Source: Sinomonas atrocyanea (GTDB taxonomy: Bacteria > Actinomycetota > Actinomycetes > Actinomycetales > Micrococcaceae). Taken from it: a stretch of 64,000 nucleotides of DNA. Where the stretch lies: assembly GCF_030811715.1 (NCBI RefSeq), contig NZ_JAUSRH010000001.1:248001-312000 (forward strand), in the 5' to 3' direction. The notes beneath the pieces are model-generated. The model ran no database searches. It was given only the letters and a program-made list of their open reading frames with translations, and had not been told where the DNA came from. Both the position numbers and the translations under genes were made by a program. The first letter of the stretch is position 1, and every line of letters starts with the position of its first letter. This document shows, in pieces, positions 1-64,000 of this stretch.

Positions 1-2
1 AC

Positions 3-851
3 ATCGACCCCGAGGGGATCCTGGCGAGGTTCGACGGCGGCGAGATCGTCGGGATGGACGGCTCGCCCCTGCACCGGGGCACCCCGCTCGAGGAGCACAC
101 CTTCATCTGGTACTACCGCACGCTGCCCCCGGAGGAGCGTCTGCCGGTGGAGATCGCCGTGCTGCACCGCGACGAGCACGTGCTCGTGGCGGACAAGCCG
201 CACTTCCTCCCCACCACCCCCGGCGGGACCTACATCCAGGAGTCCGCGCTCGTGCGGCTGCGCAACGCCCTGGACCTCCCGGACCTCATCCCCATGCACC
301 GGCTCGACCGGATGACCGCCGGGGTGCTGCTGTTCTCGGTCAACCCGGCCACCCGGGGGAGGTACCAGGTCCTCTTCGAGCGGCGGGCCGTGCAGAAGGA
401 GTACGAGTGCGTCTCCGCGCTGGCCCCCGCCGGGTCCGGCGCCGCTGCGCACGACGCCGGGTGGGCGGCCGAGCGGTTCGCGGCACCCGTCGTGGTGCGC
501 AACAGGATGGAGAAGCGGCGCGACTACCTCCTGGCCTCGGTGGTGGACGGCGAGCCCAACGCCGAGACCCGAGTGAGCCTTGAACGCGTGGGCGGCCCGG
601 CGGACGCCCCACGGGCCCTGTTCCGGCTCGAGCCGCACACCGGCAAGACCCACCAGCTGCGGGTGCACCTGGCCGGGCTCGGGGCCGGGATCATGCACGA
701 TCCGTTCTACCCGGTGCTCCTTGACCAGGCTCCGGACGACTACGCGCGCCCGCTCCAGCTCCTCGCCCGGGGGATCCGCTTCCGCGACCCGCTGACCGGG
801 CGGGAGACGGAGTTCCGCAGCAGGCTTTCCCTCCAGGAGGCCCCTGCCTGA
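3..851 (+). CDS. RluA-family 23S/tRNA pseudouridine synthase, 5' end outside window
   Basis: Isomerises uridine to pseudouridine in structured RNA. The catalytic HRLD motif (Asp at 306-308) is followed by R-x-T-A-G-V-L-L-F, and the C-terminal part carries the conserved GKTHQLRVHLA segment near 640-675, both hallmarks of the RluA class. The frame is open without a stop from base 3 through the first ATG at 54, and the residues before that ATG look like normal family sequence, so the gene starts upstream of the window rather than at 54. Which RNA it modifies cannot be told from the sequence. It ends 37 bases before the macrodomain gene. Confidence 0.88.
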   Translation: MDPEGILARFDGGEIVGMDGSPLHRGTPLEEHTFIWYYRTLPPEERLPVEIAVLHRDEHVLVADKPHFLPTTPGGTYIQESALVRLRNALDLPDLIPMHRLDRMTAGVLLFSVNPATRGRYQVLFERRAVQKEYECVSALAPAGSGAAAHDAGWAAERFAAPVVVRNRMEKRRDYLLASVVDGEPNAETRVSLERVGGPADAPRALFRLEPHTGKTHQLRVHLAGLGAGIMHDPFYPVLLDQAPDDYARPLQLLARGIRFRDPLTGRETEFRSRLSLQEAPA

Positions 852-888
852 CCCCGCCGCCCGGCCCTCGAAGGCGCACACTGGTGGC

Positions 889-1407
889 ATGCAGATCGAT
901 ATCGTCGAAGGCGACATCACCACCCGCCCGGTCGACGCGATCGTCAACGCCGCGAACTCCTCGCTGCTCGGCGGAGGCGGCGTGGACGGGGCGATCCACC
1001 GGGCCGCCGGCCCCGAGCTCCTCGAGGCGTGCCGCGACCTCCGCCAGACGCGGCTGCCCGGGGGCCTGCCGGTGGGCGAGGCCGTGGCGACCCCGGGGTT
1101 CCGGCTGCCGGCGTCCTGGGTGATCCACACCGTGGGGCCGAACTGGAACGCGGGCCAGCGGGACCGGGCCCTGCTCGCCTCGTGCTTCTCCGAGAGCCTC
1201 GCGGTGGCCCGCAGGCTCGGCGCGGCGTCCGTCGCGTTCCCCGCGATCTCCGCGGGCATCTACGGCTGGGACCGGGACGTGGTGGCGGCGACTGCCATCG
1301 AGGCCGTCCGGGCCGCGGACCCCGGGACGGTGGAGCGGGTCGAGTTCGTGCTGTTCGGCGCGACGACCGCCGCGGCGTTCGCGGCGGCGCTGCACCGGGC
1401 CGGCTGA
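889..1407 (+). CDS. macrodomain protein, O-acetyl-ADP-ribose deacetylase type
   Basis: A 172-residue single macrodomain. The ADP-ribose binding signatures are complete: NAAN at residues 20-23, the glycine-rich GGGGVDGAIH at 28-37 and SAGIYGWD at 121-128, as in the MacroD/YmdB group that hydrolyses O-acetyl-ADP-ribose or removes mono-ADP-ribose from proteins. Cytosolic, no signal peptide. ATG start at 889. It follows the pseudouridine synthase on the same strand but there is no evident functional link. Substrate preference (free nucleotide, protein or nucleic acid) is not readable from sequence. Confidence 0.9.
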   Translation: MQIDIVEGDITTRPVDAIVNAANSSLLGGGGVDGAIHRAAGPELLEACRDLRQTRLPGGLPVGEAVATPGFRLPASWVIHTVGPNWNAGQRDRALLASCFSESLAVARRLGAASVAFPAISAGIYGWDRDVVAATAIEAVRAADPGTVERVEFVLFGATTAAAFAAALHRAG

Positions 1408-1412
1408 CGGGC

Positions 1413-1475
1413 ACAACGACACAACTCGGGGCCGGATCGGGCCCTCAGCGGCCGTATTGGGCCGCGAGTTGTGTC
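1413..1475. repeat. long hairpin with perfect 12-bp arms
   Basis: CGACACAACTCG near 1418 is matched by CGAGTTGTGTCG about 40 bases later, with GC-rich complementary GGGCC/GGCCC blocks in between. It lies between two convergent genes (macrodomain gene and the gene ending at 1487). It could act as a bidirectional terminator, but the AT-containing arm ends and absence of a U-tract are also compatible with a dispersed REP-like element. Confidence 0.6.
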
Positions 1476-1486
1476 GATCTGCCCGG

Positions 1487-1792
1487 CTACACCGGGATCC
1501 AGGCTCCGCGCCGGCGCCGAAGCACCTGCAGCCGGCCGGTCGTGGCGACGTCCTCGACCGCGTCCTGCAGGACCAGGGCGGCCCGGCGCGCGGCCGCGAC
1601 CTCGGCCTCGTCGTTCTCAGCCTCGACCAGGAACCGGAGCGTGATCTGCGGGACGCCGCGGACCACGTCGATCTGGTGGGCCTCGACGTGGTGGAGCGAG
1701 CCCAGGGCCTCACGGGCGGCGTCCATGACCCGCTCCGGCGGGTGGCCGGGGCGCAGGCCCGTGATCTGGAGGACGGCGCGGTAGCTGGGCAT
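1487..1792 (-). CDS. small conserved protein of unknown function
   Basis: A 101-residue cytosolic protein, not recognised with certainty. It has no signal peptide or membrane segment; the middle is acidic and alanine-rich and the C-terminus ends in an arginine cluster followed by GAWIPV. The alternating hydrophobic pattern of the N-terminal half (SYRAVLQITGLRPG, then a QITLRFLVEAEND strand) suggests a small alpha/beta fold of ferredoxin-like type. Its amino-acid composition and third-position GC match a real gene. It is transcribed convergently to the macrodomain gene and divergently from the LysE gene; no operon partner. Confidence 0.6.
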   Translation of the reverse strand: MPSYRAVLQITGLRPGHPPERVMDAAREALGSLHHVEAHQIDVVRGVPQITLRFLVEAENDEAEVAAARRAALVLQDAVEDVATTGRLQVLRRRRGAWIPV

Positions 1793-1902
1793 AGGGCCAC
1801 CGTACCGAAGCCCGAGGGTGCGCGGGCGCGAGCTCCTGCCCTCCGCGCTGGCGGCCGTCTTTGCCCCGCACCGCGCCGTCGCGCGTCGATATCCTTGGAT
1901 CC

Positions 1903-2550
1903 GTGACCCTGACCGACTCCCTCCTCGGCTTCGCCGCGATCGCCGCGCTCATCACCGTCATCCCCGGGACGGACACGGCGCTCGTGCTGCGCTACACGCT
2001 CAGCCAGGGTCGGCGGCACGCGTACACGGCGGCGCTCGGCATGATCACGGGCGCCTTCGTGTGGGGCGCGGCGGCTGCCACGGGCGTCTCGGCCCTGCTC
2101 GCGGTCTCGGAGGTCGCCTACGACGTGCTGCGGATCGCCGGCGCGGCGTACATGGTGTGGCTCGGCATCGGCCTGTGGCGGGCCTCGCTCACCCGGCGCG
2201 ACGGCGACCTGCCGCCCGGTGCCCTGCCGCACCACAGCCTCGAGCCGCTGCGGAAGGCGTGGGCGAAGGGGCTCGTGTCGAACCTGCTCAACCCCAAGTA
2301 CGGGATGTTCTGCGTCGCCGTGATCCCCCAGTTCCTCGTCCCGGGGGTCCCCCCGGTGGCGATGGGGCTGCTGCTCTCGGTCGTGGCGAACGCCGAGGCG
2401 CTCGTGTGGTTCCTCGCGATCGTCGCGGCGGCGCAGTTCTTCGGGCGATGGCTCAATGGGGCGACGTTCCGGAAGTGGATCGACCGCGTGACCGGGACCG
2501 TGCTGGGTGCGTTCGGCGTCGTCGCCGTCCTCGAGCTGCGCCGCGCCTGA
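1903..2550 (+). CDS. LysE/RhtB-family amino-acid exporter
   Basis: About 215 residues with five to six predicted membrane helices, the size and topology of LysE/RhtB exporters, which expel amino acids or their analogues. The family signature PG-x-D appears as PGTD at residues 21-24 and the NP motif as LLNPK in the middle. I prefer the GTG at 1903 over a TTG 42 bases upstream, because homologues begin immediately before the first helix; the upstream extension is charged and atypical. Substrate unknown. It is transcribed alone, divergent from the small conserved gene at 1487. Confidence 0.85.
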   Translation: MTLTDSLLGFAAIAALITVIPGTDTALVLRYTLSQGRRHAYTAALGMITGAFVWGAAAATGVSALLAVSEVAYDVLRIAGAAYMVWLGIGLWRASLTRRDGDLPPGALPHHSLEPLRKAWAKGLVSNLLNPKYGMFCVAVIPQFLVPGVPPVAMGLLLSVVANAEALVWFLAIVAAAQFFGRWLNGATFRKWIDRVTGTVLGAFGVVAVLELRRA

Positions 2551-2588
2551 GCGGGAATACGGGGCCGCCCCATGGCATTGTCGAGGGC

Positions 2589-3407
2589 ATGACTGACTCC
2601 CCCGCCGCAGACCCCCGGCTCGCCCGCTGGCAGCGCTTCCGCGACAGCCGGAACAAGGCCCTGGCCGCGGAGCACGGCTGGCTCACGCTGACCTCGTTCC
2701 AGTGGCTCGAGGCGACGCCGTCCCCCGTCGAGGTGGTCCCGGGGCTGTGGTCCGTCGCCACGGAGGGTGGGCGCACGACGGCGGTGCTCACCGCCCGCGC
2801 CTCCGACGGCCTGGTCTTCGCGGACTCGGGCGACCCTGTGGACGGCACGTTCACCGCGGAGCTCGCGGACGAGGAGTCGCTGGACTGGGTGGTGTACGGG
2901 ACGGTCCTGGTCGAGCTGGCCGTGCGCGGGAACAGGTACGCGATCCGCACCCGGGACTCCGCCTCGCCGACCCTGACCGGGTTCACCGGGGTGCCCGTGT
3001 TCGAGTACGCGCCCGAGTGGGTTGTCGACGCGCGCTGGGAGCCGTACCCCGAGCCTCGCGAGGTGCCCATCTCCACGGCGAACCCGCTGGTCGACGGGGT
3101 GCACCGCTCCGCCGGCGAGGTGGTCTTCCGTCGGCACGGCCACGAGTACCGGCTCCAGGCCGAGCAGGGCAGGCTCGGGGAGCTGACCATCACGTTCCAC
3201 GACGAGACCAACGGCAGGACCACCGACGACTGGCGCAAGGTCGAGACGCCCCGGCCCCGCCCGGACGGGTCGGTGGTGCTCGACTTCAACCGGGCCATCA
3301 ACTATCCGAGCGCGTTCACCGCGTACGGGACGTGCCCCATGCCGGTGCGCGGGAACTCGCTCGACCTCGCGGTCGAGGCCGGGGAGAAGACGCCCAACCC
3401 CGCCTGA
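2589..3407 (+). CDS. DUF1684 family protein
   Basis: A 272-residue soluble protein. The C-terminal segment with DFNRAINYPSAFTAYGTCPM followed by NSLDLAVEAGEK is the diagnostic end of DUF1684, and the N-terminal 'W-x-x-F/R-x-x-R-x-x-x-L' helix and GWLTLTSFQWLE stretch fit as well. The biochemical role of this family is not established. ATG start at 2589, 38 bases after the LysE gene, so the two may be cotranscribed. Its stop codon is embedded in the arm of a palindrome shared with the convergent acyl-CoA dehydrogenase gene. Confidence 0.85.
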   Translation: MTDSPAADPRLARWQRFRDSRNKALAAEHGWLTLTSFQWLEATPSPVEVVPGLWSVATEGGRTTAVLTARASDGLVFADSGDPVDGTFTAELADEESLDWVVYGTVLVELAVRGNRYAIRTRDSASPTLTGFTGVPVFEYAPEWVVDARWEPYPEPREVPISTANPLVDGVHRSAGEVVFRRHGHEYRLQAEQGRLGELTITFHDETNGRTTDDWRKVETPRPRPDGSVVLDFNRAINYPSAFTAYGTCPMPVRGNSLDLAVEAGEKTPNPA

Positions 3408-3457
3408 CCCCGCGGACGTGAATCCTCAACGGGATTCGGAGGATGAAGGGTCAGGCG
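3401..3457. terminator. bidirectional terminator hairpin between convergent genes
   Basis: CGCCTGACCC (3401-3410) pairs with GGGTCAGGCG (3448-3457), and an inner hairpin GAATCC/GGATTC (3420-3425 with 3432-3437) sits in the loop. The outer arms contain the TGA of the DUF1684 gene and the TCA (reverse stop) of the acyl-CoA dehydrogenase gene. Confidence 0.65.
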
Positions 3458-4650
3458 ATCGCGGAGACCCCCGTGATGTCGCGGCCTGCGATGAGGGCGT
3501 TGACCTCGTAGGTGCCCTCGTACGTGAAGATGGCCTCGGCATCGGCGAAGACCTTGGCCATCGCGTAGTCGGCCAGGATGCCGTTGCCGCCGAGGATGCC
3601 GCGGCCGAGTGCCACGGTCTCGCGCATCCGGGCGGTGGCCCACGCCTTGGCGAGCGCCACCCGGGCCATGGTGGCCCGGCCCTCGGACTGGAGCGCGGAG
3701 AGCTCGGCGAGCATCGCCATCGACGCGGTCGCGTTGCCGAGCATCGTCACGAGCTGGCCCTGGACCATCTGGAACCTGGCGAGCGGGCGGCCGAACTGCT
3801 CCCGCTCGAGCGCGTAGGCGCGGGCCACGTCGAACGCCGCGAGCTGCTGCCCCACGGCCTGCCAGGCGACGAGGAGGCGCGAGCCCAGGAGCATGGTGCG
3901 GGCGTCGTCGAACGAGGAGACGCGGGCGAAGCGGTCGGCCTCCGGAACCCGCACGCCCTCGAACACGAGGTTCGCGTTCTGCACCGTCCGCAGCGCGGTC
4001 TTGTGCTCGATCCGGGTGCGCGTGAGCCCCGGGGCCGTCCCGGGCACGATGAACGCCCGCACGGCGCCGTCCGGGGCGCCGCCCGCTTCGCGGGCCCACA
4101 CGAGGAGGTGGTCGGCGAAGGTCCCGTTGCCGATCCAGCGCTTCGCGCCGTCGAGCACCCAGTCGTCCCCGTCGCGGCGGGCCGAGAGCGAGAGGCCGCC
4201 GGCGACGTCGGAGCCGTGCCCCGGCTCGGTCAGCGCGAAGGCGCCGGTGGTGCGCAGCGAGACGGCGTCGTCGAGGTAGCGGGCACGCTGCTCCGGGGTC
4301 CCGAACTCGTACAGCCCCTCGACGAAGAGGTCGTGGTGGACCATGAAGAAGGTCGCCATCGAGGTATCGGCCCGGGTGAGCTCCGCGATGACCAGCCCGG
4401 TGAACAGCCGCGAGTAGCCGTGCCGGTGCGGGGTGGAGAGCCCCAGTGCCGCGAGCCGTGGCAGCACGTGGTGCGGGAACTCCTCGCGCTCCCACCAGCC
4501 GACGGCGTGCGGGGCGATCTCTGCGGCGAGGAACTCCCGCAGCTCGGCGAGCTTGGCCCGTTCGCGGGGCTCGAGGCGCCGCTCGAGGTCGTAGTAGTCC
4601 GCGGCGGGCAGCTCGCCCGCGCGCGGGGCGCCGGCGGCGAGCGCGGTCAC
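3451..4650 (-). CDS. acyl-CoA dehydrogenase, glutaryl-CoA dehydrogenase-like
   Basis: A 399-residue FAD-dependent acyl-CoA dehydrogenase. The segment [20 protein letters not shown] near the C-terminus carries the catalytic glutamate at residue 378 in the arrangement used by glutaryl-CoA dehydrogenases (YEG-T-x-x-x-x-A-L-I-x-GR-x-I-TG), and LTEPGHGSD is the FAD/substrate signature. The GTG start at 4648-4650 overlaps the TGA of the upstream SDR by four bases (GTGA), so the two are translationally coupled and probably act in one acyl-CoA degradation route. Whether it decarboxylates glutaryl-CoA or only desaturates another acyl-CoA cannot be decided here. Confidence 0.88.
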
Positions 4651-5423
4651 TTCGGGGCCATCCGGATGGCTCCGTCGAGCCGGATCGTCTCCCCGTTGAG
4701 CATCGCGTTGTCCACGATGTGCGCCACGAGGTTGGCGTACTCCGCCGGCCGGCCGAGGCGGGCCGGGTGCGGGACCTGCGCACCGAGCGAGGCCTGGGCC
4801 TCTTGGGAGAGCCCGGCCATCATGGGGGTCTCGAAGATGCCCGGCGCGATGGTCACCACCCGGATGAGCGAGCGGGCGAGCTCCCGGGCAATCGGGAGGG
4901 TCATCGCGTGCACGGCCCCCTTGGACGCGGAGTAGGCGGGCTGGCCGATCTGCCCGTCGAATGCGGCAACCGAGGCCGTGTTGACGATCACCCCCCGCTC
5001 GGGGCCGCCCAGCTCGGTCGAGACGGGCTCCGTCGCGGCCATCGCCTCGGCCGCGAGCCGGATCACGTTGAACGTTCCGATGAGGTTCACGCGCACCACC
5101 CGCTCGAACTGCTCGAGCGGCAGCACGCCCTCGCGGCCGAGGACCTTCCCTGGGGTGGCCACGCCCGCGCAGTTCACCACGACGCGCAGCGGGGCGAGCT
5201 CGCCCGCACGCACGACGGCGGCCCGCACCTGGGCCTCCTCCGTCACGTCCGCGGGGGCGAAGGCAGCCCGGTCCCCGAGTTCGGCAGCAAGGGCCTCGCC
5301 CGCACTCCCGGGCAGGTCGACGAGCACCACCGCGGCGCCGCCGGCATGGAGCCGCCGTGCCGTCGCGGCGCCCAGACCGGATGCCCCTCCCGTGATGAGC
5401 GCCGCCGTTCCCTGAAGCTCCAT
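4647..5423 (-). CDS. short-chain dehydrogenase, 3-hydroxyacyl-CoA dehydrogenase type II-like
   Basis: A 258-residue classical SDR. The NAD-binding TGGASGLG is at residues 11-18, NCAG at 84-87 and the catalytic Ser151, Tyr164 and Lys168 are all present. The sequence [10 protein letters not shown] and the C-terminal [14 protein letters not shown] are typical of HSD17B10/type II 3-hydroxyacyl-CoA dehydrogenases, which oxidise 3-hydroxyacyl-CoA in fatty-acid and branched-chain catabolism. It is the first gene of a two-gene operon with the acyl-CoA dehydrogenase. A strong GGGAGGG ribosome site precedes the ATG, and upstream lies GTTAATCGCCGCTAAC (5435-5450), with GTTA/TAAC ends that could form a TetR-type operator. 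Confidence 0.88.
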
Positions 5424-5513
5424 GGACCCTCCCAGTTAATCGCCGCTAACCGGATGAATCCTAGCCCATGGCTGTGAGCGCGGTCACTGCTGCCGCCCCG
5501 CTAGGGTGGGCCC

Positions 5514-6662
5514 ATGGATCCGACCACCTGGGCGGAGCGCGCCCAAGCCGCTGCGGACAGCGTCAACTCCGGCTTCGGCCACCGCACCCTCGGCCCGGTC
5601 CCCGGCACCTGGATCGCCTCGGTGGCCCGGCCGAGCCAGCGGGTCAGGGCCCCGTGGGCCCCGTGGCACTACTGGTGGCAGGCCCACTACCTGGACTGCC
5701 TCGTGGACGCGGCGGAGCGCCGGCGCGCCGAGAGCGGAGGGGAGCCGCGCGAGCTCGTCCTCGCACGGCACCTCCTGGCCGGCATCCGCATCCGGAACGG
5801 CTTCCGGTACCGGAACTGGTTCTACGACGACATGGCGTGGCTCGCGCTCGCCGCGGACCGCCTCGGCCGCCTGCTGGGCCGGACGGGGGCAGGCGGCGAG
5901 GGCACGGCCGCGACCCTGGCCGCAGCGCGGGAGCTCGGCCGCGAGCTCGTCTCGGCCGACACCGACGACCTCGGCGGCGGGCTGTTCTGGAACACGCGCC
6001 GGCGGTACAAGAACACCGCCTCGACCGGCCCCGGCGCCCTGTTCTTCGCGCGCACGGGCGACCGCGCCCGCGCGCAGCGGCTCGTCGACTGGCTCGGCGC
6101 GACGCTCCTCGACCCGGAGCAGGGGCTCTACCTCGACGGCCTCAACCTCACGCCGGACGGCTCCGGCGAGCTCGTCCGGGACATCTGGACCTACAACCAG
6201 GGCCCCGTCCTCGGCGCGCTGCTCGAGCTCGGCGGCTCGGACAACCTCGCCCGAGCGGCGGCCCTCGTGCAGGCCGTGGCGGAGCGGCTCACGGTCGAGG
6301 TCGCGCACGACGGCGTCCCCCTCCGCGCGCTGCGGGGCGACGGCGGCGGGGACGGCGGCCTCTTCATGGGCATCCTCGCGCGCTACCTCGCGGAGGCCGC
6401 CCTCGACGACCGCCTGCCGGACGCGGCGCGGAGTACCGCCCGCGCCCTCGTCGCGGCCACCGCCGAGTCCCTGTGGGCGGGCGCCGAGCTGCGCGCGGAA
6501 CCCGGCCGGGGCCGGCGGGGCGGCACCTGGTGGACGTTCCCGCAGAAGCCGGGCGAGACGGCGTCGGACGCGTATCCCCCGGGGAGCCGGGTCGAGCTGT
6601 CGACCCAGCTGCAGGCCTGGATGGCCTTCGAGGGCGCCCACCGGCTCGCACAGGGGGATTAG
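5514..6662 (+). CDS. GH76-like (alpha-1,6-mannanase fold) protein, cytosolic
   Basis: A 382-residue (alpha/alpha)6-type protein. It has the GH76 adjacent aspartate pair in FYDDMAW (Asp105, Asp106), used as catalytic residues in alpha-1,6-mannanases, and aromatic repeats such as WHYWWQAHYLD and DIWTYNQGPVLGALLEL typical of the family. There is no signal peptide, so unlike secreted mannanases it should act inside the cell, perhaps on imported or recycled mannoside oligomers. ATG at 5514. It stands alone, divergent from the SDR gene. Substrate is inferred only from fold. Confidence 0.78.
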   Translation: MDPTTWAERAQAAADSVNSGFGHRTLGPVPGTWIASVARPSQRVRAPWAPWHYWWQAHYLDCLVDAAERRRAESGGEPRELVLARHLLAGIRIRNGFRYRNWFYDDMAWLALAADRLGRLLGRTGAGGEGTAATLAAARELGRELVSADTDDLGGGLFWNTRRRYKNTASTGPGALFFARTGDRARAQRLVDWLGATLLDPEQGLYLDGLNLTPDGSGELVRDIWTYNQGPVLGALLELGGSDNLARAAALVQAVAERLTVEVAHDGVPLRALRGDGGGDGGLFMGILARYLAEAALDDRLPDAARSTARALVAATAESLWAGAELRAEPGRGRRGGTWWTFPQKPGETASDAYPPGSRVELSTQLQAWMAFEGAHRLAQGD

Positions 6663-6682
6663 AGAAGCCCAAGGTTGCGTAA

Positions 6683-6688
6683 TTGACG
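6683..6688 (+). promoter_or_regulatory. possible -35 element upstream of the iron transporter
   Basis: TTGACG stands 38 bases before the iron box. No well-spaced -10 hexamer can be assigned with certainty, so the exact promoter is unresolved. Confidence 0.3.
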
Positions 6689-6725
6689 TGAGATGCGTCA
6701 CATTATGGAGGGAAACGGGGGCGTC

Positions 6726-6744
6726 TTAGGTGTGGCTAACCTAC
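6726..6744 (+). promoter_or_regulatory. IdeR/DtxR-type iron box
   Basis: TTAGGTGTGGCTAACCTAC matches the 19-bp actinobacterial consensus TTAGGTTAGGCTAACCTAA at 16 of 19 positions, with both outer half-sites nearly intact. Its position 85 bases before the ferric-binding-protein start predicts repression by Fe(II)-loaded IdeR/DtxR and derepression under iron limitation of the whole three-gene operon. Confidence 0.85.
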
Positions 6745-6828
6745 AGTCGATCGTGACGTCACCCGACGACGCCAGCCGGCGGCGCCGTCGCCCACCATCC
6801 CTGTGACCCCACGAAAGGGAAGCTTTCG

Positions 6829-7869
6829 ATGAAGCTCCGACCCCGCGCCCTCGCTGGCCTCGCCCTGGTCGCCGCGACCTCGCTCGGCCTCGCCGCCTGC
6901 GGCTCCTCGGCCCCCGGCACCTCCTCCGCCTCCGGCGACAAGGGCACCATCACGGTCTACAACGCCCAGCACGAGTCCCTCACGAAGGAGTGGATCGACG
7001 CGTTCACGGCGGAGACCGGCATCAAGGTCAACTACCGCCAGGGCGACGACACCGAGATGTCGAACCAGATCATCCAGGAGGGCGCCGCCTCCCCCGCGGA
7101 CGTCTTCCTCACCGAGAACTCTCCCGCGATGACCCAGGTGGAGAACGCGGGCCTCTTCGCGGACATCGACCCGGCCACCGCAGCGCAGGTGCCGGCCGAG
7201 TACCGGCCGTCCACCAACAAGTGGATCGGCATCGCCGCCCGCTCCACGGTGTTCGCCTACAACAAGTCCAAGGTCTCCCAGGACAAGCTGCCCAAGTCCC
7301 TCATGGACCTTCAGAGCCCCGAGTGGAAGGGCCGCTGGGCCGCCTCCCCGTCCGGCGCGGACTTCCAGGCGATCGTCTCCGCGATGCTCCAGCTCAAGGG
7401 CGAAGACGCCACCAAGGCGTGGCTCCAGGCGCTCAAGGACGGCGCCAAGTCCTACAAGGGCAACTCCACCGCCATGAAGGCCGTCAACAGCGGCGAAGTG
7501 GACGGCGCCGTCATCTACCACTACTACTGGTTCGGCGACCAGGCCAAGACGGGCGAGAACTCCAAGAACGTCGGCCTCGAGTACTTCAAGAACCAGGACC
7601 CGGGCGCCTTCGTCTCCGTCTCCGGCGGCGGCGTGCTCAAGTCCTCGAAGAACCAGGCCGCCGCGCAGGAGTTCCTCAAGTTCGTCACGGGCAAGAAGGG
7701 CCAGGAGGTCCTGCAGAAGGGCTCCTCCTACGAGTACGCGGTCGGCTCCGGGGTTCCGTCCAACAGCAAGCTCGTACCGCTCGAGCAGCTCCAGGCGCCC
7801 AAGATCGACCCGGCCAAGCTCAACTCGCAGAAGGTCAACGAGCTCATGACCGCAACAGGACTCCTCTAG
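6829..7869 (+). CDS. ferric iron ABC transporter substrate-binding lipoprotein (FbpA/FutA-like)
   Basis: A 346-residue periplasmic-type binding protein anchored as a lipoprotein: signal peptide with lipobox L-A-A-C, Cys24. It begins the mature part with TITVYNAQHESLT, typical of the iron-binding FbpA/IdiA group, and carries the tyrosine cluster YHYYWF at 230-235 that supplies Fe(III) ligands, then SSYEYAVGSGV near the C-terminus. First gene of the operon, preceded by an iron box and a GAAAGGGAAGC ribosome site. It delivers unchelated ferric iron to the following permease. Lysine and serine codon use (AAG, TCC) indicates a highly expressed protein. Confidence 0.92.
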   Translation: MKLRPRALAGLALVAATSLGLAACGSSAPGTSSASGDKGTITVYNAQHESLTKEWIDAFTAETGIKVNYRQGDDTEMSNQIIQEGAASPADVFLTENSPAMTQVENAGLFADIDPATAAQVPAEYRPSTNKWIGIAARSTVFAYNKSKVSQDKLPKSLMDLQSPEWKGRWAASPSGADFQAIVSAMLQLKGEDATKAWLQALKDGAKSYKGNSTAMKAVNSGEVDGAVIYHYYWFGDQAKTGENSKNVGLEYFKNQDPGAFVSVSGGGVLKSSKNQAAAQEFLKFVTGKKGQEVLQKGSSYEYAVGSGVPSNSKLVPLEQLQAPKIDPAKLNSQKVNELMTATGLL

Positions 7870-7872
7870 ACC

Positions 7873-9477
7873 TTGGAATCCGCTCCAGCCGCCGCTCTCG
7901 CCGTCACCGGGCTCCCGGTGCCGAGCGAGGCGACCCCGACGGCGGGCGAGGGCAAGCGCCCCCGCCCGCCCTTCGGCGTCGTCCTCGCCGCCTGCCTCGT
8001 CGCCGCCGCGTCCCTGATCCCGCTCGGGTTCGTGGCGTTCATGACCGTCACCACCGGCTGGGACACCGCCGCGGCGCTCATCTTCCGCGAGCGCACGCTC
8101 GAGCTGCTCGGCAACACGCTCCTGCTCACGCTCATCACGGTGCCGCTGTGCATCGTGCTCGGGGTGGGCGGGGCGTGGCTCGTGGAGCGGACCGCGCTGC
8201 GGGCCCACCGGATCTGGGCGGTGGTCCTCGCGGCGCCGCTGGCCATCCCCGCGTTCGTGAACTCGTACGCGTGGGTGTCCGCGGTGCCGAGGCTCGAGGG
8301 CGTGTTCTCCGGCGTCCTCATCGCCACGCTCTCGTACTACCCGCTCGTGTACATCCCCGCGGCCGCCACGCTCTCGCGTCTGGACCCGGCGATCGAGCAG
8401 TCCGCGGCGTCGCTCGGCCTGGGCGCGTGGCGGACGTTCTTCCGGGTGGTGCTGCCGCAGCTGCGGATCGCCGTCTCCGGCGGCGCGCTGCTCGTGGCGC
8501 TGCACCTGCTCGCCGAGTACGGTGCGTTCGCGATGATCCGCTTCGACACGTTCACCACGGCGATCATGGAGCAGTACCGGTCCACCTTCAACGGCGCCGC
8601 GGGCAACATGCTCGCCTCCGTGCTCGTCACGGTCTGCCTCGTGCTCCTCGTGTCCGAGGCGCGGCTGCGCGGCAACGCCCGCTACGCGCGCATCGGCTCC
8701 GGCGTGCAGGCCACCCCGACGCGGCTCGCCCTCGGGACGTGGCAGCTGCCCGCACAGCTGGTGCTCCTCGCGCTCGCGGTCCTCGCCGTGGGCGTCCCGC
8801 TGTGGATGACCGTCACGTGGGCCGCGCAGGGCGGGGCAGATGTCTGGCAGACGGCGGACCTCGCGGGCGCGCTCGGCTCGAGCCTGTGGCTCGGGCTCCT
8901 CGGCGCCATCGTCACCACCGTGGTGGCCTTCCCCCTGGCGTTCCTCGCCGTGCGCTTCCCCGGATGGCTGTCCCGCGGGCTCGAGCTGTCCAACTACGTC
9001 ACGAGCTCGATGCCCGGCATCGTCCTCGCGCTCGCGTTCGTGACGGTCGCGCTGCGCGTCCTCCCGGGCATGTACCAGACCACGGGCCTGCTCGTCACGG
9101 CCTACGTGCTGCTCTTCCTCCCGCGCGCGCTCGTGAACCTGCGGGCCGGCCTCGCCCAGGCCCCCAAGGAGCTCGAGGAGGCCGCCCAGGCCCTCGGCAA
9201 GCGCCCGCTGCTCGCGTTCGTGCGGGTCACGCTGCGCCTCGTGGCCCCGGCGGCGGCCGGCGGCGCGGCGCTCGTGTTCCTCGCCGTCGTCAACGAGCTC
9301 ACGGCCACCCTGCTCCTCTCCCCGCTCGGCACGAAGACGCTCGCCACCGAGTTCTGGGCCCTGACGAGCGAGATCGACTACGTCAGCGCAGCCCCGTACG
9401 CGCTCGTGATGATCGCGCTCTCCGCCCCGATGACCTACCTGTTGTTCCAGCAGTCCAAGAAAGCAGCCGGACAGTGA
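7873..9477 (+). CDS. ferric iron ABC transporter permease (FbpB-like, fused)
   Basis: A 534-residue membrane protein with about twelve helices and two binding-protein-dependent permease domains, the fused arrangement of FbpB-type iron transporters. Each half contains an EAA-like loop (for example EQSAASLGLGAWRTFFRVVLPQ in the first half and EEAAQALGKRPLLAF in the second) that contacts the ATPase. The TTG at 7873, three bases after the stop of the binding-protein gene, is the start that covers the whole N-terminal region; an N-terminal cytoplasmic tail of about 30 residues precedes helix 1. Its stop overlaps the ATPase start. Confidence 0.9.
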   Translation: MESAPAAALAVTGLPVPSEATPTAGEGKRPRPPFGVVLAACLVAAASLIPLGFVAFMTVTTGWDTAAALIFRERTLELLGNTLLLTLITVPLCIVLGVGGAWLVERTALRAHRIWAVVLAAPLAIPAFVNSYAWVSAVPRLEGVFSGVLIATLSYYPLVYIPAAATLSRLDPAIEQSAASLGLGAWRTFFRVVLPQLRIAVSGGALLVALHLLAEYGAFAMIRFDTFTTAIMEQYRSTFNGAAGNMLASVLVTVCLVLLVSEARLRGNARYARIGSGVQATPTRLALGTWQLPAQLVLLALAVLAVGVPLWMTVTWAAQGGADVWQTADLAGALGSSLWLGLLGAIVTTVVAFPLAFLAVRFPGWLSRGLELSNYVTSSMPGIVLALAFVTVALRVLPGMYQTTGLLVTAYVLLFLPRALVNLRAGLAQAPKELEEAAQALGKRPLLAFVRVTLRLVAPAAAGGAALVFLAVVNELTATLLLSPLGTKTLATEFWALTSEIDYVSAAPYALVMIALSAPMTYLLFQQSKKAAGQ

Positions 9478-10622
9478 CCGAACAGACCCCCACGCCCGCA
9501 GCGGCGGCCCGCTTCCCCAGCCCCCGGGTGGCCCCGCAGATCGCCCAGACCGCGGACCACCACCTCGACATCGAGGAGGTCACGAAGGACTTCGGGCGCC
9601 AGCAGGTGCTCAAGGGCATCAACCTCTCGGTGGCCCGGGGCGGGACCACCGCGATCGTCGGCCCGAGCGGTTCCGGCAAGACCACGCTCCTGCGGCTCAT
9701 CGCCGGGTTCGAGGCGCCGGACACCGGCCGGATCCTCATGGACGGCAAGGAGGTCGCCGGCAGCACCTGGGTGCCCGCGCACCGGCGCAACATCGGCTAC
9801 GTCGCGCAGGACGGCGCACTGTTCCCGCACCTGTCCGTGGGGCAGAACGTCGCGTTCGGCCTGGACCGCGAGAAGTTCCGGGGGCGCAGGGCGGTCCAGG
9901 AGCGGGTCGAGGAGCTGCTGGACATGGTGGCCCTCGACCCCGCGTACGCGAAGCGCCGCCCCCACCAGCTCTCCGGCGGCCAGCAGCAGCGGATCGCCCT
10001 CGCCCGCGCGATGGCGTGCGAGCCCGAGGTCATGCTCCTGGACGAGCCGTTCTCCGCGCTCGACGCCGGCCTCCGGGTCGCCACGCGCCGCGCGATCGGC
10101 AAGGTCCTGCACCACGCAGGGGTGACCACCATCCTCGTCACCCACGACCAGGCCGAGGCCCTCTCCTTCGCCGACCAGGTCGCCGTGATGCGCGGCGGCC
10201 GGCTCGCCCAGATCGGCAACCCGTTCGTGGTCTACACCCGGCCCGCGGACCGTGCCACGGCCGAGTTCCTCGGCGACGCCGTGATCCTCGACGCCTGGCT
10301 CGAGGGCTCCCTCGCCATGTGCTCCCTCGGCGCGATTCCCGTCCGCCGGCCGCCGGCCCAGGGCCGCGTGCAGATCATGCTGCGCCCCGAGCAGATCCGC
10401 ATCGCCGCCGACTCGCGCATCCACGGCACGGTCCTCGACTGGGACTACTTCGGCCCCGAGTCCTCGGTGCGGATCAAGCTGCCCGAGCGCCCCGCGGACC
10501 CGCGCATCCCCGGCGGCGGCGAGGTCATCACCATCCGCCACTGGAACGCCGCGATGGCCCGGGCCGGGATGGACCTTGCCCTCAAGGTCATCGGCGAGGG
10601 CGTGGCCTTCCCCGTCGACTGA
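9474..10622 (+). CDS. ferric iron ABC transporter ATP-binding protein (FbpC-like)
   Basis: A 382-residue ATPase. Walker A GPSGSGKTT is at residues 63-71, the signature LSGGQQQR at 166-173 and Walker B VMLLDEP at 186-192; the C-terminal third (MLRPEQIRIA and beyond) is a TOBE regulatory domain as in FbpC/PotA/MalK subunits. GTG start at 9474 overlaps the permease stop by four bases (GTGA), coupling translation. An N-terminal extension of about 30 residues before the ABC domain is unusual but open and in frame. Last gene of the iron-regulated operon. Confidence 0.92.
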   Translation: MTEQTPTPAAAARFPSPRVAPQIAQTADHHLDIEEVTKDFGRQQVLKGINLSVARGGTTAIVGPSGSGKTTLLRLIAGFEAPDTGRILMDGKEVAGSTWVPAHRRNIGYVAQDGALFPHLSVGQNVAFGLDREKFRGRRAVQERVEELLDMVALDPAYAKRRPHQLSGGQQQRIALARAMACEPEVMLLDEPFSALDAGLRVATRRAIGKVLHHAGVTTILVTHDQAEALSFADQVAVMRGGRLAQIGNPFVVYTRPADRATAEFLGDAVILDAWLEGSLAMCSLGAIPVRRPPAQGRVQIMLRPEQIRIAADSRIHGTVLDWDYFGPESSVRIKLPERPADPRIPGGGEVITIRHWNAAMARAGMDLALKVIGEGVAFPVD

Positions 10623-10698
10623 CCCGCCCCTCCCTCCCCCGCCCAGCCCATCCCCCGCCCCGCCTGCCCACCTACCGCGCCCACCCCCGTCACCCCCG

Positions 10699-10772
10699 TT
10701 TCGGGTACGCATCTCGTCGCCTTCCCGGCCTTCCGGGTACGCATCCCGTCGCCTTCCCGGCCTTACGGGTAC
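10699..10772. repeat. 32-bp tandem repeat, locus 1 (three starts)
   Basis: Units beginning TTTCGGGTACGCATCTCGTC (10699), TTCCGGGTACGCATCCCGTC (10731) and TTACGGGTAC (10763) recur at exactly 32-bp spacing; the third unit is truncated. The same unit with the same period occurs in reverse orientation at 15537-15616. It fills part of the gap between the iron operon and the MBL-fold gene; no gene or promoter is apparent in it. Confidence 0.85.
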
Positions 10773-10828
10773 GACGGCGACCGCCCGCCTCCCGCGGGCG
10801 GCCCACCCGAGGCGGGCGGCCGGCGTCG
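10772..10828. terminator. imperfect long hairpin of the ACGACGGCG family
   Basis: Arms 10772-10789 and 10811-10828 pair over 18 bp with three mismatches, enclosing a CGCGGGCG-containing loop. Related arms are found at 35280-35324 and 58539-58594. It may terminate the iron operon transcript; no U-tract follows. Confidence 0.5.
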
Positions 10829-10850
10829 TGCGCGGGGCTACGCTGAAGGC

Positions 10851-11642
10851 ATGGCCGACGACGTCACCGCCCCCGCGACCCGCTGGGTCCGCAGCTCAGC
10901 CCTCACGCGCTACCGCCTCGCCCCCAACCCGGGGCCGATGAGCCTGGACGGGACGAACTCGTACGTGATCGCGGCGCCGGGCTCGGAGTCGGTGGTGGTC
11001 GTGGACCCGGGCCCCCTCGATGCCGAGCACCTGGCCGAGCTGGCCGGCGTCGGGCATGTCGAGCTCGTAGTCCTCACGCACCACCACCCGGACCACACCG
11101 AGGCGGCCGAGGAGTTCCACCGCATGACCGGCGCCCCCGTGCGCGCCAGGGACGCCGCGCTGTGCCTCGGCGCGGGGCCGCTCGAGGACGGCGAGCGCCT
11201 CGAGGCCGCCGGGGTGCGGATCGAGGTCCTCGCCACCCCGGGGCACACGGCGGACTCGATCTGCCTGGCGCTCCCTGACGACGGCGAGCACGGCGCCGTG
11301 CTCACGGGCGACACGATCCTGGGCCGCGGCACGACCGTCATCGTGTTCCCGGACGGGCGGCTCGGCGACTACCTCGCGACCCTGCGCCGGCTCGAGGCCT
11401 TGGGCCCCGCCACGGTGCTGCCCGCCCACGGGCCGGTGCTCCCGGACCTCGCGGGAATCGCGCGCGCCTACCTCGCCCACCGCGAGGAGCGGCTCGACCA
11501 GGTGCGCGCTGCCCTCGCGGAGCTGGGCCCTGGGGCAACGGTCGCTCAGGTGACGGACGCCGTGTACGCGGACGTCGATGCGAGCGTGCGCCGCGCCGCC
11601 GAGAACTCGGTCGCCGCCCAGCTGGACTACCTGCGCGGGTAG
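10851..11642 (+). CDS. MBL-fold metallohydrolase (LACTB2/glyoxalase II-like)
   Basis: A 263-residue metallo-beta-lactamase-fold protein. The metal-binding HHHPDH is at residues 77-82, a third ligand region GHTADS at 131-136, LTGDTILGRG supplies the bridging Asp and LPAHGP a further His. A C-terminal helical segment (LAHREERLDQVRAAL and after) matches the LACTB2-like group, members of which are endoribonucleases or thioesterase-like hydrolases. Cytosolic. ATG at 10851; single gene convergent with the acylphosphatase operon. Substrate unknown. Confidence 0.85.
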   Translation: MADDVTAPATRWVRSSALTRYRLAPNPGPMSLDGTNSYVIAAPGSESVVVVDPGPLDAEHLAELAGVGHVELVVLTHHHPDHTEAAEEFHRMTGAPVRARDAALCLGAGPLEDGERLEAAGVRIEVLATPGHTADSICLALPDDGEHGAVLTGDTILGRGTTVIVFPDGRLGDYLATLRRLEALGPATVLPAHGPVLPDLAGIARAYLAHREERLDQVRAALAELGPGATVAQVTDAVYADVDASVRRAAENSVAAQLDYLRG

Positions 11643-11659
11643 CGCCACGGCAGCGGGAC

Positions 11660-11986
11660 TCAGAAGAGGCTGAACTCCGAGAACTCCCCGGTGGCCGGGC
11701 CGATGCTCGCCCGGACCTCGTCCACCCGGCCGGGCGCCTCGTCGGAGCGCAGCCAGGCCAGCAGCTCCTCCACGCCGTCCCGCCCGCCCTCGGCGACCAC
11801 CTCGACGGTCCCGTCGGGGAGGTTGCCGGCCGAGCCCACGAGCCCGAGCCGCTCGGCCTGCCCGAGGGTCCGGAAGCGGAATCCCACCCCCTGAACCATT
11901 CCCGAGACGGTGGCGCTGAGCCGGGCCTCGGGAGCCTCAGGGGTGCCGGGCTGGCTGCGCGGGCTGCGGCGCCGGAAGATCGACAT
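11660..11986 (-). CDS. acylphosphatase
   Basis: A 108-residue protein with a complete acylphosphatase domain: VQGVGFRFRT supplies the phosphate-binding Arg37 and VGSAGNLPDG the catalytic Asn55. The enzyme hydrolyses carboxyl-phosphate bonds such as acetyl phosphate or carbamoyl phosphate. The N-terminal 20 residues are an arginine- and proline-rich extension outside the domain. It starts three bases after the stop of the PAP2 gene, so both are in one operon of phosphate-ester or phosphoanhydride hydrolases. Confidence 0.88.
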   Translation of the reverse strand: MSIFRRRSPRSQPGTPEAPEARLSATVSGMVQGVGFRFRTLGQAERLGLVGSAGNLPDGTVEVVAEGGRDGVEELLAWLRSDEAPGRVDEVRASIGPATGEFSEFSLF

Positions 11987-11989
11987 GCC

Positions 11990-12691
11990 TCAAGTGTCCG
12001 CCGCGGCCCGGGTGGTCGCCACCGCGGCGCGCCCCCGGTCGCCGTCCGGCGTGCGGAGCGCGTCGACCCACAGGACCGCCGCAAGCACGATCGCCCCGAT
12101 CGAGAGGGACGCCGCCACGTCGGTGAGCCAGTGGCGGCCCAGGTAGAGGTCGCTCGCGGCCACGGCCACGACGACGAGGCCGGCGGCCACGGCGGCGAGG
12201 GGCAGGCCGCGGGTGGTCGCGCGGCGCGAGTAGACCAGGTACAGGCCCACGAACAGCAAGGTGACGGCGCCGGCGGTGTGCGCGGAGGGGAACGCCGGTC
12301 CCTCACTGCCACCGGTCGCCGCGAACCACGCCGGCGGCCGCGACCGGTCCACCCAGTAGCGGGCGCCGGCAACGAGGAAGAAGTCGGCGAGCGAGGCACC
12401 CGCGAGGAGGGCGGGCCGCCACAGTTCGCGCCGCCACACCGCCCAGACGACGGCGACCGCGGCCGACGCCGCGAGCACCTCCGCCGGCCCGGTCGCCGCG
12501 CTGAGGGCATCCGCGGCCGCGGTCGCGGGACCGCTGCGGTGGGCCGCGAGCCCGTCGAGGACCGGCCAGTCGAGGTCCGCGAGGCTCCAGTTCCCCGCCA
12601 CGGACTCGAGCAGCCACCCGAAGACGACGAGGCCCGCCGCGGCCAGCGCGGCGGCTACGGCGCGCCGAGCGGACGCGGTGACCTTGAGCAT
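11990..12691 (-). CDS. PAP2-family membrane phosphatase
   Basis: A 233-residue membrane protein with about six helices. The three PAP2 phosphatase motifs are visible: R-x6-RP at 111-119 (RYWVDRSRP), PSAH at 135-138 and S-x5-R-H-x3-D within SDLYLGRHWLTD at 180-191 with catalytic His187. Such proteins dephosphorylate lipid phosphates such as phosphatidic acid or undecaprenyl pyrophosphate on the outer membrane face. First gene of the two-gene operon with acylphosphatase. Substrate not resolved by sequence. Confidence 0.9.
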   Translation of the reverse strand: MLKVTASARRAVAAALAAAGLVVFGWLLESVAGNWSLADLDWPVLDGLAAHRSGPATAAADALSAATGPAEVLAASAAVAVVWAVWRRELWRPALLAGASLADFFLVAGARYWVDRSRPPAWFAATGGSEGPAFPSAHTAGAVTLLFVGLYLVYSRRATTRGLPLAAVAAGLVVVAVAASDLYLGRHWLTDVAASLSIGAIVLAAVLWVDALRTPDGDRGRAAVATTRAAADT

Positions 12692-12774
12692 CCCCCCAGT
12701 CTCGCGCCCACGCGTGGGAGATGACCGGGAGGAAGCTCGGCGGGGGCTGGGAGTCGGCGCGCGGGCGCGCCCGC

Positions 12775-12875
12775 GTCCACGTGCTGCCCCGTGGGCCGCG
12801 CCCGGCCCATCCCGCCCCCCGCCCGGCCCATCCCCCGCCCGGCCTGTCCCGCCCGGCGGCCCGGCGGTAGCGTGG
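12775..12875. repeat. C-rich imperfect direct repeats
   Basis: Short units of the form CCCGCCCGGCCCATCCC recur three to four times in the gap between the divergent PAP2 gene and the debranching-type gene. Low complexity; no start signal or RNA gene seen. Promoters for both flanking genes must lie in or around it. Confidence 0.45.
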
Positions 12876-12879
12876 CGGC

Positions 12880-14826
12880 ATGAGCGCTCCCCTCCAGCCC
12901 GCCCTGCACCGCCAGCACGTCGCCGTCGCCGCGCCCACCCAGCTGTGGCTCAGCGCCGAGGGCCGCCTCGTCCCGGATCCGGCGGGCCTCACCGGGATCT
13001 TCCACGCGGACACCCGGTTCCTCGACCACGCGGCCGTCACCGTGGACGGGACCGAGCCGCAGCCCGTCGGCGTCTCCGCCGCCGGCGCCGGCATCGCCGT
13101 GGAGGGCCTCGCCCGGAATATCGCCGGGCCCACCCTCGACCCGGCCGTCCGGGTGGTCCAGCACTGGACCGTCGAGGCCGGCACCGTGCGGCACTCGGTC
13201 GAGCTGAGCACGTCCCTGCCCGCGCTCGACTGCACGCTCGCGGTGCACCTCGGCGCGGACTTCGCTCCGATGGACGCCGTGCGCGTCGGGCGCCCCGGGA
13301 ACCCGGTGGAACCCGCGCACGACGCCGCGCGGCTGGCCTGGGAGCGCGGCGGCAGGCGCGCCGTGGCCACCCCCGGCACGCCGGGCGCGCGCATCGCCAC
13401 GTCGATCGACCGCGACTCCGACGACACGGATGGGTTCCCCTCCGGCCACCCCGCCCTCGTCTGGTCCGCCTCGCTGGGCCGCGGGAAGCCGTTCCGCGCG
13501 TCGTGGAGCGTGACGCTCGAGGACGCGGACGCCGTCGTGCGGGCTGCGCCGGGCGGCGCAGCGGAGGACGAGGCGGAGAGCCGGCCCGGCGCCGTCGGCC
13601 GCCTGCTGGCCACCTCCCTGCAGCAGCTCGCGGGCCTGCGGCTCGCCACGACCCGGCTGCCCGACGCGCCGTTCCTCGCCGCGGGCGCGCCGTGGTACTT
13701 CACCCTGTTCGGGCGGGACTCGCTGTGGTCGGCCCGCCTCCTCCTCCCCCGCGACACCGCCCTCGCGGCCGGGACCCTGCGCGCGCTCGCTGCGTACCAG
13801 GGCGCCGAGCGGGTCCAGGAGTCGGCGGAGGAGCCGGGCAAGATCCCGCACGAGATCCGGGCCCATGAGCTCGTGGTGGACCACGGTCCCGGCGGCGACC
13901 AGCTCCGGCTTCCGCCGGTCTACTACGGGACCGTCGACGCGACCGCCCTGTGGCTGTGCCTAGCTGGCGAGCTCTCCCGGACGGGGCGCGCCCCGGACGC
14001 CGTGCGCGCGCTGCTGCCGGCCGCGCGGCGGGCGGCGGACTGGCTCCTCGCTTCCGCGACCGGCCCGGGCGGGTTCCTCGCGTACCGGGACGAGACCGGC
14101 CACGGGCTGAGCAATCAGGGCTGGAAGGACTCGGCGGACGCGATGCAGTTCCGCGACGGCCGCCGCGCGGAGGGGCCGATCGCCCTCGCCGAGGTGCAGG
14201 GGTACGCACACCAGGCCGCGCTCGAGGCCGCAGCCCTCTTCGAGGAGCTGCGCGGACCGGGCGGCGGCGAGGGGCTGCGCGCCCAGGCGGCGGCTCTGCG
14301 GGAGTTCGCGGCAGGGCTCCGCTCGCGGTTCCGGGAGTCGTTCTGGGTGGAGGACGCCGCCGGGCGGTTCCCGGCGATGGCGCTCGACGGCGGCGGCACT
14401 CCTCTCGACGCCCCCGGGTCCAACATGGGCCATCTGCTCGGCACGGGTCTGCTGGATGCGGACGAGGCGCGCCTCGTGGTGGACCGGCTGCTCGGGGACG
14501 AGCTGTTCAGCGGCTACGGGATCCGGACCCTGTCCACGGCCGCGGCCGGGTACTGGCCCCTGAGCTACCACTGCGGGTCGGTCTGGAGCCACGACACCGC
14601 GATCGCGGTGCGCGGGATGCTCGCCGAGGGCTTCCGTGCCGAGGCGGCGACCGTGGCACGGGGGCTCGTCCGGGCCGCGGAGTCGCTGGGCGGGTCGCTG
14701 CCCGAGCTCTTCTCCGGGGTCGGGACCGCCGAGTCCGCCCGGGCCCTGGCCTACCCGGCCGCGTGCCGGCCCCAGGCGTGGAGCGCGGCGTCGGCCGCGG
14801 TGGTGGCCCGGGCGCTGGGAGCCTGA
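12880..14826 (+). CDS. glycogen debranching-type (GDE_N_bis / amylo-alpha-1,6-glucosidase-like) protein
   Basis: A 648-residue cytosolic protein. The N-terminal 200 residues form the GDE_N_bis beta-domain, opening with LSAEGRLVPDPAGLTGIFHADTRF in its typical form; the C-terminal region is an (alpha/alpha)6 barrel with YFTLFGRDSLWSARLLLP, SNQGWKDSADA and SYHCGSVWSHDTAIAVRG, as in actinobacterial amylo-alpha-1,6-glucosidases. The Asp-rich loops supply the likely general acid and base. It probably trims an alpha-linked glucan or a glucosylated metabolite, but substrates in this subgroup are poorly known. ATG at 12880, alone on its strand. Confidence 0.85.
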   Translation: MSAPLQPALHRQHVAVAAPTQLWLSAEGRLVPDPAGLTGIFHADTRFLDHAAVTVDGTEPQPVGVSAAGAGIAVEGLARNIAGPTLDPAVRVVQHWTVEAGTVRHSVELSTSLPALDCTLAVHLGADFAPMDAVRVGRPGNPVEPAHDAARLAWERGGRRAVATPGTPGARIATSIDRDSDDTDGFPSGHPALVWSASLGRGKPFRASWSVTLEDADAVVRAAPGGAAEDEAESRPGAVGRLLATSLQQLAGLRLATTRLPDAPFLAAGAPWYFTLFGRDSLWSARLLLPRDTALAAGTLRALAAYQGAERVQESAEEPGKIPHEIRAHELVVDHGPGGDQLRLPPVYYGTVDATALWLCLAGELSRTGRAPDAVRALLPAARRAADWLLASATGPGGFLAYRDETGHGLSNQGWKDSADAMQFRDGRRAEGPIALAEVQGYAHQAALEAAALFEELRGPGGGEGLRAQAAALREFAAGLRSRFRESFWVEDAAGRFPAMALDGGGTPLDAPGSNMGHLLGTGLLDADEARLVVDRLLGDELFSGYGIRTLSTAAAGYWPLSYHCGSVWSHDTAIAVRGMLAEGFRAEAATVARGLVRAAESLGGSLPELFSGVGTAESARALAYPAACRPQAWSAASAAVVARALGA

Positions 14827-14839
14827 GCCGGGCCCGGGC

Positions 14840-14895
14840 ACCCGGGGGCCCGCGGGCCCCGCGGGCCCCGCGGGCCCCGCGGGCCCCGCGCGCCC
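14840..14895. repeat. GCGGGCCCC tandem tract
   Basis: Four to five head-to-tail copies of a nine-base unit (GCGGGCCCC) fill the space between convergent genes. Every unit is self-complementary in part, so it could form a strong GC-only hairpin acting as a terminator. Confidence 0.6.
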
Positions 14896-14902
14896 CGCCG
14901 TG

Positions 14903-15493
14903 TCAGGGCCGCTTCTTCTGCGGGTAGACGGTCTCCTGCCGGGCGAGCATGTCCACGAACTGGGCGATCTTCCGGGCCCGCGTCTCGGGCCTCTTCACCG
15001 AGGTGGTGCGGTAGATGAGCGCGAACCGGTTCGTGGAGGTCAGGACCTCGAACATCGCCTGGGCCTCCGGGACGGCGGCGATGGCCGCCGCGAGGTCGGC
15101 GGGCACCTCGGCCGAGGCCGCGCCGCTGTACGCGGCCTCCCACCGCCCGTCCGCCTTCGCGGCGTCCACGGCTGCACGGCCGGCCGGCGTCATCCGCCCC
15201 TCGGCCTCGAGCCGCACCGCGCGCTCCACATTGCTCTGCGACCACCGGCTCCTCGGCGAGCGCGGCGTGAACCGGATCGCCGAACTCTCCGCATCGCGTG
15301 CCCGCAGCTGGCCGTCGATCCAGCCGAAGCACAGCGCCTCGAGCACCGCGGGCTCGTAGGCCAACGCGGTCACCGTGCCGCCCTTCTTGTGCAGGACGAG
15401 CCACACCCCGGGGCTCGCGCGGTGGTTCTCGGCGAGCCACGCCCGCCACGCGGGCGCATCCGGGACAACGAGTTCGGGGAGCTCGGGGGCCAT
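14903..15493 (-). CDS. YdeI/OmpD-associated family protein
   Basis: A 196-residue cytosolic protein with the YdeI/OmpD-associated signatures: WLAENHRASPGVWLVLHKKG near the N-terminus, LCFGWIDGQLR (the invariant FGWID) and FTPRSPRSRWSQSNVERA, followed by a C-terminal helical region rich in alanine. The family's function is not firmly known; it is linked to stress responses in other bacteria. I use the ATG at 15491-15493, because the reading frame upstream only passes through the 32-bp tandem repeat and is not protein-like. Confidence 0.85.
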   Translation of the reverse strand: MAPELPELVVPDAPAWRAWLAENHRASPGVWLVLHKKGGTVTALAYEPAVLEALCFGWIDGQLRARDAESSAIRFTPRSPRSRWSQSNVERAVRLEAEGRMTPAGRAAVDAAKADGRWEAAYSGAASAEVPADLAAAIAAVPEAQAMFEVLTSTNRFALIYRTTSVKRPETRARKIAQFVDMLARQETVYPQKKRP

Positions 15494-15536
15494 GCGGACT
15501 ACCCTCTCCGAGCCTGGGCGGCGGCGCAAGGCGCTC

Positions 15537-15616
15537 GTACCCGGAATGCCGGAATCGCGACGAGATCCGTACCCGAAACGGGGAAAGCGCGACGAGATGC
15601 GTACCCGAAACGGGAG
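15537..15616. repeat. 32-bp tandem repeat, locus 2 (reverse orientation)
   Basis: GTACCCG blocks at 15537, 15569 and 15601 are spaced exactly 32 bp, separated by GAAACGGGGAAAGCGCGACG-type sequence. Read on the opposite strand the units are the same as at 10699-10772 (GTTTCGGGTACGCATCTCGT). They sit between the divergent YdeI-like and VOC genes, where promoters would be expected. Confidence 0.85.
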
Positions 15617-15674
15617 GGGGAGGTGGGGCACCGGTGGTGGGAGGATGGGGGCACCTGTCGCGAAGGGAGCCCCC

Positions 15675-16418
15675 ATGCTGCGTGTCCTCGCCACCCGCTA
15701 CACCTCGGCGCTGCCCGAACTGCGCCGCCTCCTGCTCGACCTCGGCCTCGTGCCCGGGGAGGAGGGCGAGGGCTGGGCGGTGCTCGACTCGCACAGCGGC
15801 CGGGTGCGCCTGCGCTCGGCCGAGCGGGGCTCGCCCCAGGACGGCGCCACCGTGTTCGGGGTCGAGGTCCGGGACCCGCAGGAGTTCGCGCGCCGCACCG
15901 CGGACGACGGCGGCCGGGCGGCCCTCGAGGACTCCGCCGGCGGGCCGCGGGTCCGGATCACGGGGCCGGACGGCTTCGCGTTCACGGCCGAGCCCGCCTC
16001 CCACGCCGGGCGCCCGGTCGATGCCGACCCGGACATGACCGTGCGGCTCGAGTGGAACACCCCCGACCTCGACGGCACGGCCGCAACCCTCGCCGCGATC
16101 GGGGCCAGGCCACGGCCCGAACCGCTGCTCGGCCCCGACCTGGCCCGCGAGTTCACCGCCAAGAACGGCGGGGTCATCGCGGCGGTCAGGGCCGCGGCCG
16201 TCTCGGCCGGAGGCCTCGTCCTCGAATACTCCGGGCGGCGCAGCGAGCTGATGCCCCGGCTCGCGCTGGCCGGCTGGGCCGCCGAGGAGGTCACCGCCGA
16301 GGAGGCCGAGGGCGGGAGCCGGCCCGGCGGCGTCGTACGCGTGCAGATCCCGACGCCGGACGGACGCGACGTCACGATCCTGGCGGCGGGCCCCGCCGGC
16401 GGGGCCGAGATGCGGTAG
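15675..16418 (+). CDS. VOC/glyoxalase-fold two-domain protein
   Basis: A 247-residue protein made of two vicinal-oxygen-chelate-like halves: residues 1-115 with alternating strands and a segment GPDGFAFTAEP, and 120-240 with VRLEWNTPDLDGTAATLAAI typical of a second VOC start. Clear metal ligands (His/Glu pairs) are not obvious, so it may be a binding or non-enzymatic member. ATG at 15675, with AAGGGAG upstream. Ten bases separate it from the Nudix-like gene, suggesting an operon. Family placement is by pattern rather than a strong motif. Confidence 0.6.
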   Translation: MLRVLATRYTSALPELRRLLLDLGLVPGEEGEGWAVLDSHSGRVRLRSAERGSPQDGATVFGVEVRDPQEFARRTADDGGRAALEDSAGGPRVRITGPDGFAFTAEPASHAGRPVDADPDMTVRLEWNTPDLDGTAATLAAIGARPRPEPLLGPDLAREFTAKNGGVIAAVRAAAVSAGGLVLEYSGRRSELMPRLALAGWAAEEVTAEEAEGGSRPGGVVRVQIPTPDGRDVTILAAGPAGGAEMR

Positions 16419-16428
16419 AACAGTAGGC

Positions 16429-16968
16429 ATGGCAGTTCGCACCCCCGACCCGTATCCCGGCTGGCTCTCCCCGGAGGACCTCTACGAGGCGCGGAACCGT
16501 CTGCCGATGCTGTACGTCGAGGCGGTGCCGGTGCGCCTGGATCCGCTCGGGTACGTCAACGAGGTCGGGCTGCTGCTGCAGGCCGACGACGAGGGCAACA
16601 TGATGCGCAGCCTCGTCTCGGGCCGCGTGCTCTACAAGGAGACGATCCGGGCGGCGCTGCTGCGCCACCTCGAGAAGGACCTCGGCACCCTCGCCTTCCC
16701 CCAGCTGCCGGTCAGCCCGGTCCCGTTCACCGTGGTGGAGTACTTCCCCTCGCCGTCGCAGACGGGCTTCACCGACGAGCGCCAGCACGCCGTCGCGCTG
16801 GCGTACGTGATCCCCGTGACCGGCGAGTGCCAGCCGCGGCAGGACGCCCTCGAGCTGACGTGGATGTCCCCCGCGGAGGTCCTCAGCGGCCCGGTCCAGA
16901 TGGAGTTCGTGGGCGGGCGCGGCGAGCTTGTGCGGCAGGCCCTCGCGTTCGCCGGCATCGCCCCGTAG
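16429..16968 (+). CDS. Nudix-like protein (DUF4916 type) with degenerate Nudix box
   Basis: A 179-residue cytosolic protein. The segment GRVLYKETIRAALLRHLEKD aligns with the Nudix box G-x5-E-x7-R-E-x2-E-E but has His in place of Glu after the Arg and Lys in place of the second Glu, so metal-dependent pyrophosphatase activity is doubtful. Other parts, such as QHAVALAYVIPVTGECQPRQDALELTWMSP, keep the Nudix beta-grasp layout. Actinobacteria carry this as DUF4916. It follows the VOC gene by ten bases. Confidence 0.7.
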   Translation: MAVRTPDPYPGWLSPEDLYEARNRLPMLYVEAVPVRLDPLGYVNEVGLLLQADDEGNMMRSLVSGRVLYKETIRAALLRHLEKDLGTLAFPQLPVSPVPFTVVEYFPSPSQTGFTDERQHAVALAYVIPVTGECQPRQDALELTWMSPAEVLSGPVQMEFVGGRGELVRQALAFAGIAP

Positions 16969-17064
16969 ACGTCCGGTTCGGGCCCGCCCCCGCGCGCCTG
17001 TGGGCGGTCGTTACCAATCCTTTATAGGGTGGGAGCGGACCGAAAGCCACCACGGAGGACCCAG

Positions 17065-18246
17065 ATGCACGACAGCTCGGGACCGCACGAGCGGCCCGGA
17101 ACCCCCGAGTTCCACGAGATCGACGCCCACGAGCTCAAGCAGGGGCAGCGGCTGCTCCTGCCCGACGGGGAGGACAGCGCCGAGGTCCTCGAAGTGGACA
17201 CCGTGCTGGACGACTACGGCAGCCCGGCGCTCTACTTCGCGGTGCTGGACAACCATCTGAACCTGCGGGTCGCCCACGGCACGCGCGTCCGCGTGGCCCG
17301 CGGGAAGGGCGGCCGGCCCGCGGACCTGCTGTTCTCGGGCGCTGCCGGGTCCGCCTCCGCGTCCGCGGCCGCGCGGGGATCCGCCGCACCCGCGGCCGCC
17401 GAAGCCGCGGGGACCGGGCCCTACGCAGCCGACCCGGCCCCCGCCCGCACCGAGACCGAGGTCCTGGTGTCCACGGAGCCGCACGCCACCGAGCCGCCGG
17501 CCGCCGGAGCCTCCCCCGCCGCGGTGCCCCAGGCGCCCCTGCGGGGGCCGTCCCAGATCACGCTCGAGACGGGCGACGTGGTGGTCGTGCCCGGCGCCGC
17601 CCCGGCAGCCGCCAGCACCCTCCGCCCTGAGCTCCTGGCCCGCATCCCGGCCCTGGAAGAGAAGCCGGAGGAGCTCATGCGCGCCATCGACGCCGCCCAC
17701 CCCGGCCGGCATGCCGTCAACGAGCTCGCCGGGCGCCTCGCGAAGGGCATCAACGTCAAGTCCGGCGCATGCCTGGCGGACCTGCGCGAGCTCGCCTTCG
17801 AGCTCTACGTGGGCCAGGACGATACCGAGAACGCCCTCAAGGTCGCCGACCTCCTCGCCGTGCTCCCCTACGACGGCAACCCTGCGCGCTGGTCCTCGAT
17901 CGAGTCCGCCTTGGGCCTCGCGGCCCATCTGGCGCGGAAGGATGGCGACGAGGAGCGGGCCGAGGCCTACGGCGAACTGCTGCGCACCCCGGACACGGCG
18001 GAGAAGGACCCCTTCCGGGCGCGCATGGCCGAGCGGGTGCGCCAGCGCGCCCTCAACGCGCCGAACCTCTACGACAAGGAGGTCTCCCGCGCGGCGGCCG
18101 CCAAGGACCACGCCGAGGAGCGCGCATGGCGGATGCTGCGCCTCGGCAGCCTCCTGCACCTGCGGGCCCACGGCGGCTCGACCGTGTTCGCGCAGGAGGA
18201 GCTGGACCGGCGGATCGACGTGGAGCTCGGCGCCGTCCGCCCCTGA
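17065..18246 (+). CDS. large protein of unknown function (possibly DUF6707-type)
   Basis: A 393-residue soluble protein in three parts: an N-terminal small beta domain (residues 10-85, HELKQGQRLLLPDG then a VRVARGKG basic stretch), a low-complexity Ala/Pro linker (about 95-185), and a helical C-terminal domain (190-390) with TPR-like helix pairs (ENALKVADLLAVLPYDGNPARW, RAEAYGELLRTPDTAEKD). I recall similar actinobacterial proteins under DUF6707, but that label is tentative. Start ATG at 17065 after an ACGGAGGAC ribosome site; TTTATAGGGT at 17023-17032 could be a -10 region. No recognised operon partner. Confidence 0.6.
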   Translation: MHDSSGPHERPGTPEFHEIDAHELKQGQRLLLPDGEDSAEVLEVDTVLDDYGSPALYFAVLDNHLNLRVAHGTRVRVARGKGGRPADLLFSGAAGSASASAAARGSAAPAAAEAAGTGPYAADPAPARTETEVLVSTEPHATEPPAAGASPAAVPQAPLRGPSQITLETGDVVVVPGAAPAAASTLRPELLARIPALEEKPEELMRAIDAAHPGRHAVNELAGRLAKGINVKSGACLADLRELAFELYVGQDDTENALKVADLLAVLPYDGNPARWSSIESALGLAAHLARKDGDEERAEAYGELLRTPDTAEKDPFRARMAERVRQRALNAPNLYDKEVSRAAAAKDHAEERAWRMLRLGSLLHLRAHGGSTVFAQEELDRRIDVELGAVRP

Positions 18247-18290
18247 GGCGCACCCCCCTTGAGGCGCTCACCCCCTGAGACCCTCCTTCA

Positions 18291-18305
18291 GGCGCCTTCG
18301 GGCGC
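18291..18305. terminator. hairpin with TTCG tetraloop between convergent genes
   Basis: GCGCC (18292-18296) and GGCGC (18301-18305) close a TTCG tetraloop, a very stable arrangement. It lies between the stop of the 393-residue protein and the stop of the symporter gene and could terminate either transcript. Confidence 0.5.
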
Positions 18306-18309
18306 GAGC

Positions 18310-19971
18310 CTACGCGAACGGCCCGGTGGGGCCCGCGGTGGCCTCGATCTGCTTGACCTTCGGATCGCTCTCGTCCGCCCCGAAGTCGGACGGCCGCGTC
18401 TCGTCGGCGCCCTGGGGCACCTTGAAGAGCCGCAGGAGGACCGTCAGCACCGCCGAGACGACGAGGTTGAGCACGAACGCGGAGACGGCGATGTACACCA
18501 CGAAGTTGGTCCCCGGCACCGCCGCCGTCGAGCCGCCGAAGTGCGCGTGCGTGACGGGGTTGACCACGTTGTAGGCCGAGACGGTGCCGAAGACGATACC
18601 CACGGCCCAGCCGACCAGCAGCGCCCACCGGTCGAACCAGCGGGTGTAGAGGCCGCCGACCACCGCGGGGAACGTCTGGAGGATCCAGATGCCGCCGAGG
18701 AGCTGCATGTTGATGGCCGCCGACTGGTCCATGCCGATGACGAAGACGAGCGCACCCACCTTGACCACGAGCGAGACGATCTTGGAGACGTTGGCCTCCG
18801 TCTTCGGGTCGGCTCCCGGCCGGAAGAAGTCCCGGTAGATGTTGCGCGTGAACAGGTTCGCCGCGGCGATCGACATGATGGCCGCCGGCACGAGCGCGCC
18901 GATCGCGATGGCGGCCAGCGCGATCCCGGCGAACCACGCGGGGAAGTGGTCCAGGAACAGCTGCGGGACCACGAGCTGCGGGTTGACCGACCCGTCGAGG
19001 TCAATGGGCTTCGTCCCGGCGGTGATGGCCACGAAGCCCAGCAGCGCGAGGAACCCGAGCATGAGGGAGTAGAGCGGCAGGATCGCCGCGTTGCGCCGGA
19101 TCGTGTTGCGCGCCTTCGAGGCGAGCACGCCGGTGACCGAGTGCGGGTACATGAACAGCGCCATGGCCGAGCCGAGCGCGAGCGTCCAGTACGCCGAGTA
19201 GCTCGAGCCGGTGGGGATGAAGACGCCCGCGGGCTTGCCCGTCGCCTGGCTCACGGTGCCGAGCTTGGTCTGCGCGGCACCGAAGATCGTGTCCCAGCCG
19301 CCGAACTTGATCGGCAGGTAGATCACGGCCACGATCACGGCAAGGTAGATCAGCAGGTCCTTCACCACGGCGATCATCGCCGGCGCGCGCAGCCCGGAGG
19401 TGTACGTGTACGCGGCCAGCACCACGAAGGCGAGGATGAGCGGCAGGTCCGTCAGGAACGCGTTCTGCGCGCTGCCCAGGCCCAGGACGGTCAGGACGGC
19501 CTTGATGCCCACGAGCTGCAGCGCGATGTACGGCATGGTCGCGACGATGCCGGTCACGGCCACGGCGAGGGACAGCCAGCGGCTCCCGTACCGGCCGCCC
19601 ACGAAGTCGGCACTCGTGACGTACCCGTGCCGGTGGGAGACGGACCAGAGCCGGCTCATGATGATGAAGATGATCGGGTACAGCACGATCGTGTAGGGGA
19701 CGGCGAAGAAGCCGCTCACCGCGCCCGTGGCCCACATGGCGGCGGGGACGGCCACGAACGTGTAGGCCGTGTAGAGGTCGCCGCCGAGCAGGAACCAGGT
19801 GATCCATGTGCCGAATCCGCGCCCGCCGAGGCCCCACTCGTCGAGGCTGTGCAGGCCCGTCTCCTCCTTCGAGCGGCGCCAGCGCGCGGCCATGAACCCC
19901 ATGACCGCCACGAGGGCGAACAGCAGGATCACGATGATCAGAGCGGTCCAGTTGATGGGACGGGTGCTCAT
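18310..19971 (-). CDS. sodium:solute symporter, MctP-like monocarboxylate transporter
   Basis: A 553-residue SSS-family protein with about thirteen membrane helices. The N-terminal WITWFLLGGDLYTAYTFVAV and the ADFVGGRYGSRWL motif are typical of the MctP branch that co-imports lactate, pyruvate and related short monocarboxylates with Na+. A soluble charged tail of about 40 residues ends the protein. Its ATG overlaps the TGA of the DUF3311 gene (ATGA, 19968-19971), the standard pairing of this symporter group with a small DUF3311 membrane partner. Exact substrate unproven. Confidence 0.88.
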   Translation of the reverse strand: MSTRPINWTALIIVILLFALVAVMGFMAARWRRSKEETGLHSLDEWGLGGRGFGTWITWFLLGGDLYTAYTFVAVPAAMWATGAVSGFFAVPYTIVLYPIIFIIMSRLWSVSHRHGYVTSADFVGGRYGSRWLSLAVAVTGIVATMPYIALQLVGIKAVLTVLGLGSAQNAFLTDLPLILAFVVLAAYTYTSGLRAPAMIAVVKDLLIYLAVIVAVIYLPIKFGGWDTIFGAAQTKLGTVSQATGKPAGVFIPTGSSYSAYWTLALGSAMALFMYPHSVTGVLASKARNTIRRNAAILPLYSLMLGFLALLGFVAITAGTKPIDLDGSVNPQLVVPQLFLDHFPAWFAGIALAAIAIGALVPAAIMSIAAANLFTRNIYRDFFRPGADPKTEANVSKIVSLVVKVGALVFVIGMDQSAAINMQLLGGIWILQTFPAVVGGLYTRWFDRWALLVGWAVGIVFGTVSAYNVVNPVTHAHFGGSTAAVPGTNFVVYIAVSAFVLNLVVSAVLTVLLRLFKVPQGADETRPSDFGADESDPKVKQIEATAGPTGPFA

Positions 19972-20372
19972 CGCGGCTCACCTCCTTCGTGGCCTGCCTC
20001 GTCGGACGACGCCGCGTGGCGGCCGCCGCCGCCCCGGGCGTCGGCGCCGGGACTGCCGGTGCCGGGACTGCCGGTGCCGGGGCCGGCCGGGGCAGGGGCG
20101 CCGGCCCGGGCCGCCTCGCGGCGCCGGCGGTCCTCGGTGCTCACGAGCCAGTAGGCGATCCCGCTGAGCGCCGCCGAGATCGGCACCCACAGCAGCTGGT
20201 ACCAGTAGAAGAACGGCATGCCGCCCAGCCGCGGCTGGTCGAAGGAGTACATCTGCGGCACGAGCGGCAGCACGATCGCGGCAGCCAGGAGGACTCCCGC
20301 CACGGCGTAGGGCACCGGCCGGGCCGGCGCCCGCGTGGGCGTGTCGCGGGTGGGGGCATTGGGCTCGGACAA
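19968..20372 (-). CDS. DUF3311 small membrane protein, symporter partner
   Basis: A 134-residue protein with two membrane helices (about residues 21-41 and 56-77) and the DUF3311 core PFFYWYQLLWVP. Members are usually encoded directly before SSS symporters and are assumed to form a small subunit. TTG start at 20370-20372 preceded by AAAGGAGG at good spacing. The C-terminal 45 residues are a low-complexity Gly/Ala/Pro tail, including a duplicated GTGSP made by a tandem duplication in the DNA near 20050-20080. Confidence 0.85.
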   Translation of the reverse strand: MSEPNAPTRDTPTRAPARPVPYAVAGVLLAAAIVLPLVPQMYSFDQPRLGGMPFFYWYQLLWVPISAALSGIAYWLVSTEDRRRREAARAGAPAPAGPGTGSPGTGSPGADARGGGGRHAASSDEAGHEGGEPR

Positions 20373-20517
20373 CGTGGCCTCCTTTGGTCTCCTCCGGTGG
20401 CCGTCCCTGATACGGGGTCGCCGGACGTCTTCGCAGGTCCCGGCGTATTTGTACCGCAGGATGGGGCGCTGAAGGAAGGTTTCGCTGCGGAACAGTCCGC
20501 CCGTGGGAGTCCTGGCG

Positions 20518-21906
20518 CTATCCGAGCGCGGCGAGGCCCGGCTCGAGCTGCTCGAACAGCTCGGCCGCCCCGTTGGGGCTGCCCAGCTGGGTGTTGATCA
20601 GGATGGCCACGGTCGTGCCCGTGCTGGGCTGGTACATGGTGAGCGACTCGTAGCCGAGCCCGGTCCCGGTATGCCCCCACCAGCCCCCGAGGCTGCCGGC
20701 CGCGAGGCCGTAGCCGTCATACTCGGGGCTGCCCGGATCGTCGGCGGGATTCGAGACGGAGGTGAGGCGCTCCTTCTGCAGGGCTGCCGGCAGGAGGGCG
20801 CCGGAGCCGAGGGCGCGGCCCCATGTGAGCAGGTCCGCAATCGAGCCGAAGTAGCCCCCGGAGGCGCCGTACATGGACGGGCTCACCTGGGCGAGGCTCT
20901 CGAGGCCCGCGTCCGTGGCCTGGTAGGGGGTCGCGACGGGCGCCGCCGGGTCCTGGTCCCCGGAGTAGGCCACGGACGTCAGCCCGAGGGGCCCGAGGAT
21001 GCTGGACTGGAGCTCACGGTCCCACGGGCTGCCGGTGACGGCCTCGATGACCTTGCCGAGGAGCACGAAGTTGGTGTTGCTGTACTCGTACTGGGCGCCG
21101 GGGGCGAAGTTGAGGGGCTGGGCGAAGGCGTAGCCGAGCAGCTGGGCGTCGGTGAACGCCCCCGTGTAGTCCGAGTTGAGCTGGTCGGAGAAGCCCTGGG
21201 TGCTGGAGAACTCGGGCAGTCCCGTGCGCATCTGGAGGGCCTGCCGGACGGTGATCTGGCCGCCGACCGGGACACCGCCGTACTGCACGCCGGCGACCGC
21301 AGGCACGTACTTCGCCACCGGGTCGTCGATGCCCACCCTGCCCTGCGCCACCAGCTGGAGGACGGCCGTGCCCACGAAACTCTTGGTGATGCTGCGGAAC
21401 GCCGAGCGCATGTCCGCGGTCCACGGGGTGCCCGACGCGGCCTGCCCGACCGTGGCCAGATACCGGGCCCGGGGCGTCGCCCCGGGACCCGTCGAGACGG
21501 CCACGGCTGCGCCGGCGGCGCCCTGGCTGCTGACGAACTGGGCGACGGTCCCCGCGAGGGACGCCGGCAGATCCTGCCAGGCGGGCTGCGCGCCACTGGA
21601 GGCCGGCGCGGAGGCCGCGGCGGGCGCGGGGCTGGGCGCCGGCACGGCGGCGGGAGCGGCCGCCAGGACCGGCGGGGCCGAATCGGAGGGGCGGGCTCCG
21701 GCGGCACCCGAGGGTGCCGGCGCGTGCGCCTGCTCGGCGGAGGCCCCGGCGGCGCGCAGCACCCCTGGGCCGATCGCGGCCGCGGCCGTCAGCCCCGCCA
21801 CCAGCAGCGCGGCGAGCACCCCCAGGAAGGCGAGCCGACGGCGTCGTGCGCGCACCGTGCGCCCCAGAAGGCGCAGACGCCAGCGGCGAGGCCCGCGTCG
21901 TGCCAT
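20518..21906 (-). CDS. secreted serine beta-lactamase/DD-peptidase-family protein
   Basis: A 462-residue protein with a basic N-terminus, a membrane or signal segment (about 25-45), an Ala/Pro/Ser-rich linker to about residue 105 and a class C beta-lactamase-like domain. The three active-site motifs are present: SxxK as S172-I-T-K175, YSN at 275-277 and HTG at 412-414. It may be a D-Ala-D-Ala carboxypeptidase, esterase or beta-lactamase facing the cell wall. I use the ATG at 21904-21906, with GAAAGGGG upstream; the frame reads further upstream but into the tgt 5' region. Confidence 0.88.
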   Translation of the reverse strand: MARRGPRRWRLRLLGRTVRARRRRLAFLGVLAALLVAGLTAAAAIGPGVLRAAGASAEQAHAPAPSGAAGARPSDSAPPVLAAAPAAVPAPSPAPAAASAPASSGAQPAWQDLPASLAGTVAQFVSSQGAAGAAVAVSTGPGATPRARYLATVGQAASGTPWTADMRSAFRSITKSFVGTAVLQLVAQGRVGIDDPVAKYVPAVAGVQYGGVPVGGQITVRQALQMRTGLPEFSSTQGFSDQLNSDYTGAFTDAQLLGYAFAQPLNFAPGAQYEYSNTNFVLLGKVIEAVTGSPWDRELQSSILGPLGLTSVAYSGDQDPAAPVATPYQATDAGLESLAQVSPSMYGASGGYFGSIADLLTWGRALGSGALLPAALQKERLTSVSNPADDPGSPEYDGYGLAAGSLGGWWGHTGTGLGYESLTMYQPSTGTTVAILINTQLGSPNGAAELFEQLEPGLAALG

Positions 21907-21931
21907 GGTCGCCCCTTTCAATGCCCCCTGA

Positions 21932-23352
<1,421 letters not shown>

Positions 23353-23356
<4 letters not shown>

Positions 23357-24588
23357 CGGCGGCGGGCGGCCAGGAGCACGGCCGCGGCGGTGCCGGCGAA
23401 GAACGCGATGACTGCCACGAGCACCACCACGAGCGGCGGGGTCCAGGACGCTGCGGCCGTGTGGATGCCGCCCAGCAGGCTCGGGGCGACGGCCGCGACG
23501 CCGTACCCGGTGCCCTGCACGATCGCGGACATCCTCCCGGCCGCGGCCTGGTCGCGGGCCACCGTGAGGATGGCGGTGAAGATGAAGGTGATGCCCCCGC
23601 CCTGCGCGGCGCCGCCGAGCGAGCTCCACACGGCCCACAGGCCGGGGGCGAGCAGCAGCCCGAGCGGGACCGTGAGCCAGAGGATGCCGAGGGTGGCCAC
23701 GGTGGCCCGGGAGCCGGCGTACCGGGCGAGCAGCGGGGTGCCGAGCGCCCCGAGGATGGCCATGATCTGGAACAGCGAGGCCCCGGCGCCGGCGCCCGCC
23801 GCACTGAGCCCCAGCTCGTCGCTGAGCAGGCTCGGCAGCCACGCGGTGACCCCGTAGTAGGAGAACGCCTGGCCGCCGAACCCGAACGCGAGCGCCACGG
23901 TCACCGCGCGGGTGCTGCGGGCGCGGGGCGCGGGGTGCTCCGACGGCGCGGACGCGGCCTCCTCCGGCCGCAGGGCCCGGCGCACCCCCACCGCGGCGAC
24001 CCAGAACGCGATCGCGACGAGCGCGAAGAGGGCGCTCGCGGCGAGGGCCGCGCGCCACCCGGTCGCCGCGGCCAGCGGCGCGGTGGCCACGGACGTCACG
24101 AACGAGCCGACGTTGAGCGCCGCGGTGTACACACCCATGGCCATCCCCTGGCGCGCCTGGGTGAAGTCCCGGCGGATGATGAGCGGCACGGCGATGTTGC
24201 CGACCGTGATGGCCACGCCGAGCACCACGGTGCCCAGCATCACCACGGCCGTGCCGTCGAGGGACCGGACCAGGACGCCGGCGAGGACCCCGGCCAATGT
24301 CAGCGTCACCGCCATCTCGGCCCCGAGCCGCCGGGCGCACAGCGACGCCAGCGGCGAGGCGAGGGCGAAGCACAGCACCGGGATGCCGGTGAGGAGGCCG
24401 AGCTCCCCCGCGGAGAGCCCGAGGTCCCCCTCGAGCGCCCTGGCCACCGGGGCGACCGCCACGAACGGCCCACGCATGGTCAGCGCGATGAGGCCGATCG
24501 AGACCAGGAGGAGCCACGCGGCGGCCGCCCTGGGGCGGCCGGTCTGGTGGCGGGCGGAGTCCGCGGGAGGCTGGGGATGGGTGCTCAT
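23353..24588 (-). CDS. MFS transporter, CynX/NimT type
   Basis: A 411-residue protein with twelve predicted helices. Helix 1 and its loop read ALTMRGPFVAVAPVARALEG, and the position GVYTAALNVGSFVTS in helix 4-5 is typical of the cyanate/2-nitroimidazole CynX/NimT subfamily of MFS exporters and importers. The ATG at 24586-24588 is preferred; an alternative six codons earlier adds a basic MIRTRV. Convergent with tgt. Substrate unknown. Confidence 0.82.
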
Positions 24589-24671
24589 TACTCTCGTTCG
24601 TATCACGGCGGCGGGGCGGCGGCCTCCTGCATCTCAGCCTCCGGGCCCCTCGGCCGCCTGCAGATGGGAAA

Positions 24672-24711
24672 GTCCTGTGCCTGCGGCCCCCAGCGGCCGC
24701 AGGCACAGGAC
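24672..24711. terminator. perfect 17-bp inverted repeat
   Basis: GTCCTGTGCCTGCGGCC (24672-24688) and its exact complement (24695-24711) flank a six-base loop. It sits 19 bases beyond the stop of the MHS-family permease gene and most likely terminates that transcript. Confidence 0.75.
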
Positions 24712-24729
24712 AGCTTGAGGTGGCGGAGG

Positions 24730-26199
24730 CTAGCCGAGGCGCGAGGGCGAGTGCCCGGCGTCGTCCGCGGTGGCCGATGCGGAACCCGCCGCCGGCGCGC
24801 TCCCCACGCCCGCATCAACCGGGTCCACGGGGGTGAGGTCCCGGTCGAGGTGCGTCTCCTGCTGGCGGGAGGGCAGGAAGAAGATGTACACGACGAGGGA
24901 GATCACGATCGTGATCGTCACGTAGGTGAACAGCCACTCCTTGTGCCCGGCGCTCGAGAGCCACTCGCCGATGAACGGCACGGTGCCGCCGAAGAGCGAG
25001 TTGGCCACGGCGTAGCCGAGGCCGACGCCGAGCGCGCGCACCGAGGCGGGGAACAGCTCGGCCTTCACGATCGCGCTGATCGAGGTGTAGTTGATGACGA
25101 TCAGGAGCCCTGCCAGCATGAGCCAGAACGCGATGACCGGGTCCTTGACGCCGGCGAGCGTGGACATGATCGGCCAGGTGAAGATCGCGCCGAGGACGCC
25201 GAAGACGATCAGCTGGAGCTTGCGGCCGATCTTGTCCGAGAGCAGGCCGAACAGCGGGTGCAGGATCATGTACACGAACAGGGCCCAGAAGTTGATGACC
25301 GAGGTCTGCGTTTTCGGGATGTGCGAGACGTTGTTCATGAAGCTGAGGATGTACGTGGTGTACAGGTAGAACGCGCACGTCCCGCCCATGGTCAGGAACA
25401 CGACCACGACGAACGGCTTCCAGTGCTTCGTGAAGAGCAGCTTGAGGGTTCCCGGCTCGACGGCCTCGAACTCGCCGCCCTCTCCGCGCGCCTGGGACGC
25501 CGCAGCGGCGGCCTTCGCGGCGGCGACCTGCTCCTTGGAGATCGTCTCGTCCATGGTGCGGCGCAGCCACAGGACGATCAGGGCCGCGACCGCGCCGATC
25601 GCGAAGGGCACGCGCCAGCCCCAGGCCTTCAGGTCGGCCTCGCCGAGGGTGTTCTGGAGCACCACGAGGGTCGCCAGGGCCAGGACCTGGCCGCCCACAA
25701 GGGTCACGTACTGGAAGCTCGAGAAGAAGCCGCGCCGCTTGGAGGTGGCGACCTCGGACATGTACGTCGCGGCCGTGCCGTACTCGCCGCCCACCGAGAA
25801 GCCCTGGAGCAGGCGGGAGAAGTACATGAGGACCGTGGACCACACGCCGATCTGCGCGACGCCCGGCATCACGGCGACAAGGAGCGAGCCCACGCCCATG
25901 AGGGACACGCTCAGCGTGAGCGCGGCGCGGCGGCCGTTCCGGTCGGCGTAGCGGCCGAAGAACCACGAGCCCACCGGGCGCATGAGGAACGTCAGAGCGA
26001 AGGTCAGGTAGGCGTCGATCTGCGCCTGGACCGGGTCCTTGCTGTTGAAGAAGTAGGTCGCGAAGTACGCCGAGAACGCCGCGTAGACGTAGAGGTCGTA
26101 CCACTCGATGAGGTTTCCTGCTGACCCTTTCAGGGTGTTGGCGACGGCTCGCCGGGTCCGGGCAGCGCTGCCCGCGGACCCCTGGTGTGCAATGCTCAT
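24730..26199 (-). CDS. MHS-family MFS permease (KgtP/ShiA/ProP group)
   Basis: A 489-residue twelve-helix permease of the metabolite:H+ symporter family. The N-terminal GNLIEWYDLYVYAAFSAYF and RPVGSWFFGRYADRNGRR (the MHS loop 2-3 motif) and RLLQGFSVGGEYGTAATY are diagnostic. Known members import 2-oxoglutarate, citrate, shikimate, proline/betaine or other organic acids with protons. It is transcribed divergently from the two-component/TAXI operon, so it is a candidate target of that regulator. Exact substrate cannot be assigned. Confidence 0.9.
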   Translation of the reverse strand: MSIAHQGSAGSAARTRRAVANTLKGSAGNLIEWYDLYVYAAFSAYFATYFFNSKDPVQAQIDAYLTFALTFLMRPVGSWFFGRYADRNGRRAALTLSVSLMGVGSLLVAVMPGVAQIGVWSTVLMYFSRLLQGFSVGGEYGTAATYMSEVATSKRRGFFSSFQYVTLVGGQVLALATLVVLQNTLGEADLKAWGWRVPFAIGAVAALIVLWLRRTMDETISKEQVAAAKAAAAASQARGEGGEFEAVEPGTLKLLFTKHWKPFVVVVFLTMGGTCAFYLYTTYILSFMNNVSHIPKTQTSVINFWALFVYMILHPLFGLLSDKIGRKLQLIVFGVLGAIFTWPIMSTLAGVKDPVIAFWLMLAGLLIVINYTSISAIVKAELFPASVRALGVGLGYAVANSLFGGTVPFIGEWLSSAGHKEWLFTYVTITIVISLVVYIFFLPSRQQETHLDRDLTPVDPVDAGVGSAPAAGSASATADDAGHSPSRLG

Positions 26200-26316
26200 G
26201 GATCAGGACGCTAGGCGTGACCGCGTTCACAGCCCAAGCTGGAGGGCCCATTCCTAACACTTCCTTAAGTCTTCGCCCGAGCGGGTAGTCTCGGGGGCGG
26301 ACAGTGGAGGGACCTG

Positions 26317-27033
26317 ATGCGAGTGCTCATCGTCGAGGACGACGACGCGATGGCCTCCGCGCTGCTGGCCTCCGTGCGGTCGGCCGGCCACGAGGCAGCC
26401 CGGGTCGGCCGCGGCGAGGACGCGCTCCTCGTGCACCGGGAGCACGACGCGATCCTGCTGGACCTCGGCCTGCCGGACATGGACGGCCTCGACGTGCTGC
26501 GCAAGCTGCGCCAGGTCACCGATGTGCCGCTGCTGATCCTCACCGCCCGGGACGACGAGCGCAGCGTGGTCCTCGGGCTGCGCTCCGGGGCGGACGACTA
26601 CCTCGTCAAGCCGGTCAAGCTCGTCGAGCTCCTTGCGCGCATCGAGGCCGTGGCCCGGCGCGTGGCGCGCGGCGGGGGCGCCGAGCCGCACCGGATCGAC
26701 CTCGGCGAGGTCAGCATCGACCTCGACCGGCGGGCGGCCGCCGTCGGGTCCCGGCCCCTGAACCTCACGGCCACGGAGTACGAGCTGCTCGTCCTCCTCG
26801 GGCGGCACGCAGGCTCGGTGGTCACCCGGGAGCAGATCCTCGACGCCCTCTGGGGGGACGCGTTCGTGGCCTCCTCCCGGTCGCTGGACGTGCACCTGAC
26901 CGGGCTGCGGTCCAAGCTCATGCTCCCGGGCTTCATCATCAACGTCCGCGGTGTCGGGTACCGGGTGGAGGGCCCGGCGGCCGGGGCGGGCGGGCGCCAG
27001 GCGGGCGGCCCCTCCGGCGGCGGCCCACGGTGA
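26317..27033 (+). CDS. OmpR-family response regulator
   Basis: A 238-residue regulator: receiver domain (1-118) with acidic pocket Glu7-Asp8-Asp9, phospho-acceptor Asp49 in ILLDLGLPDMDG, the Thr in ILTARDDE and the conserved Lys in LVKPVK; then a winged-helix DNA-binding domain (130-222) with TATEYELLVLLGRHAG and RGVGYRVE. The order RR-HK-binding protein recalls TctD/TctE systems that control organic-acid transporters. ATG at 26317 after GGAGGG. A glycine-rich tail follows the wing. Overlaps the kinase start by four bases. Confidence 0.92.
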   Translation: MRVLIVEDDDAMASALLASVRSAGHEAARVGRGEDALLVHREHDAILLDLGLPDMDGLDVLRKLRQVTDVPLLILTARDDERSVVLGLRSGADDYLVKPVKLVELLARIEAVARRVARGGGAEPHRIDLGEVSIDLDRRAAAVGSRPLNLTATEYELLVLLGRHAGSVVTREQILDALWGDAFVASSRSLDVHLTGLRSKLMLPGFIINVRGVGYRVEGPAAGAGGRQAGGPSGGGPR

Positions 27034-28454
27034 GGCTGCGGGTCCTGGGCATCCTGAGCCTGTTCTCGGTGCTCATCGTCGTCGCGGTCTCCGCCTCGAT
27101 CCTCGCCTCCGTCAGCCGCGAGCTCACCCAGGAGCTGCAGATCAACCGGGTCGCAGCGCTGAACCGCTTCGCGCAGGTCGCCGACGATGCCACCTCCAGC
27201 GGCGACACGGCCCAGCTCCAGCGCGAGATGGACCGCTACTCGGCGCTGTACGGCGAGGGGATCGTGGTGCGCACCCCGCAGGCCACGCTCAGCTCCGGCG
27301 GGCTCAGCGCCGACCGCCCCGACGTGCGGGACGCGGCCGCCCGCGCCCAGCTCAACCTCAGCGACACCACGCTCGAGCCCGTCCAGCCGTTCGGCCCCAG
27401 ATCCGAGGTGATCGCCCGCTCCTACGGCACGGCGAGCCAGGTGCTCGGCGAGGCCGTGCTCGACGTCGACCTGGGCGCCGCCGAACAGAAGCTGCGGGAG
27501 CGCTGGCTCCTCGTCGTGTTCGGGTCGGTCGCGGTGTGGGCGCTGCTGCTCGCGGGTGCGGAGCGGCTCACGGGCTGGGTCCTGCGCCCGGTCCACCGGC
27601 TCACCGCTGCCGTCATCGCGTTCGAGGAATCGGAGCGGGCCACGCGGCTGCGCGAGGAGGGGCCGCCGGAGCTGCAGCGGCTGAGCCGGGCCTTCTCTGC
27701 CATGGCGGAGCATGTGGGCGCGTCCATGCAGGCGCAGCGCCAGCTCATCGCGGACGCCTCCCACCAGCTCCGCAACCCGATCGGGGCGCTGCGGCTGAGG
27801 ACGGACCTCCTGGCGCTCGAGCTGGACACCCCGGCCCAGCGCGAGGCCGCGGCCGGTGTGGCGCGGGAGCTCGAGCACGTCGAGGACATCCTGGACGGCA
27901 TGCTGCGGCTGGCCTCCGCGGAGCACCGGGTCCACGAGGGCACGGTCTCGGGCGGGGCGGGAACGTCGATGGGCGAGCGGGCCGAGGTCCTCGACCCATG
28001 GTCCGTGCTGCAGGACGCCGTGGAGCGCGCCGCCCCCGCGGCCCTCCGGAGCGGTGTACGCCTCGAGCTCGCCGAACCGCCGGCGGCGCCGCTGAGGATC
28101 GTCTGCAACCGCTCGGACCTGGCGGACATCGTCGGGGAACTGCTCGAGAACGCGGTGAAGTACGCGGGCGCGCCCGGCGCCCGGATTACCGTCGGCGCGG
28201 TCCTGCGGGACGGCTCGGTAGCGGTGGAAGTCGCCGACGACGGCCCCGGCCTCACCGCCGAGGAGCGCGCGGCCTCGACCACGCGCTTCTGGCGCTCGCC
28301 CGAGCACAGCGGCTCCCGCGGCACGGGGCTGGGCCTGGCGATCGTCGAGCAGCTGGCCGAGGCGAACGGCGGCCGGCTGATCCTCGCCGCGGGCAGTCCC
28401 CGCGGCCTCGTGGCGCGGGTCGAATTCCCCACCGGGGTGGGCAGCGATGGCTGA
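27030..28454 (+). CDS. sensor histidine kinase (TctE-like)
   Basis: A 474-residue membrane kinase: helix 1 at about 5-28, an extracellular domain (30-155) with a TctE_N-like layout, helix 2 at 159-178, HAMP-like linker, phospho-acceptor His245 in ADASHQLRNPIGALR, N box ENAVKYAG, G1 DDGPGL and G2 GTGLGLAIVEQL. GTG start at 27030 overlaps the regulator stop (GTGA). Its extracellular domain may read ligand directly or via the TAXI protein encoded next to it, whose gene overlaps the kinase 3' end by eight bases. Confidence 0.92.
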   Translation: MRLRVLGILSLFSVLIVVAVSASILASVSRELTQELQINRVAALNRFAQVADDATSSGDTAQLQREMDRYSALYGEGIVVRTPQATLSSGGLSADRPDVRDAAARAQLNLSDTTLEPVQPFGPRSEVIARSYGTASQVLGEAVLDVDLGAAEQKLRERWLLVVFGSVAVWALLLAGAERLTGWVLRPVHRLTAAVIAFEESERATRLREEGPPELQRLSRAFSAMAEHVGASMQAQRQLIADASHQLRNPIGALRLRTDLLALELDTPAQREAAAGVARELEHVEDILDGMLRLASAEHRVHEGTVSGGAGTSMGERAEVLDPWSVLQDAVERAAPAALRSGVRLELAEPPAAPLRIVCNRSDLADIVGELLENAVKYAGAPGARITVGAVLRDGSVAVEVADDGPGLTAEERAASTTRFWRSPEHSGSRGTGLGLAIVEQLAEANGGRLILAAGSPRGLVARVEFPTGVGSDG

Positions 28455-29475
28455 CCGCCATGCCCCCACCGGCCAGCGCACCGGCCTGCCCGCGACCCGG
28501 CGCACCATCCTGCGCGCGGGCCTTGCCGCGGGGCTCACGGGACTGGCGCTGCCCTCAGCGGCCGCCTGCACTCCGGCACCGCCGGCCGACGCTCTCAAGG
28601 TGGCCGGCGGCGAGTCGGGCGGCTTCTACCTCGAGTTCGCCACGCTCCTGGCGGCCTCGCTCGAACGGCACGGCGTGGCCCGCACGGCCTCCGCGCTCGA
28701 GACCGGCGGCAGCCTGGACAACATGGACCGCTTGGCGAGCGGCGAGGCGACGCTTGCGATCTCCCTCTCGGACGCCGCCGCCGACCGCCTCCGCTCCCAG
28801 CGGATGCTCGCGCTCGGCAAGGTGTACGAGAACTACCTGCACTGCGTGGTCCGCGCGGACAGCGGCATCACCGGCCCCTCCGACCTCGCGGGCCGAACCG
28901 TGGCGGTCGGCGACCCCCGCTCGGGCACGTCGTTGACGGCCGCCAGGCTCCTGGCGGCCGCGGGGCTCGCCACCGTGCCCTCCTCCGCCGCGCTCCGGCC
29001 GAATCCGCTCCCACCGAAGACCGTCGCCGCCGTGGCCCTCGGCCTCAACCAGGGGCTCGCCGCGCTGCGCGACGGCACCGTCGAGGCACTCTTCTGGTCC
29101 GGCGGCGTGCCCACGGCGGCCATCACGGCCTTTGCCGGGGCCACGAGGGTGCGGCTGCTCGACCTCTCGGCGCTCATTCCGGCGCTGCGGTCCAGGTTCG
29201 GGGCGTTCTACGACCGGGTGCTCATCCGGGAGGACAGCTACGCGGGCGTTCCGGCCACGTGGACCGTGGGGGTCGCGAACCTGCTCCTGTGCCGCGAGGA
29301 CCTCGCCGCGGAGGTCGCCCGCTCCGCCGTCGGCCTCCTGCTCGAGCACTCGGGCGAGCTCGTCCCGGCGGCGAGCCGAGGAGTCCAGTACCTGAGCCCC
29401 GAGACGCTCATCAGCACCGCGGGAGTGCCGCTGCACCCGGGCGCCGAGGAGGCCTACCGGACCTTCCACGGCTGA
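28447..29475 (+). CDS. TAXI-family solute-binding lipoprotein
   Basis: A 342-residue binding protein of the TAXI (TRAP-associated extracytoplasmic immunogenic) family. A twin-Arg-containing signal sequence ends at a lipobox S-A-A-A-C (Cys near residue 41), and the mature protein starts with KVAGGESGGFYLEFATLLA, the TAXI hallmark; LEALFWSGGVPTAAIT-like and TWTVGVANLLLC segments follow. TRAP permease subunits are absent from this neighbourhood, while the gene overlaps the histidine-kinase gene by eight bases. It may therefore be a ligand-sensing partner of the kinase rather than a transport component (inference). Confidence 0.88.
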   Translation: MADRHAPTGQRTGLPATRRTILRAGLAAGLTGLALPSAAACTPAPPADALKVAGGESGGFYLEFATLLAASLERHGVARTASALETGGSLDNMDRLASGEATLAISLSDAAADRLRSQRMLALGKVYENYLHCVVRADSGITGPSDLAGRTVAVGDPRSGTSLTAARLLAAAGLATVPSSAALRPNPLPPKTVAAVALGLNQGLAALRDGTVEALFWSGGVPTAAITAFAGATRVRLLDLSALIPALRSRFGAFYDRVLIREDSYAGVPATWTVGVANLLLCREDLAAEVARSAVGLLLEHSGELVPAASRGVQYLSPETLISTAGVPLHPGAEEAYRTFHG

Positions 29476-29476
29476 A

Positions 29477-31609
29477 TCACGCAGGCGTCCTGCGCCGTAC
29501 GGGCCACCAGGTGCGCTCGCCGAGGTCGTAGCAGAGGGCGGGAACGAGGAGCGAGCGGACCAGGACGGTGTCCAGCAGGACGCCGAAGGCCACGATGAAG
29601 CTGATCTGAGCCAGGAACAGCACCGGGAGCACGCCGAGCGCCGCGAACGTCGCAGCGAGCACGACCCCGGCGGACGTGATCACCCCGCCGGTCGACCGCA
29701 GTCCCCGCAGGATCCCCTCGCGGGTGCCGTGCCGCAGCGACTCCTCGCGCACTCGACTCATGAGGAAGATGTTGTAGTCGATCCCGAGGGCCACGAGGAA
29801 CACGAATCCGAAAAGCGGCACCGAGGGGTCCGCCCCCGGGAAGTGGAACAGGCCATTGAAGACGAGCGCGGAGACGCCCAGCGCTGCGGCGAACGAGGCG
29901 ACCACGGTGCCCACGAGCAGCACGGGCGCCACGAGGGAGCGCAGCAGGAGGATGAGGATCACCAGGATCACGGCGAGGACCACGGGAATGATGAGGTTGC
30001 GGTCGCGGACCGTGGTCTCGTTGGTGTCCAGGGCCACGGCCGTCGGGCCGCCCACGAGGACCTCGCCCTGCCATCCCGCGTCACCGATGCCCGCGCGCAG
30101 CCGCTTCACGGTCTCCTCGGCGGCGGCGGACTCCGGCGCGTCGGCGAGCGTCGCCTCGAGCATCACAGCGCCGGCGACGGCGGTGCCCTGCTGCCGCACC
30201 GAGCTCACCCCGTGCTCGTGCCCGAGGAGGCGCACGACGTCGTCCTTCCGCGCCTCGGGGGCGATGACGACGGCGGGCTGCCCTGCCCCGGCCGGGAAGT
30301 GCGCGGCGAGGGCGGCCTGCCCCTCCCGGGCGTCGGAGTGGCCCACCACGAACTCGCTGCTCGGCACACCGTCCGCCTTGAGTGCGGCGACTCCGGAGCC
30401 CAGGGCGAGGAGGACCACGAGCGAACCCGCCCACACGGCCCGCGGCCGGCTCGAGACCAGCCGGGACACCCAGTGCCAGAGGCCCCGGGGGCCCGATTCC
30501 GCTGCACTCCGCTCAACCACCGGTCTGCGGGGCCAGTAGGCCACGCGGCCGGCCCAGCACAGGAGGGCCGGCAGGAGGGTGAGCGAGGCGACGTAGGCGA
30601 ACGCGATCCCGATCGCCGCGACCGGCCCGAGCGCCCGGTTCGAGTTGAGATCGGAGAGGGTCAGGCACATCACCGCCGCGACGACGGTCCCGGCCGAGGC
30701 GCTGATGGGCTCGAACGAGCCGCGCAGCGCCGACCAGGTGGCCGCCCAGCCGCCCTCGGACAGGGCGAGCTCCTCGCGGTAGCGCGAGACGTACAGGAGC
30801 GAATAGTCGGTGGCCGCGCCGATCACGAGGATCATGAGGATCCCCTGCGTCTGGCCGGAGAGGAGAAGGACGCCCGCCCTGGCGAGGGCGACCACGAGCG
30901 CCATCGCCCCGGTGAGGGCCATGAGGGAGGTGCCGAGCACCATGAGCGGCAGCAGCGGCGAGCGGTACACGACCACCAGGATGAGGAGCACGACCGCGAG
31001 CGCCACCACGAGCAGCAGACCGTCGAGGCCGCTGAATGCGCCGGAGATGTCGGCGGAGAGCCCGGCGGGTCCCGTCACTTTGGCGGTCACACCGGCGGGG
31101 ACCTGCGCGGCGAGCTGGGCCCGCAGGTGCTTGACCGTGTCGGCGGCCTTGACGCCGCGGCCGGGGTCGTTGGGGAGCACGGGGAGGAAGGCTGTCGCGG
31201 CCCGCCCATCGTGGGAGGGGGCAAGGCGCGGGGTGCCACCCGGAATCTGGTCCGCCGCAACGCCTGCCTCTCCCCCGAGGCCGGCGACGATCCCGGTCAG
31301 CGTGCGCTGGTCGTCCGGCGTCAGGGCCGTGGCCTTGGTGAAGACGATGGTCGCCGGCACCGCGCTGCCGTCCCGGAACTTCTTCTGGAGGGCTTGGACC
31401 TGGGTTGCCTCGGCGCTGGCCGGCAGGTGCTCCGACGCGTCGTTGACGGCGACCTTGTTCACCTCCCCGAAGGCGCGGCCACCGAGTCCGAAGACGGCGA
31501 GCCACGCCAGGATCAGGACTGCGGGCAGGAGGATGCGAAGCCATCGCGGCGTGCGCGGCTGCGGGGCGGGACGGTGCGAACGGGCCGTTCGAGGTGCTGT
31601 TGTGGTCAC
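29477..31609 (-). CDS. MMPL/RND-type transporter
   Basis: A 710-residue membrane protein with two repeats of one plus five helices and two extracellular porter-type domains. The proton-relay Asp-Tyr pairs of MMPL proteins are at Asp268-Tyr269 (GAATDYSLLYVSRYREEL) and Asp611-Tyr612 (LGIDYNIFLMSRVREES). Such proteins export lipids, pigments or drugs. GTG start at 31607-31609. Around residues 363-372 a VVERSAAES stretch is encoded by a repeat element also found in dnaX. A perfect palindrome 34 bases upstream of the start is a probable operator. Confidence 0.9.
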   Translation of the reverse strand: MTTTAPRTARSHRPAPQPRTPRWLRILLPAVLILAWLAVFGLGGRAFGEVNKVAVNDASEHLPASAEATQVQALQKKFRDGSAVPATIVFTKATALTPDDQRTLTGIVAGLGGEAGVAADQIPGGTPRLAPSHDGRAATAFLPVLPNDPGRGVKAADTVKHLRAQLAAQVPAGVTAKVTGPAGLSADISGAFSGLDGLLLVVALAVVLLILVVVYRSPLLPLMVLGTSLMALTGAMALVVALARAGVLLLSGQTQGILMILVIGAATDYSLLYVSRYREELALSEGGWAATWSALRGSFEPISASAGTVVAAVMCLTLSDLNSNRALGPVAAIGIAFAYVASLTLLPALLCWAGRVAYWPRRPVVERSAAESGPRGLWHWVSRLVSSRPRAVWAGSLVVLLALGSGVAALKADGVPSSEFVVGHSDAREGQAALAAHFPAGAGQPAVVIAPEARKDDVVRLLGHEHGVSSVRQQGTAVAGAVMLEATLADAPESAAAEETVKRLRAGIGDAGWQGEVLVGGPTAVALDTNETTVRDRNLIIPVVLAVILVILILLLRSLVAPVLLVGTVVASFAAALGVSALVFNGLFHFPGADPSVPLFGFVFLVALGIDYNIFLMSRVREESLRHGTREGILRGLRSTGGVITSAGVVLAATFAALGVLPVLFLAQISFIVAFGVLLDTVLVRSLLVPALCYDLGERTWWPVRRRTPA
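30493..30523 (-). repeat. in-frame copy of the GGTGGTTGAGCGGAGC repeat inside the MMPL gene
   Basis: Read on the minus strand, the sequence CCGGTGGTTGAGCGGAGTGC followed by AGCGGAATCGG matches the repeat copies in dnaX (60924-60947 begins CCGGTGGTTGAGCGGAGCGA). It encodes VVERSAAES in the cytoplasmic loop near the end of the first half of the transporter. Confidence 0.7.
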
Positions 31610-31642
31610 CCTTCGACGCTACGGAGCGCCCGTACCCGTTCC

Positions 31643-31660
31643 ATCAACCGATGGGTTGAT
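31643..31660. promoter_or_regulatory. perfect palindrome, probable operator for the MMPL gene
   Basis: ATCAACC-GATG-GGTTGAT, 7-bp arms with a 4-bp centre, 34 bases from the MMPL GTG start. The geometry fits a dimeric TetR/MarR-type repressor. The stop codon of the CGNR-like remnant lies inside the left arm. Confidence 0.6.
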
Positions 31661-31832
31661 CCCGCTCCCGCCGCCGTCGAGCCTTGGCCCGGCTCGAGCA
31701 GGTGCTGGAACAGCAGCGTCCCCGCCCATCGCGACTCCGGTCGAAGAACGGCAGCCCGCACAGTGGGTCCGCGCAGCGCCCCAGACGCGGACGGAGCCCC
31801 TTGGCAGCAATGCCCATCGCTGCAGCCGTCAT
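31644..31832 (-). pseudogene. C-terminal remnant of a CGNR zinc-finger regulator
   Basis: A 62-codon frame encodes CADPLCGLPFFDRSRDGRGR then CCSSTCSSRAKARRR, which matches the C-terminal CGNR zinc finger (C-x4-C-G-x-x-F-x-D-x-S-R, then C-S-x-x-C-G-N-R) of ABATE/CGNR transcription factors, with CSSR in place of CGNR. The ABATE domain of about 130 residues that should precede it is missing: the upstream frame is open for only about 22 more codons, not ABATE-like, and then hits a stop near 31899. It lies just upstream of the MMPL gene on the same strand. I read it as a 5'-truncated regulator relic; a functional mini-protein is the alternative. Confidence 0.5.
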
Positions 31833-32024
31833 GGGGCCGCAAGCTGCGGAAGAAACCCAGCGGCCTGACCGGTCAAGGGCCCGTTGACGGGTTGCTTTTC
31901 AGGAGCGCGCGTGCCGCCGCCTCCGCTCGGTGCCTGCCCACAGTTGGCTCCCTGAGTTCCCCAAGCTTTGGGCGTATCGTGAAGGAGCGAGTTGATTCAC
32001 ACCACCGTCGCCGGGGAGGACATC

Positions 32025-32294
32025 ATGGGCCTTTTCAAGAAGCACGGACCTGCTGAGCAGGAACCCACGGTCGGGCCGGAGAGCGCCGCCGTCGAGAGCA
32101 CGGTCACTGAGAATGCGGTCCCGCAGCCCACTGCTGCCGCCAAGCGGCGCCCGAAGCGGGAGGTCCACGCGTTCCGGCAGGTGCCGCCCTACGAGATGAA
32201 CGAGGAGCTCGCCGAACGCATCGCGATGCGGGCCTACGGGGACCAGGACCATGACGGCAGGCCGGACATCCCGGCCGCGCCCTTCCCGGGCTAG
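32025..32294 (+). CDS. small acidic protein of unknown function
   Basis: An 89-residue soluble protein. Residues 1-6 (MGLFKK) form an amphipathic start, 8-40 are low-complexity Glu/Pro/Ala, 40-46 a basic cluster (KRRPKRE), then a conserved-looking FRQVPPYEMNEELAERIAMR helix and a final D-x-D-x-D-G-x-x-D loop (Asp73 to Asp81, DQDHDGRPD) that resembles a calcium-binding EF-hand/type-3-repeat loop. ATG at 32025 with GGGGAGGA four bases upstream; an in-frame TTG at 31992 is less likely. No recognised family. Confidence 0.6.
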   Translation: MGLFKKHGPAEQEPTVGPESAAVESTVTENAVPQPTAAAKRRPKREVHAFRQVPPYEMNEELAERIAMRAYGDQDHDGRPDIPAAPFPG

Positions 32295-32319
32295 CACCCG
32301 CACCGCCCCCGGAGGGGGC

Positions 32320-33828
32320 CTACGTCCCGGAGTGCGCCTCGAGGAACGAATACACCTCGGTCTCGTCGACGCCGGGGAAGGCGCCGGGCGGCATGGCGGC
32401 GAGGAGGTGCGAGTGGGCCCTGGCCGAGGGCCACGCGTTTCCGGCCCAGTGCTCGCTGAGCTCGGCGGGCGGCCGGCGGCAGCAGTCAGGATCGGGACAG
32501 CGTGAGACGGCGCGTGCCGTCGTCTCCCGCCCGCGGAACCACTTCACGTGGTGGTACGGCACGCCGATGCTGAGCGAGAACTCACCGCTCGCGCTCCGCT
32601 CCGTCCGAGCCGTGCACCAGAAGGTCCCGGAGACCGTGTCCGTGTACTGGCTGTAGGAGCTGAACTTGTCCGGCACGTCGAACACCGCGCGGCTGGTCCA
32701 GGCCCTGCACGAGGGCTGGCCCTCGATCGCCCCGGTGTGGTCCATGGGGAAGTTCACGCCGTCGTTCTCGTAGGCCTTGTAGATGATCCCGGACTGGTGC
32801 GTCTTCTGGAAGTGCGTCGTGAGACCGAGATGCTGGGTGGCGAGGTTCGTGAACCGATGGGCGGCGGTCTCGTAGCTCACGGAGAACGCGTCGCGGAGGT
32901 CGTCGACGGAGATCTCCTTGGCCGCCTTGGCCCGCTGGAGGAAGTCGACGGTGGCCTGCTCCGGCAGCAGGAGCGCGGCGGCGAAGTAGTTCGTCGCCAC
33001 GCGCTGGGCGAGGAAGTCCCCGTAGGACTGCGGCGTCCCGTGGCCGAGGACGTAGTGGCCGAGCGCCTGCAGGAGCACGGAACGGGGGTCGTGGTCCGAG
33101 CGCTGGTTGTGGGTGAGGTAAATCCTGCGGTTCTTCAGATCGGTCACGCTGCGGGTCGAATGGGGCAGGTCGCCCACGTGGTAGAGCGTGAACCCGAGGT
33201 GCGTGGCGATGTCGGAGATCGTGTGCTGGCTCAGGGGGCCCGACGTGTAGCCCACCTGGGCGAGGACCTTCTGCGCCTCGGCCTCGTACTCGGGGAAGTA
33301 GTTGCCCCGTTCCCGCATCATGCGGCGCAGTTCGCCGTTCGCGCGCCGCGCCTCCTCCGGGGTGGCGACCTGCTCGTTCATCTTGCGCTCGAGCTCGCGC
33401 AGCAGCCCGAGCTGGGACTCCAGCACGTCGAGCGGGAGCCGCGAGCTGATGCGGATCTTCGGCAGGTTCAGGTTCTCGTAGAGCGGGCTGCGCTGGTAGC
33501 GCTCGAGCTCGATCTCCAGGGCCGCGCGGCGGGTGGGCGGCTCGGTCCCGAGCAAGGCGTCGACCCCCACTCCGAGCGCCCCCGCGAGCTGCGTCAGCAG
33601 GCTGAGCTTGGGCTCGCGCTTGCCGTTCTCGATGAGGCTCAGCTGGCTCGCCGCCGCCCCGGCAGCGGTGCCGAGCTCGTCGAGGGTGAGCCCGGCAGCC
33701 TTCCTCAGGTGCCTGATCCTGCGGCCCAGGCTGATGACGTCGATCCCGCTGCTCTGGGCATCCGAAGGAGGCCCGGCGGGACGGCTCCATGAGGCGCGGG
33801 CGGGGGCGGACGGCGTCGTACGCGGCAT
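32320..33828 (-). CDS. ramB: RamB-type transcriptional regulator (XRE HTH + ImmA/IrrE-like + ScfRs domains)
   Basis: A 502-residue regulator. An XRE helix-turn-helix (about 33-90: [18 protein letters not shown] and [17 protein letters not shown]) is followed by an ImmA/IrrE-like region with [12 protein letters not shown], lacking a full HExxH, and a C-terminal short-chain fatty-acid regulator domain ending in [10 protein letters not shown]. In Corynebacterium and Mycobacterium this family (RamB/Rv0465c) controls aceA and aceB, and here it is divergent from aceA, so acetate/glyoxylate control is the natural inference. ATG at 33826-33828. Confidence 0.82.
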
Positions 33829-33951
33829 TTCTTGAGAATACGTGAAGATCTGCGTTTCTTTCCAGCACTTTTCTCTGTTGGAGGGCTTGCAGAGGCGGAA
33901 AAGTTGTTCTCACGAAGAAGCCATCAGGCACCGAGTCGAAGGAGACCCGCC
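33829..33951. promoter_or_regulatory. ramB-aceA divergent control region
   Basis: An AT-richer stretch in a GC-rich genome. ACTTTTC (33867-33873) and GAAAAGT (33898-33904) form an inverted repeat with 24-base spacing, a candidate operator for the adjacent regulator. A GAAGGAG ribosome site precedes aceA. No perfect match to the corynebacterial RamB box is visible. Confidence 0.4.
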
Positions 33952-35271
<1,320 letters not shown>

Positions 35272-35279
35272 TCGAACGG

Positions 35280-35324
35280 ACGACGGCGGCGGGCCGGCAC
35301 GCGTAGCCGGCCCACCGCCGTCGT
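35280..35324. terminator. 19-bp hairpin between aceA and aceB
   Basis: Arm 35280-35298 (ACGACGGCGGCGGGCCGGC) pairs with 35306-35324 with one mismatch around the loop ACGCGTA. It could attenuate read-through or stabilise the aceA end of a common transcript. Its arm ends match the hairpins at 10772 and 58539. Confidence 0.65.
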
Positions 35325-35343
35325 ACCTCACCAGGAGACCGCC

Positions 35344-37026
35344 ATGAACAGCTTCAGCACTGAGACCACGATCAACGGTGTGACGATCACCGCCCAGCCC
35401 ATCGCGCGGCAGCGGGAGATCCTCACCCCGGACGCCCTCGAGTTCGTCGCCCGCCTGCACCGCGCCACGGCCGGGCGCCGCCAGGAGCTCCTCGAGGCGC
35501 GCCACGCGCGCCGCGCCGAGATCGCCCGCGGCGGCGACCCCCGGTTCCTCCGCGAGACCGAGGAGATCCGCAACGACCCGAACTGGCGCGTCGCGCCGCC
35601 GGCCCCGGGCCTGACGGACCGCCGGGTCGAGATCACGGGGCCGGTGGACCGGAAGTCGACCGTCAACGCGCTCAACTCGGGCGCCAACGTGTGGCTGGCC
35701 GACATGGAGGACTCCCTCACGCCGTCCTGGCGCAACCTCATCCAGGGCCAGATCAACCTCCTGGACGCGCTGCGCGGCGGCATCGACTTCGCCACCGGCG
35801 AGGGCCCGACCCGCAAGGAGTACCGGCTCGCCCCGTTCGAGGAGCGGCCCACCACCGTGCTGCGCCCCCGCGGGCTGCACCTGCCCGAGAAGAACATGCT
35901 CGTGGACGGCAAGCCGGTGGCCGGCGGCATCATGGACTTCGGGCTGTACTTCTTCCACAACGCGGCCCGGCTCATCGCGCTCGGCCACGGCCCGTACTTC
36001 TACCTGCCCAAGGTCGAGAACCGCCTCGAGGCGCGCCTGTGGAACGACGTGTTCGTCCTGGCCCAGGACCTCCTCGGCATCCCGCAGGGCACGGTCCGCG
36101 CGACCGTGCTCATCGAGACCATCACGGCAGCGTTCGAGATGGAGGAGATCCTGTGGGAGCTCCGTGACCACGCCGCCGGGCTCAACGCGGGCCGGTGGGA
36201 CTACATCTTCTCGATCATCAAGAACTTCCGGACCCGTGGGCCCCGCTTCGTGCTCCCGGACCGGGACCAGGTGACCATGACGCAGCCGTTCATGCGGGCC
36301 TACACCGAGCAGCTCGTGCGGGCGTGCCACCGCCGCGGCGCCATGGCGATCGGCGGTCCGGCCGCGTTCGTCCCGAGCCGGCGCGACCCTGCGGCCAACG
36401 CCGAGGCCCTCCTGGCGACCCGCGCGGACAAGCTGCGCGATGCCGAGGACGGGTTCGACGGCGCGTGGGTGGCCCACCCCGAGTTCGTCACCGTGGTGCG
36501 CGACGTGTTCGACAGCGTGCTGGGCGAGAAGCCGAACCAGCTGGACCGGCTGCGCGAAGACGTCGTCCCCGACGACCGCGCCCTCATCGACCTGAGCACG
36601 TGCCGCGGCACGATCACGGAGGAGGGCATCCGCAACAACATCGAGGTGGGCATCCGCTACATCGAGACGTGGCTGCGGGGCAACGGTGCCGTGGCGATCC
36701 AGGGCCTCATGGAGGACGCCGCGACGGCCGAGATCTCCCGGTCGCAGATCTGGCAGTGGATCTATGCCCGTGCCATCACGGACCAGGGCGAGATCGTGAG
36801 CCGCGAGTGGGTCGAGGAGCTGCTCGACGAGGAGTTCCACAAGCTCGAGCGCTTCGACGGCGACCGCTTCCGCGATGCCCGCGAGCTCTTCGGCGAGGTG
36901 GCCCTCGGCGCCGAGTTCCCGACGTTCCTCACCATGCCCGCCTACGCACGGTACCTGTGCGAGACGGCGGGCAAGGAGGACGAGTACGAGGCCGGCCTGC
37001 CCGAGCGGCAGTTCGCGGCGGCCTAG
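35344..37026 (+). CDS. aceB: malate synthase A
   Basis: A 560-residue isoform-A malate synthase condensing glyoxylate with acetyl-CoA. The signature RATVLIETITAAFEMEEILW with KVENRLEARLW before it, GLNAGRWDYIFSIIKNF after it and the Mg/glyoxylate residues in NVWLADMEDS are all present. The C-terminal region keeps the catalytic Asp in MEDAATAEISRSQIWQW. ATG at 35344 with AGGAGA upstream. Together with aceA it completes the shunt needed for growth on acetate or fatty acids. Confidence 0.96.
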   Translation: MNSFSTETTINGVTITAQPIARQREILTPDALEFVARLHRATAGRRQELLEARHARRAEIARGGDPRFLRETEEIRNDPNWRVAPPAPGLTDRRVEITGPVDRKSTVNALNSGANVWLADMEDSLTPSWRNLIQGQINLLDALRGGIDFATGEGPTRKEYRLAPFEERPTTVLRPRGLHLPEKNMLVDGKPVAGGIMDFGLYFFHNAARLIALGHGPYFYLPKVENRLEARLWNDVFVLAQDLLGIPQGTVRATVLIETITAAFEMEEILWELRDHAAGLNAGRWDYIFSIIKNFRTRGPRFVLPDRDQVTMTQPFMRAYTEQLVRACHRRGAMAIGGPAAFVPSRRDPAANAEALLATRADKLRDAEDGFDGAWVAHPEFVTVVRDVFDSVLGEKPNQLDRLREDVVPDDRALIDLSTCRGTITEEGIRNNIEVGIRYIETWLRGNGAVAIQGLMEDAATAEISRSQIWQWIYARAITDQGEIVSREWVEELLDEEFHKLERFDGDRFRDARELFGEVALGAEFPTFLTMPAYARYLCETAGKEDEYEAGLPERQFAAA

Positions 37027-37114
37027 CCGCCCACGCCTGAAGACTTCCCGGGCCCCGCACGCTTCAATCGCAACAGGCACCCCGAAGGACGGGGGCGGGG
37101 GCACCGGGAAACCC

Positions 37115-37165
37115 GTTGAGGGGCCGCCCTGCGTAGTGGTGCTGCGCAGGGGCCGGCCCCTCAAC
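37115..37165. terminator. composite hairpin after aceB
   Basis: GTTGAGGGGCCG (from 37115) pairs with CGGCCCCTCAAC (to 37165), and an inner CCCTGCG/CGCAGGG stem extends it to about 19 bp. It follows aceB by 88 bases and is the likely transcript end. Confidence 0.6.
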
Positions 37166-37185
37166 CCTTGTCCGCCGCCCCGCCG

Positions 37186-37289
37186 AAGTCACCCCGCCGG
37201 AGCGCGAAGTCACCCCGCCGGAGCGCGAGGTCACCCCGTGGGAGCGCGAGGTCACCCCGCGGGAGCGCGAGGTCACCCCGCGGGCTGGC
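37186..37289. repeat. 21-bp tandem repeat, locus 1 (five copies)
   Basis: AAGTCACCCCGCCGGAGCGC-type units start at 37186, 37207, 37228, 37249 and 37270, exactly 21 bp apart; the invariant core is GTCACCCC. The same unit and period recur at 55234-55313. Although the tract can be translated in frame with the downstream gene, the resulting SPRRSAR-type peptide is not protein-like, and I leave it out of the gene. Confidence 0.85.
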
Positions 37290-37329
37290 CTCGGGAATAG
37301 GGTCCCCCGGCGGCGAGCTTGCACAGAAT

Positions 37330-38061
37330 ATGAACGTTGACATCTGGTCCGATATCGCCTGCCCGTGGTGCTTCATCGGCAAGCGCCGCTTCGAGAAGGC
37401 CCTCTCCGACTTTCCCCACCGGGACCAGGTCACGGTGACGTGGCACGGCTACCAGCTCGACCCGGCCCTCCCCGAGCACTACGACGGCACCGAGCTCGAG
37501 TACCTCTCCGAGCGCAAGGGGATGCCTGCCGACCGCGTGGCCCAGATGTTCGACGAGGTCACCCAGGTCGCCGCCGAGGAGGGGCTGGAGTACGACTTCG
37601 GCCGCATCGTCGTGGCGAACTCCCACGCGGGGCACGAGCTCCTGCACCTGGCCAGGGCCAAGGACGCCGCCGGCGCCCGGGGCATCGCGGACGCAGTCAA
37701 GGAGGCGCTGCTCTCGGCGCACTTCGAGCACGGCGAGGACATCGGCTCCCGGGACGTGCTCGTGCGGATCGGCGCTGAGGCTGGGCTCGACGGCAGTGAA
37801 ATCACCGCCGCGCTCGAGGCCGGGACGTACCGGGACTCGGTGGCCGCGGACATCCGCCAGGCCCAGGCGCTCGGCATCCAGGGCGTGCCCTTCTTCGTCC
37901 TCGACAACAAGTACGGCGTCTCCGGCGCCCAGCCGGCGGAGCTGTTCGCGCAGGCCCTCGACACGGCGTGGCGCGAGGCGAACCCGCTGGCCATGGTCGG
38001 CCCGGTTGCCGGCGCCGATGGGCTCGACGGCGGTACGTGCGGCTCCGACGGCTGCGTGTGA
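37330..38061 (+). CDS. DsbA-family FrnE-like oxidoreductase
   Basis: A 243-residue cytosolic thioredoxin-fold protein. The redox motif C11-P-W-C14 is at the end of the first strand, GIQGVPFFVLDNKYGVSGAQP carries the cis-Pro loop, and the C-terminal CGSDGC adds a second Cys pair as in FrnE proteins, which act as disulfide oxidoreductases under oxidative stress. The ATG at 37330 directly before NVDIWSDIACPWC is chosen; the reading frame continues upstream only through tandem repeats. Confidence 0.88.
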   Translation: MNVDIWSDIACPWCFIGKRRFEKALSDFPHRDQVTVTWHGYQLDPALPEHYDGTELEYLSERKGMPADRVAQMFDEVTQVAAEEGLEYDFGRIVVANSHAGHELLHLARAKDAAGARGIADAVKEALLSAHFEHGEDIGSRDVLVRIGAEAGLDGSEITAALEAGTYRDSVAADIRQAQALGIQGVPFFVLDNKYGVSGAQPAELFAQALDTAWREANPLAMVGPVAGADGLDGGTCGSDGCV

Positions 38062-38127
38062 GCACTGCCTGCACAGGCCCGGCCGGCACCGGCTGATCAC
38101 CGGAGCCGGCCGAGCCCGGGCAGGGGC

Positions 38128-39222
38128 CTACCAGCGCAGGAGCGCAGCGGCGGCGGACCCGCCGTCGAGCGCCCCGGAAGGCACGAGGACGGTGTCCGCG
38201 TTGGTGAGGACCGCGGCGCGGAGCAGGGCCGCAGCCGCGTCAGCCTGGCCGAGCGGTGGCGCGCCCACGGCGCCGTCCTCCGACTCGGCGACCCACGGTT
38301 CCGCACCCAGTGCGAGCAGATTCTTGCCCTCGAGCGCCTCAGGGCAGAGGACGAGCGTTCCGACCCGTGCCTCGCGCAGCGCATTGACCGTCTCCGCCCA
38401 GCCGCCAGCCGAACTGCGCCCGATCCCGTCCGTGACCCGCGTGAGGGCGTCCTGCGCACGGCGGCCGACCGCTTCGGCGACGACGGCGTCGACCTCCTCG
38501 GCGAACCGCTCCTGGTCGGCCCCGGGGGCCGAGGAGTTCATGTCCACCGTCTGGGCGAGGCCGGCCGCGCGCTCGCTCAGGGCCTCCTGCACCATGAGCC
38601 GCGCGCGCTCGTCGCCAGCCAGGATGACGAGCTGCACGCCGCCCTCCTCGACGATGCGGTTCACCTCGGCCGCGACATCGGCGCCGTTGCGCCGCCAGAC
38701 CTCCTCGGTGCGGTGCTGGTACTTGCCCTGGGAGTAGCCCCCGAGGGGGACCTTGGTGAGGTTCTCGGTGTCCCCGTGGACTTCCTCGCTGGCCATGGCA
38801 GCGTGCGCGGAGGCCCGGTACCGGGCGATTTCCGCGTCGGCGCGCTCCGCCTGCACCAGCAGGTACTCGACGTCGGTGTTCTGGACTTCGGCGAGCGGCA
38901 GGAGGTCGGGGATCGGTCCGAACTCGACGACGGGGCGCACGGGGGCCCCCGGAAGCAGCTCGTTGACTGCGACCTGGCCGTTGCGGATGAGCACGAACCG
39001 CGAGACCGGCCCGGGCTCGCCGATGGCGGCCCACTCCAGCTGCTCGGCCGCCCGGGCGTCGTTCTCCGACCCGCCAGCCTCGGTGACCGCGCGCGAGACG
39101 TTGTTGGCGAGCACCTCGGTGGCCTCATGGGTGGACACCGTCCCCGTGCTGACCTCCGCGTGGACAGTGCACCAGGGGCCGGGCTCGCGGAGCGTCTCGG
39201 CGAGGCTCTTCAAGGACAGCAT
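38128..39222 (-). CDS. baeRF family 2 protein (Rv2629-like, archaeo-eukaryotic release-factor fold)
   Basis: A 364-residue cytosolic protein of the bacterial archaeo-eukaryotic release factor (baeRF) type 2 group, to which mycobacterial Rv2629 belongs. Segments typical of it are GPWCTVHAEVSTGT, PLAEVQNTDVEYLLVQAERADAEI, TEEVWRRNGADVAAEVNRIVEEG and LVLCPEALEGKNLL. These proteins are thought to act at stalled or hibernating ribosomes, but this is not proven. ATG at 39220-39222. Two bases separate it from DUF1918, so the two are one operon. Confidence 0.8.
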   Translation of the reverse strand: MLSLKSLAETLREPGPWCTVHAEVSTGTVSTHEATEVLANNVSRAVTEAGGSENDARAAEQLEWAAIGEPGPVSRFVLIRNGQVAVNELLPGAPVRPVVEFGPIPDLLPLAEVQNTDVEYLLVQAERADAEIARYRASAHAAMASEEVHGDTENLTKVPLGGYSQGKYQHRTEEVWRRNGADVAAEVNRIVEEGGVQLVILAGDERARLMVQEALSERAAGLAQTVDMNSSAPGADQERFAEEVDAVVAEAVGRRAQDALTRVTDGIGRSSAGGWAETVNALREARVGTLVLCPEALEGKNLLALGAEPWVAESEDGAVGAPPLGQADAAAALLRAAVLTNADTVLVPSGALDGGSAAAALLRW

Positions 39223-39224
39223 CG

Positions 39225-39413
39225 TCACCCACCCACCTTCTCGATCGAGAAGTCCCCGCCCGGGAAGACCATGGTCTCGTGGCCGTCGTCGAAACGGACG
39301 AGGTACGGCGGCTCGCCGTTGGCTCCTCTGACTTCGATGATTTCCCCGTGCCGGTCCTTCGATTCCACGGTCCGGCCACGGATGACGATCCGATCCCCTT
39401 GCACTGCGTTCAC
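39225..39413 (-). CDS. DUF1918 small SH3-like protein
   Basis: A 62-residue all-beta protein matching DUF1918: GDRIVIRGRTVESKDRHGEI, then PPYLVRFDDGHETMVFPG. Members are common in actinobacteria near stress genes. It is first in an operon with the baeRF2 gene and is preceded by a GGAGGTGATC ribosome site, one of the strongest in the window, implying high translation. Confidence 0.88.
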   Translation of the reverse strand: MNAVQGDRIVIRGRTVESKDRHGEIIEVRGANGEPPYLVRFDDGHETMVFPGGDFSIEKVGG

Positions 39414-39532
39414 GGCGGATCACCTCCTCCCCCGAAGGGTACGGAGCACTCCCGGGGCGAGGAAGGGCCGAGAGACCCTTCTGCAGCTGAAGGCCCCTTG
39501 CGTCGCCGGGCGGGGCCGGATAGGAGTGGTAG

Positions 39533-40171
39533 ATGGAGAGCGAACACAAGCCCGGCCCGTCCGAGTTCTGGGACGAGTTCTATGCAGAGCGGCAGCGGGT
39601 CTGGAGCGGGAAGCCCAACGGCGCCCTCGTGCGCGAGGTGGGCTCCGTGGCACCGGGCAGGGCGATCGACCTCGGCTGCGGCGAGGGCGCCGACGCGATC
39701 TGGCTCGCCGAACGGGGGTGGACCGTCACCGCCGTCGACGTCTCCGCCGTCGCGCTGGGGCGCGCCGCCGAGCACGCGGAGGAGGCCGGCGTCGCCGACC
39801 GCATCACCTTCCTCGCCCGCGACCTCGCCGGCTGGGAGCCCGAGGGGACCTACGACCTCGTGACGGCCTCGTTCCTCCACTCCCCCGTCGAGTTCCCCCG
39901 CGAGCGCGTGCTCCTCGCCGCGACGCGTGCGGTCGCGCCGGGAGGCCTGCTCTTCGTGGTGGGCCACACGGCGTTCCCGCCGTGGTCGCGCCACCCCCAC
40001 GACGAGCACATGCCGTCCGCGGACGAGCTCGCCGCCTCGCTGGGCCTGCGCGCCGATGCGTGGGAGGTCGAGACGAGCACGTCCGAGGGGCGCGAGGCGA
40101 CCGGTCCCGAAGGACAGAAGGCCGTGCTGACCGACGCGATCCTCAGGGCGCGGCGCCGCCCCGCCGATTAA
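39533..40171 (+). CDS. class I SAM-dependent methyltransferase
   Basis: A 212-residue Rossmann methyltransferase. Motif I is DLGCGEGAD at 46-54, followed by VTAVDVSAVAL (motif II acidic end) and FLARDLAGW; VAPGGLLFVVGH is the post-III strand. The layout resembles TehB/thiopurine-like small-molecule methyltransferases. Substrate unknown. ATG at 39533, divergent from the DUF1918 operon. Confidence 0.88.
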   Translation: MESEHKPGPSEFWDEFYAERQRVWSGKPNGALVREVGSVAPGRAIDLGCGEGADAIWLAERGWTVTAVDVSAVALGRAAEHAEEAGVADRITFLARDLAGWEPEGTYDLVTASFLHSPVEFPRERVLLAATRAVAPGGLLFVVGHTAFPPWSRHPHDEHMPSADELAASLGLRADAWEVETSTSEGREATGPEGQKAVLTDAILRARRRPAD

Positions 40172-40236
40172 CGAGCATGTCCGTGCTGATTTAGGCTCGA
40201 GGGCACGATCCTTCTCGACCCCGAGGTGAATGGCGC

Positions 40237-40668
40237 ATGGCTGTGGCAACGGCCGTCCTGGTGGCGGCGGCGTTCGTGTGGCTGGGCATGGTCCTGGCAA
40301 TCTCTTTCATCGAGGCACCGCTGAAGTTCCGGGCCCCCGGCATCACGATCGAGCTCGGCGTGGGGATCGGCCGGCTCGTGTTCAGGGCGCTCAACGTCGT
40401 CGAGTGCGTGCTCGCCGCAGCAGTGCTCCTCGCGCTGGCCCTCGGCGGGGCTGCGTCGTCGGCACCGAGGTGGGCGCTCGGCGTCGTCCTCGCCGTGATC
40501 ATCGCGCTCGACGTCGCGTGGCTGCGTCCGCGGATGGACCGCCGCGTGACCGGCGGGAACCTGAGCGAGAGCATGCCCCGGCACACGTTGCACTTCACGT
40601 ACGTGGGCCTCGAGCTCCTCAAGGTCGCGGGCCTGGTCTGGCTCGGCGTCCTGGGGCTGGCCGGCTGA
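40237..40668 (+). CDS. conserved small membrane protein
   Basis: A 143-residue protein with four predicted helices (about 4-24, 45-73, 80-97, 120-140). The loop IEAPLKFRAPGITIELGVGIGR and HTLHFTYVGLELLKV recur in uncharacterised bacterial membrane proteins of the DUF4149-like type; this placement is tentative. ATG at 40237. It lies 65 bases after the methyltransferase gene and convergent with the acyl-CoA dehydrogenase gene. Confidence 0.65.
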   Translation: MAVATAVLVAAAFVWLGMVLAISFIEAPLKFRAPGITIELGVGIGRLVFRALNVVECVLAAAVLLALALGGAASSAPRWALGVVLAVIIALDVAWLRPRMDRRVTGGNLSESMPRHTLHFTYVGLELLKVAGLVWLGVLGLAG

Positions 40669-40694
40669 TCCGGCGGGCGGGCTGAACCGCGCGC

Positions 40695-41831
40695 TCAGCC
40701 CTCCAGCAGCTGCCGGCCCACGATCAGGCGCATGATCTCGTTGGAGCCCTCGAGGATCTGGTGCACGCGCAGGTCCCGCGCGATCTTCTCGATGCCGTAC
40801 TCGTGGAGGTACCCGTACCCGCCGTGCAGCTGGATGGCCTGATCGGCCACGCGGTACCCGGCGTCGGTGCACACCCGCTTGGCGGTGGCGCACAGGCGCA
40901 GCGCCTCCGAGGCGCCCCGGTCCAGCGCGTCGGCCGCGACCCGCAGGAGCGCGCGGGCGGCGTCGAGCTCCATCGCCATGTCCGCCACGGCGAACCGTAG
41001 CGCCTCCATGTCCGCCAGCCGCTCGCCGAAGGCCCGTCGCTCCTTGAGGTATGCGACGGTCTTCTCGAGCGCCGCCTGGCCGCCGCCGAGCGAGCAGGCG
41101 GCGATGTTGAGGCGGCCGCCGTTGAGGCCCTTCATCGCGATGCCGAAGCCCTGCCCGTCGGCGCCGAGGCGCGCGGACTCCGGCATGCGGACATTGCGGA
41201 GCACCACCTGGGCGGTGGGCTGGGCGTTCCAGCCCATCTTCTTCTCGTTCGCGCCGAAGGAGAGGCCTGGGGCGCCGGCGGGGACGAGGAAGGCCGTGAT
41301 GCCGGCATGCCCGCTGTCCGCGGTGCGGGCCATGACGAGGTAGAGGGCCGAGTAGCCGGCGCCGGAGATGAACTGCTTGACGCCGTTGAGCACGTAGTCC
41401 TCGCCGTCACGGACGGCCTTGGTGGTGAGCGCGCCGGCGTCGGAGCCGGCGCCGGGCTCGGTGAGGCAGTAGCTGCTCAGGCCCTCCATCGTCGCGAGCT
41501 GCGGGAGCCACTGCGCCTTCTGCTCCTCGGAGCCGAACGTGTCCACCATCCAGACCACCATGTTGTGGATGGAGATGTAGGCCGCCACCGTGGGATCGGC
41601 CTTGGCGAGCTCCTCGAAGATCAGCACGGCATCCGAGCGCGTCAGCGCCGAGCCCCCGTGCTCCTCGCCGATGTAGATCCCGCCCAGGCCGAGCTCGCCC
41701 GCCTCGCGCAGCACGTCCACGGGGAAATGCTTCTGGGCGTCCCACGCGAGCGCGTGCGGGGCGAGCCTGTCCGCCGCGAAGTCCCGGACCGTGTCGACGA
41801 GGGCCCGCTGGTCCTCCGTGAGTTCGAACAT
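40695..41831 (-). CDS. acyl-CoA dehydrogenase (isobutyryl/short-branched type)
   Basis: A 378-residue FAD enzyme. CLTEPGAGSDAGALTTKA, then FISGAGYSALYLVMARTA and the C-terminal QLHGGYGYLHEYGIEKIARD with LEGSNEIMR (Glu361 in the usual catalytic position) resemble isobutyryl-CoA dehydrogenases of valine catabolism. It is a single gene here; partner genes such as mmsA/mmsB are not in the window. ATG at 41829-41831. It differs from the glutaryl-CoA-like gene at 3451 and is not a duplicate of it. Confidence 0.88.
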   Translation of the reverse strand: MFELTEDQRALVDTVRDFAADRLAPHALAWDAQKHFPVDVLREAGELGLGGIYIGEEHGGSALTRSDAVLIFEELAKADPTVAAYISIHNMVVWMVDTFGSEEQKAQWLPQLATMEGLSSYCLTEPGAGSDAGALTTKAVRDGEDYVLNGVKQFISGAGYSALYLVMARTADSGHAGITAFLVPAGAPGLSFGANEKKMGWNAQPTAQVVLRNVRMPESARLGADGQGFGIAMKGLNGGRLNIAACSLGGGQAALEKTVAYLKERRAFGERLADMEALRFAVADMAMELDAARALLRVAADALDRGASEALRLCATAKRVCTDAGYRVADQAIQLHGGYGYLHEYGIEKIARDLRVHQILEGSNEIMRLIVGRQLLEG

Positions 41832-41922
41832 GTGCCCATCATGGCCGCGCGGGCCGGGGAAAGCACGGGTTGCGCGCGACCGAGGCCGTCGGCCGGCCCC
41901 GCAGACCCGCAGACCCGCGGCG

Positions 41923-43140
41923 CTACCCGGCGCTGGCCGCCGCGAGGGCGGCCTCCACCCCGGCCGGGGAGAGGACGTGCTGGGAGACGAGCTGGCTCGC
42001 GCCCATGACGGCGGCACGCTCGCCCGCGCGGGAGAGCACGATCCGCAGGTTGGTGGTCGCGAGCGGGGGCGAGCGGTGGTACACGACCTCGCGGACCCCC
42101 GCCATGACGTGCTCCCCCGCGGCCGCGACTGAGCCTCCGATGACGATCACGCTGGGGTTGAGCAGGTTCACGCACGTGGCGAGCACCTCGCCGATGTCGC
42201 GGCCGGCCTGCCGCAGCCCCTGGATCGCGGCCAGGTTGCCGTGCGAGGCGAGGCCGACGACGTCGGCGCCGGTGGCCGCCTCGATGCCCTGGGCGGCGAG
42301 CGAGCGGGCGACGGCGGCTCCCGACGCGAGCGCCTCGAGGCACCCGACGTTGCCGCAGCGGCAGACGACGTCGGCGCCGCGCGCGACGCGCACGTGGCCG
42401 ATGTCGCCGGCCGTGCCGTCCGCCCCGCGCTGGAGCTGGCCGCTCGAGATGATCCCGGACCCGATGCCGGTGGCGACCTTGATGAAGAGCAGGTCGTCCA
42501 CGCCGGGCCAGAACGCGGCCCGCTCGCCGAGGGCCATGATATTCACGTCGTTGTCGACGAGCACCGGCACGGGCAGCGAGCGCTGGACGAACCCGACCAC
42601 GTCGAACCCGTCCCAGCCCGGCATGATGGGCGGCTTCACGGGCCGCCCGGTCGCGTGCTCGACCGGCCCCGGCAGGCCGATCCCGACGCCGGCGAGCAGC
42701 GACTGCGGCCGCTTGCTGTCGGCCAGGAGCTTCCGGGCGGAGTCGACCACGTAGCCGAGCACAGCCTCGGGGCCCTGGGCGACGGGCATCTGGGCGCGCC
42801 GCTCGGCCAGCACCTCGCCGTTGAGGTCGGTGAGGGCCACGCGCACGTGGCTCGCGCCGACGTCGACCGCGAGGACGGTGCGCGCCTGCGGGTGGAACGC
42901 GAAGCGCGACGGCGGGCGGCCGCCGCTCGAGAGGGCCTCGCCGACGGACACGACGAGGCCGGAGTTCAGCAGGAGGTCCACCTTGCCCGCCACGGTGGAC
43001 CGGGCGAGGCCCGTGGTCATGGCGAGCTCGGCGCGGGTCCACGGCCGGCCGTCGCGCAGCAGCTGGAAGAGGTCGCCGGCGCGGCCGAGGCCCCCGCCGG
43101 CCTCGGGGGCCGCGGGCTGGGCGCTGGGGGGCGACGTCAT
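41923..43140 (-). CDS. ROK-family transcriptional repressor
   Basis: A 405-residue regulator: N-terminal winged helix (about 25-75, WTRAELAMTTGLARSTVAGKV), then an ASKHA-fold ROK domain with VLAVDVGASHVRVAL, the ROK zinc site around GHVRVARGADVVCRCGNVGC and the LVDNDVNIMALGE sugar-binding strand. Such repressors (NagC/XylR type) release DNA on binding a sugar or sugar phosphate. It is divergent from the dehydrogenase/ABC transporter operon and is the obvious candidate to control it. Confidence 0.92.
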   Translation of the reverse strand: MTSPPSAQPAAPEAGGGLGRAGDLFQLLRDGRPWTRAELAMTTGLARSTVAGKVDLLLNSGLVVSVGEALSSGGRPPSRFAFHPQARTVLAVDVGASHVRVALTDLNGEVLAERRAQMPVAQGPEAVLGYVVDSARKLLADSKRPQSLLAGVGIGLPGPVEHATGRPVKPPIMPGWDGFDVVGFVQRSLPVPVLVDNDVNIMALGERAAFWPGVDDLLFIKVATGIGSGIISSGQLQRGADGTAGDIGHVRVARGADVVCRCGNVGCLEALASGAAVARSLAAQGIEAATGADVVGLASHGNLAAIQGLRQAGRDIGEVLATCVNLLNPSVIVIGGSVAAAGEHVMAGVREVVYHRSPPLATTNLRIVLSRAGERAAVMGASQLVSQHVLSPAGVEAALAAASAG

Positions 43141-43185
43141 GCCTCAGTGATAGCACGCACCCTTCTGGATGTCACTCGCACGAAA

Positions 43186-43221
43186 GGGCGTCGAGGACCA
43201 CCAGACTTTTGCTTGACGCCC
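43186..43221. promoter_or_regulatory. inverted repeat overlapping the operon promoter, possible ROK operator
   Basis: GGGCGTC (43186-43192) and GACGCCC (43215-43221) are complementary with a 22-base spacing; the right arm covers the -35 hexamer. Occupancy would block the operon promoter. Confidence 0.4.
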
Positions 43222-43241
43222 GTCATAAGTACCCCTAGGCT
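43213..43241 (+). promoter_or_regulatory. sigma-70-type promoter of the sugar operon
   Basis: TTGACG (43213-43218) and TAGGCT (43236-43241) are separated by exactly 17 bases, a near-consensus housekeeping promoter for this group, about 50 bases before the first start codon. Confidence 0.65.
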
Positions 43242-43292
43242 CCGGGTGAGGCAGATCACACCGACTGGCCCGCCGATCCCGAGGAGCTCCAG

Positions 43293-44369
43293 ATGCCACA
43301 GCACGCCGCGGCCGCCGGTGCCCCCGCCATTGGCGTCGGCTTCCTCGGCGCGGGACCGGTCACCCAGGCCATCCACCTCCCGAGCCTGGCCCGGCTGGAC
43401 GAGACGTTCCGCGTCGCCCATGTCATGGACGTGGACTCCGCGGTGGCCTCGACCGTCGCCGCCCGCGTCGGGGCCAGCCACTCGGCCTCGATGGAGTCGC
43501 TCCTCGACGATCCGGCCGTGGACGTGGTCGCGATCTGCAGCCCGCACCAGTTCCACGCCGCCCAGGTCATCGCCGCCTGCCGCGCGGGCAAGAAGGCCGT
43601 GCTGTGCGAGAAGCCGTTCGCCGTCTCCGCGGACGAGGCGGCAGAGATCGCCGCCGTCTCCGCAGAGACCGGCGTCCCGATCCTCGTCGGCGCGATGCAC
43701 ACCTTCGACCCGGGCTGGCTCGCCGCCGAGGAGCTCGCGGGCGGCCTGCTCCGGAGCGCGCACACGCTGCGGTCCTCGATCGTGCTGCCTCCGAACGCGC
43801 GGTTCGAGGACTTCGCCACCGAGGTGATCGCCCGCCCCGCCGCCCCGGAACGGGACCTCGAGGACCCCGCCGTCGTCGCCGCGGTGCTCGAGGGCGGCAT
43901 CCTGGGCCTCGCCATCCACGACCTGCCGCTCGTGCGCCGCTTCGTGCCGGACTTCGCGGACCTCGAGGTCCTGCGCGCCGAGGCCGTGCGGCCGTTCGGC
44001 TACGTGGTCCTCGTGCGCGCCGGCGGCCGCACCATCGAGCTCACCGCCCAGATCTCGTCCGGTGCGACGGCCGCCTGGAAGCCGGACTGGACCTTCGAGG
44101 CCGTCGGCCCCGACTCCGCACTCACCATCACGTTCACGCCCTCCTACGTCCAGGCCGGCTCCGCCGTCGCCGAGCTCACGGCCGGGGCCCGAACCCAGGC
44201 CGCCGGGCCCTTCGGGCACAACGGCTACGAGGGCGAGTGGCGGCGGATCGCCGGGATCGTCGGCGGCACCGAGCGCGCGCCCGCGGCCTCCCAGCTCATC
44301 GACGACCTCCGCTTCGCCGTCGCGATCGTCGACGGCGCCCGCGCCCGCGTCCTGGAGGCCGCCGCATGA
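43293..44369 (+). CDS. Gfo/Idh/MocA oxidoreductase (first gene of sugar operon)
   Basis: A 358-residue NAD(P)-dependent dehydrogenase. The N-terminal Rossmann fold starts with GVGFLGAGPVTQAIHLPSL, CEKPFAV carries the catalytic Lys of the EKP motif, and the C-terminal half is the alpha/beta substrate domain. It lacks the usual G-H-H/D-x-x-H pair in an obvious form; IHDLPLVRRF may hold the His. ATG at 43293 with GAGGAGC upstream. Its stop overlaps the next gene (ATGA). Probably oxidises or reduces a sugar or inositol hydroxyl. Confidence 0.87.
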   Translation: MPQHAAAAGAPAIGVGFLGAGPVTQAIHLPSLARLDETFRVAHVMDVDSAVASTVAARVGASHSASMESLLDDPAVDVVAICSPHQFHAAQVIAACRAGKKAVLCEKPFAVSADEAAEIAAVSAETGVPILVGAMHTFDPGWLAAEELAGGLLRSAHTLRSSIVLPPNARFEDFATEVIARPAAPERDLEDPAVVAAVLEGGILGLAIHDLPLVRRFVPDFADLEVLRAEAVRPFGYVVLVRAGGRTIELTAQISSGATAAWKPDWTFEAVGPDSALTITFTPSYVQAGSAVAELTAGARTQAAGPFGHNGYEGEWRRIAGIVGGTERAPAASQLIDDLRFAVAIVDGARARVLEAAA

Positions 44370-45166
44370 GCTCGCTCCCCCGCTTCACGGTCGCCACCGC
44401 CTCGGCGCCCGGCCTCGCCGAGATCGCCGCGTCCCTGCCGCTCTCGCTCGCCCCGGCCGAGGGGGCGCCGCAGATCGCCGCCGTGGACGGCTCGCCCGGG
44501 TGGGCCCGGCGCGCCGGCGAGACGCTCGCCGCCGGTGCCCTCGCCGTCGTCCTCGGCCCGCCCGCAACGCACGACGACGGCGGGCGGCTCCCCGACGAGG
44601 CCGCCGGCCGGACGGTGATCGCCTGGGACTACGCCTCGAATCCGGGGGTGCTCGCCGCGGCCGAGGCGGCCGCCGCGCTGCGCGGGCGGGCGGTGCTGGC
44701 CGAGTGCCGAGTGACCGTGCCGCGAGCAGACCTCGTCGACGCGGCCCTCCTCGACGCGCTCACGGCCTGCGGGCGGGTCTTCGGCGCGTCAGGCCCTGTC
44801 GAGGCGCTGCACTCCGGTCCCGCCGGGCTGCACTGCGCCGGACACCTCTCCGGGGGCGCTCCGCTCTCGCTCACCCTCGTGGTCACCGCCGCGGGCCCCG
44901 CAGGGCTGTCCCTGCGCCTCCTGACCGACGACGGCGGGCTGACGGCCCGGGTGCCGTCCGCGGCCACGGCAGCCCCCGCCGAGGTCAGGGTCGTGGGCCC
45001 CGACGGCGAGCGGCTCCTGCCGACCCTCTGGGAGACGTCCCGCCGCGCCAGCTGGCGGCGGGCCATCGCGATCGCCGCCGGGGGCCCAGCCTCCGGGGAC
45101 GTCGCGGAGTTCCACCGTACCGCGTCGCTCGCCCCGCCTCCCGCGGGCGGCGGCTCCTCCGCCTGA
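44366..45166 (+). CDS. unknown protein translationally coupled to sugar dehydrogenase
   Basis: A 266-residue soluble protein that I do not recognise. It is alanine-rich (TLAAGALAVVLGPPA, AAEAAAALRGRAVLAECRVTVP) with alternating strands and helices, resembling the second half of a Rossmann-type or Gfo/Idh/MocA protein: TACGRVFGASGPVEALHSGP and LHCAGHLSGGAPLSLTLVVT look like the C-terminal sheet of such dehydrogenases, but no GxGxxG or EKP is present. ATGA overlap with the preceding dehydrogenase implies they are made together, perhaps as subunits. Confidence 0.6.
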   Translation: MSSLPRFTVATASAPGLAEIAASLPLSLAPAEGAPQIAAVDGSPGWARRAGETLAAGALAVVLGPPATHDDGGRLPDEAAGRTVIAWDYASNPGVLAAAEAAAALRGRAVLAECRVTVPRADLVDAALLDALTACGRVFGASGPVEALHSGPAGLHCAGHLSGGAPLSLTLVVTAAGPAGLSLRLLTDDGGLTARVPSAATAAPAEVRVVGPDGERLLPTLWETSRRASWRRAIAIAAGGPASGDVAEFHRTASLAPPPAGGGSSA

Positions 45167-45220
45167 CCCCTCTGTGAACACCCTCCTTTCCAGCACCTCG
45201 ACGACGAAGGGCACACCATC

Positions 45221-46528
45221 ATGACCGCATCCCGTACTACGTTCTCCCGCAGGGGCTTCCTCGGCCTCGCCGCCGCGGCCGCGGCCGTACCCGCGCTCGC
45301 CGCATGCGGCGGCGGATCCGCCTCCGGCGGAAGCAACGGGGACATCAAGTTCTGGGACATGCCATGGGGCACCACGGCCTACACCGACGCGGCGAAGAAG
45401 CTCGTCGAGGGCTACCAACCGGCCTCCGGCAACCTCAAGGCGACCTACCAGACCATCCAGTGGAACAACTTCTACCAGACGTTCTCCTCGGCGATCGCCT
45501 CGAAGACGGGCCCCGCCGTCTCGTCCGGCGGCGGCTTCCAGGCCTTCCAGTTCGACCAGCAGGGCCAGATCGCGCACGCCGACGGCGTGATCGACGCGAT
45601 GAAGAAGAACGGGATGTACGACGACCTGCTGCCCGGCGTCCTCGACCCCTTCAAGTCCGCCAACGGGTACGTCGCGGTCCCCTGGCAGCTGGACATGCGG
45701 GTCTTCTGGTACCGGAAGTCGCTCTTCGACCAGGCGGGCGTTGCCCTGCCGAAGGACTGGGCCACGCTGCTCGAGGCGGGCAAGGCGCTCAAGAAGATCG
45801 GGGCCTTCGGCTTCATGACCGGAGCCGGCGCCGGCAACAACTACGGCAACCACTCGATGATCATGATGATGGTCAACAACGGCGGCGGCGTGTGGACCAA
45901 GGACGGCCAGCTCGACCTCATGAACGACCGCAACGTCGAGGCCGTCGAATTCCTCCTCGAGCTGCGCTCCAACGGCATCATCGACCCCGCCTGCCTGGGC
46001 TACACCACGGACAACATGTCGGCGCAGTGGAAGGACAAGAAGGCCGGGTTCGGGCTCTTCCAGGTAGGCGTGCCCCAGCGCGTGGGCGACACCTCGGGGG
46101 ACATCATGGTCGCCGACCCGATCGCCGGCCCGCACGGGGACAAGGCCACGCTCGTCTTCCCGAACAACCTCATGATGTACAAGAACACCCCGTCCCAGGC
46201 GTCCTCGGAGGCCTTCCTCGTCAACTACCTCGGCCAGCTCAAGGAGCTCTGGAAGCAGAAGCTCATGAACTCGCTGCCGGTCTTCAAGTCGATCACCCAG
46301 ATCCCCGAGTTCGCCAACGATCCGAACAACGTCAAGATCGTCAAGGACTGGCAGCCCATCGCCAAGACGTTCGCCGCGCAGGGTTCCGCCCTCAACGCCA
46401 ACCTCGCCGCACTGGACGGCGGACAGGCGCTGAACCAGTTCACGCAGACCGTGCTCACCGGCCAGACGGACGCCAAGACGGCGCTGCAGACGTTCCAGAC
46501 CAGCCTCCAGTCGGTCATCAAGTCCTGA
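45221..46528 (+). CDS. CUT1-type sugar ABC transporter substrate-binding lipoprotein
   Basis: A 435-residue family-1 solute-binding protein. The leader has a twin-arginine (R10-R11-GFLG) and lipobox A-L-A-A-C with Cys29, so export as a lipoprotein, possibly through Tat. The mature protein begins GDIKFWDMPWG and has YVAVPWQLDMRVFWYRKSLFDQAGV, typical of CUT1 binding proteins for di- and oligosaccharides or glycosides. ATG at 45221 after AAGGGC. Highly biased codon use points to strong expression. Confidence 0.92.
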   Translation: MTASRTTFSRRGFLGLAAAAAAVPALAACGGGSASGGSNGDIKFWDMPWGTTAYTDAAKKLVEGYQPASGNLKATYQTIQWNNFYQTFSSAIASKTGPAVSSGGGFQAFQFDQQGQIAHADGVIDAMKKNGMYDDLLPGVLDPFKSANGYVAVPWQLDMRVFWYRKSLFDQAGVALPKDWATLLEAGKALKKIGAFGFMTGAGAGNNYGNHSMIMMMVNNGGGVWTKDGQLDLMNDRNVEAVEFLLELRSNGIIDPACLGYTTDNMSAQWKDKKAGFGLFQVGVPQRVGDTSGDIMVADPIAGPHGDKATLVFPNNLMMYKNTPSQASSEAFLVNYLGQLKELWKQKLMNSLPVFKSITQIPEFANDPNNVKIVKDWQPIAKTFAAQGSALNANLAALDGGQALNQFTQTVLTGQTDAKTALQTFQTSLQSVIKS

Positions 46529-46542
46529 CCGGGGTGCCCACC

Positions 46543-47499
46543 ATGACAACGACAGCCGGCATCGCCCGGGCCCGCAAGGGCCTGGGCCCGGGCGGCCCCG
46601 GCCGCGCCGCAGAGCCCAACCGCAGGAGCAGGCTCAGCACCCAGGCGAAGCGGACCTTCTTCTGGCTCCTCCTCCCCTCGGTCATCCTGCTCGTCCTCAT
46701 CCACGGCTACCCCCTCGTGTACGCCGCGATCCAGGCAACGCACAACGGGTCCCTCATCGAGACCGGGCAGTTCGTCGGGCTCGAGAATTTCGCGGCCGTG
46801 CTGAACTCGCCGAAGTTCTGGAAGGCCGCCGAGTTCACCCTGGTCTTCACCGTGGTCGGCGTGTTCGGCTCGTGGCTCGTGGGCATGGGCCTGGCCCTGC
46901 TCCTGCGGACCCGCATCCCGGCGGGCGGCACGTTCAAGGTCCTGCTCCTGCTGCCCTGGGTCGTGCCGATCGTCGTCTCCTCGACGGCGTGGAACTGGCT
47001 CGTGGCGACTCCCACGAGCCCGATCCCCACGATCTTCCGTGCGCTCGGGCTCGGCGCGCCCTACTTCCTCGCCGACCCGACGCTGGCCGCCATCATGGTG
47101 TGCCTGTTCAAGGTCTGGGTCAGCTTCCCGTTCATGATGATGATGACGAGCTCCGCCCTGGCCTCCGTGGACGGCACCGTCTACGAGGCTGCGAGCATGG
47201 ACGGGGCCACCCGCTGGCAGCAGTTCACCGGCATCACCCTGCCGCTGATCGCCCGCTCCACGTACATCTCGTGGATCCTCATGACGATCTTCTGCGTCAA
47301 CGACTTCCCCACGATCTACCTCCTCACAGGCGGCGGACCTGTCGACGCGACCACCTCGCTCGTGGTGCTGGCCTACCGCACGGTGTTCCAGGACTTCCAG
47401 ACCGGCACCGGCGTGGCCATCGCCTTCCTCATGACCATGACCCTCGTGGTGGTCTCAGCCCTCCTCTACCGCCAGATCCGAAAGTCGAGCGTCGAATGA
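46543..47499 (+). CDS. sugar ABC transporter permease 1 (MalF-like)
   Basis: A 318-residue inner-membrane permease with about six helices. The EAA loop EAASMDGATRWQQFTGITLP that docks the ATPase is intact, and the N-terminal tail ends in RTFFWLLLPSVILLVLIHGYPL. ATG at 46543; the GTG nine bases earlier is less likely. Overlaps permease 2 by four bases (ATGA). No ATPase gene is in the operon, as usual for CUT1 systems sharing a MsmK/UgpC-type ATPase. Confidence 0.92.
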   Translation: MTTTAGIARARKGLGPGGPGRAAEPNRRSRLSTQAKRTFFWLLLPSVILLVLIHGYPLVYAAIQATHNGSLIETGQFVGLENFAAVLNSPKFWKAAEFTLVFTVVGVFGSWLVGMGLALLLRTRIPAGGTFKVLLLLPWVVPIVVSSTAWNWLVATPTSPIPTIFRALGLGAPYFLADPTLAAIMVCLFKVWVSFPFMMMMTSSALASVDGTVYEAASMDGATRWQQFTGITLPLIARSTYISWILMTIFCVNDFPTIYLLTGGGPVDATTSLVVLAYRTVFQDFQTGTGVAIAFLMTMTLVVVSALLYRQIRKSSVE

Positions 47500-48401
47500 G
47501 CACCGTCCTGCACACGCACACGGCCCCCGCCGGCGGCCGGCCGGACTCCGGGGCCGGCGCGCGGCCCTCCGGGAAGCGCCGCACCGTTTCCGAGGCCGAC
47601 CTGCGCGGGCGCTGGTGGCGCTTCGCGCTCATCCTGGCGATCACCGCCGTGGTCCTCATCCCGATCCTGGTCGTCCTGGTCCTCGCGTTCAGCCCGTCGT
47701 CGACGAGCACGTCCACCGGGCCCACGCTCGAGAACTTCACGAACGTGTTCGAGGAGACCCTGGCCTCGACCTGGCTCAAGAACAGCCTGGTCGTGACCCT
47801 CTCGACCGTCCTCGTCTCCGTCGCGGTCGCCGCCCCGGCCGGGTACGTGCTCTCCCGCGGACGCAGCCGCGCCGTGGCCGGGTACTCGCTGCTGCTGTTC
47901 GTCATGCAGTCGCTGCCGATCATCACCTCGGTGGTCCCGCTGTTCATCCTGTTCGCGACGATGGGCCTCGTCGACAACCTCCTGGGCCTGACGATCGTCT
48001 ACGTCGCCTCCACGATGACCGTGGCGACCTGGATGATGGCCGCCTACTTCGACTCGATCCCCGCCAGCCTCGAGGAGGCCTCGTGGATCGACGGGTGCTC
48101 GGTCTTCGGCTCGTTCCGGAAGATCGTGCTGCGCAACAGCCTCCCCGGCGTGCTCTCGACCGCGATCTTCGCCTTCCTCCTGGCCTGGAACGACTACCTC
48201 GTGGCGATCGTGTTCCTGCGCTCGAACGAGATCTTCACCCTCCCCATGGGCGTGCAGTCGTTCTTCCAGCAGAACCAGACCGACTGGGGCGGCGTCATGG
48301 CCCTCGCCGTGGTCATGATGCTCCCGCCGATCATCGTCTTCGCCGCGCTGAACAAGTACTTCAGCGTGGGCGGCATCGGCGGCTCGCTCGCCGGCCGCTG
48401 A
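47496..48401 (+). CDS. sugar ABC transporter permease 2 (MalG-like)
   Basis: A 301-residue permease with six helices; the EAA loop reads EEASWIDGCSVFGSFRKIVL, followed by the MalG-type FAFLLAWNDYLVAIVFL and the C-terminal ALNKYFSVGGIGGSLAG. A 40-residue Ala/Arg-rich cytoplasmic tail precedes helix 1. The cysteine in the EAA loop (DGCS) is a mild deviation from the usual DGAS. ATGA overlap with permease 1. Confidence 0.92.
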   Translation: MSTVLHTHTAPAGGRPDSGAGARPSGKRRTVSEADLRGRWWRFALILAITAVVLIPILVVLVLAFSPSSTSTSTGPTLENFTNVFEETLASTWLKNSLVVTLSTVLVSVAVAAPAGYVLSRGRSRAVAGYSLLLFVMQSLPIITSVVPLFILFATMGLVDNLLGLTIVYVASTMTVATWMMAAYFDSIPASLEEASWIDGCSVFGSFRKIVLRNSLPGVLSTAIFAFLLAWNDYLVAIVFLRSNEIFTLPMGVQSFFQQNQTDWGGVMALAVVMMLPPIIVFAALNKYFSVGGIGGSLAGR

Positions 48402-48458
48402 CACCCCCGTCCGCCTCAGCACTCCCCTGCCCCCGACCTCCGAGAGGACACTGTCCCC

Positions 48459-49241
48459 ATGACGTACTCCGTGCAGCTCTACTCCGTCCGCGACGCGGTC
48501 GACGCCGACCTGCCGGGCACCATCGCCCGGCTCGCCGAGATCGGCTACACCCAGGTGGAGCCCTACAACTTCGCCGCCCGCGCCGACGAGCTCGCCGCCG
48601 CGTTCGCCGAGCACGGCATCACGGCCCCCACGGCCCACGCGCCCCTCCTGTCCGCGGACCAGGACGAGATCTTCGCCGCCGCCCAGCGGCTCGGCATCGG
48701 CACCGTGATCGACCCGTACCTCCCCGCCGAGCACTGGCAGGACGAGGAGACAATCCGCGACACGGCGGCCCGGCTCAACGCCGCGGCGAAGAAGGGCGCC
48801 GAGCACGGCATCCGCGTGGGCTACCACAACCACGACTGGGAGGTCTCGGCCAGAATCGGGGGCACCACGGCGCTGGAGTTCTTCGCCGGCCTCCTCGACC
48901 CCGAGCTCGTCCTCGAGGTCGACACCTACTGGGCCGCCGTGGGCGGCGAGGACCCGGCCGCGCTCCTGGGGCGCCTCGGCGACCGCGTCGTCGCGATCCA
49001 CCTCAAGGACGGCCCGGTGGACCACGACAAGAAGGCCCAGCTGCCGGCGGGCCAGGGCAAGGTGGACATCTGGGGCGTGATCGCCGCCGCGAAGAGCCTC
49101 GAGGTCGGCGTCGTCGAGTTCGACGACTACGCCGGAGACATCTTCGAGGGCGTCGCGGCGTCCCTGCGCTACCTCGAGGCCGGCGCGCCCGCCGCCTCGT
49201 CGGACGCTGTTGCCGAGGCGAACTCGGGAGCCGCGAAGTGA
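48459..49241 (+). CDS. sugar phosphate isomerase/epimerase-fold TIM barrel (AP_endonuc_2)
   Basis: A 260-residue TIM barrel of the xylose-isomerase-like/AP_endonuc_2 superfamily. Metal ligands sit in RVGYHNHDWE, LVLEVDTYWAA, IHLKDGP and GVVEFDDYAGD. In dehydrogenase-rich operons such barrels act as epimerases or as 3-keto-sugar eliminases/hydratases. ATG at 48459 with GAGAGGAC upstream; overlaps the next dehydrogenase by four bases (GTGA), so coupled to it. Confidence 0.88.
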   Translation: MTYSVQLYSVRDAVDADLPGTIARLAEIGYTQVEPYNFAARADELAAAFAEHGITAPTAHAPLLSADQDEIFAAAQRLGIGTVIDPYLPAEHWQDEETIRDTAARLNAAAKKGAEHGIRVGYHNHDWEVSARIGGTTALEFFAGLLDPELVLEVDTYWAAVGGEDPAALLGRLGDRVVAIHLKDGPVDHDKKAQLPAGQGKVDIWGVIAAAKSLEVGVVEFDDYAGDIFEGVAASLRYLEAGAPAASSDAVAEANSGAAK

Positions 49242-50356
49242 GCCGCGGGCCGGTCGGCGTCGCGGTCATCGGCGCGGGCGTCATCTCGAAGCAGTACCTG
49301 GACAACCTCACCGCCTTCCCCGATGTGAAGGTCCACGTCATCGCCGACCTCTTCCCCGAGGCGGCCAGGGCCCGGGCCGAGGAGTACGGGATCGCGGAGC
49401 ACGGCGCCCCCGAGCTCGCGCTGGACCACCCGGACGTGGAGATCATCGTCAACCTCACGATCCCGGCCGCGCACGTCGAGGTCGCCACCGCCGCCGTCCG
49501 GGCCGGCAAGCACGTGTGGACGGAGAAGCCCTTCTCCCTCGACCGCGAGAGCGGCCTTGCGCTGCTGAAGGAGGCGGACGACGCCGGGCTGCGGCTCGGG
49601 TGCGCGCCCGACACCTTCCTGGGGGCGGGCCTGCAGACCGCCCGGCGCGTGATCGAGCGTGGCGACATCGGCGTCCCCCTCACGGCCCAGACGGTCTTCC
49701 AGACCCCGGGCCCGGAGTCCTGGCACCCCAACCCGGCCTTCCTGTTCCAGCCGGGCGCCGGCCCGCTGTTCGACATGGGCCCGTACTACCTCACGGCCCT
49801 GATCCAGACGTTCGGCAGCGTCCGCCGGGTCGCCGCCGTGGGCAGCAAGGCCAAGGCGACCCGCGTCATCGGCTCGGGCCCGAAGGCCGGCGAGGAGTTC
49901 GCCGTCGAGGTCCCCACGCACGTGAGCGCGCTCGCCCAGTTCGAATCGGGTGCCTCGTCCCACAGCATCTTCAGCTTCCAGTCGCCCCGGACCCACATGG
50001 GCTTCGTCGAGATCACCGGGACCGAGGCAACCCTGTCGCTGCCGGACCCGAACTACTTCGACGGCGAACTGCAGATCTGCCGCGTCGGCGAGACGGACTG
50101 GACCGCCATCCCCACCACAGGCCCAGCCAACGGCCGCGGGATGGGCGTGCTGGACATGGCCCGCTCGATCCGGGCCGGTGAGGCCCACCGGGCCACCGGG
50201 CAGCTGGCCTACCACGTGCTCGACACGATGGTCTCGATCTCCGAATCGATCGACTCCGGCGAGTTCATCCCGGTGGCGAGCAGCGCGCCGTCGTCCGCTC
50301 CCCTGCCCGAGGACTGGGCGCCCACCGAGGCGACCCTCGACGGGGTCCGCGCATGA
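49238..50356 (+). CDS. Gfo/Idh/MocA oxidoreductase (second in operon)
   Basis: A 372-residue dehydrogenase: GVAVIGAGVISKQYLDNLTA for the dinucleotide fold, WTEKPFSLDRESGL with the EKP catalytic Lys, and LFDMGPYYLTALIQTFG with the conserved D-x-G-x-Y/H region. GTG start at 49238 overlaps the isomerase stop. The next start (ATG at 50353) again overlaps its stop, giving a three-gene coupled block. Likely oxidises or reduces one hydroxyl of the imported carbohydrate. Confidence 0.9.
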   Translation: MSRGPVGVAVIGAGVISKQYLDNLTAFPDVKVHVIADLFPEAARARAEEYGIAEHGAPELALDHPDVEIIVNLTIPAAHVEVATAAVRAGKHVWTEKPFSLDRESGLALLKEADDAGLRLGCAPDTFLGAGLQTARRVIERGDIGVPLTAQTVFQTPGPESWHPNPAFLFQPGAGPLFDMGPYYLTALIQTFGSVRRVAAVGSKAKATRVIGSGPKAGEEFAVEVPTHVSALAQFESGASSHSIFSFQSPRTHMGFVEITGTEATLSLPDPNYFDGELQICRVGETDWTAIPTTGPANGRGMGVLDMARSIRAGEAHRATGQLAYHVLDTMVSISESIDSGEFIPVASSAPSSAPLPEDWAPTEATLDGVRA

Positions 50357-51507
50357 GCCCCGGGACCGCTCCCGCGGCCGGGCAGCCCCTGGGCGTCGCG
50401 GCGATCGGGTACGCGTTCATGGGCCGCGCGCACTCGCACGCGTGGCGCAACGTGGGCGCGTTCTTCGACGTGCCGGCCATCGAGCAGAAGGTCCTCGTGG
50501 GCCGCCATGCCCAGGACGTGGCCGAGGCCGCCGCGAAGCACGGGTGGGCCGAGTCCGCAACGGACTGGCGCGAGGTGATCGCCCGGGATGACGTGCACAT
50601 CGTGGACATCTGCGCCCCCGGCTGGCTGCACGCCGAGATCGCCGTCGCCGCGCTCGAGGCGGGCAAGCACGTGCTCGTGGAGAAGCCGCTCGCCAACACC
50701 CTCGCCGAGGCGGAGCGGATGGCCGAGGCCGCCCGGGCGGCCCGGGAGCGCGGCATCCAGTCGATGGTCGGCTTCACCTACCGGCGCGTCCCGGCGCTCG
50801 CGTACGCGAAGCAGCTCATCGCGGCCGGGCGGCTCGGCACCGTCCGGGAGGTCCGCGCCTCCTACCTGCAGGACTGGCTCGCCGACGAGGAGGCGCCCAT
50901 GACGTGGCGGCTGCGGAAGGAGACGGCAGGCTCCGGAGCGCTCGGGGACATCGCCTCCCACGCGGTCGACCAGGTGCAGTACCTCCTCGACGACACCGTC
51001 ACGGAGGCCTCCGGCCGGCTGCACCGGTTCGTGCCCCGCCGGCCCGGCCCGGACGGGCCCGAGGACGTGACGGTCGACGACGCCGCCTGGGCCACGCTGT
51101 CCCTCGCCTCCGGGGCGGTCGTCTCGGTCGAGGTCTCCCGCGTCGCGACCGGGCGGAAGAACTCCCTGCGGATCGAGGTCTACGGCTCCGACGGCGCGCT
51201 CGCGTTCGACCTCGAGCGGCCCGGTGAGCTCGAGTTCCTCGACGCCACCGCGCCGGCCGAAGAACAGGGCTTCCGCCGGATCGTCGTGACCGAGCCCGGC
51301 CACCCCTACATGGACGCCTGGTGGCCGCAGGGCCACATGATCGGCTGGGAGCACGCCTTCACCCACCAGGCGCGCGACTTCCTCCTCGCGATCCGGGACG
51401 GGACCGCCCCGTCGCCCTCGTTCGAGGACGGCCTGCAGGTCCAGCGCGTCCTCGCCGCCATCGAGGAGTCCGCCGCCGCCAAGTCCGCCACAGTCCACGT
51501 CGGCTGA
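50353..51507 (+). CDS. Gfo/Idh/MocA oxidoreductase (third in operon; levoglucosan dehydrogenase-like layout)
   Basis: A 384-residue dehydrogenase starting GVAAIGYAFMGRAHSHAWRN, with VEKPLANTLAEAE (catalytic Lys), GFTYRRVPALAYAKQLI, ASYLQDWLADEEAPMTWRL and SGALGDIASHAVDQVQYLL (D-x-x-x-H pair). The F-N/T-YRR, YLQDW and GALGDI-x-x-H segments resemble those I remember in actinobacterial levoglucosan dehydrogenase, a 3-position glycoside oxidase, but substrate identity is inference. Ends 27 bases before the second TIM barrel. Confidence 0.88.
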   Translation: MSPGTAPAAGQPLGVAAIGYAFMGRAHSHAWRNVGAFFDVPAIEQKVLVGRHAQDVAEAAAKHGWAESATDWREVIARDDVHIVDICAPGWLHAEIAVAALEAGKHVLVEKPLANTLAEAERMAEAARAARERGIQSMVGFTYRRVPALAYAKQLIAAGRLGTVREVRASYLQDWLADEEAPMTWRLRKETAGSGALGDIASHAVDQVQYLLDDTVTEASGRLHRFVPRRPGPDGPEDVTVDDAAWATLSLASGAVVSVEVSRVATGRKNSLRIEVYGSDGALAFDLERPGELEFLDATAPAEEQGFRRIVVTEPGHPYMDAWWPQGHMIGWEHAFTHQARDFLLAIRDGTAPSPSFEDGLQVQRVLAAIEESAAAKSATVHVG

Positions 51508-51534
51508 GCGAAGCCGAAACCCCGAGGAGACCCC

Positions 51535-52539
51535 ATGCCCCGCCCGTTCACCCTGTTCACCGGCCAGTGGGCCGACCTGAAGCTCGAGGAGGTCGCCGAG
51601 CTCGCCGCCGGGTGGGGCTACGACGGCCTCGAGATCGCCGTCTCCGGCGAGCACCTCGACGCCTCCCGCTGGGACGATCAGGCCTACATCGACGAGCGCC
51701 TGGGCATCCTCGCCCGCCACGGCCTGGGCCTGTACGCGATCTCGAACCACCTCAAGGGCCAGGCCGTGTGCGACGACCCGATCGACTTCCGCCACCAGGG
51801 GATTGTCGGCTCGGCGGTGTGGGGCGACGGCGACCCCGAGGGCGTCCGGCGCCGCGCCGCCGAGGACCTCAAGGACACCGCCCGCCTGGCCAAGGCGCTC
51901 GGGGTCAAGACCGTGGTCGGGTTCACCGGCTCGAGCATCTGGCAGTACGTGGCCATGTTCCCGCCCGTCCCCGCGGCCGTGATCGACGCCGGCTACCAGG
52001 ACTTCGCCGACCGGTGGAACCCCATCCTGGACGTCTTCGACGAGTGCGGGGTCCGGTTCGCCCACGAGGTCCACCCCTCCGAGATCGCGTACGACTACGT
52101 CTCCACCCAGCGTGCGCTCGAGGCCATCGGCCACCGGCCCGCGTTCGGGCTGAACTGGGACCCCTCCCACATGATGTGGCAGGGCCTGGACCCGGTCGCG
52201 TTCATCACCGACTTCCCCGACCGGATCTACCACGTGGACTGCAAGGACACCCGGATGCGCATGGGCAACGGCCGCGCCGGCATCCTCTCCTCCCACCTGC
52301 CCTGGGGCGACCCCCGCCGCGGCTGGGACTTCGTCTCCGCCGGCCGCGGCGACGTCCCCTGGGAGGACTGCTTCCGCGCCCTGACCGCGATCGGCTACGA
52401 CGGGCCCATCAGCATCGAATGGGAGGACGCCGGCATGGACCGCCTCGTCGGCGCCCCCGAAGCCCTCGCAGCCCTCAAGCGCTTCGACTTCGCCCCCGCC
52501 ACCGCCTCCTTCGACGCCGCCTTCAGCAACCAGACCTGA
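51535..52539 (+). CDS. TIM-barrel sugar isomerase/epimerase-like enzyme (second)
   Basis: A 334-residue AP_endonuc_2-type barrel. Likely metal ligands are in FAHEVHPSEIAYD, FGLNWDPSHMMW, IYHVDCKDTRMR and ISIEWEDAGMD. This longer form is common next to Gfo/Idh/MocA genes and is annotated as inosose isomerase/dehydratase-like or, in 3-keto-glycoside pathways, as an eliminase/hydratase. ATG at 51535 after CCGAGGAG. Last structural gene of the operon. Confidence 0.88.
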   Translation: MPRPFTLFTGQWADLKLEEVAELAAGWGYDGLEIAVSGEHLDASRWDDQAYIDERLGILARHGLGLYAISNHLKGQAVCDDPIDFRHQGIVGSAVWGDGDPEGVRRRAAEDLKDTARLAKALGVKTVVGFTGSSIWQYVAMFPPVPAAVIDAGYQDFADRWNPILDVFDECGVRFAHEVHPSEIAYDYVSTQRALEAIGHRPAFGLNWDPSHMMWQGLDPVAFITDFPDRIYHVDCKDTRMRMGNGRAGILSSHLPWGDPRRGWDFVSAGRGDVPWEDCFRALTAIGYDGPISIEWEDAGMDRLVGAPEALAALKRFDFAPATASFDAAFSNQT

Positions 52540-52617
52540 CCCTCCCCAACGACGCGCAGGAGGGGCGGGCCGTTAGCCTCTGACATTTTTGGTGACACAT
52601 CGACCTAAAATGAAGGT

Positions 52618-53256
52618 ATGCCCCGCATCCAGGCCGAGTCGAACGCAGCCCAGCGAGCGCTCACGCAGCGCCGGATCCTCGACGCGTTCGGCGAGCTCCT
52701 GTTCACCCGCGGGCTGCCCGGGCTGACCATGACCGACGTGGCCCGGCAGGCCGGGGTCGGCCGGACCGCCGTGTACAACTACTACGCGGACATGGAGGAA
52801 CTGCTGATCGGCTACGCCCTCGATGAGACGGGCCGGTTCCTCGGCGACCTCAAGGCGAAGCTGTCGGGGCTCGAGAATCCCATCGACCGTCTCGCGGTGT
52901 ACATCCGCGCGCAGGTCGAGGACCTCTCCCGCCGCCACCTGCCACCCGGGCCGGCGATGCGGGCGGTGCTCTCGCCGTCGTCCTTCGCCAAGCTCGGCGA
53001 CCACGTCGGCGAGCTCAACGCGCTCTTGACCCAGATCCTCCGCGACGCGATGGCGCAGGGCTACCTTCCCGAGGCCGACGTGGACGAGCTCGTGGGGCTC
53101 GTCCACGGCTCGCTGACCGCGAGCGCCGACCGCGGCCGTGGCGAGGACGAGGCGCACGACGACGACGCGGACCGCCGCACCGAGGCCACCGTCCGCTTCA
53201 TCCAGCTCGGGGTGGGCGCCCGGTTCGACCGCCAGGGCAGGCCCCTGCGCCGCTGA
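52618..53256 (+). CDS. TetR-family regulator
   Basis: A 212-residue regulator with an N-terminal TetR helix-turn-helix (about 20-62, RRILDAFGELLFTRGLPGLT and VARQAGVGRTAVYNYYADME). The C-terminal ligand domain ends in an acidic loop (DRGRGEDEAHDDDADRR). Own promoter: TAAAAT at 52612-52617 region immediately before the GAAGGT ribosome site suggests a very short leader. It is separate from the sugar operon; its target is unknown. Confidence 0.88.
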   Translation: MPRIQAESNAAQRALTQRRILDAFGELLFTRGLPGLTMTDVARQAGVGRTAVYNYYADMEELLIGYALDETGRFLGDLKAKLSGLENPIDRLAVYIRAQVEDLSRRHLPPGPAMRAVLSPSSFAKLGDHVGELNALLTQILRDAMAQGYLPEADVDELVGLVHGSLTASADRGRGEDEAHDDDADRRTEATVRFIQLGVGARFDRQGRPLRR

Positions 53257-53282
53257 GCCGTTTGGGCCCGGCAGCGCTCAGC
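53252..53282. terminator. palindrome spanning convergent stops
   Basis: GCTGAGC (53252-53258) pairs with GCTCAGC (53276-53282) and contains both stop codons of the flanking convergent genes. Probable bidirectional terminator. Confidence 0.45.
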
Positions 53283-53913
53283 CGTGGGCGCCCGGAGTCC
53301 CGGTCGGCAGGGTGCACAGGATGGGCCCGGGCGTCTGGTCGACCAGCTTGGGATCGGCCAGGCCCTTGAAGGACGGCCCGAGGACGAGGTCCACGCTCGC
53401 GTCGGCCCTGCCGTCGCGGACATAGATGCTTCCCGGCACGTTGCGCTGGAGCGTGAAGGCGGCCGCCTCGCCCGCAAAGCCGCCGCGCACGACCGCGCCG
53501 GCGCTGACGGAGAGCCGCTCGTTGCCCACGTTCTTCACGGCGAAGGAACGCGCCTTGAGCTCGCCGGCGATCTGGGTGGCGAGGCCTTCCTTTCCTGCCG
53601 CGTTGAGCACATTGACCGTGACCTTCGCGGTCGGCAGGTAGTCGTAGTTTCCGGCCGGGCAGGTGGCCACGGTGGGCTGGCTGGCCGGCTGCGGGAGGGT
53701 GAGGCGCCCGGAGAGGACCGCCCAGGCCATCCCGGCCCCGGCGACCACGATGCCCACAAGGAGGGTGATGGCGATGCCGTGGCGGATCCTGCGCCAGATG
53801 CGGCTGGTCCGCTGTCTCGGGTCAGGCTCCTCCTCGAACTGGGTGCGCAGCTCGTTGCCGCTCACCACGTGGTGTCCGTGGTACTGGCTCAGGTCCTCGG
53901 GTTTGCGGGACAC
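53278..53913 (-). CDS. LytR_C (LytR/CpsA/Psr C-terminal) domain membrane protein
   Basis: A 211-residue single-span membrane protein: cytoplasmic N-terminus (SRKPEDLSQYHGHHVVSG), helix at about 50-72 (GIAITLLVGIVVAGAGMAWAV), then an extracytoplasmic LytR_C domain with KVTVNVLNAAGKEGLATQIA. The domain is often found at the end of cell-wall glycopolymer ligases but also alone, as here. I take the GTG at 53911-53913, which has GTGAGG upstream; a TTG six codons earlier would overlap the previous gene by 11 bases. Confidence 0.83.
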   Translation of the reverse strand: MSRKPEDLSQYHGHHVVSGNELRTQFEEEPDPRQRTSRIWRRIRHGIAITLLVGIVVAGAGMAWAVLSGRLTLPQPASQPTVATCPAGNYDYLPTAKVTVNVLNAAGKEGLATQIAGELKARSFAVKNVGNERLSVSAGAVVRGGFAGEAAAFTLQRNVPGSIYVRDGRADASVDLVLGPSFKGLADPKLVDQTPGPILCTLPTGTPGAHG

Positions 53914-53920
53914 GGTGGCC

Positions 53921-54220
53921 TCACGCGTCAAGGTCCAGGATGCGGGCGTGGATGGCGGTGCGCTGGTGCAGCGCCGTGCGGACCGCCCGGTGGAGTCCGT
54001 CCTCGAGGTACAGCACGCCCTTGTACTGCACCACGTGCGGGAACAGGTCGCCGAAGAACGTCGAGTCCTCCGCGAGCAGCGCCTCGAGGTCGAGCGTGCG
54101 CTTGGTCGTCACGAGCTCGTCGAGGCGCACGGGGCGGGGCGGGAGGGCGGCCCAGTCCTTCGGCGTGTTGTAGCCATGGTCCGGGTAGGGGCGCCCCTCG
54201 CCCACCGCTTTGAAAATCAC
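53921..54220 (-). CDS. conserved small protein of unknown function
   Basis: A 99-residue soluble protein beginning MIFKAVGEGRPYPDHGY, then LPPRPVRLDELVTTKRTLDL and LFPHVVQYKGVLYLEDGLHR. It is strongly protein-like and I believe actinobacterial homologues lie next to LytR_C genes as here, but no function is known to me. ATG at 54218-54220. Probably cotranscribed with the LytR_C gene, which begins within a few bases of its stop. Confidence 0.72.
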   Translation of the reverse strand: MIFKAVGEGRPYPDHGYNTPKDWAALPPRPVRLDELVTTKRTLDLEALLAEDSTFFGDLFPHVVQYKGVLYLEDGLHRAVRTALHQRTAIHARILDLDA

Positions 54221-54335
54221 GGCTCCAGCCTAGGCGCGCGGGGATCGGGGCGGCAGCGCGCCGGAGCGCCCCGGAGGGCATTGTGGCCAAACGGTTATCG
54301 CGTGCCCCGGGCCGCCCCGATGGGAGAATGGGGCC

Positions 54336-55226
54336 ATGGAGACCGCACCGCCCTTTGCCCTGCTGCTCGACGTGGACGGCCCGATCGCGAGCCCCGTGAC
54401 GCGCGACGTGAAGCCCGAGATCATCGCCCTCCTGAACGAACTCGGGGCGGCCGGGATCCCGATCGTCTTCAACACGGGCCGCTCGGACGCGTTCATCCGC
54501 GAGCAGGTGATGGACCCCATGGTCGCCGCCGGGATGCCCGAGGACCTCATGGTGCACGCCGTGTGCGAGAAGGGCGCCACCTGGTTCTCGTTCACCGCCC
54601 GCGGCGCGGGCACGGTCCACGTGGACCACGGACTGGCGGTGCCCTCCGCGTTCGCCGCCGACGTCCGCGGGCTCGTCGCCGCGAGCTACAGCGACCACAT
54701 GTTCTTCGACGAGACGAAGCGGGCCATGGTCTCCGTCGAGCAGCGCGTGGACGTCTCCAACGCCGACTACCGGGCGGAACAGGAACGCTTCGACGCCGAC
54801 GCGATGGGCCTCATGGCGCGCCACGGCCTGGGCGCGACCCGCCTTGACCACCACGTGCCCGGAAGCGACGACTCGGTCGACTACCGGGTGGACCCCACGA
54901 TCATCTCGACCGACATCGAGTCCGTGCGCCTCGGCAAGGACCTCGGCGCCGCCCGCGCCTGCGAGCGCCTGCGCCGCGACGGAATCGTGCCAGGGGCCTG
55001 GTACACGATGGGCGATTCGCGCACCGACTATGCGATGGCGGACTGGCTGCACCACAACGACCACACCGTGGCCCACGTCGATGTCCGCCCAGCGGACGGC
55101 GTCCCGGAGAAGCCCTACGAGATCCTCACCTCCGCCGACCTGGGCCTGGGCCCGGAGGTGATCCACGACGACGCCGGCCTCGCCTTCCTGGCGCGGTGGC
55201 GGGACGCGCTGGCCCTCGCCGACTGA
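54336..55226 (+). CDS. HAD-superfamily phosphatase
   Basis: A 296-residue HAD-fold protein. The nucleophile motif LLDVDGPIA has Asp12 and Asp14, the second motif Thr is in VFNTGRSD, and the C-terminal YTMGDSRTDYAMADWL supplies the metal-binding acidic motif IV. The capped arrangement resembles Cof-type/sucrose-phosphatase-like hydrolases. Substrate unknown. ATG at 54336; upstream the 11-bp inverted repeat ATCGGGGCGGC/GCCGCCCCGAT (54244-54254, 54311-54321) brackets the promoter region. Confidence 0.85.
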   Translation: METAPPFALLLDVDGPIASPVTRDVKPEIIALLNELGAAGIPIVFNTGRSDAFIREQVMDPMVAAGMPEDLMVHAVCEKGATWFSFTARGAGTVHVDHGLAVPSAFAADVRGLVAASYSDHMFFDETKRAMVSVEQRVDVSNADYRAEQERFDADAMGLMARHGLGATRLDHHVPGSDDSVDYRVDPTIISTDIESVRLGKDLGAARACERLRRDGIVPGAWYTMGDSRTDYAMADWLHHNDHTVAHVDVRPADGVPEKPYEILTSADLGLGPEVIHDDAGLAFLARWRDALALAD

Positions 55227-55233
55227 CCCCGCG

Positions 55234-55313
55234 AGGTCACCCCGCAGGACGGCGAAGTCACCCCACAGGAAGGCGAAGTCACCCCACAGGACGGCGAAGT
55301 CACCCCGGAGGGC
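55234..55313. repeat. 21-bp tandem repeat, locus 2 (four copies)
   Basis: Units AAGTCACCCCACAGGAAGGC start at 55234 (as AGGTCACCCC), 55255, 55276 and 55297, exactly 21 bp apart, sharing the GTCACCCC core with the tract at 37186-37289. It lies between the convergent HAD and DUF4188 genes. Confidence 0.85.
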
Positions 55314-55331
55314 GCCGCTCGCCGTCGGCCG

Positions 55332-55817
55332 TCATCCCTCCCCACCGGCGCGCAGTCGCTGGCGCGCTGTGGCGAGCCACTCCGTCACCGGGATGTGCCC
55401 GGTGGCGCGGGCGAGCCCGAAGCTCGGCATGCCGCTGTAGACGGCCTCGATGCCCGAGGCCGGGACCTGGTAGGTCTCGTGCCACACGCCGACGTCCCCC
55501 GTCCCGGCCACCGTGCGCATGAAGTCGCGCCACGGGGCGAGGTGCGGGGCGTCGCGATCGGCGGCGAAGCGTTGGAGGTGTTCGGGACTCTCCCAGTAGC
55601 TCACGATGACGGTGGTCCGGCCGAGCCACTGGTGGAAGCCCAGCATCCCGGCCTCAGGGTGGGCGGCAAGGTGTGCGAGCATGCGGGGCATCGCGGACGC
55701 CACGCGCAGTACCGTGCCCGTCTTCCACCACCGGTTGGCCCTCATGCCGATGAGGAAGAGGGTGACGGGACGTCCCGGCAGCGCCGTGTACCGCCCGGGG
55801 AAGACTTCCTGCGCCAT
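55332..55817 (-). CDS. DUF4188 (heme-dependent monooxygenase-like) protein
   Basis: A 161-residue protein with DUF4188 features: GRYTALPGRPVTLFLIGMRANR at the start, GMLGFHQWLGRTTVIVSYWE and HLAPWRDFMRTVAG, NVGVWHETY-like GDVGVWHETYQV, and a final SGMPSFGLARATG. The ferredoxin-like fold recalls ABM monooxygenases and fluoroacetate/aldoxime-related proteins; activity is unproven. ATG at 55815-55817 after GCGAGGAG. Divergent from a TetR gene across a shared operator, so likely repressed by it. Confidence 0.82.
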   Translation of the reverse strand: MAQEVFPGRYTALPGRPVTLFLIGMRANRWWKTGTVLRVASAMPRMLAHLAAHPEAGMLGFHQWLGRTTVIVSYWESPEHLQRFAADRDAPHLAPWRDFMRTVAGTGDVGVWHETYQVPASGIEAVYSGMPSFGLARATGHIPVTEWLATARQRLRAGGEG

Positions 55818-55855
55818 GGCCGTTGCTCCTCGCTTCGGATTGCGGACCAGTGTTT

Positions 55856-55883
55856 CGTAACACTGTTTTGAAACAACGTTACG
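55856..55883. promoter_or_regulatory. 28-bp nested palindrome, TetR operator
   Basis: CGTAAC-AC-TGTTT-TG-AAACA-AC-GTTACG: two concentric inverted repeats share one dyad centre. It lies midway between the DUF4188 and TetR start codons and is the AT-richest spot nearby, the expected binding site for autoregulation by the TetR protein. Confidence 0.75.
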
Positions 55884-55897
55884 GTTAGGCTTGGGAC

Positions 55898-56473
55898 ATG
55901 GCAAGACCCACGCTGCACGACGCCGCGCTCCGCGAACGGCTCCTGGAAGTCACTGCGGACCTCGTGGACCGGGAAGGCCCGGCCAGGGTGTCGCTGCGTC
56001 AGGTGGCCGCCGGGGCCGACACCTCCACCACGGCGGTCTACTCGCTGTTCGGCGGGAAGGGGAAGCTGCTGGCCGCCGTCATGGACAGCGGCTTCGCGTC
56101 CTTCGGGGCCTCCCAGCGCGCGGCCGCCGGAGGTGGCCTCGAGGCACTGGGGCTCGCGTACAGGGACTGGGCGCTCGCGCACCCGGCCCTGTACCGGCTC
56201 ATGTTCGGCGGAGCGCTGGCCATCCCCGCCGACTGCTCACCGGATGCGGAAGCGGCGGGCAACTCGATGGCTCCGCTGCGCGAGGCCATCGCGGACGGAC
56301 AGGCCTCGGGCACCCTGCGGCAGGCACCGCTCGAGGTCATCGCGGTCTCGATCTGGGGCCAGGTGCACGGGCTGGTGAGCCTCGAGCTCGCTCAGGTCGG
56401 CCCGCCCGGGGCGGACTGGGAGTCCGCATACCGCGCCGCACTCCAGGCCGTGGCCCGGGCCTGGGCGGCCTGA
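55898..56473 (+). CDS. TetR-family regulator (TetR_C_33/WHG-like)
   Basis: A 191-residue repressor: HTH at about 10-55 (RERLLEVTADLVDREGPARV and VAAGADTSTTAVYSLFGGKG) and a C-terminal domain with YRDWALAHPALYRLMFGG, typical of WHG/TetR_C_33 domains. The ATG at 55898 is only about 7 bases after TAGGCT, a plausible -10, so the transcript may be leaderless. Divergent from DUF4188 with the nested palindrome between them. Confidence 0.87.
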   Translation: MARPTLHDAALRERLLEVTADLVDREGPARVSLRQVAAGADTSTTAVYSLFGGKGKLLAAVMDSGFASFGASQRAAAGGGLEALGLAYRDWALAHPALYRLMFGGALAIPADCSPDAEAAGNSMAPLREAIADGQASGTLRQAPLEVIAVSIWGQVHGLVSLELAQVGPPGADWESAYRAALQAVARAWAA

Positions 56474-56476
56474 GGC

Positions 56477-56980
56477 TCAGGCGGCCGGGACCTCGGCGGG
56501 GAGGACGGCCTCGATCGCCTCGCGCAGCTCGGCGGAGTCCGGCTCCACCGAGGACCGGAACCGCCCCACGACCTCGCCTTCGGGGGCCACGAGGAACTTC
56601 TCGAAGTTCCACTTGACCTTCTCCCCCAGGTCGTCCCCGGCCGGGTACTGGGTGAGCGCTGCGTAGAGGGGGTGCTGGTTCTTGCCCAGGACGTCGGCCT
56701 TGGCGGCGAGCGGGAAGGTGACGCCGAAGTTGACCCGGCAGAACTCCTGGATCTCCTCGGCCGTTCCCGGCTCCTGCCCGGCGAACTGGTTGCACGGGAC
56801 CCCGAGGACCACGAGCCCGCGGTCCTTGAACTCGCGGTAGAGGGCCTCGAGGCCGTCGTACTGGCGGGTGTACCCGCACTTCGAGGCGACGTTCACCACG
56901 AGGACCGCGCGGTGCGCGAACGCGCCGAACGTCGTCTCGGTGCCGTCGTTGAGGGTCAGGGGAATCTCGTGCAGGCTCAC
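56477..56980 (-). CDS. glutathione peroxidase-family thiol peroxidase
   Basis: A 167-residue Gpx-fold protein with Cys (not Sec) catalysis: peroxidatic Cys35 in VASKCGYT, Gln69 in FAGQEPG and Trp124-Asn125 in KWNFEKFL complete the tetrad, and VPCNQFAGQEPG (Cys63) is the second family motif. A further Cys81 could be the resolving thiol. In actinobacteria such enzymes use thioredoxin or mycothiol rather than glutathione. Its stop and the TetR stop share a GCCTGAG/CTCAGGC palindrome at 56467-56481. Confidence 0.92.
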   Translation of the reverse strand: MSLHEIPLTLNDGTETTFGAFAHRAVLVVNVASKCGYTRQYDGLEALYREFKDRGLVVLGVPCNQFAGQEPGTAEEIQEFCRVNFGVTFPLAAKADVLGKNQHPLYAALTQYPAGDDLGEKVKWNFEKFLVAPEGEVVGRFRSSVEPDSAELREAIEAVLPAEVPAA

Positions 56981-57002
56981 CGGCCCAGTCTAGGCTGCCC
57001 GC

Positions 57003-58181
57003 TCAGCAGGGCGTCGGTGCCGTCGCGGTGGGCGTCGGGCTGGGCGTCGGGGTCGGGGCCGCCGTCGACGTGCAGGTCGGGACCGCCGTCGCCGTCATCG
57101 CCGGGGCAGACGTCGGCGTCGCGGCCGTCGGCGTTGGGGTCGCCGTCGCGCTCGGGGCGGGGCTGGGTGTCGCCGGCGGGGTGGGGCTCGGCGTCGCCGG
57201 CGGGGTGGTCGGCGCCGTGGTGGGCGTCGGGCCCGAGGTGGGCGTGGGCGTCCGGCTGGGGACGGGCGACGGCGTGGGGCTGGCGGTGCTCGGAGCGGAA
57301 CCGGCCGCACGCGGCGGCACCGCGACGGTGCTCGGCGGGGCAGCCGGCGGCCCGGCCGGCGTCGGGTCCTTCAGCGGCGGCGGGGTCGGCGCCGTCGGGG
57401 CCGGGGCGATGCTCTCGCCCGGTGCGGGCTCCGAGGTGAGGACGGGTATGGCCCAGTCCTGCCGCTCGTTGGTCGACTTGCCGTCCTTCGGCGTGTAGTC
57501 GGTGACCTGGACGGGGCCGAGCGGTCCCTGCTGCGAGATGGGGATGAAGCTGAAGCTCTCGGGGTCGACGTACTTGCCGTCCTTGATGGTCTCGAAGTGC
57601 AGGTGGCACCCGATCGCGGAGCCTGTCTCGCCGACCAGCCCGATGACCTGGCCCACCTCGACCGATTCGCCGGTCTTCACGGCGGCGCCGAGCATGTGGT
57701 TGTAGGTGGTGACCAGCCCGTCCCCATGGTCGATCTCGACCCGGTTCCCGCCGCCCCACGGGTGCCACCCGGCGGCTCGGACCACGCCTGAATCGGCGGC
57801 GTAGACCGGGGTGCCGCACGGTGCGGCGAAGTCCTGGCCCCAGTGGAACTCCCCCGGCTGCCCGTTGAGGGGGCTGACCCGGTACCCGAACCCGGAGGTG
57901 GGGGTGAGGGTGGTCAGGGGCGCGTAGAGCTTCCCCTCCGCCGGACGGTGCATGTCCGCCTGGGCGACGGCCACTGGCGAGACGTGGCCCGCAGCGAGAG
58001 AGCCGACCGCTGTCCTGTAGAACGGGACGACCGCGCCGGGGTCCGCAGTGATCGGGCCCGGGAAGACATCGTCCGCGAGCGCCGGAGCGGCGCTGAAGAC
58101 CAGGACGGCTGCCGCCGCCGCGATGCCGGCACCGGTCCGGGCGCGCAGGCGGGACAACGACGCAAAAAGGCCACGGGCCAT
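57003..58181 (-). CDS. secreted M23 (LytM-type) peptidase with PT-rich tail
   Basis: A 392-residue exported protein: signal peptide to about Ala36, a pre-domain, then a complete LytM zinc metallopeptidase (zinc ligands His113 and Asp117 in HWGQD, His193 and His195 in CHLHFE), expected to cut peptidoglycan cross-bridges. From residue 260 the chain is a 130-residue Pro/Thr/Ala-rich tail with irregular PTPT-type repeats, ending in Cys; it lacks a sorting signal and may traverse the wall. ATG at 58179-58181 chosen; a TTG four codons earlier exists. Confidence 0.88.
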   Translation of the reverse strand: MARGLFASLSRLRARTGAGIAAAAAVLVFSAAPALADDVFPGPITADPGAVVPFYRTAVGSLAAGHVSPVAVAQADMHRPAEGKLYAPLTTLTPTSGFGYRVSPLNGQPGEFHWGQDFAAPCGTPVYAADSGVVRAAGWHPWGGGNRVEIDHGDGLVTTYNHMLGAAVKTGESVEVGQVIGLVGETGSAIGCHLHFETIKDGKYVDPESFSFIPISQQGPLGPVQVTDYTPKDGKSTNERQDWAIPVLTSEPAPGESIAPAPTAPTPPPLKDPTPAGPPAAPPSTVAVPPRAAGSAPSTASPTPSPVPSRTPTPTSGPTPTTAPTTPPATPSPTPPATPSPAPSATATPTPTAATPTSAPAMTATAVPTCTSTAAPTPTPSPTPTATAPTPC

Positions 58182-58322
58182 CAGACTCCCCAATCAGTCG
58201 TGGCGCCGCCGCAGCCCGGCGCACCCTCACATTCTCCGCACCGCCGCCCGCGCCTGACTAGGGCCGGTAGCCTGTGGATCGGCTGGGAATTGCGGGGTAT
58301 GCGCGGGACCTCCCGCAGACGC

Positions 58323-58356
58323 AGGAAGCCCCCGGTCCGCAGACCGGGGGCTTCCT
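58323..58356 (-). terminator. terminator downstream of tRNA-Ser
   Basis: AGGAAGCCCCCGGTC (58323-58337) and its exact complement (58342-58356) enclose CGCA: a 15-bp perfect stem 26 bases after the tRNA 3' end on the same strand. Confidence 0.8.
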
Positions 58357-58381
58357 CGATGTCCTCTGGACATCGCACGCG

Positions 58382-58466
58382 CGGAGGATGGGGGATTTGA
58401 ACCCCCGAGGGCGTTAACCCAACACGCGTTCCAGGCGTGCGCCATAGGCCGCTAGGCGAATCCTCC
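58382..58466 (-). tRNA. tRNA-Ser (anticodon GGA)
   Basis: On the minus strand the 85-base gene folds with a 7-bp acceptor GGAGGAT/ATCCTCC, discriminator G, D-arm around CGCCTAGCGGCC, anticodon stem-loop with CTGGAAC (anticodon GGA), a long class II variable arm and T-arm CGGGGGTTCAAATCCCCC-type. A long variable arm with the G discriminator is serine-specific. CCA is not encoded. Confidence 0.95.
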
Positions 58467-58538
58467 AGGTGTGCTCGCAAGAGCAGGCTCCAGAATACCC
58501 GACGGCGGCGCGTGCGCCGAATCGGGGTTCCGAGGCTG

Positions 58539-58594
58539 GCGCACGACGGCGGTGGCGCGCCTTCCGCCCGCGGCGGGCACCCGCCGTCGTGCGC
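58539..58594. terminator. 14-bp-arm hairpin after the lipoprotein gene
   Basis: GCGCACGACGGCGG (58539-58552) and CCGCCGTCGTGCGC (58581-58594) pair exactly, with a further CGCCCGCGGCGGG self-complementary centre. Located just beyond the stop of the lipoprotein gene on the minus strand; member of the ACGACGGCG hairpin family. Confidence 0.65.
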
Positions 58595-58600
58595 ACCGCG

Positions 58601-59386
58601 TCAGGCGTAGGCGAGGCTTAGGAAGAGTGCCCGCAGCTGCTCCCCCTCCGGGCCCGCGTACCAGGCCTTCGCCGCCCCGAGGCTTCCGAATGGCGCGTCG
58701 GTGAAGACCACGTGCGCCAGCAGGAAGCCGTTGGGCAGCTCGACCGCGCCGCCCGTCGTCGACTTGTCCGACGTGCTGAGCGGCCCCGATTCGATGCCCA
58801 TGCTGTACCAGGTGCGGCCGTCCGGCGTCGTGTCGGCGTAGAAGGCGTAGACCGCCTGTCCGCCCTGGTCGGGAAGGGGCACCCTGGCCTGCTCGATGAT
58901 CGTCCTGCTGCTGACCGGCCCTGCCGCCCCGCCGCCGTACATGCCGGAGTGGACGGTCGCGAGCTCGTTGCCGGTCGCGTCGCGCACCGTGGCGACCTTC
59001 GAGTCCAGGCCCCCGTCCGGGAGCGTCGGGCCCTGCGCCACGCTCACGGTCCAGCCGGCCGGGTACTCGAAGGAGAGGTGCCCGTCGGGGAACGTGAACT
59101 TCTTCAGCGCCGGGGCGGCCGGCGCCGGCGGCGACGACGGCGCTGCGGACGGCGCGACGGACGGTGCAGCGCTGCTCGGAGCCGCTGCCGTGGCGAGACC
59201 CGTGGCCGACGCCGTCGTGGACGCCGAGGCAGACGCCGTTGCCGAGGCCGAGGTGCTGCCTGCGGACGACGGTGCCTGACTGGCCCCGCACCCCGCCAGC
59301 GCGAGTGCCGCGATGGCCCCGACGATCCCGACTCCAAGCCCGCGGGCCCCCGCCCGCAGGGCCCCCCACGATGCGATGGTTCCCAC
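58601..59386 (-). CDS. lipoprotein of unknown function
   Basis: A 261-residue lipoprotein: signal peptide with lipobox L-A-G-C (Cys33), a Ser/Ala/Thr-rich linker (36-85) and a C-terminal globular domain starting KKFTFPDGHLSFEYPAGWTV, the layout of PsbP-like/DUF1795 lipoproteins. Function unknown. I choose the GTG at 59384-59386 with AGGGGGA upstream. A longer reading from 59614 is open but would run antisense across the SRP RNA gene and is rejected. Confidence 0.75.
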   Translation of the reverse strand: MGTIASWGALRAGARGLGVGIVGAIAALALAGCGASQAPSSAGSTSASATASASASTTASATGLATAAAPSSAAPSVAPSAAPSSPPAPAAPALKKFTFPDGHLSFEYPAGWTVSVAQGPTLPDGGLDSKVATVRDATGNELATVHSGMYGGGAAGPVSSRTIIEQARVPLPDQGGQAVYAFYADTTPDGRTWYSMGIESGPLSTSDKSTTGGAVELPNGFLLAHVVFTDAPFGSLGAAKAWYAGPEGEQLRALFLSLAYA

Positions 59387-59533
59387 GATTCCCCCTGCTC
59401 CCTGCTGTTGGAGGGCCCCGGTGCGGAGCCCGATCACTGCATAGCGCCAGTCTGACCGCTTCCCGTGCGTCGCGCGAGTACACGCGCGGGAAGCCGATTC
59501 GGGGCTCGCCCGGAACTGGGCTACGATGGTTCC

Positions 59534-59623
59534 CAGCCCCTCATGTGGCGTCATCCTGCTGAACTCCCCCAGGACCGGAAGGTAGCAAGGGTAAGTGGGC
59601 TCTGGCGGGTGCATGAGGGGCCT
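59534..59623 (+). ncRNA. ffs: signal recognition particle RNA, small bacterial type
   Basis: The conserved SRP domain IV is complete: CTGCTGAACTCCCCCAGG, then ACCGGAAGGTAGCAAGGG with the GGAA tetraloop and asymmetric loop that bind Ffh, closed by complementary ends CCCCTCATG and CATGAGGGG (59537 to 59620). A T-rich CCTTTTCC follows, consistent with termination. Ends are approximate. The gene stands directly before dnaX, its usual place in actinobacteria. Confidence 0.92.
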
Positions 59624-59681
59624 TTTCCGTACCTGTGGATAACCGGGCTGGGTGTCGGCCCCGATTGGTAGGGTTTCTGAC

Positions 59682-62657
59682 GTGAATGCTCCAGCTGCCC
59701 TCTACCGCCGGTATCGGCCGGACACGTTCCAGGACGTGATCGGGCAGGAGCACGTCACCGAGCCGCTCATGACGGCGCTCCGGAAGAACCGCGTCAACCA
59801 CGCCTACCTGTTCTCCGGCCCGCGCGGCTGCGGCAAGACCACCTCGGCGCGCATCCTGGCGCGCTGCCTCAACTGCGAGAAGGGCCCGACGCCGGAGCCC
59901 TGCGGCGTCTGCCCCAGCTGCGTCGAGCTTGCGCGCGGCGGTGCCGGGTCGCTCGACGTCATCGAGATCGACGCCGCGAGCCACGGCGGCGTGGACGATG
60001 CGCGAGACCTCCGCGAGCGCGCCACCTTCGCCCCGGTCCGCGACCGCTACAAGATCTTCATCATCGACGAGGCCCACATGGTGACCTCGGCCGGCTTCAA
60101 CGCGCTCCTGAAGATCGTCGAGGAGCCGCCCGAGCACATCAAGTTCATCTTCGCCACGACGGAGCCGGACAAGGTCATCGGCACCATCCGCTCGCGCACG
60201 CACCACTACCCGTTCCGGCTCGTTCCGCCCGAGCCGCTGATGGCCTACCTCGAGCAGCTGTGCACGGCCGAGCGCGTGCCGGTGGCCCCGGGGGTGCTCT
60301 CGCTCGTGGTCCGCGCCGGCGGCGGCTCCGTGCGCGACTCCCTGTCCGTGCTGGACCAGCTCATGGCGGGCGCCGGGACCGACGGGATCGACTACGAGCT
60401 GGCCGTCGCCCTGCTCGGCTACACGCATGCGGCCCTGCTCGACGACGTCGTGGACGCCATGGCCGCAGGGGACTCCGGGACCGTGTTCCGCGCCGTCGAC
60501 CGTGTGATCCAGACCGGCCACGACCCGCGGCGCTTCGTCGAGGACCTGCTGGAGAGGTTCCGCGACCTCATCATCGTCCAGGCGCTGCCCGACGCGGCCG
60601 AATCGATCCTGCGGGGCATTCCTGCAGACCAGCTCGCGCGCATGCGCGTCCAGGCGCAGAATCTCGGCGCGGCGGAGCTGTCCCGGGCCGCCGACGTCAC
60701 CAACGGCGCCTTCAACGAGATGACCGGCGCGACCTCTCCGCGCCTGCACCTCGAGCTCCTGTGCGCGCGCCTCATGCTCCCTGCGGCCGATGCCACCGAG
60801 CGCGGCTGGGCCGCCCGCGTCGACCGCCTCGAGCGGCGCCTCTCCTTCGCCGGCCCGGCCGCCGGCGAGCACCCGGCGGTCGAGCGCAGCGAAGCGGAAC
60901 CGAAACGATCCCCCGCCCTAGCTCCGGTGGTTGAGCGGAGCGAACCCCCGGTGGTCGAGGGGAGCGAAGCGGAGCCGAAACCCGCACCGCCCCCCACCCC
61001 GGTGGTCGAGCGCAGCGAAGCGGAGCCGAAACCCGCCGCCACCCGCCAGCCGGCCCCAGCGCCCCAGCCGGCCCCTGCGGCACCGGAGCACCACGAACGC
61101 TCGGAGGCCGCTGCCAGCGGCGCCGAGGCCAAGCCCCACCCGACTCCCGAGGCGCAGCATGGCGGCGCCGGGAGCGTGGAGATGTTCCGCCGCGCGTGGC
61201 CGGACATCCTCGATACCCTCGCCAAGGTCAAGCGGAGCACCTGGGCACTCGTGGGCCCGAACGCATCGGTCGCCGGCTTCGACGGCCGGACACTGGCGCT
61301 CGCCTTCGGCACCTCGGGGCTGGCGTCCGCGTTCACCCGCGGCGACCACTCCGCGAACCTGCACACGGCGATCAAGTCCGTGCTCGGCGTCGACTGCCAG
61401 ATCGATGCCGTCACTGGCGGCAACGGCCCGGGCACCCCGGCCACGGCAGGGGGCGGGCAGCGCCCAAAAGCGCCGACTGAGCCGCGCCAGGGCACGCCTG
61501 CGCCCGAAAGCGCCCCGCGCCAAGAGCCACGCACCCCCGGCGCGGCAGCCCAGCCCGCCGCAGGCGGGACACCCGCCGAGCCCGCAGCCGCGCCCAAGGC
61601 AGGCAGCGCACCGTCCGCTGCTGACATCGCCTGGGGCCTTGCGCCGGGGCCGCAGCCGGCGGCCGCCGTGCAGCAGGCACCCGCCCAGGCAGCGCCTGCC
61701 CAGGCGGCTGCCCCTCAGGCTCCGCGGACACCCGACGTCCAGACTCCGGGCCCACGTCCGCAGACACCGCAGGCCGAGACCCCTTCGAGGAAGCCGGCGC
61801 CGAGGGAGCCCGCACGGGAAGAGCCGGCACAGGCCGAGTCCCCTTCGAGGGAGCCCGCACAGGACGAGCCCGCAGCGCGCCGCCCGACGACGTCCGGTCC
61901 ACGGGCCGCCGCCACACCCACTCCCTACGACGACATCCCCTTCTCCGATGAGGAGCCGCCCGGCGAGTGGGACGAGCCGTACCCCGAGGACGAGGGCCGC
62001 GCAGCTCCCCGACGGGCACCCCAGCCCCCCGCACCCGCATCCCGGCCTCAGGCACCCGCTGCCGCACGCGGCGCTGCTGCACCAAGCGCCGCCGCACGCG
62101 GCGCCGCACCCAGCACTGCCGCCCCCAGCCAGGAGCCGCAAGGACCGCGGCAGCCGACACCTGGCGAAGCCCCGAAGGATCCCTGGGCCTACGCCCGGGA
62201 GAGCACCCCCGGCGTCTGGACCATCGGCACCGAACCGAACACCCGCTCCGGGGACGACACCGCGGGAGCCGGCCCGGCGCCGTCGTCCGCATCGGGCGAG
62301 GCGGCGGCGCCCCAGCTTCAGGGCGGCACCCGCCCGGCCCAGGCGGTCACCGCGGTCGCCGCCCAGCCGGCCTACGAGCCCGCCGCAGCCCAACCGCCCC
62401 AGCGCGGCCCGTCCGGCCAGCCGGAGGCAGGCCGGAAGCTGAGCATGTACGAGCGGCTCAGCCGCAAGGCCGCAGCGGAACAGGCCCAGCCCCAGCCCCA
62501 GCAGGCGCCGCGGGCGTATGTCGAGGACGTCGCGAGCGCGGACGACGAGACGATCGAGCACTCCGCCTTGTTCGGGCGCGCGGCCGTCGAGCGGATCCTC
62601 GGCGGAAAGCTCATCGAGGAGCGGGGCCTGGACGGGACTGTCATTCCCCCGCGGTAG
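59682..62657 (+). CDS. dnaX: DNA polymerase III subunit gamma/tau
   Basis: A 991-residue clamp-loader ATPase. Walker A GPRGCGKTT is at 46-54, the zinc site uses Cys65, Cys74, Cys77 and Cys80, Walker B/DEAx is FIIDEAHMV, and the C-terminal half of domain III ends near residue 375. Residues 400-490 contain repeated VVERSEAEPK-like units, 500-610 a small folded domain (FRRAWPDILDTLAKVKRSTW), and 620-930 is Pro/Ala-rich low complexity, making it much longer than the E. coli protein. GTG at 59682. No slippery A-run for gamma frameshifting is visible. Followed by recR. Confidence 0.95.
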   Translation: MNAPAALYRRYRPDTFQDVIGQEHVTEPLMTALRKNRVNHAYLFSGPRGCGKTTSARILARCLNCEKGPTPEPCGVCPSCVELARGGAGSLDVIEIDAASHGGVDDARDLRERATFAPVRDRYKIFIIDEAHMVTSAGFNALLKIVEEPPEHIKFIFATTEPDKVIGTIRSRTHHYPFRLVPPEPLMAYLEQLCTAERVPVAPGVLSLVVRAGGGSVRDSLSVLDQLMAGAGTDGIDYELAVALLGYTHAALLDDVVDAMAAGDSGTVFRAVDRVIQTGHDPRRFVEDLLERFRDLIIVQALPDAAESILRGIPADQLARMRVQAQNLGAAELSRAADVTNGAFNEMTGATSPRLHLELLCARLMLPAADATERGWAARVDRLERRLSFAGPAAGEHPAVERSEAEPKRSPALAPVVERSEPPVVEGSEAEPKPAPPPTPVVERSEAEPKPAATRQPAPAPQPAPAAPEHHERSEAAASGAEAKPHPTPEAQHGGAGSVEMFRRAWPDILDTLAKVKRSTWALVGPNASVAGFDGRTLALAFGTSGLASAFTRGDHSANLHTAIKSVLGVDCQIDAVTGGNGPGTPATAGGGQRPKAPTEPRQGTPAPESAPRQEPRTPGAAAQPAAGGTPAEPAAAPKAGSAPSAADIAWGLAPGPQPAAAVQQAPAQAAPAQAAAPQAPRTPDVQTPGPRPQTPQAETPSRKPAPREPAREEPAQAESPSREPAQDEPAARRPTTSGPRAAATPTPYDDIPFSDEEPPGEWDEPYPEDEGRAAPRRAPQPPAPASRPQAPAAARGAAAPSAAARGAAPSTAAPSQEPQGPRQPTPGEAPKDPWAYARESTPGVWTIGTEPNTRSGDDTAGAGPAPSSASGEAAAPQLQGGTRPAQAVTAVAAQPAYEPAAAQPPQRGPSGQPEAGRKLSMYERLSRKAAAEQAQPQPQQAPRAYVEDVASADDETIEHSALFGRAAVERILGGKLIEERGLDGTVIPPR
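60875..61034 (+). repeat. four in-frame copies of a GGTCGAGCGCAGCGAAGCGG repeat inside dnaX
   Basis: Copies begin near 60875, 60924, 60948 and 60999; the fullest form is GGTGGTCGAGCGCAGCGAAG followed by CGGAGCCGAAACCC. All are read in the same frame to give VVERSEAEPK or close variants. The second copy is the one most like the element inside the MMPL gene at 30493-30523. Confidence 0.85.
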
Positions 62658-62666
62658 CGTAGTGGG

Positions 62667-63266
62667 GTGTATGAAGGCGCAGTCCAAGACCTGATCGACG
62701 AGCTCGGCAGGCTCCCCGGTATCGGCCCCAAGTCGGCCCAGCGGCTCGCCTTCCACATCCTCGAGGCCGACGCAGAGGACATGAAGCGCCTCGCCGCGGC
62801 GATCGTGGGCGTCAAGGAGCGCGTGAAGTTCTGCCAGATCTGCGGCAACGTCTCGGAGCAGGACACGTGCGCGATCTGCCGCGACCCCCGCCGGGACCCG
62901 AGCGTGATCTGCGTGGTGGAGGAGTCGAAGGATGTGCTCGCGGTCGAGCGGACGCGGGCCTACCGCGGCAGGTACCACGTGCTGGGCGGCGCCATCAATC
63001 CGATCGCAGGGATCGGCCCGGACCAGCTGCGCATCCGCGAGCTGCTCACGCGGCTCAACGACGAGCAGGTCACCGAGATCATCCTGGCCACGAACCCGAA
63101 CCTCGAGGGCGAGGCCACCTCGACGTACTTGGCGCGCATGCTCAAGTCCATCGGGGTCAAGGTCACCCGCCTCGCGTCCGGGCTCCCCGTGGGCGGCGAC
63201 CTCGAGTACGCCGACGAGGTCACGCTGGGCCGGGCCTTCGAGGGCCGGCGCAGCGCTATCGGCTGA
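62667..63266 (+). CDS. recR: recombination mediator RecR
   Basis: A 199-residue protein of normal RecR length. It has the N-terminal HhH ([15 protein letters not shown]), the zinc finger Cys56, Cys59, Cys68, Cys71 in [18 protein letters not shown], the Toprim segment [14 protein letters not shown] and the C-terminal [19 protein letters not shown]. It works with RecO to load RecA at gaps. GTG start at 62667, nine bases after the dnaX stop, so cotranscribed. Confidence 0.96.
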
Positions 63267-63343
63267 CGGAAGGGCATAGTAGCGCACCTGCGCTTCATGA
63301 CAGATTGTTAAGCGCCGGCCGCGGGCGGGCGCATGCTGGATCC

Positions 63344-64000
63344 ATGAGCACTGCACGCACGTCCATCCCGGTCCTCGACCTCTCGACCGCGAGGGGCGCC
63401 GACGGCGGATTCACCCCCGAGTTCCTCGACGCGCTGCGCGACGCGACCCACAGCGTCGGCTTCTTCCAGATCGTCGGATACGGGGGCCGGCCGGGGCAGG
63501 ACCAGGAGCTCCTCGACACGGTCGCCGAGTTCTTCCGCCTGCCCCTCGAGGAGCGCCTCGCCCTCGACAACCGCAACTCCGCCCAGTTCCGCGGGTACAC
63601 GCGCCTGGGCACCGAGGTGACGCGCGGCCGGGCGGACGCCCGTGAGCAGATCGACTACGGCCCCGAGCGCGCACCGCTCGAGCACGTCCCCGCAGACCAG
63701 CCCTACCTGCGCCTCCAGGGGCCGAACCAGTGGCCCGCAGCATTCCCCGCGCTCGAGAAGGCCGCGATGGACTGGGCCGAGCTCATGTCCGCGGTCGGCG
63801 CCGAGCTCCTCTCCGCCATCTCCGTCTCGCTCGGGCTGCCCGAGGACCACTTCGCCGAGCCCTTCGCCGGGACGCCGGCATGGATGGGCAAGCTCGTGCA
63901 CTACGTCGGCACCGGCGTGGTCCCCGAGGCGGGCCAGCAGGGCGTGGGCCTCCACGCCGACTACGGCTTCGTCACCCTGCTGCTGCAGGACCAGGTCGGC
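63344..64000 (+). CDS. isopenicillin N synthase-like 2-oxoglutarate/Fe(II) oxygenase, 3' end outside window
   Basis: The first 219 codons of a non-heme iron dioxygenase. The DIOX_N part is TSIPVLDLSTARGADGG with DATHSVGFFQIVGYG and LPLEERLALDN; the double-stranded beta-helix begins with GVGLHADYGFVTLLLQD, giving the His-x-Asp iron ligands. The second His and the 2-oxoglutarate Arg lie beyond the window. It is not necessarily involved in antibiotic synthesis: members act on many small substrates. ATG at 63344; 77 bases after recR, perhaps a new transcription unit. Confidence 0.85.
   Translation, partial: MSTARTSIPVLDLSTARGADGGFTPEFLDALRDATHSVGFFQIVGYGGRPGQDQELLDTVAEFFRLPLEERLALDNRNSAQFRGYTRLGTEVTRGRADAREQIDYGPERAPLEHVPADQPYLRLQGPNQWPAAFPALEKAAMDWAELMSAVGAELLSAISVSLGLPEDHFAEPFAGTPAWMGKLVHYVGTGVVPEAGQQGVGLHADYGFVTLLLQDQVG

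Follow-up and report, generated by a model that had tools for sequence, protein, structure and literature searches.

Closest described systems

To our knowledge, non-hydrolytic glycoside cleavage has been worked out only of late, and little is known of how widespread it is in soil actinobacteria or which substrates it serves there. The pathway type discussed here is already known from papers of 2020 and 2023. As described in the available sections on Bacillus smithii, the LgdA-LgdB1-LgdB2-LgdC pathway proceeds by oxidation, beta-elimination, hydration and reduction (PMC7676230). The Agrobacterium route encoded by the AtOGE/AtHYD operon begins, according to the text available, with the dehydrogenase GlycDH (PMC10628242). 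In the levoglucosan loci of Paenarthrobacter, which belongs to the same bacterial family as Sinomonas, an orphan barrel (LgdB3) lies beside LgdA and was proposed, in the sections available, as a substitute for LgdB2 (PMC10066097).

Organization of the operon

A nine-gene operon and a divergent regulator gene were identified in a stretch of 64,000 nucleotides from Sinomonas atrocyanea (the whole stretch analyzed, here called the window):

41923-43140, minus strand: ROK-family regulator, probable repressor of the operon (PF00480, 1.2e-57; weak N-terminal HTH_IclR)
43213-43241, plus strand: candidate sigma-70-like promoter TTGACG-17 bp-TAGGCT in the ROK/GfoA intergenic region (sequence reading; position by pattern search)
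43293-44369, plus strand: GfoA, Gfo/Idh/MocA dehydrogenase (PF01408, 7.4e-22)
44366-45166, plus strand: UNK, N-truncated, motif-less protein of predicted Gfo/Idh/MocA fold, putative GfoA partner (AlphaFold2 and Foldseek; coupled junction)
45221-46528, plus strand: ABC solute-binding protein (SBP), probable orthologue of the sugar-binding protein ACHL_0255 (PF01547; 4r2f, 702 bits, 74% identity)
46543-47499, plus strand: ABC permease 1, MalF type (PF00528; MalF model 98.5 bits, under its cut-off)
47496-48401, plus strand: ABC permease 2, MalG/GlcU type (PF00528; GlcU model 104 bits, under its cut-off)
48459-49241, plus strand: TIM1, predicted 3-keto-glycoside beta-eliminase, AtOGE-like (8bvk, 78 bits; eight active-site residues)
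49238-50356, plus strand: GfoB, Gfo/Idh/MocA oxidoreductase paired with TIM1 (PF01408, PF22725; alignment)
50353-51507, plus strand: GfoC, LgdA-like Gfo/Idh/MocA protein, predicted 3-keto-glucose reductase or glucoside 3-dehydrogenase (NF052479, 328 bits)
51535-52539, plus strand: TIM2, predicted 2-hydroxy-3-keto-glucal hydratase (8ro4, 140 bits; 2zds, 526 bits)

All ORFs were present in the order GfoA-UNK-SBP-permease-permease-TIM1-GfoB-GfoC-TIM2, and Pfam assigned the ten genes to ROK, three Gfo/Idh/MocA, SBP_bac_1, two BPD_transp_1 and two AP_endonuc_2 TIM barrels, with UNK in no family. The ORFs and families bear out the gene order of the first-pass annotation (divergent ROK gene, dehydrogenases, binding protein, permeases, barrels). 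Its count of three Gfo/Idh/MocA dehydrogenases agrees with Pfam, but UNK is a fourth protein of this predicted fold. The coupling overlaps it described are real, but "mostly" was slightly strong, as they occurred at four of the eight junctions (ATGA at GfoA/UNK, permease 1/permease 2 and GfoB/GfoC; GTGA at TIM1/GfoB), the remaining gaps being 14-57 nt. Neither an ABC ATPase nor a glycosidase was found among the ten genes scanned, in agreement with the first-pass annotation, which also listed no sugar kinase. The arrangement is more than chance, since all nine operon genes recur in order in 11 of 80 related loci that were retrieved by likeness to TIM2; in L049 they lie around a contig end.

The operon resembles the B. 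smithii Lgd system, as far as the available sections describe it, in two Gfo/Idh/MocA enzymes, two sugar-phosphate-isomerase-like enzymes and an adjoining sugar ABC importer, but differs in its third dehydrogenase, in UNK and in an importer without an adjacent ATPase gene (PMC7676230). It also differs in lying under the LgdA cut-off and in the presence of a separate LgdA locus in the genome; LgdB1, LgdB2 and LgdC were compared by description only. Likeness to the Agrobacterium operon is seen in TIM1, which resembles 8bvk (the code given in that paper) and has the same active-site residues, whereas in place of GlycDH the window has Gfo-type enzymes, one of them paired with UNK (PMC10628242, available text). 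TIM2 likewise matches 8ro4, deposited as 2-hydroxy-3-keto-glucal hydratase. LgdB3 of Paenarthrobacter, judged by description without sequence, is probably a member of the TIM2 family, and the available text on those loci makes no mention of the GfoA-UNK pair (PMC10066097). Homologues of the oxidases of C-glycoside catabolism clusters (MtCarA, 7dve; PsG3Ox, 7qf8; PMC10646112, available sections) adjoin GfoA'-UNK' in some related loci, whereas the ten genes here include no oxidase.

Regulator and importer

The ROK protein scored 152 bits on the ROK glucokinase model (cut-off 260) and its N terminus matched an HTH model weakly (19.6 bits, cut-off 22); it was therefore taken as a regulator, not a kinase. 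Many of the 80 related loci contain a ROK gene, often in divergent orientation.

The SBP-permease-permease importer would borrow an ATPase encoded elsewhere; the whole genome contains one MalK-type OB domain. The close SBP relative 4r2f is a solved structure, described as a ligand-bound "sugar transporter", which opens the substrate question to direct test. The ligand is presumably laminarihexaose, on which no conclusion here relies. A literature search on entry 4r2f returned nothing relevant, and the predicted structure of the window SBP was poor (pLDDT 54) and gave no ligand clue.

TIM barrels and a predicted four-step pathway

Eight AtOGE active-site residues are named in the available text of PMC10628242 (Glu39, His66, His132, His134, Glu161, Asp163, His189 and Glu233), and their TIM1 equivalents were invariant in 38 TIM1 sequences. 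By sequence, TIM1 has an AtOGE-type active site and is a predicted beta-eliminase. TIM1 also matched 8tcd and 8tcs (62 bits). These barrels and 8tct we take to belong to the Bacteroides 3-keto-disaccharide system (BT_2158/BT_2159 families), the enzymes of which share the chemistry class of the pathway proposed here. Dehydrogenases of the BT_2158/BT_2159 3-dehydrogenase type were considered and rejected, the best scores being 41 of 750 and 27 of 650 bits.

TIM2 aligned to 8ro4 over residues 16-315 with most candidate ligands kept; the His of the 8ro4 motif FHVKD stands opposite Asp235 of TIM2 in the alignment, therefore one possible metal ligand differs. We take 8ro4 to be AtHYD or a near relative. 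The code is absent from the available text of PMC10628242. The TIM2 gene is 97.9% DNA-identical over 1,019 bp, a gene-sized length, to a gene beside LgdA in the same genome, which suggests an intermediate common to both pathways. In Sinomonas (L134, L002) and Pseudarthrobacter (L024), the TIM2 genes next to an LgdA over the cut-off grouped with TIM2 of window-type operons of their own or related genera, so both pathways probably share 2-hydroxy-3-keto-D-glucal. A counter-case is L064, in which the TIM2 next to the LgdA-like gene fell outside this grouping.

All three Gfo/Idh/MocA genes encode the EKP lysine. In GfoB it is K97, and Tyr183 replaces the usual His (alignment; invariants from 38 sequences). 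GfoC reached 328 bits on the LgdA model NF052479, under the cut-off of 650, and matched 4h3v (452 bits), 6a3f (290 bits) and 5ya8, a scyllo-inositol dehydrogenase that oxidizes L-glucose (210 bits); its K111, D199 and H203 were invariant in 47 sequences. Its identity was 41% to the LgdA of the genome and 37% to the second Gfo of that locus, taken here as LgdC. The role of GfoC as predicted reductase is less secure because it lies under the LgdA cut-off and is nearer the dehydrogenase LgdA than LgdC. The residue after the second strand was not used to assign a NAD or NADP preference: the probable LgdC of this genome has the same "GR" as GfoC, yet NADH was the cofactor in the assay of B. smithii LgdC (PMC7676230, available sections).

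We consider it rather probable that a four-step pathway of oxidation, elimination, hydration and reduction cleaves an imported glucoside, and the 3-keto-glycoside reading is well supported by the sequence comparisons. The substrate, imported by the ABC system, would be an O-glycoside or oligosaccharide of gluco configuration and is probably other than levoglucosan. GfoA-UNK and/or GfoB may oxidize C3 of the glucosyl unit, after which TIM1, as a metal-dependent beta-eliminase, would release the aglycone and form 2-hydroxy-3-keto-D-glucal. TIM2 would hydrate the latter to 3-keto-glucose, which GfoC would reduce to glucose, recycling the cofactor, so that cleavage would need neither hydrolysis nor phosphorylation. 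L009 (Streptomyces HM190) contains all genes but GfoB and keeps GfoA-UNK, TIM1, GfoC and TIM2, the exact four-step set. The earlier proposal of uptake and redox-mediated cleavage by a pathway related to Lgd but different from it is in agreement with the TIM2 and TIM1 matches to 8ro4 and 8bvk and with the LgdA-like GfoC.

It is very improbable that the window simply holds a levoglucosan operon, as might be read from the LgdA-like GfoC, the step set in common and the kinship of TIM2 with the hydratase-like gene beside LgdA. This identity was rejected because the LgdA over the cut-off (755 bits, against 328 for GfoC) sits elsewhere in the genome, on contig C2, where Gfo, TIM and TIM2 genes adjoin it, and the close SBP relative solved as a ligand-bound "sugar transporter" also speaks against it. 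Catabolism of inositol, or of scyllo-inositol/L-glucose, is similarly far-fetched: the GfoC match to 5ya8 and weak matches of the barrels to the IolE model point that way, but LgdA, AtOGE and 8ro4 are closer matches and no IolB, IolC or IolD family occurs among the ten genes scanned. This candidate was rejected on model scores far under the cut-offs, IolG (TIGR04380) giving at best 120 of 355 bits and IolE (TIGR04379) 39 and 44 of 290. The glucoside pathway remains the preferred reading.

The GfoA-UNK pair

The new part of this locus is UNK, a previously unnamed shortened relative tied to its dehydrogenase. GfoA has the nucleotide-binding motif G19-A-G21, E106-K107-P108 and H209 invariant in 11 GfoA and GfoA' sequences. 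UNK matched no Pfam or NCBIfam model. Its AlphaFold2 model was of moderate confidence (pLDDT 74, pTM 0.60), with a low-confidence N-terminal part, and Foldseek returned 99 PDB matches at E<=0.001 (best E 2e-6; TM-scores about 0.4), of which the 50 listed were all of Gfo/Idh/MocA type, by name or general knowledge. The overall fold in this model is that of Gfo/Idh/MocA proteins. The first-pass annotation recorded an "unrecognised coupled protein" but missed this predicted identity. Hhalign gave E 0.0044 for UNK against GfoA, with a probability of just 7.8%, and a wider UNK profile (A2) aligned in the C-terminal part only (E 0.0068, probability 5.6%). The UNK alignment to GfoA starts past the GxG nucleotide-binding motif, and the EKP lysine and catalytic His are not kept; judged by these residues, UNK is apparently inactive as a Gfo/Idh/MocA dehydrogenase.

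UNK adjoined GfoA in 74 of 77 GfoA matches; of the three misses, one was a deletion relic and the other two were a single truncated copy, retrieved twice. Every undamaged GfoA copy examined was directly followed by UNK, in unrelated neighbourhoods, and 61 of 63 distinct pairs had an ATGA-type junction, with a start codon in the UNK frame one base ahead of the GfoA stop. UNK is under purifying selection, with dN/dS of 0.17-0.32 in all nine pairs tested (which share members), against 0.09-0.16 for GfoA. Conservation and dN/dS rule out a chance ORF.

As far as is known, enzymes of the Gfo/Idh/MocA family consist of identical subunits. UNK would be a Gfo/Idh/MocA protein without catalytic residues and without the N terminus that binds the cofactor, both having been lost; most likely it hetero-oligomerizes with GfoA via the C-terminal sheet domain and most likely shapes or stabilizes the substrate site. 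Whether UNK is a subunit of GfoA we judge to be about evenly balanced. The same even weight is given to the wider proposal that both form an obligate heteromeric dehydrogenase with UNK as a cofactor-less, structural or substrate-gating pseudo-dehydrogenase, a portable module that may have been recruited by various glycoside pathways of the non-hydrolytic kind (ABC-import operons, pyranose/C-glycoside oxidase clusters, TIM-barrel clusters), enabling the handling of oligosaccharides or aromatic glycosides. UNK evolves faster than GfoA, and in the aligned Arthrobacter-type operons it is just 30-37% identical to the window copy, which would also fit a duplicated dehydrogenase under relaxed constraint, decaying and without function of its own. 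This is improbable, as UNK is open and coupled in the 63 distinct pairs across several families and gene contexts, 16 residues are invariant even including the distant UNK' forms, and dN/dS is well below 1 in every pair. Somewhat less unlikely, but still doubtful, is a free-standing chaperone, regulator or sugar-binding protein that is co-regulated with GfoA without binding it. Such a role would fit the low confidence of the N-terminal part of the model, the complex itself being a proposal, but the direct coupling in every undamaged copy and the fold class shared with GfoA favour a subunit.

Should UNK prove to be a subunit, a large dehydrogenase family would include a pseudoenzyme partner, which would help to account for the access of these enzymes to bulky substrates. 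The pair is a sequence handle for finding such clusters, as UNK is marked by no Pfam or NCBIfam model. A literature search on heteromeric or inactive Gfo/Idh/MocA partners gave nothing relevant; the slashed name cannot be matched in searches, so absence from print is not claimed.

Distribution and modularity

GfoA was found in 60 of 395 genomes of the family to which the window belongs, in three of 32 genera. A narrow UNK profile run on 396 genomes of the phylum gave one strong match, in the genome of origin, and four of 15-18 bits that were read as chance. GfoA-UNK pairs also adjoined pyranose/C-glycoside-3-oxidase homologues and other TIM barrels, and in L129-L132, L148 and L151 GfoA'-UNK' lay beside a homologue of the MtCarA/PsG3Ox oxidases. 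The available texts of PMC10807413 and PMC8563793 held nothing usable on the genomic context of the oxidases. In L150 the pair was accompanied by genes resembling acyl-CoA dehydrogenase and CoA-lyase, with no TIM barrel seen; therefore, GfoA-UNK may not be glucoside-specific. Of the 71 loci with full upstream flank, 66 had a GfoC-like gene no more than 3 kb upstream of TIM2, and TIM1 and GfoB co-occurred in 33.

Layout of the operon and its surroundings

The window lies on contig C1 of a 4.23 Mb actinobacterial genome (G000), which its resemblance to named Sinomonas loci marks as a probable Sinomonas. All ten genes of the first-pass annotation were found in their places and their classes were confirmed by Pfam. 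Within the forward operon, four of the eight gene junctions overlap, three with ATGA and one with GTGA, and the remaining spacings are 14-57 nt. The other features are:

43213-43241, sigma-70-like candidate promoter TTGACG-17-TAGGCT, read from the sequence
58381-58466, minus strand, tRNA-Ser(gga), an ordinary feature of the window
59532-59628, plus strand, bacterial small SRP RNA, an ordinary feature of the window

A forward ORF (52618-53256), TetR regulator-like by eye, starts 78 bp past the TIM barrel gene TIM2; a similar TetR-like gene is present in some related loci at varying distance. A search for the MalK-type OB domain, which covered this domain type only, gave one match in the genome (contig C19). 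This is consistent with a shared ATPase of the MsiK type.

The GfoA-UNK pair

The pathway type is already known and the operon is a variant of it. The unexpected part is UNK, a conserved, coupled and motif-less partner of the predicted sugar dehydrogenase GfoA. The pair is obligate. Among 395 genomes of the window's family, UNK was detected in 53 and GfoA in 60, each in three of 32 genera, and all 53 UNK genomes were among the 60 with GfoA. In the 15 of these 53 genomes that were judged from table coordinates, UNK directly followed GfoA on the same strand. For the seven genomes with GfoA only and two second copies, a wider model found UNK directly downstream in eight of nine. In the fetched loci from L002 onward, with redundant places counted, UNK was next to 74 of 77 GfoA matches; the three without it were the GfoA of L157 and one truncated GfoA fetched twice (L139, L153). 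Both UNK matches that lacked GfoA derive from a single broken copy (L133), of which they are fragments. In 61 of 63 distinct pairs, the UNK frame has a start codon one base ahead of the GfoA stop. The nearest UNK start was 20 bases before the GfoA stop in L130 and two bases after the first base of the stop in L143.

In L157, a deletion runs GfoA into the end of permease 2; the truncated GfoA of L153 is located on a short contig, and the broken UNK of L133 (7003-8030) is split over two frames. At wider taxonomic range, the wider UNK model matched eight of 394 genomes of the class (two from the window's family, one a weak 22-bit match), and among 396 genomes of the phylum the narrow UNK model gave the own genome and four weak matches only, and GfoA at E<=1e-35 gave two (the own genome and the truncated copy).

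The pair was also found in other contexts. An opposite-strand operon with permeases, SBP (binding protein), GfoB-, TIM2- and GfoC-like genes faces GfoA-UNK in three congeneric strains (L135-L137). In L129-L132, a ROK gene is followed by the pair, a transporter and a GMC oxidase, and transporter and oxidase were also near the pair in L148 and L151, which belong to the same order but to another family. The oxidase of L131 matched the bacterial pyranose oxidase 8qve (399 bits), 7qf8 (375 bits) and 7dve (349 bits); the latter two are PsG3Ox and MtCarA according to PMC10646112. The pair in L129-L132, L148 and L151 is a second, distant form, GfoA'-UNK', which accompanies a ROK regulator, an MFS transporter and a homologue of pyranose/C-glycoside oxidases. 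Genes for a ring-cleavage-dioxygenase-like protein and an FAA hydrolase follow the pair in L148 (Pfam), and an FAA-hydrolase-like gene was seen by eye in L151. In L152, the gene immediately ahead of GfoA-UNK encodes a TIM barrel (Pfam) whose N terminus is twin-arginine-like by eye, and a barrel-like ORF lies ahead of the pair in L149 (by eye). In L150 (around 10483-11604), the neighbours resembled by eye an acyl-CoA dehydrogenase, a CoA-lyase and a peptide-type ABC transporter. This context is at odds with a role in glucosides alone, suggesting that GfoA-UNK may not be confined to glucosides.

UNK as a probable relative of GfoA

UNK has 266 residues and is matched by no model of Pfam or NCBIfam. 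The AlphaFold2 model, calculated with 14 orthologues, reached a pLDDT of 74 and a pTM of 0.60. Foldseek found 99 PDB structures matching at E<=0.001 (best E 2e-6), with TM-scores of only about 0.4. The best 50 of the 99 were all Gfo/Idh/MocA-type proteins, including imine reductase and biliverdin reductase, which we take to have this fold. Profile comparison aligned UNK with GfoA largely collinearly (E 0.0044), but with a probability of 7.8%, and the wider UNK profile aligned with the C-terminal part only (probability 5.6%). The alignment begins past the GxG region, and both the EKP lysine and the His of GfoA are missing from UNK. GfoA itself keeps the GxG motif, EKP and His. Given the modelled fold and the absent motifs, UNK is read as a shortened, catalytically dead relative of GfoA. 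UNK is under purifying selection, with dN/dS values over nine pairs with shared members of 0.17-0.32, compared with 0.09-0.16 for GfoA and 0.03-0.14 for SBP. UNK may form a complex with GfoA.

Enzymes and binding protein

TIM1 matched 8bvk with 78 bits. This structure is the Agrobacterium O-glycoside beta-eliminase AtOGE, for which PMC10628242 names Glu39, His66, His132, His134, Glu161, Asp163, His189 and Glu233. The TIM1 equivalents are, in order, E34, H60, H123, H125, E153, D155, H181 and E220, of which E34, H60 and E220 were paired by hand from motif and order; Glu233 falls outside the printed 8bvk alignment. All eight residues were invariant in 38 of 38 aligned TIM1 sequences (the window and loci L002-L081; matches above 200 bits without internal stop). 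TIM2 matched 8ro4, deposited as a 2-hydroxy-3-keto-glucal hydratase, with 140 bits over residues 16-315, and 2zds with 526 bits. GfoC is similar to levoglucosan dehydrogenase (LgdA), scoring 328 bits on its model against a cut-off of 650, and 290 bits with 6a3f. GfoB keeps the EKP lysine and has Tyr183 at the position of the His in the other four aligned Gfo proteins. Judged by sequence, SBP is closely related to 4r2f (702 bits, 74% identity), the "sugar transporter ACHL_0255" of Arthrobacter chlorophenolicus, deposited with bound ligand.

Relation to the levoglucosan locus

The window operon is not the levoglucosan locus of the genome (L134), though it is related to it. The LgdA model had 15 matches in G000, of which one exceeded the cut-off (755 bits, C2:317708). 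Around this gene in L134 are another Gfo gene, one TIM gene and a copy of TIM2. This TIM2 shares 97.9% DNA identity over 1,019 bp with that of the window (51522-52540, L134 13329-14347), a gene-sized match that runs from 13 bp before the start codon to one base past the stop. The same comparison of the two loci reported just one further DNA match, 68% over 443 columns, inside GfoC/LgdA.

Phylogenetic analysis of 88 TIM2 proteins placed the LgdA-adjacent Sinomonas copies (L134, L002) nearest to the window TIM2, and the Pseudarthrobacter copy of L024 among the window-type copies of Arthrobacter and relatives. Four rows (L134, L002, L024, L064) carried the "lgdlike" label, which was assigned at GfoC scores between 200 and 300 bits. 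On the LgdA model, the TIM2 neighbours in L134, L002 and L024 reached 755, 751 and 722 bits, all above the cut-off; that of L064 scored 649 bits (piece scanned), and its TIM2 groups elsewhere. We infer that one hydratase has been exchanged repeatedly between two pathways, which would suggest 2-hydroxy-3-keto-D-glucal as their common intermediate.

G000 contains four LgdA-like dehydrogenases (L082, L083, L084 and L085: 755, 372, 354 and 324 bits), each adjoined by a TIM2-like gene (98, 72, 69 and 100% identity), and the genome may thus run several such pathways.

Modules among TIM2 loci

TIM2 similarity retrieved 80 loci, of which 71 had enough upstream flank under the rule applied and nine were left out. 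In 66 of the 71, a GfoC-like gene (at least 100 bits, so that other LgdA-like genes are also counted) lay upstream of TIM2 at a distance of no more than 3 kb. It was about 3.1 kb away in L016 and L022 and more than 7 kb in L066 and L074, and L037 had only a 31% GfoC match, 6.6 kb from TIM2. TIM2 was accompanied by the GfoC-like gene only in 33 loci. TIM1 and GfoB co-occurred in 33 of the 71, TIM1 without GfoB in one (L009) and GfoB without TIM1 in one (L038), and GfoA, UNK and SBP co-occurred in 12. From this distribution, TIM2-GfoC is predicted to carry out hydration and reduction, and TIM1 with either GfoB or GfoA-UNK oxidation and elimination.

L009 (Streptomyces HM190) is without GfoB, and there GfoC follows directly on the end of TIM1. 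The smallest natural UNK-containing set is therefore GfoA-UNK, TIM1, GfoC and TIM2, and it matches the four steps of the chemistry. The UNK of L009 shares 59% identity with the window copy, against 30-37% for the aligned Arthrobacter-type copies, a pattern that hints at horizontal transfer. The record of L010 is titled Vibrio cholerae 35D, yet its TIM2 groups with Arthrobacter; mislabelling or contamination of the assembly is the most likely explanation.
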